NCBI GenBank assembly: GCA_903813345.2
Contig: CAIIXF020000008.1
Span: 12,303,278-12,367,277, forward strand
Length of the DNA: 64,000 bases
Source: Owenia fusiformis
Taxonomy: Eukaryota > Annelida > Polychaeta > Sabellida > Oweniidae
Direction of reading: 5' to 3'
This document shows, one piece after another, positions 1-64,000 of this stretch. The notes beneath the pieces were generated by a model. That model worked only from the letters and a program-made list of their open reading frames with translations, searched no databases and was not told the DNA's origin. The position numbers and the translations under genes were made by a program. Each line of letters starts with the position of its first letter. Position 1 is the stretch's first letter.

Positions 1-19
1 AACTTGAACATCTCAAGAA

Positions 20-1075
20 TTTGAATAAAAGTAAATAACAGTGCAAAAACTAAGTTGTTCTGAAAGAAAATTACACACAGAATTCAAATAGAAGAAAATG
101 TTAGTCTTTAGTGGCAGATCTCCTAAAATCTCATTAAAACGAGACCTTAACGAGATTTCAAAACTATATGGAAAAGCCACTATTAGATAGATGCCTTCAC
201 TAGGCTATTCTCTGTACTTGTGTCCGTGCCTCATTTTGAGTAGCGAGTGTAAATTCTTTTCGGAAACATGATTATGTTTTCCCTGTAAACTGAATTGGAG
301 ATATCTGACAAAATATGGATAGCCTAAAATATAGAGGAGGAGGGAAATTAGCGCAACAGATTTTGTACAGTCATATGTTGGATTTTGGCCATTTTCTGAG
401 GATTTAAACAATTGCATATGTTAGGCCAATGCATTACCTCCAGGAAAATCACTTCTAGAGATGATAAAATAATTTCGACTTTGAGACAGGTTAGATGCAA
501 ACAACCCACCCACATGATTTTTCTGAAATGTTTTCTTATTTTTCGAATTTGAATAAAAGTAAATAACAGTGCAAAAACTAAGTTGTTCTGAAAGAAAATT
601 ACACACAGAATTCAAATAGAAGAAAATGTTAGTCTTTAGTGGCAGATCTCCTAAAATCTCATTAAAACGAGACCTTAACGAGATTTCAAAACTATATGGA
701 AAAGCCACTATTAGATAGATGCCTTCACTAGGCTATTCTCTGTACTTGTGTCCGTGCCTCATTTTGAGTAGCGAGTGTAAATTCTTTTCGGAAACATGAT
801 TATGTTTTCCCTGTAAACTGAATTGGAGATATCTGACAAAATATGGATAGCCTAAAATATAGAGGAGGAGGGAAATTAGCGCAACAGATTTTGTACAGTC
901 ATATGTTGGATTTTGGCCATTTTCTGAGGATTTAAACAATTGCATATGTTAGGCCAATGCATTACCTCCAGGAAAATCACTTCTAGAGATGATAAAATAA
1001 TTTCGACTTTGAGACAGGTTAGATGCAAACAACCCACCCACATGATTTTTCTGAAATGTTTTCTTATTTTTCGAC
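20..1075. repeat. Two head-to-tail copies of a 528-bp unit
   Basis: Positions 20-547 and 548-1075 are near-identical direct copies. A related single copy, with deletions, is in gene B intron 5 at about 37540-37830. No coding signal was found; the short open frames are the same in each copy and lack a family signature. Confidence 0.85.
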
Positions 1076-1586
1076 CCCTTCCATCCCTGCTTTTTTAATT
1101 TTTTTCTTGCATCAATATGTTGCATTTTGACACATAGTTAACCACTTTAAAGGAATAAGTGATTCCTTCAGGGGTTTTAAAGATACCCATTATGGGTGAC
1201 CAAACTTAGCTGAAAGCAATGATTTTTCCTATGGGAAAATAACATGGGAAATATTGTTTTCCACTTTATCTAAATGGAATCATTTATTCCTTTTAAGGGA
1301 TCAACTGTGTGTCAAAACGCAACATATTGATGCAAGAAAAATTAAAAAAGAAAGGATGGAAGGGGATGAAAATCAGGAAAACATTTCAGAAAAAACATGT
1401 GGGTGGGTTGTTTGCATCTACCCTGTCTCAAAGTCAAAATTATTCTATCATCTCTAGAAGTGATTTTCCCGGAGGTAAAACATTCGCCTAACATATGCAC
1501 CTGTTAAAATCCCCAGGAAATGGCCGAAATCCAACATATGATTGTCCAAAATCTGTTGCGCTAACTTCCCTCCTCCTTTAGTGTTT
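855..1586. repeat. Long inverted repeat (hairpin) with ~315-bp arms
   Basis: The left arm (about 855-1168) reads as the reverse complement of the right arm (about 1273-1586) with roughly 10% mismatches, around a ~100-bp loop. The left arm is the second half of the 528-bp unit. Gene B lacks the hairpin: near 37830 it jumps from sequence matching 860 to sequence matching 1580. Confidence 0.75.
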
Positions 1587-2177
1587 TTGAACATGCGGAA
1601 ATATCTTGAACACTTTGAACCTGAAGTACAGTTCCTTAATAGGTCGTTCAGTTTTCTTGTTTTTGTTCTACACAACACTTGTGTTTAGTAGCCACGCGTA
1701 ATTATTAATAAGCGTAATCAGATTAATACAAGCGTCGAAATAGCTTATTTTCCTCGACTTATCTACACAAACCTATTCACTTACTGTTATAGTGAGTGAT
1801 CTAGATGCCTCAATTATAATTGTTTTCACTCATCGGCTTTAGTGGCCCGCGATACCTTTTATTTCATTCATTTTAGACGCAATTGATATATTGGCAACAA
1901 ATCAAATGTTCTAAATGATTCTTCTTCATTTTGGAATGTTTCTCCTACCCGATATTGAAAGATGTGTCTTAAATATTATACTTTACATTGATCACGATTC
2001 TTGTACTTTTTGTCTTTACGACTCCCGTTCACATTTGCAAGAATTGTTGATTGCATTGCCTTGATCGTTGGTCGAACTTCGATTCCAACTAAATCAAATT
2101 AATCAATTAAGAAATGTAATATCATGTTTATCCAAGCAAATAATTGTAACAACTACATTATTTTTTAGCAGTTTTGA

Positions 2178-2545
2178 CACCTAAGCAGGGTAGCCTAGTG
2201 GCGTAGACTGAGGCTACTTTGCGGTTGAACGTCGTGGGATACGGAGGTCCCGCGTTCGAGCCCCAGGTACGGAGTTGTTGATCATTGTCGCTACGGACAC
2301 CCGGTCCGAAGGTCCAACCGATTACCGGCCCTTGGCATGGGTTGGTTCTCTGGCCGCTCTTGCCGGAGACAGATTGTGAGACTGTGGTTGGTTCCTCCAC
2401 TAACGTGCTTTAGTAAACTCCGGGAGTCATATAGTATGGTAGCGGGCCCCCACCAAGGGCAGTAGTGGAACGACGCGAATCGGTCCCAGTATGGTTGCCT
2501 TGCAACTGAAGAGACTCGAGGAAATCATGCCATTCGCAGTGACCC
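2178..2545 (+). mobile_element. tRNA-derived SINE candidate (copy in gene A intron 5)
   Basis: A GC-richer island inside AT-rich DNA. It contains a pol III A-box-like TAGCCTAGTGG (2186-2196) and a B-box-like GCGTTCGAGCCCC (2251-2263). The box spacing is longer than in a standard tRNA, so the head is diverged or the family unusual. A second copy at 38402-38770 lies in the collinear part of gene B intron 5, so it was inherited with the duplication and did not insert independently. Confidence 0.5.
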
Positions 2546-2966
2546 AGAAAAGACTTTTGCTTCTTAATTTAACGTTTTAATTCATTTATTTACATACTTT
2601 ATTCATATTACTTTCCAGGCAGTTATGATTTTTATTGGTCAAAATGATACCCTGCGTGCAGAGTCTAGTTAAACTACTTGGGTGCATCAAAAAGTTTTGC
2701 AATTTTGACTCTATCGCAATAACTATATTGAGCTATGTCATCATATTTGGCACATACAGATATCATACATTTTTGGACATACCTGTAAAATTTGGAGACT
2801 GGATCTTCATTTTTAAAGAAAATATGGTTGTCATAGCAACATAAGATGCGACCTCATGGTTCCATGCAAATTTATTATTACGCAATAAACAGAATAAATG
2901 ATATCAATTTTCCAACACCCTGTTTAGTCTCATATTAACAATTTTCTGCATATTAAAACATTGTTC

Positions 2967-3167
2967 TCAAATTCCTGTTATCAATTTTCTATTGTTCTCA
3001 AAGTATTCAAAATAATTGCCCCCAGCTGCCAAACATTGTTGACGTCTGTGGACCCAGTCTCTGAAGACAGCCTGAAATTCCCCTGCTGATAAAACAGCCA
3101 ATCGCTTCCTCACGGCTGCGGCAAGTTCCTTCTTGGTTTCAAAGCGCATGCCCCTCAATCCCGTCTT
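2967..3167 (-). pseudogene. Mariner transposase, C-terminal fragment
   Basis: Reads GLRGMRFETKKELAAAVRKR, then FRDWVHRRQQCLAAGG and NYFEYF, the usual C-terminus of mariner/IS630-type transposases. It continues the fragment at 10546-10690. With one copy of the duplicated GTCTT removed, the frame runs from HMKT directly into GLRGMRF. Confidence 0.75.
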
Positions 3168-3240
3168 CATCCTACACTTAGAGCGCGTGCAATATTACTA
3201 CGCTGGCTGCATTTGAAGAGACTATCTGGCTATTTCAAAC

Positions 3241-3775
3241 ATGGCTGAAGAGAGGTAAGTTTTCTTTCCAACATTTTGATTGTTTTTCAAGCTGTATACC
3301 AGCGATTATTGAATTTCTTAAAAGAATGATATTCAAAGTACCTATGTTTGACAGCTTACTATAAAACGCCGACCAATTGGCATATGCATGTGCTGCTGAG
3401 ATAAAAACAAATTCCAAAAAAACGCCAAATTATTTCCATTTATTTCTTCCTCTCGATCAACTGCTAAGCTACCAATTATCCAGGTAAGCTGACAACTGAA
3501 CGATGATGACCCCATCCACCATCTATGCATGTAATTAGATCCTATAATAGCCCGAATTTGTTAAAGTAGGAGTCCTAAGTAGAACTCTGCCGGAGATTTA
3601 GGAGAGGACTACGGCGGGCGAGTATTTTATGATTCTAATGCATACTAAAATGTTTTCATTTTATTTCAGACTAGGATTCGAATGTTACTATTGCAACACA
3701 AACAGGAGACGTAAGAAATTTACAGATATGATTCATCACCTACTTGAAATACACCCAGGCCAGATGATGAATTAA
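3241..3775 (+). CDS. Small two-exon zinc-finger protein inside the TIR element
   Basis: Exon 1 is 3241-3254 and exon 2 is 3670-3775, with GTAAGT donor and TTTCAG acceptor. Together they make 120 nt: 39 residues plus stop. The product starts MAEERLGFECYYCNTNRRR and has a C-x2-C, then His pattern ending HHLLEIH, a C2H2-like finger. The ATG lies just inside the left terminus, where a transposon-encoded protein would begin. A LINE tail starts at the stop codon, so the ORF may be truncated from a longer protein. Function is unknown. Confidence 0.4.
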
Positions 3776-4448
3776 AGCTCAGAAAAATTAGCAGGATTGA
3801 TCTCTGAATGGAATAAGTTATCACTAGAAGAGAGGTCTACTCCCACCATCTCTTTGTTCAAAAGCAAAATCAAAAAGAAATCTTCAAAGTTTAATGACTT
3901 CAATACAACTTCTAAACTCAATCTTTCTCGAAAACAAGAAATTACCTTAAACAGAATTAGATGCGGACTCTATTTTGAATCTCAAAAGTTTGCTCATAAT
4001 TTTCCCAACACAACTAATCTATGTGTCTGTGGTAAGAGTGCAACCCCTAAACACCTGATTCTGCAATGTAAGCGCCATTCAACACAAAGGAAAAACCTTG
4101 AAGAAACCCTTGAGCAGCAAAACCTTGTGACCCATCTCAGTGGACAAGACAAAATTGAATTTTTAATTTTCAAAAATTCATTCTCAATTCAACAAGATTC
4201 TCAACTAAAAGGAAGGTTCGTTGATTTTATTCTAAGCTTAACCTAACCTATTTTATTTTGATTTACTTTTCACCATTAGGTGTAGGCTACTAGTTAGCAC
4301 ATTTATATGTATAACTCACTCAATTAATTAAATTAATTTAATTTATATTCATTTCAAAACGCTAGCCTGTAATGCACATTGCGCTAGGCAGCGACCTGTG
4401 TAACTCTTTTGACTGCAATATGATTGAAATAAATGTATAATGAACCGA
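3776..4448 (+). mobile_element. 5'-truncated non-LTR retrotransposon (LINE) tail
   Basis: An open frame from 3776 to 4246 encodes the C-terminal end of a LINE ORF2. It contains ISEWNKLSLEERSTPTISLF, then RIRCGLYFESQKFAHNF and a Cys/His knuckle (CVCGKSATPKHLILQC). This Trp-Asn-Lys-Leu plus zinc-knuckle end is typical of Jockey/CR1-like reverse transcriptase proteins. The reverse transcriptase core is absent. A short 3' UTR with an AATAAA-like signal follows, to about 4448. Confidence 0.75.
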
Positions 4449-4464
4449 AAAGGATCAATAACAA

Positions 4465-6027
4465 CCCAGCCTTTCAGTAGGTTCGCTTTAGGTGATATAT
4501 TTAACTAGGATTTCTAGGTTCGCTTTAGGTAGTTCCCCATATAAAAACTCCATTGGTAGGTTCGCTTTAGGCGATGTTCAAATATGCTAATTAGGTCTAG
4601 GTTTACTTTAGGTGATCACCTAAAGCGAACCTATAACTACCTAAAACTACCTATAACTACCTAAAGTGAACCTAGGTAGGTTCGCTTTAGGTAATTATAG
4701 GTTCACTTTAGGTGGCCACCTGAAGCGAACCTATACCTACCTATACCTACCTAAAACTACCTAAAGCGAACCTAGGTAGGTTCGCTTTAGGTAATTATAG
4801 GTTCGCTCTAGGTAATTATAGGTTCACTTTAGGTGGTCACCTAAAGCGAACCTGAATCTAATTAGCATATTTGAACATCGCCTAAAGTGAACCTAAAACT
4901 ACCTAAAGCGAACCTACGTAGGTTCGCATTAGGTAAATACTTCCAAGGGCTGGGTTGGCTTTAGACCACCCAGCAACTGGGTGACTTGATTTGTTGATTT
5001 GAACTGTTTATATATTTCTCACACATTTTGATGCATATATTCTCACGCAAGTACATTTATTTACAATGATGGTCCTAAGCTGGCCTATGGAGGTAGCCCG
5101 GGGTCTGGACCCTACAAACTTGTGAACTGTATAGGCTATATGTCAACTGTTTATTTATTTCTCACACATTTTGATGCTAATTAGTTTCTCACTCAGGTAC
5201 ATTTATTTAAAATTCATCCTATTTTATAATTGCATGCTTTTATAACACTTAACCTCTTGAATACCAGCCTCTAAAAAGGGTTTGAAACCAGAGTATTGTT
5301 TATTTTTTGCCAGTTTTTTTTATATTTACATCTAAAAACACAACAGTTGATGTTTGATTTCATAAGAATAGTAAACATAGACCCATTACATTCATTTTAA
5401 AACATCATTTGTGAAGATTGGATAAAAATTGCCAAAGTTAGAGCAGTTTTAGTGAAAAATTCTGTGACAGATATATCCGTCATTCTGGGTATTCAAGAGG
5501 TTAAAATAATATATTGATTGATCATTTGTACACTTACTTACATGTACTTTGTAAATGAGCACTGATGTGATGGTCATTTCAGCATATTTCCCCATTTTCC
5601 TGGCTATTTCCAAATTTCCTGTCTAACTGATTTTAGTTTGAATATTATACCCACAATGCATTGATACTTCCTGCTATCAGCGCCCCTAGTGGCTGTGACA
5701 GAACTTCTGTTTTGTAGGTTTGCTTTAGGTAGCTTTAGGTAGCTTTGGGTTCGAACCTAAAACTACCTACAAGTTTGAAGTGTTTTAGGTAGATTTAAGA
5801 TTTTTAGGTTCGCTTTAGGTAACTCTTGAAGAATGACTATGTTTTTTAGGTTCGCTTTGGGTTCGAACCTAAAACTACCTACAAGTTTTAAAGTGTTTTA
5901 GGTAGATTAGGTTCGAACCTAAAGCGAACCTACTTTTTGTAGGTTCGTTTAGGTAGTCAGCAAATTGTGGGATTCACTTTTAGGTTCGCTTTAGGTTCGA
6001 ACCTACATCACCTACTGAAAGGCTGGG
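4465..6027. mobile_element. Foldback element packed with ~20-bp repeats in both orientations
   Basis: The ends are inverted: CCCAGCCTTTCAGTAGGT at 4465 and its reverse complement ending at 6027. The outer zones (4465-4940 and 5710-6027) are arrays of TAGGTTCGCTTTAGGTA and its complement, giving many small palindromes. The centre (4940-5700) is unrelated AT-rich DNA with a MITE. No coding region or clear target duplication was seen. Confidence 0.7.
5253..5500. mobile_element. 248-bp MITE with TTAA target duplication
   Basis: Termini CCTCTTGAATACCAG and CTGGGTATTCAAGAGG are inverted, with TTAA at 5249-5252 and 5501-5504. TTAA duplications are typical of piggyBac and Kolobok families. No coding capacity. 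Confidence 0.75.
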
Positions 6028-6662
6028 AATATAAGAAAACAACAAGAAATTTCTCCAGAATTATACCAAGTGCAGTGACAAACGCAAATAAAAGAATAAT
6101 TATTGATAGCGATGAATATATGACAATAAGTGTAATTAATAGTAATAAAATGAAATGTTCAAAAATTCAAAATTCAACCCCAATGAAATGTTGAATACAC
6201 AGCTATGAGCTTTACTTCCATGTACAGTCATACTGGACCTCACCAAGGACCTCCTCAACTCTACCTAGTACCTACATACTGGTTGAGAAACAATATATGG
6301 ATTTGTGTCTTCAGTGGGGATACAGTACTATGCCAGAGCTTTCATTAACTGGTCCTCCAGCTATTGCCAGGCCCATATGTAGGGACTTGATAGAAGTCCC
6401 TTTGACCAATGATTATTGCAAACTTACTCAGTATTTGAGGATTTTTAGGAACTTTAATTTAAGTGTTAGAGTCCCCCTGGAAAAGTTTGGGAAATAAAGC
6501 ATGTCAGTTTACATCATTTTTAGCTGTGTGAACGTATTGAATTCTCCATCAGTCCGTCCGTCCAGCTGGAAAGAAGCAGCAGATTATTAAGTGACATCCG
6601 TTTGTCCGTCCATCCTTCCATCGTCAACAGTTGTGGCACTAAGAGACAAATGCAATATCCAT
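6028..6662. other. Non-coding stretch left of the DIRS-like ORFs
   Basis: Contains short open frames without any family signature and a CCGTCCGT-type simple repeat near 6548-6625. The missing catalytic part of the tyrosine recombinase should lie here if the DIRS-like element were complete, and it is not found. Confidence 0.4.
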
Positions 6663-6884
6663 TCATATTTTGTTATGCACACAAGTGGCAAACCCTATAC
6701 CGTACATGTATGACCCCCCAGCTAATGAAGCAACATAGCGTTCCAGGTGTAATTGATTAACTGGTACTGGGTTGTAACCCATATTGTTACAAAAAACAAG
6801 ATATTTTTGGAGCTGGGCTGCATATGTTGATCTGGTAGAGGGGGTGTAGCAATTCATGCGTAGCGTAGCGATTGTGTTATCCAA
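6663..6884 (-). pseudogene. Tyrosine recombinase, N-terminal core-binding fragment
   Basis: 73 residues: STRSTYAAQLQKYLVFCNNM and VPVNQLHLERYVASLAG match the SAM-like core-binding domain of tyrosine recombinases (phage integrase family). The catalytic domain with the Arg/His/Arg/Tyr residues is absent. The frame ends in unrelated sequence, so this is a truncated gene. Confidence 0.7.
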
Positions 6885-8494
6885 TTCTTCTTCCAGCTCA
6901 GCCAGTTGCGGACCTGCGGCAGAATGGAAAACAGAGAATTAAAACTCATGTGTGGTATTAAGTCCATAACAGACATTCCTGAATAAGGGAAGCGGCCAGG
7001 GTATAACAAGGCTTCCAAGGATAGGAGGGCATGGGGTTCATGAAGTCTGGAGATTGTATCTGCCATCACATTATTTAGTCCCTTGACATGGTGTGCTCTT
7101 AGATCAAAGTTGTAAGTCACTGATATCCAGAACATATGTCTTAGTATATCCATAATAACAGGATGTCGAGACCTCCCATAGTTGATCACTGCCATTGCAA
7201 CAGAAGAATCGGTTGCAAGTTGAACCTTCTTATTTGACCATGTGTGCCCCCATCTCAATACAGAGAAGTATGCAGAGAGTATCTCCTTATAATTGATATG
7301 GTAATCCTTAAGAGAAGGGGTATCACGATGGAAATTCATATATGCCCAATCTCCATCATAGTATAAGCCTGCTCCAGTATTGCAAGCATCCAGCTCGACA
7401 GTCACAACTGGATTGTTGTCCATTATTAAAGATTTTCCATGGAATGTGTCTATGTACTTAATCCACCAGTCTATGTCCTTATAGAATTGAGTCCCTAGCA
7501 TGTATTTGTGTTTGCTGCGTTTGAGTGATCGTATGGTATCCAGGATCCGTTGGAGGAAATGCCTACCCCCTTTGACGACCTGGGTTGCCCAATGAAGTTT
7601 ACCAGCCAATGATTCAAGCTGGGATCTAGCGGCGCGTTTTTTGCTTGAAAATTCGATGAGTAATGCTTTCAAGCTATTTAGATTTTCCTCTGGCAATGTC
7701 AGTTGCATTTTTATAGTATCAATGTTTATGCCTAAGAAAGTTAGAACATGTGTAGGTCCTTCCACTTTTGACCAGTTTATGCTCAGACCAAGGGACCTGA
7801 TCAATCCAATCAATGTGTCCCTTGCTTCTTGACACTCCTTATATGTAGGGTAAACTAGGCAGAAATCGTCGAGATAAACAACAATGTTTTGAAATCCTCT
7901 GTTGATCATCATACGCTTAACAGATTGCGTAAGTCTGTGGAATATTTCTGGAGCTTTCCGTGCTCCAAACATGAGTCTCTTGTCTATCATATATGTATAT
8001 GAATTGTCACCTCGAAATTTCCACTTAAGGCCAGTATACAGATAATCACTGGGAGATATCGGCACTGATCTATACGCTTCTGATAGGTCCACCTTACATA
8101 AAAAGTATCCATGCTTAACTAAAGCAGTAACTTCCGATAGAGATTGATACTTAAAACTGTTTTTTGTAGCGTAGTCATTTAATCCATTTCCATGCGGCAT
8201 AGAACAATCATGAATCAGCCTAATCTTGTCAGAGTTCTTTTTTGGTATTGCCCCCAGTGCACTAGTTATTATTGGTTTATGGGATACTTTTTCATATCTT
8301 TGCTCTTGAAGTTCCTTAACAATCTGAGATTCCACTTTAAAATGAGCCGGAAAATCAAGTGCTGATCTATAGTTATTAGTCTCTACTTGAACAGGATTGC
8401 TATTTGAGTCAATGATTTTAAAACCACTTGAAATTCCATTTAGAAGAAAGTCCTTATCTGGGTCATTAGCTAATTCATAAGTCCATTTATCCAA
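6854..8494 (-). CDS. Reverse transcriptase / RNase H (DIRS-like element)
   Basis: 546 residues, fully open. The reverse transcriptase domain covers about residues 75-290. It includes DCSMPHGNGLNDYATKN, KVDLSEAYRSVPI, and the active site VVYLDDFCLVY near residue 205. RNase H covers about 365-480, with acidic positions in TVELDACNTGAG, KEILSAY and LATDSSVA, then VKGLNNVMADTISRL. Both catalytic cores look intact. The reading frame overlaps the recombinase start downstream. Confidence 0.85.
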   Translation of the reverse strand: MDKWTYELANDPDKDFLLNGISSGFKIIDSNSNPVQVETNNYRSALDFPAHFKVESQIVKELQEQRYEKVSHKPIITSALGAIPKKNSDKIRLIHDCSMPHGNGLNDYATKNSFKYQSLSEVTALVKHGYFLCKVDLSEAYRSVPISPSDYLYTGLKWKFRGDNSYTYMIDKRLMFGARKAPEIFHRLTQSVKRMMINRGFQNIVVYLDDFCLVYPTYKECQEARDTLIGLIRSLGLSINWSKVEGPTHVLTFLGINIDTIKMQLTLPEENLNSLKALLIEFSSKKRAARSQLESLAGKLHWATQVVKGGRHFLQRILDTIRSLKRSKHKYMLGTQFYKDIDWWIKYIDTFHGKSLIMDNNPVVTVELDACNTGAGLYYDGDWAYMNFHRDTPSLKDYHINYKEILSAYFSVLRWGHTWSNKKVQLATDSSVAMAVINYGRSRHPVIMDILRHMFWISVTYNFDLRAHHVKGLNNVMADTISRLHEPHALLSLEALLYPGRFPYSGMSVMDLIPHMSFNSLFSILPQVRNWLSWKKNWITQSLRYA

Positions 8495-8541
8495 ACAATT
8501 TCCTAGAGGTGAAGGGGCTATAGGTGCTACTGCAGCGACTG

Positions 8542-9444
8542 TTAGTTTTTTTGATGGGTTAAGGCAGAATGAGACTCAGTACAACCTGCCTCTAGACAAA
8601 CGTGACGGTACCTGCAAGTAGTTCCATACTTGCATTCTCCTTTGTTAAAATTCCTGCATATTTGTACATCCGGCTGTTTTGCAGTCTGTTTATTCCTTGC
8701 TTGAGTTGATTTCATATTTGGTGGTTTTAGCCTCAGGTGAGTTGTGCTGAGGTGGGCTATTTCGCTACCCCATTGGAAGCCTTGTATATACTGGCGCCTC
8801 CTGTATTCCTCATCATATATTAAAATACTTATCCAATCAAACTTTTCACAAAATTCCATTATCTTTATATGGTGTTGGAGATAGGAATGTACATCTACTT
8901 GGGGAGAATGCTCTTGCATATGTAACAATATCGCCAAACTTGCCTGGTTCCATTGTGGTATGGTGACACTGGTGAGGGTGGGGCGTTTAGCAGAGGACTT
9001 GAGAATCAGGCTAGAGCTCCCCGCTATAGCCATCACTTCCTCTGAGTAATCCTCCTTGATAGACAGAGCACTCGAGATAAAATCCACAATTTTAAGGTGC
9101 TCACCTTTCCTTTTTGGTTCCACTCCACTGGCCTGGGGACTTATCCCAAGTTGTTTCAGCATTTGGTCAGCTGACAGACCAGCCTCATTCTCCTTATGGG
9201 TAGCTTGGTACTCCTCCCCCCGAGGGGCACCGTCTGGTGATATCCCAGGGCCCTCTATGTCTCCTTTAAGAGCTTTAAGTCCCTTTTCTAGGAGGCGGAA
9301 TTGCCCTAAAGGCTTTAGTTTCATTGCCTGTAAATCTTGAGGCACTTGCAGTGTAACGAGTGCCTCAATAGAGTCAAATCCATTCGCTTCAAGTGTCCTC
9401 ATAGTTTCAGATGTAAGTTTGTTACTGGCTTGAAACTCCTCCAT
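8542..9444 (-). CDS. Gag-like protein with CCCH zinc finger (DIRS-like element)
   Basis: 300 residues from ATG at 9444. The N-terminus (MEEFQASNKLTSETMRTLEA onward, about 1-60) resembles a small helical SAM-like domain. The C-terminus has a zinc-binding segment CRNFNKGECKYGTTCRYRH (C-x7-C-x5-C-x3-H), as in CCCH RNA-binding fingers, and a further Cys/His run. It lies 47 bp upstream of the RT frame and probably packages element RNA. The gag assignment comes from position and zinc finger only; no capsid homology is claimed. Confidence 0.6.
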   Translation of the reverse strand: MEEFQASNKLTSETMRTLEANGFDSIEALVTLQVPQDLQAMKLKPLGQFRLLEKGLKALKGDIEGPGISPDGAPRGEEYQATHKENEAGLSADQMLKQLGISPQASGVEPKRKGEHLKIVDFISSALSIKEDYSEEVMAIAGSSSLILKSSAKRPTLTSVTIPQWNQASLAILLHMQEHSPQVDVHSYLQHHIKIMEFCEKFDWISILIYDEEYRRRQYIQGFQWGSEIAHLSTTHLRLKPPNMKSTQARNKQTAKQPDVQICRNFNKGECKYGTTCRYRHVCLEAGCTESHSALTHQKN

Positions 9445-10477
9445 GGTTTTTACTATTATTTTTATATTTTTCTCTGTTATACTTTGTCTTAATTAATACA
9501 GAGAGCATTAGCTAAAAATAGTACATGTTTAGTGCTTGGCTGCAGTAGCTGAAGTGATTAGATGATCTAGACATAATTAAAAGTTCATGACCTTTGCATG
9601 AACTGCAGAACCAGATGGCAACCTCTATAATTTAAATCTATTTCAACTGAAATTAAACGTATAGTACAGCAAAATAATCCGTTTAGGTGTATATAGCATC
9701 ACTGTCATCTGAAGGTCCAAGGTCATGGCCAAAGTAAAGAGTTACACTTGAAAAAAGGTCATTTTTGTTTAAAATGTTAATTACCTGTGCAAAAATTGTT
9801 TACAGAGTTCGACACTTGTATATATTTTATGCACATAAGTAACTTTCTTTGGATAGGCCTACATTGCAACCAAATATTTATTGGTAAAAATTGCACGACA
9901 TATCAAACACTGCTCAAGATCAAATGCTACCCTCCCAGGTCTACCCTTGTATAAAAGTTCGAAATTTTATAACAATTTGATATTATAGTGAGTTATTCCA
10001 CAATCTATGTGCTTTTGATACACATGAGCACTGGATCAGTGGTCGATATCTGATCGAGCAGTCTATCGCATCTTTCAAGTTGTAGTGTTAATCCCAAGAG
10101 GTTGATATTGACACGCGTAGTCCTCTCATCCAAAAATTTGATCTCGGGATTTCCTCAGGAAAAATAATGGTAAAATTCTTCAAAATAACATCAATGATGC
10201 AAAATATGTTAGGAATGTATATACTACTCTCATAATACTTCAGTTAACGTGATAATATGAGGATATTGAGATTCTTAAGTGGAAACTTCGCGGTAACTTT
10301 CTGAATTATCAACTTTACATCGTATTTTATTCATTATGTAGGCATACTTTCCTATATTATTGTCATATTTCTTCAATTAAGAGTATGTCATATGGTTTGC
10401 CACCCATATAAGATACATTAATATCTTAAATAAGTCAGTAGGTTCTTCCAAAAAGTAAACCATGAGAAAGAAGTTGA
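9445..10477. other. Non-coding right part of the TIR element
   Basis: AT-rich, with no open frame of note on either strand. It probably includes the 5' leader of the DIRS-like element and the original right interior of the TIR element. No repeat, promoter or RNA gene could be supported. Confidence 0.4.
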
Positions 10478-10545
10478 GAAATAGCCAGATAGTCTCTTCA
10501 AATGCAGCCAGCGTAGTAATTTACTCGCGCTCTATGTGTAGGGTG

Positions 10546-10690
10546 GTCTTCATATGACTGAACAAGAAGTCACATGATGATGTTTCTGGGGAGTAAGTTG
10601 CCTGCGGTACACGCTCTCAATCAAGGTCCTCTAGAGCATCTATTCCCACCCTACTTGTATGGGGCCTTGCGTTGTCCATATGGAAGTGGG
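10546..10690 (-). pseudogene. Mariner transposase, catalytic fragment
   Basis: Encodes HMDNARPHTS (the second catalytic Asp context, D-N-x-P-H) and, after a frameshift, SPETSSCDFLFSHMKT (the third acidic position). A stop and a frameshift mark it as dead. The N-terminal DNA-binding half is not recognised in the remaining ~560 bp (10691-10911 and 19496-19693) and is probably deleted. Confidence 0.7.
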
Positions 10691-11452
10691 GTTTGTAGCC
10701 AAAAATTTACTTGAAACAAAATGGCTGCCAGAATTCACAAGTTCTCCCCACAATCTATATCATCATGTAAATCCATATGTCAAAAGTCTTTTGTAATGCC
10801 ATCAGAACAATAAGAAATAGAAAAAGGGGAATGAAAAGACACACAAACCTGTAATTTTAGTGACTGAATCATAATAAAAACAGAATATAATAGAATTCAA
10901 AATTAACATATTGTAACAAATTTTTAATTTTTCAATTTTTTATTTTTGGAGTCCAGTACCATTTTCTAGCAGTTCAGACAGTTTTGACAGTAGGAAACTG
11001 TTTCCCAGTCAAGCTTGATAGGTGTTATACTTACATTAATGTGTGGAACACTTTAGATGTACAGGGAGTCGTTTTAACTGCTATTTTCTGTGAGATTTAT
11101 TTTTGTTTTTATCTGTACATTTTTCTCACTTCCTGCTGACCTACATTCACTTACTCGTTTTTCCTTGCAATTTCACCATAATTAGAGCCAATGATGATTG
11201 GTTTTTGTTATATTTATCTAGTTTATATCTTAATCTAGCTAATACATTACAAGATATGTGTTCGTTTTGTGTTAAACAGCAGAAATCGTGATTGCTAGGC
11301 AAAGTCATTTATTTTGCAAAAGTTATTTCCTCATTGCACCATGGTTGTTTATTTTGCACTAGTGATATCCTGCCTGGGATTCTAGTGACTGACTAGGTAT
11401 TGCATCAGCCCATTAATCACTTGTTAGGTTCGTGTGCAAAACCTGTCTGGGG

Positions 11453-11460
11453 TATAAATA
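11453..11460 (+). promoter_or_regulatory. LTR TATA box (5' LTR)
   Basis: TATAAATA, about 100 bp before the minisatellite, in an otherwise non-repetitive part. It is a plausible pol II start for the element transcript. The same motif is at 17378-17385 in the 3' LTR. Confidence 0.55.
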
Positions 11461-11560
11461 CAGAGCACTGATCGCTCCTAGCAGACACGTACACCACTTT
11501 TGAAGAGGAAGGAGCTCCTATGTCAGTGTCTCATCTACAGACGAGGGACTAAGAGGCTGA

Positions 11561-13331
11561 GAAACTTAGAATATTTACGACATCCCAGAAAGATAGAATA
11601 TTCCCAGCAACTGATGTCAGAAAGATAGAATATTCCCGGCAACTGATGTCCAGAAACTTAGAAGATATAACTGATGTCAGAAAGATAGAATATTCCCGGC
11701 AACTGATGTCCAGAAACTTAGAATATTTACGACATCCCAGAAAGATAGAATATTCTCGACAATTGATGTCCAGAAACTTAGAAGATATAACTGATGTCAG
11801 AAAGATAGAATATTCCCGGCAACTGATGTCCAGAAACTTAGAATATTTACGACATCCCAGAAAGATAGAATATTCTCGACAATTGATGTCCAGAAACTTA
11901 GAATATTTCAACGACTGATGTCTAGAAACTTGGAATATTTCGTGTAACTGATGTCCAGAAACTTAGAAGATATAACTGATGTCAGAAAGATAGAATATTC
12001 TCGACCAATGATGTCCAGAAACTTAGAATATTTCGATTACTGATGTCCAGAAACTTAGAATATTTCAACGACTGATGTCTAGAAACTTGGAATATTTCGT
12101 GTAACTGATGTCCAGAAACTTAGGATATTAACTGATGTCAGAAAGATAGAATATTCTCGACCAATGATGTCCAGAAACTTAGAATATTTCAACGACTGAT
12201 GTCTAGAAACTTGGAATATTTCGTGTAACTGATGTCCAGAAACTTAGAAGATATAACTGATGTCAGAAAGATAGAATATTCTCGACCAATGATGTCCAGA
12301 AACTTAGAATATTTCGATTACTGATGTCCAGAAACTTAGAATATTTCAACGACTGATGTCTAGAAACTTGGAATATTTCGTGTAACTGATGTCCAGAAAC
12401 TTAGAAGATATAACTGATGTCAGAAAGATAGAATATTCTCGACCAATGATGTCCAGAAACTTAGAATATTTCGATTACTGATGTCCAGAAACTTAGAATA
12501 TTTCGATTACTGATGTCCAGAAACTTAGAATATTTCAACGACTGATGTCTAGAAACTTGGAATATTTCGTGTAACTGATGTCCAGAAACTTAGAAGATAT
12601 AACTGATGTCAGAAAGATAGAATATTCTCGACCAATGATGTCCAGAAACTTAGAATATTTCGATTACTGATGTCCAGAAACTTAGAATATTTCGATTACT
12701 GATGTCCAGAAACTTAGAATATTTCAACGACTGATGTCTAGAAACTTGGAATATTTCGTGTAACTGATGTCCAGAAACTTAGAAGATATAACTGATGTCA
12801 GAAAGATAGAATATTCTCGACCAATGATGTCCAGAAACTTAGAATATTTCGATTACTGATGTCCAGAAACTTAGAATATTTCGATTACTGATGTCCAGAA
12901 ACTTAGAATATTTCAACGACTGATGTCTAGAAACTTGGAATATTTCGTGTAACTGATGTCCAGAAACTTAGAAGATATAACTGATGTCAGAAAGATAGAA
13001 TATTCTCGACCAATGATGTCCAGAAACTTAGAATATTTCGATTACTGATGTCCAGAAACTTAGAATATTTCAACGACTGATGTCTAGAAACTTGGAATAT
13101 TTCGTGTAACTGATGTCCAGAAACTTAGAAGATATAACTGATGTCAGAAAGATAGAATATTCTCGACCAATGATGTCCAGAAACTTAGAATATTTCGATT
13201 ACTGATGTCCAGAAACTTAGAATATTTCGATTACTGATGTCCAGAAACTTAGAATATTTCAACTACTGATGTCTAGAAACTTGGAATATTTCATATAACT
13301 GATGTCCAGAAACTAAGAAGATATAACTGAT
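11561..13331. repeat. Higher-order minisatellite inside the 5' LTR
   Basis: Submonomers of about 28-33 bp share the core TGATGTCCAGAAACTTAGAA. Variants (GTCTAGAAACTTGG; GTCAGAAAGATAGAATATTC; AGAAGATATAA) recur in fixed order, giving higher-order units of roughly 125-190 bp. The array fills about two thirds of the LTR. Short open frames in it are by-products of the repeat. Confidence 0.9.
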
Positions 13332-13604
13332 AGAGAAATATAGACTCTTTAATATAATCTTTGATATTTCACATAAACAAAGGACTTTCAAGTAGTCTCC
13401 CTACAACTTAATTTACACCGATTTATTCTGTATACATTTTTGGGCTGGATAAGCAACAATATATGTGTGTTTATTTTATATTCGATGTTGTGTCGCTATA
13501 TCTTCACGTGCATTTAATGTGCACCAAGTATCCCTCGAAGTGACCTAGCCTAATAAAATAAATAACAACCATCCACACTACCCAAATTAGGCTAGTTGTT
13601 ACAT

Positions 13605-13622
13605 TGGTGGCAGCGGTGGGAT
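13605..13622 (+). promoter_or_regulatory. Putative tRNA primer-binding site
   Basis: TGGTGGCAGCGGTGGGAT lies two bases after the 5' LTR end and starts with TGG, as expected for the complement of a tRNA CCA end. The tRNA species was not assigned. Confidence 0.5.
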
Positions 13623-13651
13623 TGTGTTGATTAGTAATACAATATTCGAAA

Positions 13652-16492
13652 ATGGAACAAGGAACTGACTTTCCACCTCCTCCAGCTGTTGAGGACGTAA
13701 CTGAGGGGGACCTGGAGAAAACAGTTTTTCTTAAGTCAGATGATATGGAAATAGATAATCCAGGTGCCGCTGATGAGACAGCACCAGTGATAGAAGATAA
13801 TGCGGAACAGGAACAGTCCCCTGGGAAGGTCACCCTGGCAGAAGGAGCCAGACCCAAAATGACTGAGATTAATACTGAGCAGAGAGGGTCGCCCAGTTTA
13901 TCGAGTACAGGATATTGGACAGGAGGTGTATCGACAGAACTTGAGACGCCATTTGACCCCATCTCTCAAAGAAGAGATCCCCGAGGAAGACAAAGATTTC
14001 CTTTAACTTCTTCTGTTGTTGGCGGATCAACCAGGAGGTTTAGAGAAGAGGATCCAAGGAGACCAGACTTGAACGTAATAGAAAGCAAGATTGAGAGAAG
14101 GATTGAGATGTTTAGTGAATCTTTGGTGGCTCAACAAAGACAGATGCAAAACTTGGCTGAAACCCAACAGAAGTGTATGAAGCAAGTATTGGAGACTCAA
14201 AGTACTCAAGTTCACAACATTACCCAGATCGCAGAGCAAGTTCGACGTTGTCAGGATCAACAACAGACACAACTACAGGGTATCAAGAGTCAGATGGAGA
14301 AAATTCAAGCTAGTATTCCACCATCATATGATAACCCCCGTCATGCAGGAAATGTCACCAGAATGCAGACTTCCTTGATGGATGATAGCCAACATCAGCC
14401 TACAATGCCAAAAACTACCTCAATCACCAGGTCTGAAGACTGTTTTACACCTACCCCATTGGCTTCAGGTGTGACAAAGCCTTGGCAGCTGCGTAGGCAA
14501 GATAAAGTTTTGCTGAGTCCCGGTTCAAATTTGATGGAGGATAAAAGCCAGGAATTCAATCAGCAGCAACCTGAAGATTTAGAGGGTTTTGGTCCAATTG
14601 GGAACAAGTCAGGGGATGAGCATACTGATTCCACCTCTTTTCAACGCTTTTCTCCATTTCGGAAGGAAGAGCCACTTAATCAACCTAAAGATTCACCAAC
14701 GAAGAGATCTCCTAGTCCAAAGCCAGCTGGTTCAGTGGACAGATCGGAAAATGATGATAGCCTTCATGGTTCAAATCTATCAGCAGAGCTTGTCAAAATG
14801 TGCTCCAAGTTATGTGATAAGCTTGTAAAAGGAACTTCTGAACAATCCAGCAAAAGCAAAATCAAACCTGACGTTTATTCTGGAACTACACCATGGCAAG
14901 ATTACAGAGCATATTTCGAGATTTGTGGGGAGGCTAATAAATGGTCGGAAGAGGAGAAGAGGAGGTTCTTAGCAACAAGTCTGAGAGGACCTGCCCAACA
15001 AATAGTGCTAGAGATGGGACATGATTATAGCTACGATCAACTCCTCCTAGCCCTGGAGAAGCGTTTTGGCCCTGGGGGTAAAGCTGACGTCTATGAGGCA
15101 GAGTTAGTTGGCCGAATTCGAAAACCAAAGGAATCCCTTCCGGCATTGGGCCAGGACATCCGCAGGCTCACAGCCTTAGCTTATCCGGAGATGAACCAGT
15201 CAGCCCAAGATCGCCTAGCGAGACGGAGTTTTGAGCAAGCTATTCAGGATGATGATATAAGACGAACAATACACTTGAAGGAATGTATTACACTCGATAA
15301 GGCCATAGAAGTAGCCCTCAAGGAGGAGTCGTTTCTAGAGTCAGAACGAATAAGGAAAGGCCAAAAACCAAAGTTAAGGGTGAACTTCATCGATTCCGAG
15401 GAAGAGTACTGCAACTCTGTAAGTACTCCTGATAATAAGGAAGATGTGTTCCAGAAGATGGCTCAAATGATAGAACAAATGCAACAAGCTGTGCAAGAAA
15501 CATGCACCAAGAACCTGGAGAAAATGGTTGACCTGATGAAGTTAACCAGATTGGAATCTACAAATAGGGAGAACATGAACAATAGACCTAAATGTTTCTA
15601 TTGTCACAAGCCTGGTCACCGGATAGCTGATTGTTATTCAAGGAAGCGTGCCGAAGAGCGAGATAAAACAGCACAGGAGAGATCTAGCCAGATTGCTACC
15701 ATTAAATTTCTTTCTCTGCAGGGGAATGATATTAAGTCTTCCAAGGACACTCAGAAGATAGTGGCACATGGTACAGTTTGCGACACCAATGTTTCATTTT
15801 TAGTTGACTCTGGAGCAGCTAGTACTATCATGAGTTCAAAGGTCTACCAGAATATACCTAAACACAGAAGACCCAAGCTTGAGCCGCCTAAGAGAGTTAT
15901 CTTGCAAGCTGGTGGACAACCACTGCAAATGAAAGGTGTTTCATGTCTTGAGGTTAACATTGATGGTCATACAGAGAACATAGAGGTTGTTGTGGCCGAT
16001 ATTGGCTTTGACGGAATCTTAGGCACCGATTACTTAGCTGCCTCTGGAGCTGTGTTGAACTATCGTCAGTGTAAAATGGCATTTGAACAAGAGAATCCTG
16101 GAGATTTTTATGATCACCCTATAGACTCAGGAGTGCCTAAAGATCAAGCGAGTGAAGTCAAAGACAGAGAGGTAGATCAACGAGAAAGATTCGGGACGAG
16201 AGACAGCTTGACACATCCCAAGAGATCGTCTGGGAGGACAGCTGCGGATCTAGCTGTTTTTTCCCGCTTCAGAGGACATAGATGTGCCAGGAACAAAAGA
16301 TGTTGTAAAGTGTCTGGGCTAAGTGAAGACTACAACCTTAGAATTGACAGTAAGGGTGAGAAACCCAGAACTTACTCAGCTAAGGCACCCCTATCCAAAA
16401 TTTATAGAATGAGACATTTGAGGACTCAACCTGAACGTGACTTGGATGGCGACTGGAGGGATCATTGTTATTCCCATAGAGTGAAGCACTAA
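13652..16492 (+). CDS. Gag-protease polyprotein of the LTR element
   Basis: 946 residues from ATG 48 bp after the LTR. An acidic, Pro-rich N-terminus is followed by a Gln-rich coiled coil (about 143-222). Next comes a Ty3/gypsy capsid-like domain (about 403-570, with WQDYRAYFEICGEANKW and LRGPAQQIVL). A zinc knuckle CFYCHKPGHRIADC (about 647-660) and an aspartic protease follow (FLVDSGAASTIM near 718, DGILGTDYL near 790). The protein would form particles and process itself. After about residue 825 the sequence loses family resemblance and ends where reverse transcriptase should start, suggesting a pol deletion or frame damage. Confidence 0.85.
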   Translation: MEQGTDFPPPPAVEDVTEGDLEKTVFLKSDDMEIDNPGAADETAPVIEDNAEQEQSPGKVTLAEGARPKMTEINTEQRGSPSLSSTGYWTGGVSTELETPFDPISQRRDPRGRQRFPLTSSVVGGSTRRFREEDPRRPDLNVIESKIERRIEMFSESLVAQQRQMQNLAETQQKCMKQVLETQSTQVHNITQIAEQVRRCQDQQQTQLQGIKSQMEKIQASIPPSYDNPRHAGNVTRMQTSLMDDSQHQPTMPKTTSITRSEDCFTPTPLASGVTKPWQLRRQDKVLLSPGSNLMEDKSQEFNQQQPEDLEGFGPIGNKSGDEHTDSTSFQRFSPFRKEEPLNQPKDSPTKRSPSPKPAGSVDRSENDDSLHGSNLSAELVKMCSKLCDKLVKGTSEQSSKSKIKPDVYSGTTPWQDYRAYFEICGEANKWSEEEKRRFLATSLRGPAQQIVLEMGHDYSYDQLLLALEKRFGPGGKADVYEAELVGRIRKPKESLPALGQDIRRLTALAYPEMNQSAQDRLARRSFEQAIQDDDIRRTIHLKECITLDKAIEVALKEESFLESERIRKGQKPKLRVNFIDSEEEYCNSVSTPDNKEDVFQKMAQMIEQMQQAVQETCTKNLEKMVDLMKLTRLESTNRENMNNRPKCFYCHKPGHRIADCYSRKRAEERDKTAQERSSQIATIKFLSLQGNDIKSSKDTQKIVAHGTVCDTNVSFLVDSGAASTIMSSKVYQNIPKHRRPKLEPPKRVILQAGGQPLQMKGVSCLEVNIDGHTENIEVVVADIGFDGILGTDYLAASGAVLNYRQCKMAFEQENPGDFYDHPIDSGVPKDQASEVKDREVDQRERFGTRDSLTHPKRSSGRTAADLAVFSRFRGHRCARNKRCCKVSGLSEDYNLRIDSKGEKPRTYSAKAPLSKIYRMRHLRTQPERDLDGDWRDHCYSHRVKH

Positions 16493-16836
16493 CCAGAGAG
16501 TTGAGCCTTGAACGAGACATTTAGCATGAGTATAATTTTGTATTCATACTTGACAATTAGCTGAGAGCTAAAACTGAAAGGTTTTTGTACATAGTAGTTA
16601 GACATTTGTATGAAGTAGGTAGTTAGATATTTAGTGTTAAGTTTTGAGATACCAGCGTTTAATGAGTTTAGGTTTCCGAACTTTCGTTGTGCATTGTAGT
16701 TGCAGCTAGTTGACCCTGGGGTTAAGTATATTTGGCAGGTTATATTTTTAGAAAATATCTAGTTAGGAAAAATTTGTTATTTTTTTATGTACTTAGGCTT
16801 GGTGTTGTAAACACCAAAATCATTGGATGGGAGGAG
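16493..16836 (+). other. Untranslated tail of the LTR element with polypurine tract
   Basis: No open frame of note apart from a chance one running into the LTR. GGATGGGAGGAG (16825-16836) directly abuts the 3' LTR and is the likely plus-strand primer. Confidence 0.6.
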
Positions 16837-19495
16837 TGTAACAAATTTTTAATTTTTCAATTTTTTATTTTTGGAGTCCAGTACCATTTTCTAGCAGTTC
16901 AGACAGTTTTGACAGTAGGAAACTGTTTCCCAGTCAAGCTTGATAGGTGTTATACTTACATTAATGTGTGGAACACTTTAGATGTACAGGGAGTCGTTTT
17001 AACTGCTATTTTCTGTGAGATTTATTTTTGTTTTTATCTGTACATTTTTCTCACTTCCTGCTGACCTACATTCACTTACTCGTTTTTCCTTGCAATTTCA
17101 CCATAATTAGAGCCAATGATGATTGGTTTTTGTTATATTTATCTAGTTTATATCTTAATCTAGCTAATACATTACAAGATATGTGTTCGTTTTGTGTTAA
17201 ACAGCAGAAATCGTGATTGCTAGGCAAAGTCATTTATTTTGCAAAAGTTATTTCCTCATTGCACCATGGTTGTTTATTTTGCACTAGTGATATCCTGCCT
17301 GGGATTCTAGTGACTGACTAGGTATTGCATCAGCCCATTAATCACTTGTTAGGTTCGTGTGCAAAACCTGTCTGGGGTATAAATACAGAGCACTGATCGC
17401 TCCTAGCAGACACGTACACCACTTTTGAAGAGGAAGGAGCTCCTATGTCAGTGTCTCATCTACAGACGAGGGACTAAGAGGCTGAGAAACTTAGAATATT
17501 TACGACATCCCAGAAAGATAGAATATTCCCAGCAACTGATGTCAGAAACTTAGAAGATATAACTGATGTCAGAAAGATAGAATATTCCCGGCAACTGATG
17601 TCCAGAAACTTAGAATATTTACGACATCCCAGAAAGATAGAATATTCTCGACAATTGATGTCCAGAAACTTAGAAGATATAACTGATGTCAGAAAGATAG
17701 AATATTCCCGGCAACTGATGTCCAGAAACTTAGAATATTTACGACATCCCAGAAAGATAGAATATTCTCGACAATTGATGTCCAGAAACTTAGAATATTT
17801 CAACGACTGATGTCTAGAAACTTGGAATATTTCGTGTAACTGATGTCCAGAAACTTAGAAGATATAACTGATGTCAGAAAGATAGAATATTCTCGACCAA
17901 TGATGTCCAGAAACTTAGAATATTTCGATTACTGATGTCCAGAAACTTAGAATATTTCAACGACTGATGTCTAGAAACTTGGAATATTTCGTGTAACTGA
18001 TGTCCAGAAACTTAGGATATTAACTGATGTCAGAAAGATAGAATATTCTCGACCAATGATGTCCAGAAACTTAGAATATTTCAACGACTGATGTCTAGAA
18101 ACTTGGAATATTTCGTGTAACTGATGTCCAGAAACTTAGAAGATATAACTGATGTCAGAAAGATAGAATATTCTCGACCAATGATGTCCAGAAACTTAGA
18201 ATATTTCGATTACTGATGTCCAGAAACTTAGAATATTTCAACGACTGATGTCTAGAAACTTGGAATATTTCGTGTAACTGATGTCCAGAAACTTAGAAGA
18301 TATAACTGATGTCAGAAAGATAGAATATTCTCGACCAATGATGTCCAGAAACTTAGAATATTTCGATTACTGATGTCCAGAAACTTAGAATATTTCGATT
18401 ACTGATGTCCAGAAACTTAGAATATTTCAACGACTGATGTCTAGAAACTTGGAATATTTCGTGTAACTGATGTCCAGAAACTTAGAAGATATAACTGATG
18501 TCAGAAAGATAGAATATTCTCGACCAATGATGTCCAGAAACTTAGAATATTTCGATTACTGATGTCCAGAAACTTAGAATATTTCGATTACTGATGTCCA
18601 GAAACTTAGAATATTTCAACGACTGATGTCTAGAAACTTGGAATATTTCGTGTAACTGATGTCCAGAAACTTAGAAGATATAACTGATGTCAGAAAGATA
18701 GAATATTCTCGACCAATGATGTCCAGAAACTTAGAATATTTCGATTACTGATGTCCAGAAACTTAGAATATTTCGATTACTGATGTCCAGAAACTTAGAA
18801 TATTTCAACGACTGATGTCTAGAAACTTGGAATATTTCGTGTAACTGATGTCCAGAAACTTAGAAGATATAACTGATGTCAGAAAGATAGAATATTCTCG
18901 ACCAATGATGTCCAGAAACTTAGAATATTTCGATTACTGATGTCCAGAAACTTAGAATATTTCAACGACTGATGTCTAGAAACTTGGAATATTTCGTGTA
19001 ACTGATGTCCAGAAACTTAGAAGATATAACTGATGTCAGAAAGATAGAATATTCTCGACCAATGATGTCCAGAAACTTAGAATATTTCGATTACTGATGT
19101 CCAGAAACTTAGAATATTTCGATTACTGATGTCCAGAAACTTAGAATATTTCAACTACTGATGTCTAGAAACTTGGAATATTTCATATAACTGATGTCCA
19201 GAAACTAAGAAGATATAACTGATAGAGAAATATAGACTCTTTAATATAATCTTTGATATTTCACATAAACAAAGGACTTTCAAGTAGTCTCCCTACAACT
19301 TAATTTACACCGATTTATTCTGTATACATTTTTGGGCTGGATAAGCAACAATATATGTGTGTTTATTTTATATTCGATGTTGTGTCGCTATATCTTCACG
19401 TGCATTTAATGTGCACCAAGTATCCCTCGAAGTGACCTAGCCTAATAAAATAAATAACAACCATCCACACTACCCAAATTAGGCTAGTTGTTACA
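16837..19495 (+). repeat. 3' LTR, 2659 bp
   Basis: Same order of parts as the 5' LTR, offset 5925 bp before the 33-bp indel and 5892 bp after it: TATA 17378-17385, minisatellite 17486-19223, AATAAA 19444-19449. Confidence 0.9.
17486..19223. repeat. Higher-order minisatellite inside the 3' LTR
   Basis: Same submonomers in the same order as the 5' array, shorter by one 33-bp unit near the start. Confidence 0.9.
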
Positions 19496-19695
19496 ATATT
19501 CTAGGTGGAACCGAGTACCTTCGGGTCCCGTTACCATAGCAACCATATCTTTTTAACCAATCACAGATGAGCAGCTAAATCATGACACATTATGTAGAGA
19601 TGTATGATCTATGATTGTACCAAATTTCAAAGCAAAGCTAAATGTAGAACTTGAGATAGTGTCAAAATTGCAAAACTTTTTGATGCACCCAAGTA

Positions 19696-20875
19696 CAAGA
19701 CGAAGCTTTCTTTTAAGAAGGGAAGTCAAACGAATGCAAAGGGTATAAAAATGAATGAACGAGACATATAGATACTATTAAATACATCTAGATAGTATCA
19801 AAACCATAATTCGATTTGTCGGACATATATAAAATAACACTTGAAAACACAACACACGTCACACATAGCTGCAATATCCGTAGCATTTGGCACAGTCGGT
19901 TCCCACGCTCTATCATTTTGTGTGGTCATCATAAGATAAGGAGGTACGGTTGATTAGACCATGGGCTTTCAAAAGAGTCAAGAAATTGGCATGGACACTT
20001 TGAGAAATGAGGTAGCAACAAAAGGAAACACCGGAAATAATCCAGAAATGTCTACACCATTGTTTTCGTTAGTTATGGCAAGGCCTCGGAGGAAAAACAG
20101 CATTCGTGGGTAGCTTAATTTTTGTACCAATTAGAGCCATGACTTAAACTCAACCAAGAACGAGGGAGCAAAGTCACTATGGGTTCCAATTAAGAATCAG
20201 TTCAAATCAAAATCAAATTGAGAATCAGACGACCTGCTAAGTCTAGTAATTGATATTTCGTTTGTGGAATGAAAACTGATGATAGAGATAATATCAGTAG
20301 CCAAAAACTATATAAGTAATTTAAACATGGAAATGATGCCAATTTAGAAGTATTATATGAAAAGAAATGTTTGTGAAATGGTTAGAAAATGAAATAACTT
20401 CAGAATTAATGGGATCATTGAGGCACACATTGATAAAATCATACTTGGATTTCGAAAGATTTAAAGTAAAACAAATGAATGCGTTTCTTACTATCTCCGT
20501 GACAACATATCTTGCCCTCTCTCCATGACAACAATTTTTGGCCCCATCAGCACAAGATCGAAAATACAGTAATTATCTGAAAATATGTTTTTGCGCGATA
20601 AACGTTTCATTGAATATGAATAAATAAACAACAGATTGACATCCAGTCTCATATTAAAAAGTTTAAAGTCAAAATATTGTGGAAGTAAATAAAAATGAAT
20701 TTTTAATTTTCAAGACTTGTCTGTTCAATGAAAAAATCATGTATTTGAACCAAGGTGTATGATAAAGTAATATATAAACTATTTTATATGCTGGTACAGT
20801 AGAATTTCTCTTGGCTTTTCAACATAGCAGGTCATATTTGACTTTTCAGGCTCCACTTTTATTATTCCATGCCTA
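19696..20875. other. Intronic DNA collinear with gene B intron 5
   Basis: From about 19750 this matches 38875-40330, with scattered differences and two extra stretches in B (about 39355-39460 and 39767-40097). No coding or RNA signal was seen. Confidence 0.6.
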
Positions 20876-20877
20876 TA

Positions 20878-21859
20878 CAGTGCGTATAAAAAAAACGCAA
20901 CAGATTGTTATCTTGGAAAAGCACAAAACCAGTGATAACAGCATTGATTTCATTCAATGCACCATAAAGCCATGTATCTCCTCTTTACAATGATATATCA
21001 TTCATTGATATTTGGTCATGGTTGGGTGAGTTATCATTCCATTTGCAAACCGGGCCAAAATTAGCTTCGGGCCAAGTTATAAACATTGCAAAAGTCAATG
21101 TACGGAGCCCGATGCAATATTGGACGAAAACATAAAATCAATGCTGACTGCATCCTTTTAATTCAATGTACCAAAAAGCCAAATTACTCCTCTTTGCAAT
21201 GGAACATCATTCATTCACAGGGGGTCATCTCTGGCCGAATAATCATTAATTTTGAAAAGTGGGGCAAAATTCAGGTCGGACCCAAGTTTAAAAAGTCAGT
21301 ACTAGGGGCATAGGGGCTATTGGAAGAAGGTGTGACAGGTATGGCATAGACAGTAAAGTGTTCATACTCATACTCTTGCAAGAATACATCCTATACCCCT
21401 CCAAATTGCCACCACTTCCTTGCACATAAAGATGCGCTCATCTGTCCACATCATGCATGGTTCAACCCTGAATCATGTGTGGGTTAAAGTAAAGAAAAGC
21501 ATCCCATGGGCAAATCTTTCTCGAGCTTTTGCAATATCTGGTGGAGGAATTGTGAGCACAGATGCTCCTGAGATAGCTTCAAAAGAAAAAGTCACAACAA
21601 TTCAAGTCAGGGGAACTTCCATTGGCACTTAGCCCTTGCACTGATTTTTTCAATATCTAAAATTTGGCACAGAGCCGATTTTGACCCACTGTGCAAATGG
21701 AAGGATTTCTCACCCAACCATTACCACATGTGAATGAATGACATATCATTGCAAAGAGGAGAGACATGGCTTTATAGTACATTAAATGAAATTGATGTAG
21801 TCATCACTAGTTTTGTGATTTTACGAGATAACTACTTGTTGCGTTTTTTATACGCCCTG
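20878..21859. mobile_element. Tc1/mariner-type non-autonomous element, 982 bp
   Basis: The left end CAGTGCGTATAAAAAAAACG and the inverted right end (CGTTTTTTATACGCCCTG) are flanked by TA at 20876-20877 and 21860-21861. Inverted similarity extends about 170 bp inward. No transposase signature was found. Absent from the matching place in gene B (near 40340). Confidence 0.75.
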
Positions 21860-22059
21860 TATAATGTTACTGTGCACCGTCATACATGTACATAATCATG
21901 TGTCTACATGACGTGTTGAAAGAGTATAGAGCTAGATTCAAAGCACCGTTCTTGCGAGTTTCAAATGAAAATATTGAAAATTCATGTATTGAGGACTGCA
22001 ACTTTTTATGTCTACACTGACAAAAACGTGAAATTCCCGCTGTAAAGATATAGTCCCAC

Positions 22060-22650
22060 GCGGAAGTGCACGTCATAAAACTGATGGGTTAAGGCAATGT
22101 GCCGTCCCACTGGCACGGATTTCGGGATATAGTCCTGAGTAAGGACATTAGCGGTTACCGTTAGTGATTTGGTTTTCTGCATAAAAAGTCATTTTCTCCT
22201 TCCCTACCCCATTGGAGCGCCATCTGGCGTTTGGGAAGTGAATCGGGACTAAATATTTATAGGGTAGGTCCTAATTTATCTGAAAACATGTCAGAGTTCA
22301 GTGGAAAATCTCATTTTAAGCTGGCGGCGGAGTGATTTTGACCTTGGTGATTTTACCAGAATTCTTTGAGTTATCTGACGATAGAGGGGGTTAGTGTCTT
22401 CAAGTTTATTTATTTCATAAATTCGGTGGACAACCCACGGTAAGATTGTTATAGCAGGCTAGGTGAGTCTCTCCCGAACACTGTGGTATGTTGCACTAGG
22501 CTTGGATACTAATCGTTAATAAGATACAGGGTAAGATGTTATAATGGCCACCTATGGGAAACTCTACTGTGATCTTCAACCTATTAGCGGAAGTGCACGT
22601 CATAAAACTGATGGGTTAAGGCAATGTGCCGTCCCACTGGCACGGATTTC
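22060..22650. repeat. ~68-bp direct repeats flanking a ~455-bp segment
   Basis: The block beginning GCGGAAGTGCACGTCA at 22060 recurs at 22587. Gene B has only one copy (about 40370-40430) and lacks the segment between. The enclosed DNA has no recognised content. Confidence 0.6.
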
Positions 22651-22775
22651 GGTACAACGCGCATCGGTAGGCCTTTCGGCACAATGCGCGTCGGTATAAT
22701 GGTTTCGGTATAATGCGCGTCGGTTAATAATGGGTTTCGGTATAATACGCGTCGGTATAATGAGGTGATCCCGTA
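22650..22775. repeat. CGGTATAATGCGCGT repeat cluster (gene A intron 5)
   Basis: Several copies of a ~30-bp unit built on CGGTATAATG and GCGCGTCGG. The same cluster is at 40428-40485, and an inverted one is at 37088-37216. Together they bound the element inserted in intron 5 of genes A and B. Confidence 0.65.
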
Positions 22776-22869
22776 AAAATATTTGTCCGATTTTATTTAA
22801 TTACAAAGCACTATCTACGTATATGAGGAGAAAACTAAAGAGTTCTGAACACCGTACATTTGTATTTAC

Positions 22870-25800
22870 CTCTGTGAGTTCTGGAAGGCCCTGAATCTCG
22901 AGTCTCCATCCTTCATCATCAGTTAGGTGAATGTGGAGTTTGTTCATCTTATAAAGGGACATGCCATCGATGAGTCTCATTATGCTTTCTTTACTGTGGA
23001 AGTTCCTAGCCACATCAAAATGCATACCTCTGTAGTTATATCTGAAAAACATAATCATAATGCAGGAATAATTCTAATTTCAGTACCTACATGTAGTTAA
23101 ATTCGACAAGGATGGTGTTTCAGCCTTATCATAAATAGGCAATTCCACTCACATTCAACCACCTTGTGTGTTCACTACAAAAAAAACTTTGTCTCAAATT
23201 AAATATAAAAAATCTGATCTGACCTAGGTTGATCACTGAGTGTCACAGCAGGAATACTCCCATTGGAACCATCGTGGATACTTATAAGCGACTGGACAGC
23301 CCAGAATACACCTGTAGGACTCTTGCCCTCTAGGGTAATCACCTGGCTACTTGTGTCAACTACAAGTGTGTAAGCTTCACTGTTACTGTTGGTTTGGCCA
23401 TCCACAAGCAAGTTTGTGTTCACTTGAAGCAGCACATACTTAGAGCTTGGAGTAACTGTAGTTGTTCCCATTGGCAGTTTTTCTGAAACGTTATTTTTTA
23501 TTAGACCTTTTTATCTATGACGTTTTCTAAGTTTTGCTTTGTTACTTTCATTTGTGTATCTGTATATGCTTTCCTAATTTCACTTGATATCATACCTGAT
23601 AGATATTTAGCTTCTTGGTGCAAATTATCCTTTATCACTATGGCCCAGTCTCCAGTTGATATGGAAACAGTCGATGTGGCATCTACCTCTACTTTGACAG
23701 GTGTTGGGAGAACTAAGTGTTGAGCAGCACCAATATCATCTTGGACAGCATTGATAGTGAATCGCTTTTCGGGGGTATAGGGATCATACCTAGAAAAATA
23801 ATAGTACCATAATACATATAATGCAAATGTACATGTAATGTAAATATCCGAATACAAATCATTGTACATAACCATGCCGGCAATACATTTTTTATGTTGA
23901 AAGTGGTTGGTTTGATTACATGAGCTCTAAACATTTTGAAGGAGACATCGAAGTAACACATACTTGTCACTTTCGTATCGTTTCCATTTCTCAATCGAAT
24001 CAAATGCAGACACAAAGTCAAGATCTTCGGAGACTGTACTTTGAATCGTACGGGGCTCAAGACCATCCGCTGCCACATACCAGTTGGGCATAACATCACT
24101 TCGAGAAACCATCCACTCTCCAGCAATGAACGAAATTTCACGCGAGTCACCAACAGCGATATTCTTAAATGTGGTAGTTGGTTCGAGTTTAAACAAACAA
24201 CCATTTACATGGGACCATTTTGCACCAGTATTGGGGTCAGTGTATCCATACGGGTCGTCTATGTAATTGCCATGATATATTTTTGACTCTTTTATTAACT
24301 TTATATGGCAAAAGTATATGGCCCATGCATCATTGGTGATAACCTTTTGGCCAGAATTCGTCAGGGTGATTTTTCCTGTATAAGTGGCATCATTAGGCTT
24401 GAAGTTACTGACAACTTCATATGTGATATCTAGATTGTCAGCAATGTAGTCAAGTTTTCGCTGCGTGAGGGATCCATCTGTAGAAATTTAAAACTTTTCA
24501 GTTTGCCATTCATTCATAACACAATTATGGAGTTCCCGGATTACTATTTGACTACAGAAGGTGTTCATATTGACACAGGCAGATATGATATGCCAATTAA
24601 AGTGCTGAAAGTATGTAATCTAAAAGATAAGTATTGAATTAAACTGCAGGCACTAAAATATTGAGTTAGTTACTCCGTTACTTGTTACTTTAAAAAAATT
24701 CAACCACAACACGATTGACTTTGAACATGAAAAAGCTGAAAATGACAAGTCCTACTTTTTGTCAAATGGTAGATAGAGTAAAAACCGGAAACCGTAATTC
24801 CAAGAGATTTTGAATCTTCAGAGAACACAGCAACTACTAACATTTATTATTTATTAGAAAGTTCTACTTTAACAAAGTGTCTGATATTTTAAAAAATTGT
24901 CTTTTTTACGTCAAAGTCGGAAATTTTTTGAAACCTGGTAAACTTGGAAAATTGGCGATAACGTGTCAAATAGCCACTATGTATATACATAAATTGAATA
25001 TAGATATGACTTTGTACGAATAGCAATTTTTAATTTGTGCCGCAAATGCTGACGGTAGGACGGACCAACGGACGGACGACTAGTTCATAGGCTCACTGTA
25101 TGAGCCAAAAATTATTTGTACTTTTCAAAACCCAAGGTCAATCAAAAACAAGGCCATCGGACACCCGACACGTGTGTATGTCATCGTGAAACTGACCTAC
25201 GACATAGCTATGGCCTGTCTAGTTCTAATGCAATCTAGAAAGAAAATCAACTGTTGGCATAAGATAGATTGAAAACTCGAGTTTTTGCGAGTTTCGCATT
25301 TTATGATGCGAGTTTCGAATCATATAGGGGTGTCACATTATGTGGTTCGATTTCACGGCTTGTTTATTCCATAATACTATTGTTTTCCCAGGGAAATATG
25401 AAGGAATAATCGTATTGAATCGCATTTCATGAAAAATCGTATTGTCCCCGGGAGAAAAATCGTATTGGAGCGTATTACATGAAAAAATCGTATTGTCCCC
25501 GGGAAAAATTGTATTGGAGCATATTAAGCTATTTTCGGTTTCCCGGTTATTTTTTCCCGTTTATTTGCATTATCCAAATGTAGAATTTTAGAGGGGTGTA
25601 TTATGGAATAAAAAGGTTAATTTTGGTCAGGATTGAATATGGGTTTTATTCCTCGGAAAATATGACATTGACACTAGGTCACTGCACTACCTCGGTCAAT
25701 ATCATATTACCCTTCGATCAATATCATATTGTCCCACGGAATAAAATCCATATTCAATCCCTCTCAGTAAATAACCTATATCTATTGTCCAATTTTAAAT

Positions 25801-25951
25801 GAATAAATTCCATAGTACTGTATGTGATTATACTCGATTAGGAAAATATGAAAACTGCAGCTTTAAGTCATTGAATTATTAAATGCTCACCTATGACTTT
25901 AACTACATCCAGTGCAATCGCTGTTAGTAGCAAAATTAGGTAAGCTGCCAT
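22870..25951 (-). CDS. Gene A: GH20 chitobiase-like paralog, exons 1-5 visible (partial at window edge)
   Basis: Five exons: 25891-25951, 23964-24477, 23596-23789, 23224-23482, 22870-23041. They give 1200 nt, 400 codons, open throughout, with the same phases as genes B and C. They cover the signal peptide (identical to B over MAAYLILLLTAIAL), the N-terminal carbohydrate-binding-like domain, GH20b and the first barrel strand (DVARNFHSKESIMRLIDGM, HLTDDEGWRLEI). Exon 5 ends in a normal donor. Exons 6-12 are not seen anywhere to the left. However, the sequence down to position 1 is collinear with gene B intron 5 to about 37530, only about 500 bp from B exon 6. The missing exons are therefore expected just beyond the left edge, making intron 5 at least 22.9 kb. 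The catalytic exon 7 is not visible, so the Asp-Gln question is open for this copy. Confidence 0.75.
25630..25760. repeat. 131-bp palindromic MITE in gene A intron 1
   Basis: Ends GGATTGAATATGGGTTTTAT and its near reverse complement, with inner inverted CAATATCATATT motifs. The same element is at 43481-43611 in gene B intron 1. Intron 1 of gene C is only 177 bp and lacks it. Confidence 0.6.
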
Positions 25952-28900
25952 TGTCGCTTGCTTTGCCTGCTTGAATGCCCTATGTCAAACGCAATACATT
26001 CTAAATGTTACATAGTTTGAGCATCGACTCTAGGTTAACTGTCTCATTAAAACAATAATCGAAGATCAAGGTCTATTATATGCGTATATTATCGAGCATT
26101 ATTTTTATTTTTATTGGATTGTTGGTTTGTTTACGAAATATACATCTATGTGATTGATGTATTAATTGAGAGTTAATAACGAGATTGAACCAACGCTGAC
26201 ATTTTTAACACTCATAACGAAAACTCGTGTTCATTTTTCCCGTTTCCCGTTTTGCCTCAGTCTCACGTGTCGTCCAGGTGCAGATATTATGGCAGTCATT
26301 GCTCTTCCTCAAATAATCATTGAATTGCGACTTAAACTGGGGAAGGAGTACATTAAGATCTAGTCAGCTGTTCATAAACAATAATGAAATGCAATATCAG
26401 TGAATGTTATGCAGAAAAAGTATTCTTTGGAAATAATTGAAGAGAAAACATGAGAAGTTCTAGATTTTTCATTTCATTTCGTATCCGTTTCACGTTTAAG
26501 TGCGAATCTTTCTAAAATTGCAAATCTTTTCTTGTGTATGAATCTATAAGCAGTGGCAAAATTGTAAGCAACATACGAGCGCCAACCACCAACCACCGAA
26601 CACCGCCTACAAAAAAGTTGGAGACTATTACAATTTATGTCACCACTTGTGGTGGTGTCATTAAAATGAAAGCATTGTTGTAAACATCTTCCGTTTTCCT
26701 CAGATGAATATATCGGTTGTCCCAAAAAGTGAATCGCTTTTTGACAAGTATTTTCTCAGCAATAGATAAGCTGAACTTATATTCCATTATAGAGAATGAT
26801 GTATATTTTTCTATATTGAGAAATATCAAACTTACCATTTAATAGGTCTATAGCCTATAACGACTAAAACATTAAATGCTAGTCGCCGTGTGACCAATCG
26901 TGCGAGAAGGTGTGCAAAATAAAATTTTATGGAATTTGTTGCAATACACAATATATTGTGGTTTTGTTTGCGTTGATTCTATTTACATCATTACTACTAA
27001 CTATTATAAATGGAGGGGATACCGGGGCAAAACAAGGCACTATTTCCAGTGTTTTCAAGTAGTGTATGTTTTATATACATGATTATTTACATGATTGTTA
27101 TTCGAAATAAATGCGAAGTCAAGATAGCGGGCAAAATAGCTGTATCTGCTTTTTGAGTTTGGTTGTTATTGTCTGCAATATCACGGGTAGTATCTAAAGC
27201 CCCGCTATGATTGAAAAGTCGCGAGCAAGTTCCCGCTGAAATCGCGAGCATAGTCCTGTTTATTTGTATCACTTTGGAAAATGAACCAAAAGGATGAAAA
27301 TACTTATTACCGTTCTTTGATACTCCAGCAAAACGTTGAAAACAGATATATTTGACAAAAAATGACATGAAAAATGATTATTTTTTACTTGCATGAAGGA
27401 AAGGGGCGCCAACATGCACGTTTGCATGATTTACTGTTCATATATTACCTTTATCGTTAAAATAAAGGCAATAAATACGATTTACATACTCCATAATAAA
27501 TATCGGATCAAGATGGTCTATATTGATAAGTTACTGGACAATGACACCTGCCATGGGGGTCGAAATACATTATTAAAGGTGTTCCAGTGGCCCCCCTGAA
27601 TAAATGAGGAGGCCCCGCTGAAAACATGAGGAGACCCCGCTGAAAACACGAGCAAATTTCACGACTACCCGCTTCGATCACGAGGAAAGCTTCATCATTA
27701 TTCCATGAATATAGTGAGCTTCTTTATATGAACGTACACGAATGTGCAAATAACGTATTAATGACAATCACATAGCATATCATTATATGGCAACATCACA
27801 AATATTTCTTCTTCAACTTCAGGCAGTCTAATCCATCTGTCAGCGGCATGATCAAATTTTTATATGTAAATAGACTTTGTACTCTATGATTCCAAAGTTT
27901 ACAATCCCTAATTTCCAGAATAAGAAATCTTGTTTTATCATTAACCAATTGCTGAGAAATAATTTACACTCAATTTTATGTGATATTCAATACATACATG
28001 TCAATAGTGAATATCATATACTAGTATTCTACAAAATGTCAGTTAATAACGAGATTGAACCAACGCTGACATTTTTAACACTGAACGAAAACTCGTGTCC
28101 ATTTTTTCCCGTGTCCCGTTTTGCCCCAGTCTCCCTAAACATGTATATTGTTTAATCTCTAGAAGTAAAGCTTTACGTTATTGCATCATTAATAAACCAT
28201 CAGAGTAAACCAGAAGCGTTTATATTTTTATAATTCGAACTATTAAATTATATAAATGTATATTTCACGACCATCCATTGAGTCGGAACAAATGCTAACA
28301 TTTGGATGCAATCTTATCCTGCATATACATCGCGATAGCCGCGCCCCCTTTGTCTTTATCCTTCCAAAGTGCTCTCGCTTATATTACGGCAGGTAAGAGG
28401 GGCTCTGACATACCAGAATGCTGCATATATGCAAGATTAAATCATCTAAGTAGATATCCAGGATAAGATCAATTGCATCCCCATGTTAAGCCAATGATGT
28501 GTGGCATTTTTAGTGTAGATCCAGGTGTGGCTGCAAAGGAATAGACGACACATCTTGTAAATGCTCATTAAGGCACATCTAATTCGGCTAGTAGTCTGAA
28601 ACTTCCTATGGAGGTGCTCCATGGAGTATAGTTTTACTATGCAAAAGGAGAAGTCGGGATATTGCAAAAAAAGTTATGCAACATTATGTGGGTGGGTGAA
28701 ATTTTATGTGTGTCTCACAGTATATACTATGTTGTAAAAAAAGTTCTATCTCTAATTTGAATTAAGACATTGATAATTAAAAAGTATATGTTTTACATAT
28801 TTTTGTAATGTTGCTTTTATTTCAAAACAAGCGGACTTAAAGGATAGGCATCGATATGCTAACTGTCCCAATCCTTCCACTCTGAGATTTGAACAATGCT

Positions 28901-31002
28901 TGGTGAAGAAAGATACATTCTACTGGATACTGCTTTTCTGGAGCTGAAAACTTGTACTGTTGGAGTTAAAAGTGCGTGTCTGGGAACATTTGTTCCTTAG
29001 TGGGCATCCCTTTAGAACTGGAAAGGTCATCCACATTCTGTAACACATAGACAAACACACATAAATACGAGGGTTGTAAAGGTACTGCAAGGTCAAGACT
29101 CACTAAAGTTTGTCGAATTATGATGATCTCAGACATCTGCTGATAACGCAATGTAGGACACCCACTGGACTTAATGAAGCCCTTCACCTGTCGAAGTGTT
29201 AATTCTTGATCAGTTTGAAGTGATTTCGTTGATGTTTATTTGAAAACGTAGCATACATATCTCAAAACTAATGAAGTATATTTTAAAACATTTGCGACTC
29301 TAACATAGATGTGACTCCTAATTAAAACTTCATTAATTTTAACAATGTGTGACATCAATGAAATTCAACAATGACTGTGAATCTTATATTAATTTATTTC
29401 ACAATTGTCCTCACTAGTGGAAAGTCCAAAAATATGTCCTGTTTAAGAACCATATTTTTATTACTAGGAGTAGGAACCGTTAGATATTGCTCTACTAATT
29501 CTTGTATTTAAAGCAAATCGCTTGCAGATTTTGAAAAAATTGGGAATTTCAGCAAGGGGCGATTTTCAAAAATTATGTAACAATATTTTTAGAAGAAATT
29601 TCTACACAGTATAGACAATTGTTTCATATCAGCTATATCGAAGACCTTATAGTGCCAGATAAAATCAAAATAAAGTTTGTCAAATCATGAAATTTGATTT
29701 TTTATGACCTTCCTATTGGCTATCATCATTTTTTCTGGTGGTGAAAATGGAAAACAATTGTTATATAGATATCTAAAATATAGTAAATAAGGCCAAATTT
29801 TGTTTTTGCTGTTTAAACAACTAAATGATATCTATTTATTGTTAAAATTGTTTTACCAGTGGAAAGCAAGAACGTCTTAAAAATATAATTGATAAAAATA
29901 CGTTACAAAACATTTTTTTCGGAAAATTTAGAATAAGAAATAGACACTTACTTATACCCTAAATAACGTTCATGTGCTCAAATAGATTGACCTGATTATA
30001 GCTAAAATGAATTAATAAATGAGCATATTATTTATGCTAGAGGTAAAGTGTGTAGTTACTTCAAAAGAGAGTATAACTTAGTAAAAGGCAAGTATCGATT
30101 TGAAGAACAGTCTACTTTGACAATAATTTTTTTATGAAAAAATTACACTTCTATTAAATTATGAATATTCAAAAGAGAATATTTGAAGTAATGTGTAAAA
30201 ACTGTCCAAAGCAGGCGTAACGTGCAATATACCGATTCAATAAATGACTCGGTTTGGAGAACGAAGTTCATCAGTCTACTTCGCTAATATTTTTTAATGA
30301 AAAATAACACCCAAATAAGATTTATGGATCTTCAAAAGTGGACATTTAAATCTATGTAAAATATCAAAATTGTCAAAAGCAGGCGTAACGTGCAGTAGCT
30401 GATGAATTTCGTTCTTCAAACTGATACTAGTCTTTTATAAATTGAATTTTCGTAAGATGTTTTGCAGGGCCCCTGTTTAAATCAGATACTAGTGCATGTT
30501 TGACTTTATAAAACTCCATGGGTTTTGACTAAAGGACCATGAGTTGTTTGTAAAATGAATCTGGAGAGTTTTTTCATGCATTTCGCTTGTGTTTTTCATC
30601 TAGTAAAACATCAATAAACTTTAAAACATTTTACTGACTATAAGATTGCGCCAAATAATCCCCCCAAAAATTCTAATTTTAAAGGATTATCTATGGATTA
30701 ACATCCAGGTATTTTTATTTTTCAAACTTCAGAGGGCTGGGAATAATTGATTCCGAAATCGAATAATATAAATGATGTTTTAAATAGGTTTCATGTGTGC
30801 CAATAATGTCCCAAAATGTGTAAATGATACCCATTCCTTAATCCCAAGAATTTTCTCTTTGAGGAATTTCCCATAGTAATCCAATGGTATAGTTCCAATA
30901 CACACCTTATTGAGTTGTGATATAAACCAAAACAACCCAATGAGGTGTGTATTAATAATTAACTTTCCTGTTATCTCAAAATCTGTTTGAAATTATACAA
31001 TT
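25952..31002. other. Spacer between genes B and A (upstream of gene A)
   Basis: Matches 43803-44140 and 46461-50435 upstream of gene B, with indels (for example about 27178-27880 is specific to this copy). It must hold the gene A promoter, but no TATA or other element could be singled out. A frame on the minus strand at 28966-29220, including GFIKSSGCPTLRYQQMSEI, is repeated in each copy of the segment and could be a relic exon; no family was recognised. Confidence 0.5.
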
Positions 31003-31857
31003 CTCCCTTTCGCGATTCGCTCTTTGAATCAGAACGTTCGCAAATATGCACTGAAAAAGCACTCAAAAAGGACAAAATTTGATTGGTTTATATTTTCTCA
31101 CTATGCATTTCGCGTAGCTATTTGCGTGACCCGAAAGTTCTAAATCAAACTAATTACGCAATTTTGTTTTTACACCCGCACGCTAAATAAAACAATGACA
31201 ACATCGAAAATATTCTTCTTTGTCATTGCTTTAATAGTCCGCGTATATCGAGTTTAATCAATAAAAGATTGTACAATGAACAACAAAATTCGGAAACGAG
31301 TATTATAGATTTGCTTTCGGACCACTGAACAGAGTGACCTAGATAATTGCGACGCTTCTTCTTTGGTCTACTGCTCAGTTATTTGTTGGTTTTCAACGTA
31401 ACTCTATGATGTAATTTGACGATGAATACTTTTATTCCGTTGTTGCATCGATGATGCAGTTTGTAGTGCAGTAAGTATTGAAAGTCGAATGGAATTGTTT
31501 TTTCCAATATGGCGACTAGTCAACTGATCATGTGACCTTCTCTTCCGGAATATTTTCTCACTTTTGAATCATCGTTTTCACCACGCTATGAATCAATACA
31601 ATGAAAAATAGCTGTTATATTAAGATTAATAAAAGATCAATCGTTTCTAGTACTTTTTTCTGTACCCTCGTACGGGAATATGAACGAATATATCGTTTGA
31701 AAAATAGGTGTTAAAATCCCCATGTTAAACCTATGAGGGAAAACAAGGAAGTATAAATTTGTTCCTCCGCGAACTGCATCATGGGAAATATTTTGACCTT
31801 ATAAGGAAAGATTTTCGTGTCTCCTCTTTTGAAGAGGGAACAGCGATTTCGACAATT
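31003..31857. mobile_element. 855-bp insertion flanked by ACAATT, present only here
   Basis: ACAATT occurs at 30997-31002 and 31852-31857. The matching place after 50430 has a single ACAATT and none of the intervening DNA. Either this is an insertion with a 6-bp duplication or the other copy lost it. No coding region. Confidence 0.55.
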
Positions 31858-31924
31858 GGATTACTATCATGGGGAATTCCCCAAAGTGAAAATTCTAGGG
31901 ATTAAGGAATGGGTACCATTTACA

Positions 31925-32519
31925 TACAGGGTGTCCAAGAAGTAACGTCAATAACCCTGGCATTTTGTCATTTATGCTTCAAATGTCATGACACTTGGTC
32001 AGAATGTTCCTTGTACATTTATACATATCAATACGAAGTATGGAGTGACTGGCATTTGATTGGCCGATTTTATGGTTGCCATAGTAACACAAGTGCATGG
32101 ACCCCGGGGCAGTTCAGAATGTACCTGGTAAATATTATGTAAATCAGGTTATTATAAGGTAAAACCTTTGGCAAAAATGAAATGCAATGTCTTGAGACTT
32201 TTTCAAATCTTAACGGTTTTATTGTTTATTGGGAGTTACCATGGTAACACTTCTTTGGAGTACTTTATGACATCATAATATGTTTTCTGTTTTCTGCGCC
32301 TTTCACTGCACTGGAACAATGCCCCCGTTCACAAGGCCAGGAACACCATGGAAGTAATTGAGATACTAGGAATACCCCTACTTGAACAAGCTCCATATTC
32401 GCCTGATTCGGCCCCTAGTGACTCCTATCTTTATGGTGCACTGAAGGCTAAACTTGCTAGACAGTCTTTCTCTTCACTTTAAAAGAGCTCTGTTCTGTCA
32501 TCCCTTGCAGAAATGATCT
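31925..32519 (+). mobile_element. Second mariner-type remnant
   Basis: Starts CAGGGTGTCCAAGAAGTAAC, a mariner-like terminus, inside the right arm of an inverted repeat, and interrupts sequence that is continuous at 50505-50700. It carries a transposase fragment at 32309-32482. Confidence 0.65.
32309..32482 (+). pseudogene. Mariner transposase fragment
   Basis: Reads HWNNAPVHKARNTMEVIEIL, then YSPDSAPSDSYLYGALKAKL, before a TAA. This is the second and third catalytic-residue region of mariner transposases. The expected Asp in W-D-N is Asn, and the rest of the gene is absent. Confidence 0.75.
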
Positions 32520-32656
32520 TATAGTCAATAAAATGATTCAAAGTGTATGGATGTTTTGGTTGCAGTGGTTCTGCAACAGGACATAAAATTCTAAAGTAAA
32601 TTTTGGTTGACTACACATTGCATTCTAACTTTGAGCAAAGTGAGATTATTAAGGTC

Positions 32657-33114
32657 TTAGTCACTTACTGCCATGCTGCCAACAAGGCCAGATTCATTGT
32701 AGATACATCCGTCACAGGTAGGATCATCTTCATCATCGATCAGCTTCGATATCTTATCATCATGCGCCAGATTAATAAGACTGTCACCATCACTACGTGT
32801 CGCAACTGATCTCCGGCTCGCATGTGTTGGATCTATATAAACAGCTGTTGAACCAGATTGCCGTGAAGAACGATTGCTTGGAGAACGAAGAATTTCCGTT
32901 GTTGCACCACTTCTATTGCACAAACTGACAAAATACCGAAATGTGGACATATTTTGACGTGCCTGGAGTGGCATTCGTTGTGTGATATAAGTCGCACTTC
33001 TAGAAGCGTTTTTTAGGCAGAATACGAGGCAAACTAGTAGAATGAGTAAAGCGATGATTGAAATCGATGATATAAACCAGACCTCCTTGTAAAATGGGAC
33101 CTGAGGCACAGTGG
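32657..33114 (-). other. Gene B exon 12: transmembrane helix and cytoplasmic tail
   Basis: Counterpart of the gene C exon, with one codon fewer (Ser absent before YITQ). It encodes the hydrophobic helix beginning VWFISSISIIALL, then KNASRS and a Ser/Arg-rich tail with the same DDEDD patch. TAA is at 32657-32659. The tail is conserved between the two copies with few replacements, which argues that it is translated. Confidence 0.75.
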
Positions 33115-36100
33115 CTGGAAGAAAAATAAACACATTTCATAATACAATTAACTATTTGTGTGGAATAAATAATGTAAGATAGACCTGAAAACTCGATTTA
33201 TTCTGAATGTTATTTAATTTCTTTCAGGGAATACAAAGTGTGGTGCCTGTGTCATCCTTTTACGTATACTTATTAGGGATGGATTCCCCGTTCCGACAAC
33301 GGTAGCACTTGAAACTGGAATATATTCTAATGAAATTATGGTTCATGAAGACATGCGATTACAACTGCTTACAAATATTTCTGTGAAACACTGTTTTTGA
33401 CTTGGCAGACATGTTCATATGTGTTTTTACAGTATTTGTTGTAACTCGTGATGCAATAGAGCGATTTTGTTGACATTTCATCTGATTTATATATTTTTAT
33501 GAGATACAGATAGAAATTGATATTGTATTAAAAATATTGTAAACAATGGAACATTAATTGCGACACATTAACCATCGTAAAAATAAGATCTCATTTATGT
33601 ATGCATATATTTTAAACCTTATAATTTACATTAACCATCGTCTATGGACCATGGCATAATGCTGTCAATAAACTAATACGTTTCATTTTAAAATACGTTT
33701 CATTTTTCAATCGTTTTCTTTTCGGGGAAGCAAGGGCAGAGGGAGAGGCACGGGCAATTGGTGATTTCTTGGCACTTTTAAAGTGTTAAAATTGACAAAT
33801 ACAACTTTAAAAAATTTCAAATTTTTTTTTTCAAAGGATTGGTATCGATATGGCGAACTGAATTGAACACTTGTTTCTCATAAAAAACACATCATCAATT
33901 TAATGGGGGAAGGTAGTACCAGAGGGGGGGGGGTTGTTTTCATTAACTGTATATCTGATAAAAAGGTACTGTATATTGAACTTGATTTCCACTTTGGATC
34001 CATACTTTCCAAGGGGAGGGGGGAGGGGCGTTTCCAAGGGGGCGTAACGGTTTGGGGTGAACCTTTTAAGAATTTTGTTTTTTAGAGATTGAGTTTTTAG
34101 GTGCTTATTTTGTTTAAACATATTTCATTAAATTATTAATCAGACGAATATAGTTTTAATTTATTTACAGTATGATTCTATCGCATGCATTATGTGAGGT
34201 AAGCTGTGATGAGAAATGGAGATACTTATTACAACATATTGCCCAAAAGTCGGGGCCTTTGACCAACATACCTTCTATCTGGATCTGTCTACTCGCTCTA
34301 CCCGTAGAACTTCTGAAAACAACTATAAATATAAATAACATTATCAAATACTATTTAAGGTATGCTATATCATCATGAGACATACTAAAGCATTCTGACT
34401 TATTCATAGGTGAATGGTAGAATAGCTTTCCAGGACAAAATTTACAAGACGATTCCTCAACTTTAGGTGAGAAAGCTATTATTCTTAAGAATACCAAGAA
34501 AACCTCGATATGGGGATTGTCAAGACTCTTACTCCTATTTTCTTCTTACAATGGGTAGGATATAATATCTATTTTTTGCTTGCAATGGGTGAGATATAAT
34601 ATTTATAATAACGACTTATCATTTCTTTGAAATAAAAGTAAAACCCAGAGTTGATGGAGTTGATTGTTTAAATGTCACTTTGTGTCTTTAGATATGGGTT
34701 AGAGTCAATTAGTAAAACAACTCACATAGTCCTGAGGTAGATCGTACCAGATGGAGACGATGTAGATGTGAATGTATTCCAAGTGCTACCATCTGTACTG
34801 TACTGTATTGTCTCACCTGGGTAGCCTGTGTTTGCCTCTAATTTACCATCAACGATTCTATAATTATGGAATGCCTTGCAAAGCTAATATTTAAATTTGA
34901 CAAAAAAAATATTTCAAAACGTTATATCTCATAACAGAATCTTGTATACCTTGCTCCAGGCAGGGACACTCTATAATTAATCTGCAATTCCTCTAATCTT
35001 TTCAGCTCCTTATATCCCAAAGTATGTGCAAAACTCTCCCAGTCATAACTCCTCATGGCTTCTCTCTCAGTCTTATCTGAACTGGATTCCCAATCTGCCT
35101 TGTGCCAGGCCCTCTCTGCGAGGGCTATGATCCTGGGAAATATCATATAGTCTAACTGTTCTCCTGTTCGCACAATTTCACTCCATAGTTGACCTTGTAT
35201 ACCTAATAAGTTGGGGACACTTTTGATAATCAATTATATTAATATATACTCTTAAAAACCATGTATTCGACTTTCTAAACCCGAAACGAAAGAAAAACTC
35301 AAACTGTAAATGGATATTCACCATTATTCTCTATTTTTGAAAATATATTCAGTAAACATTTATTAAAAATAATTTCCGAGTAGACAATTGAATTGTTTTA
35401 CTTTCTGCATGCTAGGTGTGAAAATTAACGATACAGAACATCAACGTATTTTGGGAACTCATTTTTGACCCAATGTGTAATTTAAAATACAACTTAACCT
35501 TTTTATTGTCATAAAAATAAATGTAGATACCTAAAATCTTGATTCCTGCCTAAATGCTATACCTGAACAGAAAGAGCCAAACAAAATATCAATTTCTTTA
35601 CCTAATTCAATTTTCTCTACCTGATTCTATCTTTAATCTATTTAGTATGTCAGACCTACCAACTATATTTTCAGGCTTTTCCAAAGGTAGACACCATTCT
35701 GCAGATTTTGCACACTCAGTCTCTTTATTCAGCACCTCACCACTCCTTGTAAAATCTATGTTGTCATGGAGACTATCGGGCATAAAACCAAATATTTTTT
35801 CTGTGTCAACAAAACGTGGACCCCAGTAAGAACCACGCTCTTCTGGATCAGGCTCATAGGGATGGTCAAAAGACGTGTGTGTTGCCTGAGACATGACCGT
35901 CTGGACAAGATGTGATAAGTTTTTTTGGTAACATACGCAATGGATTTACATTACACTATAAACTAAACCAGAATATCAATTACACTGTGTTTTTGGTAAT
36001 TACAACTTCTAGCAGTAAGACAATAGCTACAAATAAAAAGGATGCTCAGTCAGAAGTGTAAAGATTATAGTAATGTAACACATTAGATGTCACAATTCTC

Positions 36101-39100
36101 ATTAGAGGGAGATTTGCGTGGCAATCGCTAACTTACACATCTAAAATACACAAGTATGCATATAATGTTATAATAATACCTTATATCCTGCATTAGCAAG
36201 TTTGTACGCTCTGTTCCCAACACCTAACTCCCAGATATTGTGCCATGTATAGACATACACATCTCTGTTGTTTTCTAACTTTGTGATATCATAAGCAATA
36301 TCAATATTATCGTCCTTCCCAAGTATACCATCCTCCCATGCACCTAGACCATAGCCCTTCATGATACTAGCTGTTCTTTTCACAAAGTACTCCTTCAGAT
36401 CTTGATGACTTGCTACTTCACCTGACTCTATCAACTTCTCACAGGCAGTTGATTTAAGCCATGTACCTTCAGCTACCTGGTCTCCTCCAAATATGAATGT
36501 TTTCAGAGGAGCTATACCTTCATGGAGCTTAACTGTCTCATTAAGGACTTTTTCCATGAAAGCATATGTTGAGTTCAAGCAAGGGTTTACACTATTATCA
36601 GTAAAATATTGATAAGAAAGATACTTGGAAGGATCATCTGGTTCACTTAGAAGATACTGATCTGCTGGACTCCCTTGAATAGGATTAGCTTCAAGCCGTT
36701 TTCTTCTTTGTTCCATGGCTATGATAGCAGCATGACAGTGACCGGGAACATCAATCTCTGGAAGGATCTCTATATGCCTGTCTGATGCATACTGCAGAAT
36801 TTCTCTACAATGGGTCAGGAATACCTGAAGTGAATTGCCGAAACAATATCTTTGAATATTCCTCAGTCAAATTTTACTCTATAATATTTTGAAAAAATTA
36901 GAGTCACCTGTAGTCCTGAGCAGTATAGAAGCCATTGGCAGACTTAAATGAGGTCGGACCAGAGCCAAGTTGAGAAAGAACACAATGCTCCTCTGCAAGG
37001 TCATGGCATCTGAACCCGCCAATCTAAATATCAAAATTATCTGCATTGGTATATATACATTTTATGGATTAGATTAAAACGTCCAAATGGCGTTCGGACA
37101 TTATACCGAAACCCATTATACCGACGCGCATTATACCGAAACCCATTATACCGACGCGCATTATACCGAACCCCATTATACCGACGCGCATTGTACTGAA
37201 AGGCGTTATACCGAATGTCATAATCACTGTTCCACAACTAGTTACTTTGACGGAACGTCAATGTAACAAAATGGATGAACTTTCTGGTTACGATTTTTTG
37301 CTTTCTCGATTTAAACCTACTAATAAGTCAAGTAACAGATTACAATTTGGCCCAAAGCTAGAAAATATAGCATAGTTTTAATAAGATTCTTCGATTTGGA
37401 ATTTATTTTGTAAATGAAGCTGTAATTCATATACTGAGCCCCTCGCTTTTGTTACATTGACGAAAGCCTGTCGTATTACCAATGTATGTTACTTTGTCAA
37501 TGGGGTTTTAGCCCGACCATTTTTAGAAAACTTGAAAATCTCTAGAATTTGAATAAAGATAAATGACAGTGCAAAAACTAAGTTGTTTTGATATAGAGAA
37601 TTACACACAGAATTCAAATAGAAGAAAAAATGCAGATCTCCTAAAATCTCATTAAAACGAGACCTTAACGAGATTTCAAAGCTATATGGAAAAGCTGCTA
37701 TTAGATAGATGCCTTCACTTGGCTATTCTCTGTAGCGAGTGTAAATTCTTTTCGGAAACATGATTATGTTTTCCCTGTAATATGAATTGGAGATATCTGA
37801 CAAATATGGATAGCCTAAAATATAAATTTAGTGTTTTTGAACATGCGGAAATATCCTGAACACTTTGAACCTGAAGTACAGTTCCTATTAATAGGTCGTT
37901 CAGTTTTCTTGTTTTTGTTCTATATAACACTTGTGTTTAATAGCCACGCGTAATTATTAATAAGCGTTATCAGATTATTTCAAGCGTTGAAATAGCTTAT
38001 TTTCCTCGACTTATCTACACAAACCTATTCACTTACCGTAATAGTGAGCGTCAATTATAATTGTTTTCACTCATCGGCTTTAGTATTTCATTCATTTGAG
38101 ACGCAATTGATATATTGGCAACAAATCAAATGTTCTAAATGATTCTTCTTCATTTTGGAATGTTTCCCCGACCCGATATTCAAAGATGTGTCTTAAATAT
38201 TATACTTTACATTGATCACGATTCTTGTACTTTCTGTCTTTACGACTCCCGTTCACATTTGCAAGAGTTGTTGATTGCATTGCCTTGATCGTTGGTCGAA
38301 CTTCGATTCCAACTAAATCAAATTAATCAATTAAGAAATGTAATATCATGTTTATCCAAGCAAATAATTGTAACAACTACATTATTTTTTAGCAGTTTTG
38401 ATACCTAAGCAGGGTAGCCTAGTGGCGTAGACTGAGGCTACTTTGCGGTTGAACGTCGTGGGATACGGAGGTCCCGCGTTCGAGCCCCAGGTACGGAGTT
38501 GTTGATCATTGTCACTACGGACACCCGGTCCGAAGGTCCAACCGTTTACCGGCCCTTGGCATGGGTTGGTTCTCTGGCCGCTCTTGCCGGGGACAGATTG
38601 TGAGACTGTGGTTGGTTCCTCCACTAACGTGCTTTAGTAAACTCCGGGAGTCATATAGTATGGTAGCGGGCCCCCACCAAGGGCAGTAGTGGAACGACGC
38701 GAATCGGTCCCAGTATGGTTGCCTTGCAACTGAAGAGACTCGAGGAAATCATGCCATTCGCAGTGACCCAGAAAAGACTTTTGATTCTTAATTTGACGTT
38801 TTAATTCATTTATTTACATACTTTATTCATATTACATTCCAGGCAGTTATGGTTTTTATTGGTCAAAATGAATGAACGAGACATATAGATACTATTAAAT
38901 ACATCTAGATAGTATCAAAACTATAATTCGATTTGTCGAACATATATAAAATAACACTTGAAAACACAACACACATAGCTGCAATATCCGTAGCATTTGG
39001 CACAGTTGTTTCCCACGCTCTATCATTTTGTGTGGTCATCATAAGATAAGGACGTACGGTTGATTGGACCATGGTCTTTCAACAGCGTCAAGAAATTGGC

Positions 39101-42100
39101 ATGGATACTTTGAGAAACGAGGTAGCCACAAAAGGAAACATCGGAAATAATCCAGAAATGTCCACACCATTGTTTTCGTTAGTTATGGCAAGGCCCCGGA
39201 GGAAAAACAGCATTCGTGGGTAGCTTAATTTTTGTACCAATTAGAGCCATGGCTTAAACCCAACCAAGAACGAGGGAGCAAAGTCACTATGGGTCCCAGT
39301 TGAGAATCAGTTCAAATCAAAATCAAATTGAGAATCAGACGACCTGCTAAGTCTAGTATAGATTTGCCCCTAACATAGTTAATGAGCACCATTTTAAACT
39401 GCCAATAAAAACATGTATTCAATGTTTCAAAATAATGGAACTGAAATATTGGGCAAATAATTGATATTTCGTTTGTGGAATGAAAACTGATGATAGAGAT
39501 AATATCAGTCGCCAAAAACTATATAAGCAATTTAAACATGGAAATGATGCCATTTTAGAAGTATTATATGTAAAGAAATGTTTGTGAAATGGTTAGAAAA
39601 TGAAATAACTTCAGAATTAATGGGACCATTGAGGCACACATTGATAAAAATCACCCTTGGATTTGGAAAGATTTAAAGTAAAACAAATGAATGCGTTTCT
39701 TACTATCTCCGTGACAACATATCTTGCTCTCTCTCCATGACAACAATATCGAAAATACAGTAATTATCAAGTTCAATAAGAAATGTGAAACTTTATATTT
39801 AATAGCACAATTATTCATTTCTACCAATGAAACAATACAGTATAAATAAATGTTTACTTCATTGAATACAGAATTTACCACGGTTAAATATATTTTATGA
39901 AGTACAGGGTTTACCATAATCAAACATAAATAACAGAATTATGACTTTATCCTCTATGAAATACAGAAATTGATGATTAACTGGAATTCAGTTTGTTGAG
40001 ACGACCCCTCAATCCAAAACGCCTAGCACCAGTTAAAAAATCTCTGGCCGCAACTGAGATGTAAAGATGTTCAAAGATTTTAAATTAAGCTTTATCTAAA
40101 AATATGTTTTTGCACGATAAACGTTTAATTGAATATGAATATATAAACAACAGATTGACATTCAGTCTCATATTAAAAAAGTTTAAAGTCAAAATATTGT
40201 GGAAGTAAATAAAAAATTTAATTTTCAAGACTTGTCTGTTCAATAAAAAAATCATGTATAATTTGAACCAAGGTGTATGATAAAGTAATATATAAACTAT
40301 CTATTTTATATGCTGGTACAGTAGACTTTCTCTTGACTTTTCCCGATGTAAAGATATAGTCCCACGCGGAAGTGCACGTCACAAAACTGATGGGTTAAGG
40401 CAATGTGCCGTCCCACTGGCACGGATTTCGGTACAACGCGCATCGGCATAATGGGTTTCGGTATAATACGCGTCGGTATAATGAGGTGATCCCGTAAAAA
40501 TATTTGTCCGATTTTATTTAATTACAAAGCACTATCTATATGAGGAGAAAATTAGAGAGTTCTAACACCCTGTACAGTTGTATTTACCTCTGTGAGTTCT
40601 GGAAGGCCCTGAATCTCAAGTCTCCATCCTTCATCATCAGTTAGGTGAATGTGGAGTTTGTTCATCTTATAAAGGGACATGCCATCGATGAGTCTCATTA
40701 TATCTTCTTTACTGTGGAAGTTCCTAGCCACATCAACATGCATACCTCTGTAGTTATATCTGAAAAACATACTCATAATGCAGGAATAATTCTAAATTCA
40801 GTACCTACATGTAGTTCATAGGTCAATTAAGTTAAATTCGACAAGGATGGTGTTTCAGCCTTATCATAAATAGGCAATTCCACTCACATTCAACCACAGG
40901 CACGTTCGAGCTAGGCGATTGGGCGCCGTAACCACGAGGTTGCGAGTTCGAGACGCGTGTGCTCCTTGTGTTTATTTATTTGTGTATTCACTACAAAAAA
41001 CTTTGTCTCGCCATAAAAATACTTATCAAATTAAATATAAAAATTTCAATCAGCTGAACTGACCTAGGCTGATCACTTAGTGTCACAGCAGGAATACTCC
41101 CATTGGTACCATCGTGGATACTTATAAGCGACTGGACAGCCCAGAATACACCTGTAGGACTCTTGCCCTCTAGGGTAATCACCTGGCTACTTGTGTCAAC
41201 TACAAGTGTGTAAGCTTCACTGTTACTGTTGGTTTGGCCATCCACAAGCAAGTTATTGTTAACTTGGAGCAGTACATACTTAGAGCTTGGAGTAACTGTA
41301 GTTGTTCCCATTGGCAGTTTTTCTGAAACATTATTTTTTATTAGACTTCTTTAAATATGCACGTTTTCTTATTATTGTTTTGTTACTTTCATTTGTGTAT
41401 CTGTATATGCTTTCCTAATTTCACTTGATATCATACCTGATAGATATTTAGCTTCTTGTTGCAAATTATCCTTTATCACTATGACCCAGTCTCCAGTTGA
41501 TATGGAAACAGTCGATGTGTCATCTACCTCTACTTTGACAGGTGTTGGGAGAACTAAGTGTTGAGCAGCACCAAGATCATCTTGGACAGCATTGATAGTG
41601 AATCGCTTCTCAGGGGTATAGGGATCATACCTAGAAAAATAATAGTACCATAATTATAATAATGTAAATGTACATGTAATGTAAATATCCGAATAGTTTG
41701 GTTTTGAATTCATGAAATCATTGTAAATAACAATGCCGGCAATACATTTTTTATGTTGAAAGTGGTAGGTTTGATTACACGAGCTCTAAACATTTTGAAG
41801 GAGACATCGAAGTAATACATACTTGTCACTTTCGTATCGTTTCCATTTCTCAGTCGAATCAAATGCAGAAACAAAGTCAAGATCTTCGGAGGCTGTACTT
41901 TGAATTGTACGGGGCTCAAGACCATCCGCTGCCACATACCAATTGGGCATAGTATCACTTCGAGAAACCATCCAGTCTCCAGCAATGAACGAAATTTCAC
42001 GTGACTCACCAGCAGTAATATCTTTAAATGTAGCCGTTGGCTCTACTTTAAACAAGCAGCCATTTACATGGGACCATTTTGCACCGGTATTGGGGTCAGT

Positions 42101-43802
42101 GTATCCATACGGGTCGTCTATGTAATTGCCATGATATATTTTTGACTCTTTTATTAACTTTATATGGCAAAAGTATATGGCCCATGCATCATTGGTGATA
42201 ACCTTTTGGCCAGAGTTCGTCAAGGTGATTTTTCCTGTATACGTGGCATCATTAGGCTTGAAGTTAGTGACAACTTCATATGTGATATCTAGATTGTCAG
42301 CAATGTAGTCAAGTTTTCGCTGCGTGAGGGCCCCATCTGTAAAAATTTAAAACGTTTCAGTTTGCCATTCATTCATAACACAATTAGGGAGTTCCCGGAT
42401 TACCATTTGACTACAGAAGGTGTTCATATTGACACAGGCAGATATGATATGCCAATTAAAGTGCTGAAAGTATGTAATCTAAAAGATAAGTATTGAATTA
42501 AACTGCAGGCACTAAAATATTGAGTTAGTTACTCCGTTACTTGTTACTTTAAAAAAATTCAACCACAACACGATTGACTTTGAACATGAAAAAGCTGAAA
42601 ATGACTTTTTGTCAAATGGTAGATAGAGTAAAAACCGAAAACCGTAATTCCGAGAGATTTTGAATCTTCAGAGAACACAGCAACTACTAACATTTATTAT
42701 TTATTAGAAAGTTCTACTTTAACAAAGTGTCTGATATTTTAAAAAATTGTCTTTTTTTACGTCAAAGTCGGAATTTTTTTGAAACCTGCTAAACTTGGAA
42801 AATTGGCGATAACGTGTCAAATAGCCACTATGTATATACATAAATTGAATATAGATATGACTTTGTACGAATAGCAATTTTAAATTTGTGTCGCAAATGC
42901 TGACGGTAGGACAGACCAACGGACGGACGACTAGTTCATAGGCTCACTGTATGAGCCAAAAATTATTTGTACTTTTCAAAACCCAAGGTCAATCAAAAAC
43001 AAGGCCATCGGACACCCGACACGTGTGTATGTCATCGTGAAACTGCCCTACGACATAGCTATGGCCTGTCTAGTTCTAATGCAATCTAGAAAGAAAATCA
43101 ACTGTTGGCATAAGATACATTGAAAACTCGAGTTTTCGCGAGTTTCGCATTTTATGATGCGAGTTTCGAATCATATAGGAGTGTCACATTATGTGGTTCG
43201 ATTTCACGGCTTGTTTATTCCATAATACTATTGTTTTCCCAGGGAAATATGAAGGAATAATCGTATTGAATCGCATTTCATGAAAAATCGTATTGTCCCC
43301 GGGAGAAAAATCGTATTGGAGCGTATTACATGAAAAAATCGTATTGTCCCCGGGAAAAATTGTATTGGAGCATATTAAGCTATTTTCGGTTTCCCGGTTA
43401 TTTTTTCCCGTTTATTTGCATTATCCAAATGTAGAATTTTAGAGGGGTGTATTATGGAATAAAAAGGTTAATTTTGGTCAGGATTGAATATGGGTTTTAT
43501 TCCTCGGAAAATATGACATTGACACTAGGTCACTGCACTACCTCGGTCAATATCATATTACCCTTCGATCAATATCATATTGTCCCACGGAATAAAATCC
43601 ATATTCAATCCCTCTCAGTAAATAACCTATATCTATTGTCCAATTCTAAATGAATAAATTCCATAGTACTGTATGTGATTATACTCGATTAGGAAAATAT
43701 CAAAACTGCAGCTTTAAGTCATTGAATTATTAAATGCTCACCTATGACTTTAACTACATCCAGTGCAATCGCTGTTAGTAGCAAAATTAGGTAAGCTGCC
43801 AT
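32657..43802 (-). CDS. Gene B: membrane-anchored GH20 chitobiase-like protein, tandem paralog and likely chimera
   Basis: Twelve exons: 43742-43802, 41823-42336, 41437-41630, 41064-41322, 40588-40759, 36908-37023, 36180-36804, 35660-35900, 34950-35202, 34726-34857, 34272-34312, 32657-33114. They total 3066 nt in frame (1021 residues). Exon lengths and phases equal those of gene C except for small indels: one codon in exon 2, nine bases in exon 10, one codon in exon 12. The start MAAYLILLLTAIAL is a signal peptide. The domain order is the same as in C, with a helix at about 881-903 and a 118-residue tail. The catalytic motif is again IFGGDQ (D547-Q548). No frameshift or stop was seen, so the gene looks functional as a protein. 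Introns 1-5 resemble gene A where A is visible. Introns 7-11 resemble gene C, and intron 6 does not, pointing to a recombinant origin. Intron 5 (3.56 kb) carries an old inserted element. Confidence 0.85.
36180..36804 (-). other. Gene B exon 7: GH20 active-site exon with Asp-Gln; likely recombination site
   Basis: Same length and frame as the gene C exon. The Gln codon is CAG at 36477-36479. The first ~90 nt (36717-36804) differ from gene C at several positions, and the preceding intron 6 is unrelated to C intron 6. The remaining ~540 nt differ at only a handful of positions, and the following introns align with C. This switch marks the inferred A-type/C-type junction. Confidence 0.75.
37088..37216. 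repeat. Inverted cluster of the CGGTATAATGCGCGT repeat (gene B intron 5)
   Basis: About four tandem ~30-bp units containing CATTATACCGACGCG, opposite in orientation to the cluster at 40428-40485. The two bound about 3.3 kb missing from gene C intron 5. Confidence 0.7.
38402..38770 (+). mobile_element. tRNA-derived SINE candidate (copy in gene B intron 5)
   Basis: Nearly identical to 2178-2545, with the same A-box-like and B-box-like motifs. It sits at the orthologous position of the duplicated intron. Confidence 0.5.
40428..40485. repeat. CGGTATAATGCGCGT repeat cluster (gene B intron 5, right end)
   Basis: Shorter version of the cluster at 22650-22775, immediately before sequence shared with gene C intron 5. 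Confidence 0.65.
40897..40978 (+). mobile_element. tRNA-like SINE fragment in gene B intron 4
   Basis: An A-box-like TAGGCGATTGG and a B-box-like GAGTTCGAGAC are spaced as in a tRNA. The ~80-bp segment is absent from the matching place in gene A (near 23161), so it inserted after the duplication or was lost there. It is not a folding tRNA gene as far as can be judged by eye. Confidence 0.5.
43481..43611. repeat. 131-bp palindromic MITE in gene B intron 1
   Basis: Same termini and position as the gene A copy at 25630-25760. Confidence 0.6.
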
Positions 43803-44137
43803 TGTCGCTTGCTTTGACTGCTTGAATGCCCTATGTCAAACGCAATACATTCTAAATGTTACATAGTTTGAGCATCGACTCTAGGTTAACTGTCTCATTA
43901 AAACAATAATCGAAGATCAAGGTCTATTATATGCGTATATTATCGAGCATTATTTTTATTTTTATTGGATTGTTGGTTTGTTTACGAAATATACATCTAT
44001 GTGATTGATATGTATTAATTGAGAGTTAATAACGAGATTGAACCAACGCTGACATTTTTAACACTCATAACGAAAACTCGTGTTCATTTTTCCCGTTTCC
44101 CGTTTTGCCTCAGTCTCACGTGTCGTCCAGGTGCAGA

Positions 44138-47100
44138 TATTATGGCAGTCATTGCTCTTCCTCAAATAATCATTGAATTGCGACTTAAACTGGGGAAGGA
44201 GTACATTAAGATCTAGTCAGCTGTTCATAAACAATAACGAAATGCAATATCAGTGAATGTTATGCAGAAAAAGTATTCTTTGGAAATAATTGAAGAGAAA
44301 ACATGAGGAGTTTTAGATTTTTCATTTCATTTCGTATCCGTTTCACGTTCAAGTGCGAATCTTTCTAACATTGCAAATCTTTTCTTGGGTATGAATCTAT
44401 AAGCAGTGGCAAAATTGCGGCAACATACGAGCGCCAACCACCATGCCACCGAACACCGCCTACAAAAAAGTTGGAGACTATTACAATTTATGTCACCACA
44501 TGTGGTGGTGTCATTAAAATGAAAGCATTGTTGTAAACATCTTCAGTTTTCCTCAGATGAATATATCGGTTGTCCCAAAAAGTGAATCGCTTTTTGACAA
44601 GTATTTTCTCAGCAATAGATAAGCTGAACTTATATTCCATTATAGAGAATGATGTATATTTTTCTATATTGAGAAATATCAAACTTACCATTAAATAGGT
44701 CTATAGCCTATAACGACTAAAACATTAAATGCTAGTCGCCGTGTGACCAATCGTGCGAGAAGGTGTGCAAAATAAAATTTTATGGAATTTGTTGCAATAC
44801 ACAATATATGGTGGTTTTGTTTGCGTTGATTCTATTTACATCATTACTACTAACTATTATAAATGGAGGGGATACCGGGGCAAAACAAGGCACTATTTCC
44901 AGTGTTTTATATACTACAACATGATTGTCATTCGAAATAAATGCGAAGTCAAGATAGCGGGCAAAATAGCTGTATCTGCTTTTTGAGTTTGGTTGTTATT
45001 GTCTGCAATATGGTAAGTGTTCTGATGAAATACGGGACACGCTTATAATTGAATCAAATGAACAACTCTTTAACTGTGCCAACATATGATTCCAAAGTTT
45101 ACAATCCCTAATTTCCATAATAAGAAATCTTGTTTTATCATTAACCAATTGCTGAGAAATAATTTACACTCAATTTTATGTGATATTCAATACCTACATG
45201 TCAATATTGAATATCATATACTAGTATTCTACAAAATGTCAGTTAATAACGAGATTGAACCAACGCTGACATTTTTTAACACTGAACGAAAACTCGTGTC
45301 CATTTTTTCCCGTGTCCCGTTTTGCCCCAGTCTCCCTAAACATGTATATTGTTTAATCTCTAGAAGTAAAGCTTTACGTTATTGCATCATTAATAAACCA
45401 TCAGAGTAAACCAGAAGCGTTTATATTTTTATAATTCGAGCTATTAAATTATATAAATGTATATTTCACGACCATCCATTGAGTCGGAACAAATGCTAAC
45501 ATTTGGATGCAATCTTATGCTGCATATACATCGCGATAGCCGCGCCCCCTTTGTCTCTATCCTTCCAAAGTGCTCTCGCTTATATTACGGCAGGTAAGAG
45601 GGGCTCTGACATACCAGAATGCTGCATATATGCAAGATTAAATCATCTAAGTAGATATGCAGGATAAGATCAATTGCATCCCCATGTTAAGCCAATGATG
45701 TGTGGCATTTTTAGTGTAGATCCAGGTGTGGCTGCAAAGGAATAGACGACACATCTTGTAAATGCTCAGGCACATCTAATTCGGCTAGTAGTCTGAAACG
45801 TCCTATGGAGGTACTCCATGGAGTATAGTTTTACTATGCAAAAGGAGAAGTCGGGATATTGCAAAAAAGTTATGCAACATTATGTGGGTGGGTGAAATTT
45901 TATGTGTGTCTCACAGTATATACTATGTTGTAAAAAAGTTCTATCTCTAATTTGAATTAAGACATTGATAATTAAAAAGTATATGTTTTACATATTTTTG
46001 TAATGTTGCTTTTATTTCAAAACAAGCGGACTTAAAGGATAGGCATCAATATGCTAACTGTCCCAATCCTTCCACTCTGAGATTTGAACAATGCTTGGTG
46101 AAGAAAGATACATTCTTCTGGAGCTGAAAACTTGTACTGTTGGAGTTAAAAGTGCGTGTCTGGGAACATTTGTTCCTTAGTGGGCATCCCTTTAGAACTG
46201 GAAAGGTCATCCACATTCTGTAACACATACACAAACACACATAAATACGAGGGTTGTAAAGGTACTGCAAGGTCAAGACTCACTAAAGTTTGTCGAATTA
46301 TGATGATCTCAGACATCTGCTGATAACGCAATGTAGGACACCCACTGGACTTAATGAAGCCCTTCACCTGTCGAAGTGTTAATTCTTGATCAGTTTGAAG
46401 TGATTTCGTTGATGTTTATTTGAAAACGTAGCATACATATCTCAAAACTAATGAAGTATATATTATGGCAGTCATTGCTCTTCCTCAAATAATCATTGAA
46501 TTGCGACTTAAACTGGGGAAGGAGTACATTAAGATCTAGTCAGCTGTTCATAAACAATAACGAAATGCAATATCAGTGAATGTTATGCAGAAAAAGTATT
46601 CTTTGGAAATAATTGAAGAGAAAACATGAGGAGTTTTAGATTTTTCATTTCATTTCGTATCCGTTTCACGTTCAAGTGCGAATCTTTCTAACATTGCAAA
46701 TCTTTTCTTGGGTATGAATCTATAAGCAGTGGCAAAATTGCGGCAACATACGAGCGCCAACCACCATGCCACCGAACACCGCCTACAAAAAAGTTGGAGA
46801 CTATTACAATTTATGTCACCACATGTGGTGGTGTCATTAAAATGAAAGCATTGTTGTAAACATCTTCAGTTTTCCTCAGATGAATATATCGGTTGTCCCA
46901 AAAAGTGAATCGCTTTTTGACAAGTATTTTCTCAGCAATAGATAAGCTGAACTTATATTCCATTATAGAGAATGATGTATATTTTTCTATATTGAGAAAT
47001 ATCAAACTTACCATTAAATAGGTCTATAGCCTATAACGACTAAAACATTAAATGCTAGTCGCCGTGTGACCAATCGTGCGAGAAGGTGTGCAAAATAAAA

Positions 47101-48783
47101 TTTTATGGAATTTGTTGCAATACACAATATATGGTGGTTTTGTTTGCGTTGATTCTATTTACATCATTACTACTAACTATTATAAATGGAGGGGATACCG
47201 GGGCAAAACAAGGCACTATTTCCAGTGTTTTATATACTACAACATGATTGTCATTCGAAATAAATGCGAAGTCAAGATAGCGGGCAAAATAGCTGTATCT
47301 GCTTTTTGAGTTTGGTTGTTATTGTCTGCAATATGGTAAGTGTTCTGATGAAATACGGGACACGCTTATAATTGAATCAAATGAACAACTCTTTAACTGT
47401 GCCAACATATGATTCCAAAGTTTACAATCCCTAATTTCCATAATAAGAAATCTTGTTTTATCATTAACCAATTGCTGAGAAATAATTTACACTCAATTTT
47501 ATGTGATATTCAATACCTACATGTCAATATTGAATATCATATACTAGTATTCTACAAAATGTCAGTTAATAACGAGATTGAACCAACGCTGACATTTTTT
47601 AACACTGAACGAAAACTCGTGTCCATTTTTTCCCGTGTCCCGTTTTGCCCCAGTCTCCCTAAACATGTATATTGTTTAATCTCTAGAAGTAAAGCTTTAC
47701 GTTATTGCATCATTAATAAACCATCAGAGTAAACCAGAAGCGTTTATATTTTTATAATTCGAGCTATTAAATTATATAAATGTATATTTCACGACCATCC
47801 ATTGAGTCGGAACAAATGCTAACATTTGGATGCAATCTTATGCTGCATATACATCGCGATAGCCGCGCCCCCTTTGTCTCTATCCTTCCAAAGTGCTCTC
47901 GCTTATATTACGGCAGGTAAGAGGGGCTCTGACATACCAGAATGCTGCATATATGCAAGATTAAATCATCTAAGTAGATATGCAGGATAAGATCAATTGC
48001 ATCCCCATGTTAAGCCAATGATGTGTGGCATTTTTAGTGTAGATCCAGGTGTGGCTGCAAAGGAATAGACGACACATCTTGTAAATGCTCAGGCACATCT
48101 AATTCGGCTAGTAGTCTGAAACGTCCTATGGAGGTACTCCATGGAGTATAGTTTTACTATGCAAAAGGAGAAGTCGGGATATTGCAAAAAAGTTATGCAA
48201 CATTATGTGGGTGGGTGAAATTTTATGTGTGTCTCACAGTATATACTATGTTGTAAAAAAGTTCTATCTCTAATTTGAATTAAGACATTGATAATTAAAA
48301 AGTATATGTTTTACATATTTTTGTAATGTTGCTTTTATTTCAAAACAAGCGGACTTAAAGGATAGGCATCAATATGCTAACTGTCCCAATCCTTCCACTC
48401 TGAGATTTGAACAATGCTTGGTGAAGAAAGATACATTCTTCTGGAGCTGAAAACTTGTACTGTTGGAGTTAAAAGTGCGTGTCTGGGAACATTTGTTCCT
48501 TAGTGGGCATCCCTTTAGAACTGGAAAGGTCATCCACATTCTGTAACACATACACAAACACACATAAATACGAGGGTTGTAAAGGTACTGCAAGGTCAAG
48601 ACTCACTAAAGTTTGTCGAATTATGATGATCTCAGACATCTGCTGATAACGCAATGTAGGACACCCACTGGACTTAATGAAGCCCTTCACCTGTCGAAGT
48701 GTTAATTCTTGATCAGTTTGAAGTGATTTCGTTGATGTTTATTTGAAAACGTAGCATACATATCTCAAAACTAATGAAGTATA
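44138..48783. repeat. Two head-to-tail copies of a 2323-bp segment
   Basis: 44138-46460 and 46461-48783 appear identical or almost so; every open frame and indel recurs at an offset of 2323. The join at 46460/46461 overlaps in a few A/T bases. The spacer upstream of gene A has only one copy of this segment. Confidence 0.9.
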
Positions 48784-49939
48784 TTTTAAAACATTTGCGA
48801 CTCTAACATAGATGTGACTCTTAATTAAAACTTCATTAATTTTAACAATGAATGACATCAATGAAATTCAACAATGACTGTGAATCTTATATTAATTTAT
48901 TTCACAATTGTTCTCACTAGTGGAAAGTCCAAAAATATGTCCTGTTTAAGAACCATATTTTTATTACTATGAACCGTTAGATATTGCTCTACTAGTTCTT
49001 GTATTTAAAGCAAATCGCTTGCAGATTTAGAAAAAATTGGGGATTTCAGCAAGGGGCGATTTTCAAAAATTATCTAACAATATTTTTAGAAGAAATTTCT
49101 ACACAGTATAGACAATCGTTTCATATCAGCTATATCGAAGACCTTATAGTGCCAGATAAAATCAAAATAAAGTTTGTCAAATGTTGTAATCATCAAATTT
49201 GATTTTTGATGACCTTCCTATTGGCTATCATCATTTTTTTCTGTTGGTGAAAATGGAAAACAATTGTTATATAGACATCTAGAATATAGTAAATAAGGCT
49301 GTTTAAACAACTAAATGATATGTAATTATTGTTAAAATTGTTTTACCAGTGGAAAGCAAGAACGGTTTAAAAATATAATTAGATAAAAATACGTTACAAA
49401 ACATTTTTTCGGAAAATTTAGAATAAGAAATAGACACTTCTTATACCCTAAATAACTTTTATGTGCTTAAATAGATTGACCTGATTATAGCCAAAATGAA
49501 TTAATAAATGAGCATATTATTTATCCTAGAGGTAAAGTGTGTAGTTACTTCAAAAGAGAGTATAACTTAGTAAAAGGCAAGTCTCGATTTGAAGAACAGT
49601 CTACTTTGACAATAATTTTTTATTACACCCATATTAAATTATGAATATTCAAAAAAGAATATTTGAAGTAATGTGTAAAAACTGTCCAAAGCAGGCGTAA
49701 CGTGCAATATACCGATTCAATAAATGACTCGGTTTGGAGAACGAAGTTCATCAGTCTACTTCGCTAATATTTTTTAATGAAAAATAACACCCAAATAAGA
49801 TTTATGGATATTCAAAAGTGGACATTTCAGTAGCTGATGAATTTCGTTCTTCAAACTGATACTAGTCTTTTATAAATTGAATTTTCGTAAGATGTTTTGC
49901 AGGGCCCCTGTTTAAGTCAGATACTAGTGCATGTTTGAC

Positions 49940-50860
49940 TTTATAAAACTCCATGGGTTTTGACTAAAGGACCATGAGTTGTTTGTAGAATGAATCTGGA
50001 GAGTTTTTTCATGCATTTCGCTTGTGTTTTTCATCTAGAAAAACATCAATAAACTTTAAAACATTTTACTGACTATAAGATTGCGCCAAATAATCCCCCC
50101 AAAAATTCTAATTTTAAAGGATTATCTATGGATTAACATCCAGGTATTTTTATTTTTCAAACTTCAGAGGGCTGGGAATAATTGATTACGAAATCGAATA
50201 AAATAAATGATGTTTTAAATAGGTTTCATGTGTGCCAATAATGTCCCAAAATGTGTAAATGATACCCATTCTTTAATCCCAAGAATTTTCTCTTTGAGGA
50301 ATTTCCCATAGTAATCCAATGGTATAGTTCCAATACACACCTTATTGAGTTGTGATATAAACCAAAACAACCCAATAAGGTGTGTATTAATAATTAACTT
50401 TCCTGTTATCTCAAAATCTGTTTGAAATTATACAATTGGATTACTATCATGGGGAATTCCCCAAAGTGAAAATTCTAGGGATTAAGGAATGGGTACCATT
50501 TACATACAATTTGAAAAACGATTGAATGAAACCTATTTAAAACAGCATTAATAATATTCAAAAATATTCGTTATTAATGATTTCCAGTTCTCCGAAGTTT
50601 GGAAAATAAAAATACTTGGTTGTTAATCCATAGATAATCTTTGAAAATGAGAATTATTGTTTTTGGATTATAGGGTGCAATCTTATAGTCAATAAAATGA
50701 TTCAAAGTGTATGGATGTTTTCAAGATGAAAAACACAAGCGAAATGCGTGAAAAACTCCCCTGATTCATCTTACAAACGACTCGCGGTCCTTTGTAAAAA
50801 TAAATCAAAGACTGTCTATATTACTGTGTCTACTGTCAAAGTATTGAAAATAGTGGTTCT
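49940..50860. repeat. Large inverted repeat with ~430-bp arms
   Basis: The left arm (about 49940-50430) and right arm (about 50436-50860) are imperfect reverse complements, for example GACTATAAGATTGCGCC against GGTGCAATCTTATAGTC. In the spacer upstream of gene A the left arm is at about 30470-31000. The right arm there is broken by the mariner remnant and partly lost. Confidence 0.7.
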
Positions 50861-50944
50861 GCAACAGGACATAAAATTCTAAAGTAAATTTTGGTTGACT
50901 ACACATTGCATTCTAACTTTGAGCAAAGTGAGATTATTAAGGTC

Positions 50945-51405
50945 TTAGTCACTTACTGCCATGCTGCCAACAAGGCCAGATTCATTGTAGATACATCCGT
51001 CACAGGCAGGATCATCTTCATCATCGATCAGCTTCGATATCTTATCATCATGCGCCAGATTAATAAGACTGTCACCATCACTACGTGTCGCAACTGATCT
51101 CCGGCTCGCATGTGTTTGATCTATATAAACAGCTGTTGAACCAGATTGCCGTGAAGAACGATTGCTTGGAGAACGAAGAATTTCCGTTGCTGCACCACTT
51201 CTATTGCACAGACTGACAAAATACCGAAATGTGGACATATTTTGACGTGCCTGTAGTGGCATTCGTTGTGTGATATAACTAGTCGCACTTCTAGAAGCGT
51301 TCTTTAGGCAGAATACGAGGCAAACTAGTAGAATGAGTAAAGCGATGATTGCAATCGATGATATAAACCAGACCTCCTTGTAAAATGGGACCGGAGGCAC
51401 AGTGG
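50945..51405 (-). other. Gene C exon 12: transmembrane helix and cytoplasmic tail
   Basis: The acceptor is followed by a short linker, an uninterrupted hydrophobic stretch of about 23 residues starting VWFISSIAIIALL, then a basic stop-transfer segment (KNASRS). A Ser/Arg-rich tail with an acidic DDEDD patch follows, ending in MAVSD and TAA at 50945-50947. The layout is that of a type I membrane protein. The last codons overlap a good donor (GTAAGT), so a further exon cannot be excluded. GH20 chitobiases are usually secreted or periplasmic. Confidence 0.75.
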
Positions 51406-54400
51406 CTGGAAGAAAAATAAACACATTTCATAATACAATTAACTATTTGTGTGGAAGAAATAATGTAAGATAGACCTGAAAGCTCGATTTATTCTGAATG
51501 TTATTTAATTTCTTTCAGGGAATACAAAGTGTGGTGCCTGTGTCATCCTTTTACGTATACTTATTAGGGATGGATTCCCCGTTCCGACAACGGTAGCACT
51601 TGAAACTGGAATATATTCTAATGAAATTATGGTTCATGAAGACATGCGATTACAACTGCTTACAAATATTTCTGTGAAACACTGTTTTTGACTTGGCAGA
51701 CATGTTCATATGTGTTTTTACAGTATTTGTTATAACTCGTGATGCAATAGAGCGATTTTGTTGACATTTCATCTGATTTATATATTTTTATGAGATACAG
51801 ATAGAAAATTGATATTGTATTAAAAAATATTGTAAACAATGGAACATTAATTGCGACACATTAACCATCGTAAAAATAAGATCTCATTTATGTATGCATA
51901 TATTTTAAACCTTATAATTTACATTAACCATCGTCTATGGACCATGGCATAATGCTGTCAATAAACTAATACGTTTCATTTTAAAATACGTTTCATTTTT
52001 CAATCGTTTTCTTTTCGGGGAAGCAAGGGCAGAGGGAGAGGCACGGGCAATTGGTGATTTCTTGGCACTTTTAAAGTGTTAAAATTGACAAATACAACTT
52101 CAAAAAATTTCAAAAATATTTTTTCAAAGGATTGGTATCGATATGGCGAACTGAATTGAACACTTGTTTCTCATAAAAAACACATTATCAATTTAATGGG
52201 GAAGGTAGTACCAGAGGGGGGGGGGGGGTTGTTTTCATTAACTGTATATCTGATAAAAAGGTACTGTATATTGAACTTGATTTCCACTTTGGATCCATAC
52301 TTTCCAAGGGAAGGGGGGGGGGGGCGTTTCCAAGGGGGCGTAACGGTTTGGGGTGAACCTTTTAAGAATTTTGTTTTTTTAAAAGATTGAGTTTTTAGGG
52401 GCTAATTTTGTTTAAACATATTTAATTAAATTATTAATCAGACGAATAAAGTTTTAATTGATTTATAGTATGATTCTATCGCATGCATTATATGATGAGG
52501 TAAGCTGTGATGAGAAATGGAGAGACTCATTACAACATATTGCCCAAAAGTCGGGGCCTTTGACCAACATACCTTCTATCTGGATCTGTCTACTCGCTCT
52601 ACCCGTAGAACTTCTGAAAACAACTATAAAAATAAATACGATTATCAAATACTATTTAAGGTATGCTATATCATCATGAGACATACTAAAGCATTCTGAC
52701 TTATTCATAGGTGAATGGTAGAATAGCTTTCCAAGACAAAATTTACAAGACGATTCCTCAACTTTAGGTGAGAAAGCTATTATTCTTAAGAATATCAAGA
52801 AAACCTCGATATGGGGATTGTCAAGACTCCTACTCCTATTGTCTCCTTACAATGGGTAGGATATAATATCTATTTTTTTGCTTGCAACGGGTGGGATATA
52901 ATATTTATAACTAGACTGTGGAAATTGAACAAGTTCAATTTCATACTCCAGATGACAGATTTGTCATGACCTGACTAGACGTGAGTGATGACCTGACTTA
53001 TAACATATCTGATTACCTGACTGATGACATGACTGATGTCCTGACTGATGACCTGACTGATGATCTGACTTGTCACCTGACTGATGACACGACGGATGAC
53101 CTGACTGATGACTTAACTAATGACCTTACTAATGACCTGACCGATGACCTGACCTGACTGATGACATGACTGATGAATCGATTGGTAACCTGACATATGG
53201 CCTGACTGATGACCGGACTGATGACCTGACCTGACTTGACTGACAATGGTATTTTTCAAATATTGTTTTTAATACTTTTAATACTTTTTCCAAAATTTCA
53301 AAATGTGTACCAGAAGTGAAATTGCAATTCTGATTTCAGATTCGGCATCCCGAAAAACTTTTGAGAAATGTTTTTGCCACCTTTAAACACTGGATTTGGA
53401 TAACTTTTTAGTTGACCTACTGTCTGGATACTTTATCTTAAAACCGGGTCAAAATTCCTTTAGACGGCGAATGGCTAACACTATAAGCATAATTTTTTCA
53501 AAAATACTAAACACCCATTCTCAATAAGAATGCAAAATCGATGTCCCAGGGCTCAATCTCAGCATTTACATTACGAACATCACTTTTTGTTGTATATATA
53601 AATAGTACATATGACCCTCTACCTAGCACATATGTAATATATAATTTCTCAGTTACACCTATTTTATTATATGTACTAGAATAGGGCTATTCATCAGTTA
53701 CGTGACTGTCGCCATATCAAAAATCAGGATTGTATGGTGCCATTAGAACACTTTTCATGCGTTACATCCCATATAAAGTGGTGTTTCATACACAGGACGA
53801 TCCCAGCTTCTGGTTAAATGACAGAAACTATCATTTTGACATATTTACCATGTTGAAAATGTTCCTTGACAAATGTCGCCAGACTTTTTTATATCAACCC
53901 CCTTGTGCTATAAATCATATAAAAACTGGTGAAAAATTAATGTTTTATATGTGCCATATTCGTATCTGGATTCCAATTTGAATACTTAATAGAACGTCGT
54001 ACAAGTTGATATTTGAAACGTTGAGATTTGGGGGCCAGAAAATTATAATTCCCGTTTTTCATGAAGTTATAGATAAGAAAATCATTTACGTGATCATAGT
54101 TTCCACAGGCAATAAGTGTCTGAGCATATTAATGTTATATCACCTTATTGTATGGTAGGAGTGACCCTGGCTGATCAGTATTTTTAACTAAATTGACATT
54201 GTTTGAATATAATACAGCCAGCAAAAGGGTATTTGCATCATTTACGACACCATCATTTACGATACCTAGTAGTACGAAAATAACGGTTACCATACTCCTA
54301 GCTCTGAATAAAGTTTATAAAGCGGGAAATTTGAGTATCCATATTCATTTGAATCTGAATAAAGAAACACTACCACCTTTTTAGAGTAAATCCACACAAT

Positions 54401-57400
54401 TTAACGTATATATCACACCTAATATAGTATCTCTCTTGTTAAAAGAAGATGTAGTGTTAATTTGATGTTATCTATGGCATAAACACAGTCGGTATAAATG
54501 TGAAAATGAACATAAAAACACTTTTCTATCATTCATTTTGAAGTGAACCTATAGTCTTGCGTTTTCTATGTCATAAATTACGTTACCCATGGTAACGTAA
54601 TTGATAAATTCTATTGCACACATTTTCTATCGTCAAATCTTTACAGATATGTTCATTTATCAACTTGTACTTTGCGTAGATGGGAAAGCATCCTGCTGAA
54701 ATTCAAGAAGACTATCGTGATAGGAAAAAAGCACCAAATAGAGCGTGCTCGGGTTCATAAATGCATTGTCTCAATAGCTGCGTGCACTATCTGAAAAGAT
54801 AAAGACCATAAAAGAAAAAAATATGTCATTGCGTCCGAGACATGTTATGTTAGTCTCAGATAGCGTAATAATACAGGAGACAAATCAAAAAGAAGAAAAC
54901 TGTTAGCACAGTGTAGCAATGACCCAAGTAGGCTTAATGCCGATAACAATGATTGTGACCGTGTTTATGGCAGTGGTACAAGTAACACACAATTTATAGT
55001 TCATATTAATTTTGCCTGGAATTTTGCAAGAGGACATGCATGGCTCTTTAGAAAATGGATAAGTAGAACTTGGGGACGTACGTAGCCATAAGAAAACAAA
55101 GCTCCCTGAACATAGATAAACAGGGACAAAACAATCACAAATCATTCCCAAGGATCTTACAGAAGCAGAGAAAAATAGAATGAAGGGTCCAAGCACGCCA
55201 AAAACACCAAAGAGTGCAGGGGAAAAGTGATGCGATGCAAACTTTAGCATAGTGATATCCCTAGAGTTGATGCCTGAAAAGTGTTCAAGTCTAGTTGATA
55301 TAATATTACTAAAGGCGATGGAAGATGATACAAGCTTAAGGGCCTTGCCTGGCTTGACAAAAATGAAATGAGTACTCGACGTTTACCACAAGCAAAGGAA
55401 TATTTTGTTGAAGCAAATAAACAGTGTTAAAAGTGCACCGCACAAAATGAAACGAACCAGGAATGACATACAAGAAGAGACAACCAAGAGTATTCTGACT
55501 GCGGACTGAGAGTGGAGATAAAGAGCTACATCTTGGCGATTTTTTTCACTGCAGTTTACAATACTGTTGGTATGTCGAAAAGGCACTGCATGTGATACTG
55601 ATGATGATAAATACTATTTTTTAGGAAAAGAAGAATCTCCAATGGTCTCTAGAATGTTACGTTATTTGGCTGAGAGTCTCAGATTTTGAGTGTGTAGTAG
55701 AAGAGTCAATCCCAACAGGGAAGTTTAAAGGGCTATTTAAACTCTAGATCTGTGTCCTGAGATTTAAACTCATGTTCTATGGGATCTATATGTCCAAGCT
55801 AGGATTTAGAAACGTTTTCAGGAGTTCATATGTACCTATGATATAAGAGTAGACACTGAATGTTGTTACTTTTTGACGATAATCACAAATTATATAGTAT
55901 AGTTTTGATCTTGTGATTGTAAGTTTTGTAATCACTTACGTTACAAAGGATTTAGCATTACAAATGTGTGAAGAAAGGTTATGTCCTTTTAATCCTGTAT
56001 ATATTCATTCCAACATATAGCGTATGTGACAATATATTAATTCATTACGTGTTTTGTGCATAAATAATGTTTGTGTTAGCTTTAATGTTTCTATTGCAAA
56101 AGTTAGTTAATTTCACCATCATTTACGTTACATGATGGTCCACAGAACTATGTTTTTTAAATGTTACTATTGGTTAAAATGTAGTGTAAACATGATAAAA
56201 GAAGCACCAGTTGATGGTTTAACCATGATCACATATGATATGACTCATTCTACGATGTTACTTTTTTGGATCATATACGTTACCAAGGGTGTAACGATAT
56301 ACAAATCTCAAATACATTTTGTATGGCATATCAAACACCAAGATACGGCTATCATTTTATTCCGAACACTATTTCTAATCAGAAAAGAAATATAAATTTA
56401 ATGTTATCAAACTGAGTTTTTATAAAGTTGGAATGACATGTAGCACTTAGGTTCTGTTTGTGAAAAGGAATAATAAGTCACATTTTAATTGTTGACTTCA
56501 ATGTGAATTCTTTCCACTTGTGTATCTTCAAAATGCCTGATGTATGATTTAGTATTAAGACAAAATATATCCTTATTGTTAGGAACAAAAACAGACATGA
56601 GAATAATATGTTGAATGAAAATATAGGTCTCTTGCTACGACAACCCCCTATAACGTAAATGACAGAGACTTACTTTTTTAAATGAATACTAGATAAGCTT
56701 CAACATGTGACTTTTCCATGAAGGGGTATGAGATTGATGAAGATATTTTCACTTTAGATACTTAACATATATTCAAATAGAAATACATCAACTTTAAACC
56801 ATTTAAAGCTACTTTAATTTTTGTCAGATTCATACCTGGAATTTGCATTCTTATTGAGAATGGATGTAAATATTTAAGTGTAGTGTCAGGATCGTGAAAA
56901 TAAGAAAAAATCATAGATTTTGACCTTGGCATTCAAGTGTCCAGATTTTGAATTAGGATAGCTTTACTGGTCCTATAACTATTGTAGTTAAAAAAACTGA
57001 ATATAGTCCCAACACAATTGTGATGATGTCGAGTCTATGAGCTCATATATTGGTACAATTGTCATCTTTTTGCAATGACAATATGCGATTCTTCTAAAGT
57101 GTGTTTATTTAGGTAATCTGAAGGACAATTTGGAGTCAAATGGCGTATTAATTTTGGCTTTATTTTTTAAGAATTTCAATCTGTGGCAGCAGAGGGAGGG
57201 GGTAGTGTTCAGTGCAAAATGTGACGTTTTAATCCACTGACCAATAATAAGGCAAGTTTGGCGACACATCTGTCTTACGCATTGTCCATATAATACTAAA
57301 TACACGTGACACTAGGCATGATTGTGATACCTTGGCTTCAATCTGAGTAGCGTACACTTCGTTCTGCATTCCGCAATTGTTAGTTTGATGAAGGAAATCG

Positions 57401-60400
57401 TATTTATTTCTCGTACCATTTCGTTTGGGGAATTTTTGATGGAGGAAGGTGAAGTTTCGTAAGGTTGTCAATGTCATACGAAATTTTCAAATGCTTTTAA
57501 CCAGAGAAAATAATTGGGCGATTTAAATTTGATTTTTAGTTCTGGAATGCTCGGGATGTCTTCTTTCAAGGCAGATAGACAGTGTTGTTAAATATTTCTG
57601 GGAGGCTTTAGATATGAAAATAGATCAAATACGAAATGCTTTTTGTATTTAACCTTTAAAGGTTCCTCGAATTTCAGACAAAACTATTTAATACAGTACA
57701 AGTATTGGCGAACCTGACAAATCGACCAAAACTTCGACCTTGACATTTGAGCTCTCAACATTTTAGAATAAGTTGGATTGAAATTTGATATTCGGATTCC
57801 TAAAAAGATTCTACAACCCTAACCCTGTAACCGTAACCTCGTCTCTAACCCTAACTCGGAGCTAACCCTAACTCTGGTTCTAATTCTAACGCTAATCCTA
57901 AAGCTGTCTCCAACCCTATATGGTTTTTGCTCAAATAACGTTTTTTGGGCAAATAGAGCACCTTTCCATCTTCAGGGGAGACCTTCAAACACTTTATAAC
58001 TAATGGCCCGATTTCAATTTGGTTGACAGTTCTGAAATCCTCAGGATATTTGCCTTCGCGACAATTTAGTGATATTTGAATTTAATATTCTGCGATCACG
58101 AAGGCCCCGGGGGACAAAACACTGAAAATATTATTCCCCTTATTGAGCTTTGAATATTCTGACACCAACACCAATACACACGTAAAAGACTAAATTATAA
58201 CTCTAACCCTAGCTTTAACGATCGGGCTAGTTTAACTCTAATCCCAACCCTAAACCTAACTGTAGCTCAAGGACTAACCCCAATACAAGCTCTAGCCCCG
58301 ACCCTGGGTTTAACTATAATCATAGTTTTAATCCCTTAGCTTTCATCCTGACACAAATCTAAAAATTAACTCTTTCAATTCGGATAATCTTTGAAAATAA
58401 CGATTTACTAAAACGTATAGAAGCTTTAAAGGAATGCTTTCCCCGAATTTTAGACGAAAATATTGAAGTGTAAGGCGTCTATCGGCAAAACTAATGAAAT
58501 TACATAGATTGTGACCTTGACCTTAAAGCTTAAAAATTTTGAGTTTACTGACATTTTTAGGTCTCTAATGCATCGTTTTTATCTATATTAAAGTGAAAAT
58601 TATGATTTTGAAAAGTTGACATTTTTCACTCTAAAAGGCCGTAGAAAGTCAACGGGTCGTCGGATTTCAATTCGGTTTGTAGATTCGGAATCCTGAGAAA
58701 ATTTCCCATTATTTTGACACTTAACACGTTGAATTTGGAGAACTTTATTTTCTGACCTTCTTTCCGGACGACATATCTCAAAATTGGGAAGAGTAATCGA
58801 AAAAAGGTCCCCAAGGTTTTTTATAGGTTATTTCAAAGGAATGCAATGGAACATAAATCGAGACGTAAAACTGAAAAATAGTGGAGAAAACTGGAAAAAT
58901 TACGTTTTGACTTAGTTTTTGACCTTTGACCTAGATAAAAAATTGACCCAATTTACCATCGACTAGGCCTCTAACCTTGATAAACCATATACTTGTCTTT
59001 ACTGGAGACCTCATAGTTTCTGAGAAAACTTGGTTAGAAAAATAAAAATAAGAAAAAGAAAAGCTATGAAAACAATATACTCCAGATTTCATCTGGAGTA
59101 TAATAACTCTTTAGATATGGGTTAGACATGTTCGAGTCAATCAGTAAAACAACTCACATAGTCCTGAGGTAGATCGTACCAGATGGAGAAGATGTAGATG
59201 GAGAAGATGTGAATGTATTCCATGTGCTACCATCTGTACTGTACTGTATTGTCTCACCTGGGTAGCCTGTGTTTGCCTCTAATTTACCATCAACGATTCT
59301 ATAATCATGGAATGCTTTGCAAAGCTAAGATTTTGACAAAAAAATTTCAAAACGTTTTATCTCATAACGGAATTTTCACTTATGTATACCTTGCTCCAGG
59401 CAGGGACACTCTGTATTTAATCTGCAACTCCTCTAATCTTTTCAGCTCCTTATATCCCAAAGTAAGTGCAAAACTCTCCCAGTCATCACGCCTCATAGCT
59501 TCTCTCTCGGTCTTATCTGAACTGGATTCCCAATCTGCCTTGTGCCAGGCCCTCTCTGCAAGGGCTATGATCCTTGGAAATATCATATAGTCTAACTGTT
59601 CTCCTGTTCGCACAGTTTCACTCCATAGTTGACCTTGTATACCTAATAAGTTGGGGACAGTTTTGAGAATTAATGATATTAATCATAATCAATTATATTA
59701 ATATATACTCTTAAAAACCATGTATTCGACTTTCTAAACCCGAAACGAAAGTAAAACTCATACTGTAAATGGATATTCACCTCTATTCTCTATTTTTGAA
59801 AATAATATATTCAGTAAACATTTATCAAAAATAATTTCCGAGTAGACAATTGAATTGTTTTACTTTCCTCATACTAAGTGTTAAGGTTTCTTTGTGAAAA
59901 TTAACGATACAGAACATCAACGTATTTTGGGAACTCATTTTTGACCCAATTTGTAATTTAAAATACAATTTAACCTTTTTATTGTCATAAAAATAAGTGT
60001 AGATACCTAAAATCTTGATTCCTGCCTAAATGCTATACCTGAACAGAAAGAGCCAAACAAAATATCAATTTCTTTACCTAATTCAATTTTCTCTACCCGA
60101 TCTTTAATTTAAAGTATGTTAGACCTACCAACTATATTTTCAGGCTTTTCCAAAGGTAGACACCATTCTGCAGATTTTGCACACTCAGTCTCTTTATTCA
60201 GCACCTCACCACTCCTTGTAAAATCTATGTTGTCATGGAGACTATCGGGCATAAAACCAAATGTTTTTTCTGTGTCAACAAAACGTGGACCCCAGTAAGA
60301 ACCACGCTCTTCTGGATCAGGCTCATAGGGATGGTCAAAAGACGTGTGTGTTGCCTGAGACATGACCGTCTGGACAAGATGTGATATGTTTTTTGGCAAC

Positions 60401-63400
60401 ATACGTAATGGATTTACATTTCACTATAAACTGGACCAGAATATCAATACACTACTTTGTTTTTGGTAATTAAGACAATAGCTACAAATAAAAAGGATGC
60501 TCAGCCAGAAGTGACTTTAGATGTCGCAATTCTCATTAGAGGGGATTTGCGTGGCAATCGATAACTTACACATCTAAAATACACAAGTATGCATATAATG
60601 TTATGATAATACCTTATATCCAGCATTAGCAAGTTTGTACGCTCTGTTCCCAACACCCAACTCCCAGATATTGTGCCATGTATAGACATACACATCTCTG
60701 TTGTTTTCTAACTTTGTGATATCATAAGCGATATCAATATTATCGTCCCTCCCAAGTATACCATCCTCCCATGCACCTAGACCATAGCCCTTCATGATAC
60801 TAGCTGTTCTTTTCACAAAGTACTCCTTCAGATCTTGATGACTTGCTACTTCACCTGACTCTATCAACTTCTCACAGGCAGTTGATTTAAGCCATGTACC
60901 TTCAGCTACCTGGTCTCCTCCAAATATGAATGTTTTCAGAGGAGCTATACCTTCATGGAGCTTAACTGTCTCATTAAGGACTTTTTCTAGGAAAGCATAT
61001 GTTGAGTTCAAGCAAGGGTTTACACTATTATCAGTAAAATATTGATAAGAAAGATACTTGGAAGGATCATCTGGTTCACTTAGAAGATACTGATCTGCTG
61101 GACTCCCTTGAATAGGATTAGCTTCAAGCCGTTTTCTTCTTTGTTTCATGGCTATGATAGCAGCATGACAGTGGCCAGGAACATCAATTTCTGGAAGGAT
61201 CTCTATATGCCTGTCTGTTGCATACTGCAGAATTTCTCTGAAAGAGGTGCAAGTTTTACAATTTAACCGAATTTCTCAAACATTTGAGAAATTGAGCATT
61301 GTATAGTTAGTAATACCCTTTAGTTAGTTAGTATAAAATATAGATAATTAGTCAAGCTTTTTCATTTATTTTTTTCTCTAAGCTGTACGATTTGCCAAAA
61401 GTGGGATAAACGTATAATAAAGGTCATGATAATATATGTCATGGGTAATTGGAATTACCTGTAATCCTGGGCAGTATAGAAGCCATTGACAGACTTAAGG
61501 GAGGTTGGACCAGAGCCAAGTTGAGAAAGAACACAACGCTTTTCTGCAAGGTCATGGCATCTGAACCCGCCAATCTTAAAATCAAAATCATCTGCATTGG
61601 TATAGAAACAAGAATATATGTTATGGTGTGGGACAATAAAACATGCGTATTAATCACAAGTACAAAAATTGTCCGATTTCATTTATTTACAAAGCACTAT
61701 ATATATGAGGAGAAAACTAAAGAGTTCTGAAAGCAATATCTATATTATGAGAAGAACATAAGAAGATTCCCAACACTTTTACTTACCTCTGTGAGTTCTG
61801 GAAGGCCATCAATCTCAAGTCTCCATCCTTCATCATCAGTTAGGTGAATGTGGAGTTTGTTCATCTTATAAAGGGACATGCCATCGATGAGCCTCATTAT
61901 ATCTTCCTTACTGTGGAAGTTCCTAGCCACATCAACATGCAAGCCTCTGTACTTATATCTAAATCAACAGTACAACTATAACTCCAACCTTTGTATCAGG
62001 TTCATAGCCCAATGCTCATAACTTTTACAAGTATCCTTTATGGTGAACAAATAGCTAGCTTAATTAAATTTCCACTAAAGGAAGCATCCTCACCCTCCAT
62101 TTTATAAAATTATGAAAAAATGAATTTTGAACATGGTATTTCTAATCTGAACTAACCTAGGTTGATCACTAAGTCTCAAAGCAGGAATCCTCCCTTTGGT
62201 ACCGTCATGGATGCTAATAAGAGATTGGATGGCCCAGAAGACCCCAGAAGCAGTCTTTCCCTCGATGGTGACCACATTGTTGCTTGCATCAACTACAAGG
62301 GTGTGCGCCTCGCTGTTACTGGTAGTCTGATCATCCACAAGCAAGTTATTGTTAACTTGGAGCAAAACATACTTAGAGCTTGGAGTACCTGTAGTTGTTC
62401 CCATTGTCAGTTTTCCTGAAATGATTTTCAGACCTCTATTTATACACGTTTTTGATATTGTTACTTTCATCTGTATTTGATTTCCTAAATATACTTGATA
62501 TCATACCTGATAGATATTTAGCTTCTTGTTGCAAATTATCCTTTATCACTATGACCCAGTCTCCAGTTGATATAGAAACAGTCGATGTGTCATCTACCTC
62601 TACTTTGACAGGTGTTGGGAGAACTAAGTGTTGAGCAGCACCAAGATCATCTTGGACAGCATTGATAGTGAATCGCTTTTCAGGGGTATAGGGATCATAC
62701 CTAGAAAATAATAGTGCCATTATGTTAATACTGTAAACGCCCGACACGTTTGATCTTGCATTCATTATACCATTGTAAATAATCATGGAGAAAATTCATC
62801 ACGTTTAATGTTTGGAGAGTTGGGTTTGATATAAATTGTGTTGACTTGTCCTTTTTGTCTTAATTTTAGGGTGTGATATTGAATTATTGCATTTAAACAT
62901 ATTCAAAGTGTTTTAAGTACATACTTGTCACCTTCGTATCGTTTCCATTTCTCAGCCGAATCAAATGCAGTAACGAAATCAATATCTTCCGATGCTGTAC
63001 TTTGAATCGTACGGGGCTCAAGACCATCGGCTGCCACATACCAGTTGGGCATAACATCACTTCGAGAAACCATCCACTCTCCAGCAATGAACGAAATTTC
63101 ACGCGATTCACCAACAGCAATATTCGTAAATTTGGCAGTTGGTTCGAGTTTAAACAAACAACCATTTACATGGGACCATTTTGCACCAGTCTTGGGGTCA
63201 GTGTATCCATTTGGTTCTATGTACATGTAATTTCCATTGTAGATTTTTGGCTCTTCTATTATCTTAATATGGCAAAAATATATGGCCCATGCATCATTAT
63301 GTATAACCTTATTACCAGAATTCTTAAAGGTGATTTTCCCTGTGTATGTCGCATCATTGGGCACGAAGTTACTGACAACTTCATATGTGATGCCCAGATT

Positions 63401-63679
63401 GTCAGCGATGTAGTCAAGTTTGCGCTGAGTGAGTAAACCATCTGTAAAAATTGAATCGAATAAAACATTCAAAACTGACGATATTGTGCTCGAGTCATGA
63501 AACCCTGGAAATGTTGAAGCTGCCGAATAACCATTCGATATTAGGAAGGTGCGCATTGGAATTTTTAAACACGAACACCTTGATTTTCAAAAAATTGATT
63601 GAATGAATTAACACTCACCTATGACCGTTATTTCACCCAGTACAATCAATGTTAGTAGAGAAACTAGATTAACTGTCAT
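50945..63679 (-). CDS. Gene C: membrane-anchored GH20 chitobiase-like protein, probable pseudoenzyme
   Basis: Twelve exons, all GT-AG: 63619-63679, 62925-63441, 62507-62700, 62157-62415, 61787-61958, 61459-61574, 60613-61237, 60129-60369, 59390-59642, 59158-59298, 52573-52613, 50945-51405. They join in frame to 3081 nt (1026 residues plus stop). The start MTVNLVSLLTLIV is a signal peptide. Exon 2 is the chitobiase N-terminal carbohydrate-binding-like domain, exons 3-4 GH20b, exons 5-9 the GH20 barrel (DVARNFHSKEDIMRLIDGM, HLTDDEGWRLEI, EIDVPGH, HPYEPDPEERG), and exons 10-11 the C-terminal domain. Exon 12 gives a helix at about 885-907 and a 119-residue tail. The GH20 family hydrolyses terminal beta-GlcNAc from chitobiose or glycans by substrate-assisted catalysis with an Asp-Glu pair. 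Here the motif reads IFGGDQ (D548-Q549), so activity is doubtful. A binding or receptor role is inference. Intron 10 is 6.5 kb because of an insertion. Confidence 0.85.
52970..53250. repeat. 12-bp tandem repeat
   Basis: Degenerate array of GATGACCTGACT with several unit variants and lengths. It could be read as a tetrapeptide repeat, but stops and length changes interrupt every frame, so it is treated as non-coding. Confidence 0.85.
57815..58330. repeat. Two stretches of degenerate CCCTAA-like repeats
   Basis: 57815-57925 and about 58190-58330 are rich in CTAACCCTAA and one-base variants, resembling interstitial telomeric repeat but much decayed. They lie within the intron 10 insertion. Confidence 0.55.
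60613..61237 (-). other. Gene C exon 7: GH20 active-site exon with Asp-Gln
   Basis: This 625-nt exon holds the barrel core: EIDVPGHCHAAIIAM (the conserved PGH is present), then KTFIFGGDQVAEGTW, then the conserved WHNIWELG region. In active GH20 enzymes the middle motif is H-x-G-G-D-E, where Glu is the general acid and Asp orients the substrate N-acetyl group. Here the Glu codon is CAG at 60910-60912 (minus strand) and the His position is Ile. Surrounding residues keep the fold signature, so this is substitution and not decay. Confidence 0.85.
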
Positions 63680-64000
63680 TTTGACACCTGCTTTGTCTGC
63701 TTTGATGATCTACAGTATGTCTTCCTGCCCTATGTTGTAAGTTGAAACAAATTGAATGCAATTTTAAATAGAAATAGTCACTCCTATGCATCCTATAGTG
63801 AACCGTCAGTCAGTCAGTCAGACAGTCCGTCCGTCTAATATAGTAAAATGTTGCATTTTTGGTGAAAATTAGGTCAACATTTTTGAAAAAGTATGTTGAT
63901 TGGTCCATTGCCCCTTTAATATCACTTAGATCTGATTAACTTAATTATCATTATGTATAATTTTCTTGAAGATAATGAATGGGTCTAAAAGATACACCCA
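63680..64000 (-). other. Upstream flank of gene C
   Basis: Holds the 5' UTR and promoter region of gene C and a short CAGT/CCGT simple repeat (63807-63836). No TATA box or other element could be placed with confidence. Confidence 0.4.

What the first reader, a model, noticed from the sequence alone, without database searches (positions are those of the whole stretch)
60910..60912. Catalytic Glu of the GH20 motif is Gln, and the motif His is Ile, in two paralogs
Seen directly: IFGGDQVAEGTW in genes B (CAG at 36477-36479) and C (CAG at 60910-60912). Established: active GH20 enzymes use H-x-G-G-D-E, with Glu as general acid. The rest of the barrel and all exons stay open and conserved, so the proteins are maintained without the standard acid. 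Inference: a family of membrane-bound chitin or glycan-binding pseudo-hexosaminidases.
Basis: partly seen in the sequence, partly recalled or inferred. Interest (0 to 1): 0.75.

Follow-up and report, generated by a model that had tools for sequence, protein, structure and literature searches.

The report
Membrane-anchored inactive chitobiase-like gene pair
Two neighbouring genes of an unidentified, probably animal, genome encode a membrane-anchored relative of a chitin-digesting enzyme that has lost key catalytic residues but keeps most of its sugar pocket, so it probably binds sugar chains instead of cutting them.

Summary
In detail: Gln (CAG) stands at the general-acid position in genes C (60910-60912) and B (36477-36479), and Ile replaces the motif His. 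I rebuilt both genes: 12 exons, all 11 introns GT-AG, 1026 and 1021 aa; leader, CHB_HEX, GH20b, GH20, CHB_HEX_C, one membrane helix, tail of 118-119 aa. Gln aligns with Glu540 of Serratia chitobiase. Other published sugar contacts checked (R349, D539, W616, W639, D671, W685, W737, E739) are intact. In 80 bacterial relatives the three lost positions are H, E and Y in 80 of 80. B-C divergence shows constraint in the catalytic exons (omega 0.22). Best reading: a membrane-anchored pseudo-chitobiase that binds GlcNAc-ended glycans; inactivity is well supported, binding is inferred. Caveats: the catalytic exons lie in a recently homogenised tract, so B and C are one event, not two; no animal relative could be compared. 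Inactive glycosidases acting as lectins or receptors are known in GH18 and GH1; my nine paper searches listed no GH20 case. New variant of a known kind.

The parts
50945..63679 (-). Gene C, 12 exons: 63679-63619, 63441-62925, 62700-62507, 62415-62157, 61958-61787, 61574-61459, 61237-60613, 60369-60129, 59642-59390, 59298-59158, 52613-52573, 51405-50945; 1026 aa
   Evidence: Gene model built by hand, all 11 introns GT-AG, frame open to the stop; Pfam domains; no transcript seen
32657..43802 (-). Gene B, 12 exons: 43802-43742, 42336-41823, 41630-41437, 41322-41064, 40759-40588, 37023-36908, 36804-36180, 35900-35660, 35202-34950, 34857-34726, 34312-34272, 33114-32657; 1021 aa
   Evidence: Gene model built by hand, all 11 introns GT-AG; no transcript seen
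22870..24477 (-). Gene A, exons 2-5 only (24477-23964, 23789-23596, 23482-23224, 23041-22870); the rest probably lies beyond the left edge
   Evidence: tblastn, model; window 1-2647 matches intron 5 of B
60910..60912 (-). CAG, Gln549 of C, position of the general acid Glu540
36477..36479 (-). CAG, Gln548 of B, same position
60925..60927 (-). ATA, Ile544 of C in place of the motif His
36492..36494 (-). ATA, Ile543 of B in place of the motif His
60340..60342 (-). TCT, Ser658 of C in place of Tyr669
35871..35873 (-). TCT, Ser657 of B in place of Tyr669
50945..51405 (-). Exon 12 of C: membrane helix and cytoplasmic-side tail (119 residues)
   Evidence: Hydropathy peak 3.16 over 19 residues
32657..33114 (-). 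Exon 12 of B: membrane helix and tail (118 residues)
   Evidence: Hydropathy peak 3.02 over 19 residues

Best explanation
B and C encode a type I membrane pseudo-chitobiase: an extracellular four-domain chitobiase body on one membrane helix with a tail of 118-119 residues. Shown by sequence: the proton donor Glu is Gln, the Tyr that contacts the -1 sugar is Ser, the motif His is Ile, while Arg349, Asp539, Trp616, Trp639, Asp671, Trp685, Trp737 and Glu739 remain. Inferred: hydrolysis is lost or trivial. Inferred: the kept pocket binds non-reducing GlcNAc ends (chitin oligosaccharides or GlcNAc-ended glycans), so the protein works as a surface lectin or receptor, the tail linking it to the cell.
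For: Four chitobiase domains in C; best solved relatives 9joq (E 1.6e-198) and Serratia chitobiase 1qba (E 9.1e-149). Q, I and S at positions that are E, H and Y in 80 of 80 relatives, with 12 other active-site columns that are invariant in the 80 all kept. In VhGlcNAcase, Glu438 to Gln cuts kcat from 28 to 0.13 per second while Km goes only from 92 to 120 uM (PMC8098473 Table 4, passage); E438A/Q kept under 5% of activity (PMC4752478, passages). Constraint after the loss: GH20 part of exons 6-9 omega 0.22, bootstrap 0.09-0.52; about 11 of 24 differences nonsynonymous against 77% expected, p 0.0008. One C-terminal hydrophobic helix in each protein.
Against: Binding was not tested, and Km is not an affinity. 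Tyr669 is itself a -1 contact (PMC8098473 table), so its loss may weaken binding. Further changes lie near the pocket: Arg454 to His (R in 79 of 80) and Val493 to Tyr. The excess of losses at active-site columns is not significant (3 of 15 against 7 of 84, p 0.10). Few B-C differences in the tail (3 synonymous, 3 nonsynonymous; omega interval 0-1.7), so no constraint is shown there. No transcript and no animal relative were seen.
Confidence: 0.58

Rival explanations
1. A pseudoenzyme whose partner is a protein, not a sugar: a klotho-like co-receptor, or a regulator of an active GH20 enzyme. Pocket residues persist mainly for fold stability.
For: Loss of Tyr669 as well as Glu540 and the motif His could spoil sugar binding; GH1-like klotho proteins are a precedent (PMC7828330, passages).
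Against: Twelve active-site columns invariant in 80 relatives are all kept, among them four Trp, Arg349, Asp671 and Glu739, more than needed if the sugar site were idle; but fold constraint could also explain this.
Confidence: 0.25
2. Still an enzyme, weak or with altered substrate or mechanism, for example another acid group supplying the proton.
For: Asp539 is kept, and a Glu lies three residues after the Gln (GGDQVAE), a position that is not Glu in any of the 80 relatives.
Against: The Tyr contact and the motif His are lost too. E438Q of VhGlcNAcase has 0.35% of wild-type efficiency (PMC8098473). No structure was available to see whether the later Glu could reach the sugar.
Confidence: 0.08
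3. Decaying gene copies or an assembly artefact.
For: The window holds large near-identical duplications, including 2329 bases at 99.96% (44137-46465 and 46460-48788), and retroelement ORFs.
Against: Full-length frames with GT-AG at all introns; whole-CDS omega 0.27, p about 5e-17. B and C align at 92.2% over one stretch (2171 columns) and 97.4% over another (2060 columns), so they are distinct copies. His to Ile needs three base changes.
Confidence: 0.05

Closest known systems
Chitobiase of Serratia marcescens (PDB 1qba) and the GH20 enzyme of PDB 9joq
   Same: Same domain order over the aligned part and 54% identity to 9joq in the catalytic region; most sugar contacts shared
   Different: They have Glu, His and Tyr where B and C have Gln, Ile and Ser; B and C add a membrane helix and tail
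Four-domain chitobiases of bivalves (PMC7747718, passages)
   Same: CHB_HEX, GH20b, GH20 and CHB_HEX_C; tandem paralogues in an animal lineage
   Different: The word 'catalytic' and the word 'transmembrane' do not occur in that text, so active-site state and anchoring could not be compared; sequences were not held
GH18 chitolectins / chitinase-like proteins (PMC1945033 and PMC7828330, passages)
   Same: Glycosidase fold that lacks the catalytic Glu and is thought to act as a lectin
   Different: Another family and fold lineage (GH18); no shared ancestry claimed
Klotho proteins, GH1-like (PMC7828330, passages)
   Same: Inactive glycosidase-like ectodomain that serves in a receptor
   Different: Another family; its ligand is a protein with a sugar-mimicking motif

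Membership tests
GH20, chitobiase architecture | CHB_HEX, GH20b, GH20 and CHB_HEX_C domains in this order | tested here: met
   Gene C, all four above the Pfam cut-off; gene B not scanned but aligns along its whole length
GH20, chitobiase architecture | Catalytic Asp-Glu pair | tested here: not met
   Asp kept, Glu is Gln in B and C; E in 80 of 80 relatives
GH20, chitobiase architecture | Tyr669 equivalent at the -1 site | tested here: not met
   Ser in B and C; Y in 80 of 80 relatives
GH20, chitobiase architecture | Hydrolase activity | not testable with these tools
   Needs an assay
Pseudoglycosidase lectin | Loss of an essential catalytic residue in a maintained protein | tested here: met
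   Residue loss; purifying selection
Pseudoglycosidase lectin | Sugar binding | not testable with these tools
   Most pocket residues kept, which is not a binding test
Type I membrane protein | N-terminal leader and one membrane helix near the C terminus | tested here: met
   Exactly two hydrophobic stretches above 1.6 over 19 residues in each protein; no dedicated predictor run

The most novel reading that the evidence does not exclude
A GH20 counterpart of the GH18 chitolectins: a lineage of membrane receptors whose chitobiase ectodomain became a permanent GlcNAc-end sensor through the same Glu-to-Gln change that biochemists make by hand, signalling through the conserved tail.
Probability: 0.25. 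Interest if true: 0.72.

Novelty: new variant of a known kind. Interest (0 to 1): 0.5.

Why it matters
Glycosidases that turned into lectins or receptors are documented in GH18 and GH1. A natural GH20 case would extend this to the chitobiase family, members of which sit in mollusc shells. It also gives a natural Glu-to-Gln protein on a membrane anchor whose ligand can be tested directly.

Tried and rejected
Own-genome and relatives searches could not run, since no whole genome is held for this window; the organism stays unidentified and no animal relative was compared. No tRNA (bacterial settings) and no Rfam match at gathering score. The viral-contig scan confirmed 0 relatives among 92 pattern matches.

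Papers: nine searches listed no paper that I recognised, from title and start of abstract, as reporting a naturally inactive GH20 protein. Six of the nine listings were capped below the number of papers found (capped at 10-15; the others listed all they found, none): strictly, five capped, four complete. Eight papers were opened, all by passages only: PMC4752478, PMC7747718, PMC4449183, PMC2492878, PMC8098473, PMC7828330, PMC10211241, PMC1945033. PMC10211241 (pseudoenzyme review) held none of my five glycosidase and lectin terms. The inactive constructs of PMC4449183 are engineered truncations.

Rescue by RNA editing was rejected: CAG to GAG needs a C-to-G change, which no editing system that I recall makes. 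An alternative exon was looked for and not found in the window. An enrichment test for losses at the active site gave p 0.10 with 15 columns that I chose; I do not rely on it. A first conservation count used 54 of 80 loci because my motif filter dropped 26; it was replaced by all 80. The 80 are the best of 233 confirmed relatives, gammaproteobacterial by their titles and my knowledge of the genera, so the control is narrow.

Full report
What is there. The window (33-40% G+C in 4-kb steps) carries on its minus strand three chitobiase-type genes in a row. C and B are complete; A shows only exons 2-5. C and B have 12 exons each, GT-AG at all 11 introns, and frames of 1026 and 1021 aa. C matches Pfam CHB_HEX, GH20b, GH20 (E 9e-92) and CHB_HEX_C. 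Each protein has two hydrophobic stretches, the N-terminal leader and a helix near the C terminus, which is followed by 119 (C) or 118 (B) residues. The introns show a eukaryote; an animal is my inference.

The observation. Gln is at the general-acid position of both genes at the stated coordinates. HMMER and MAFFT put it on Glu540 of Serratia chitobiase and on the Glu of GGDE in 9joq. The motif His is Ile. A third loss, not in the finding, is Tyr669 to Ser. Contacts listed for Serratia chitobiase with chitobiose in a table of PMC8098473 (passage) are Arg349, Asp539, Glu540, Trp616, Trp639, Tyr669, Asp671, Phe672, Trp737, Glu739 and, at +1, Trp685. All but Glu540, Tyr669 and Phe672 are kept; Phe672 is His in B and C but also in 9joq. 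Other changes near the site: Val493 is Tyr in B and C, and Arg454 is His (R in 79 of 80 relatives).

How unusual. In 80 bacterial relatives (the best 80 of 233 confirmed) the three positions are H, E and Y in 80 of 80. Of 84 GH20 columns invariant in all 80, C departs at 7: H544I, E549Q, M601L, D637N, Y658S, Y693H, A696I; B has the same residues. Three of the 7 are active-site positions. Against the 15 invariant active-site columns that I counted this is not a significant excess (p 0.10). The case rests on which residues are lost, not on that test. The relatives were picked by patterns outside the catalytic motif, so they were not selected for Glu.

Selection and independence. Over 1021 codons B and C differ with dS 0.148, dN 0.040, omega 0.27 (bootstrap 0.20-0.35); in the GH20 part of exons 6-9 (363 codons) dS is 0.057 and omega 0.22 (0.09-0.52). 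There 10.5 of 24 differences are nonsynonymous (11 used in the test) against 77% expected, p 0.0008. A against B and against C over exons 2-5 gives omega 0.24 and 0.26. Both copies carry the losses, so this constraint most simply acted on the inactive form. But exons 7-12 are 95.7-100% identical and introns 7, 8, 9 and 11 are 88-98% identical, while introns 1, 2, 3, 4 and 6 are 50-78%. The catalytic exons were homogenised recently, by duplication or conversion, so the shared Gln counts as one event.

Mechanism. In VhGlcNAcase the same Glu-to-Gln change lowers kcat from 28 to 0.13 per second while Km goes from 92 to 120 uM (PMC8098473 Table 4); an earlier study found under 5% activity (PMC4752478). 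That is the pattern of a protein that still takes the sugar but hardly cuts it, with the reserve that Km is not an affinity. B and C also lose the Tyr that contacts the sugar at -1, which makes inactivity likelier and binding strength less certain. I commit to a membrane-anchored pseudo-chitobiase that binds GlcNAc ends (0.58). Inactivity alone I put near 0.9; binding and receptor function are inference.

Comparison with the known. Four-domain chitobiases are known in molluscs and occur in shells (PMC7747718, passages). An independent bacterial origin of divergent animal GH20 genes has been argued (PMC2492878, passages); whether B and C belong to that clade was not tested. The nearest relatives that I could compare are gammaproteobacterial, at 47-54% identity in the catalytic region. 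GH18 proteins that lack the catalytic Glu are thought to be lectins (PMC1945033, abstract passage), and a review names natural pseudoglycosidases of GH18, GH1 and GH33 in the passages I saw, none of GH20 (PMC7828330; 12 of 20 places shown). Hence: new variant of a known kind, moderate interest.

Noticed in passing
2647-19748: About 17 kb present in intron 5 of gene A and absent from intron 5 of B: B's intron matches the window up to 2647 and again from 19748.
   Followed up: partly
10912-13603 and 16837-19495, flanking 13631-16489 (+): Two direct repeats of about 2.7 kb, 98.8% identical, flank a 953-aa frame with aspartyl-protease matches and a weak PNMA match below its cut-off; the repeats contain internal tandem repeats. 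It looks like a retroelement with long terminal repeats.
   Followed up: partly
6857-9492 (-): Two neighbouring open frames: reverse transcriptase (RVT_1) and a CCCH zinc finger protein.
   Followed up: partly
44137-46465 and 46460-48788: Head-to-tail copies of 2329 bases at 99.96% identity, a recent duplication or an assembly artefact.
   Followed up: no
62507-62700 and 41437-41630: Exon 3 of C and B is 99.0% identical although introns 2 and 3 beside it are 69.5% and 78.0% identical, which suggests a short conversion tract.
   Followed up: no
17-1074: A 530-base unit repeated head to tail without a difference.
   Followed up: no
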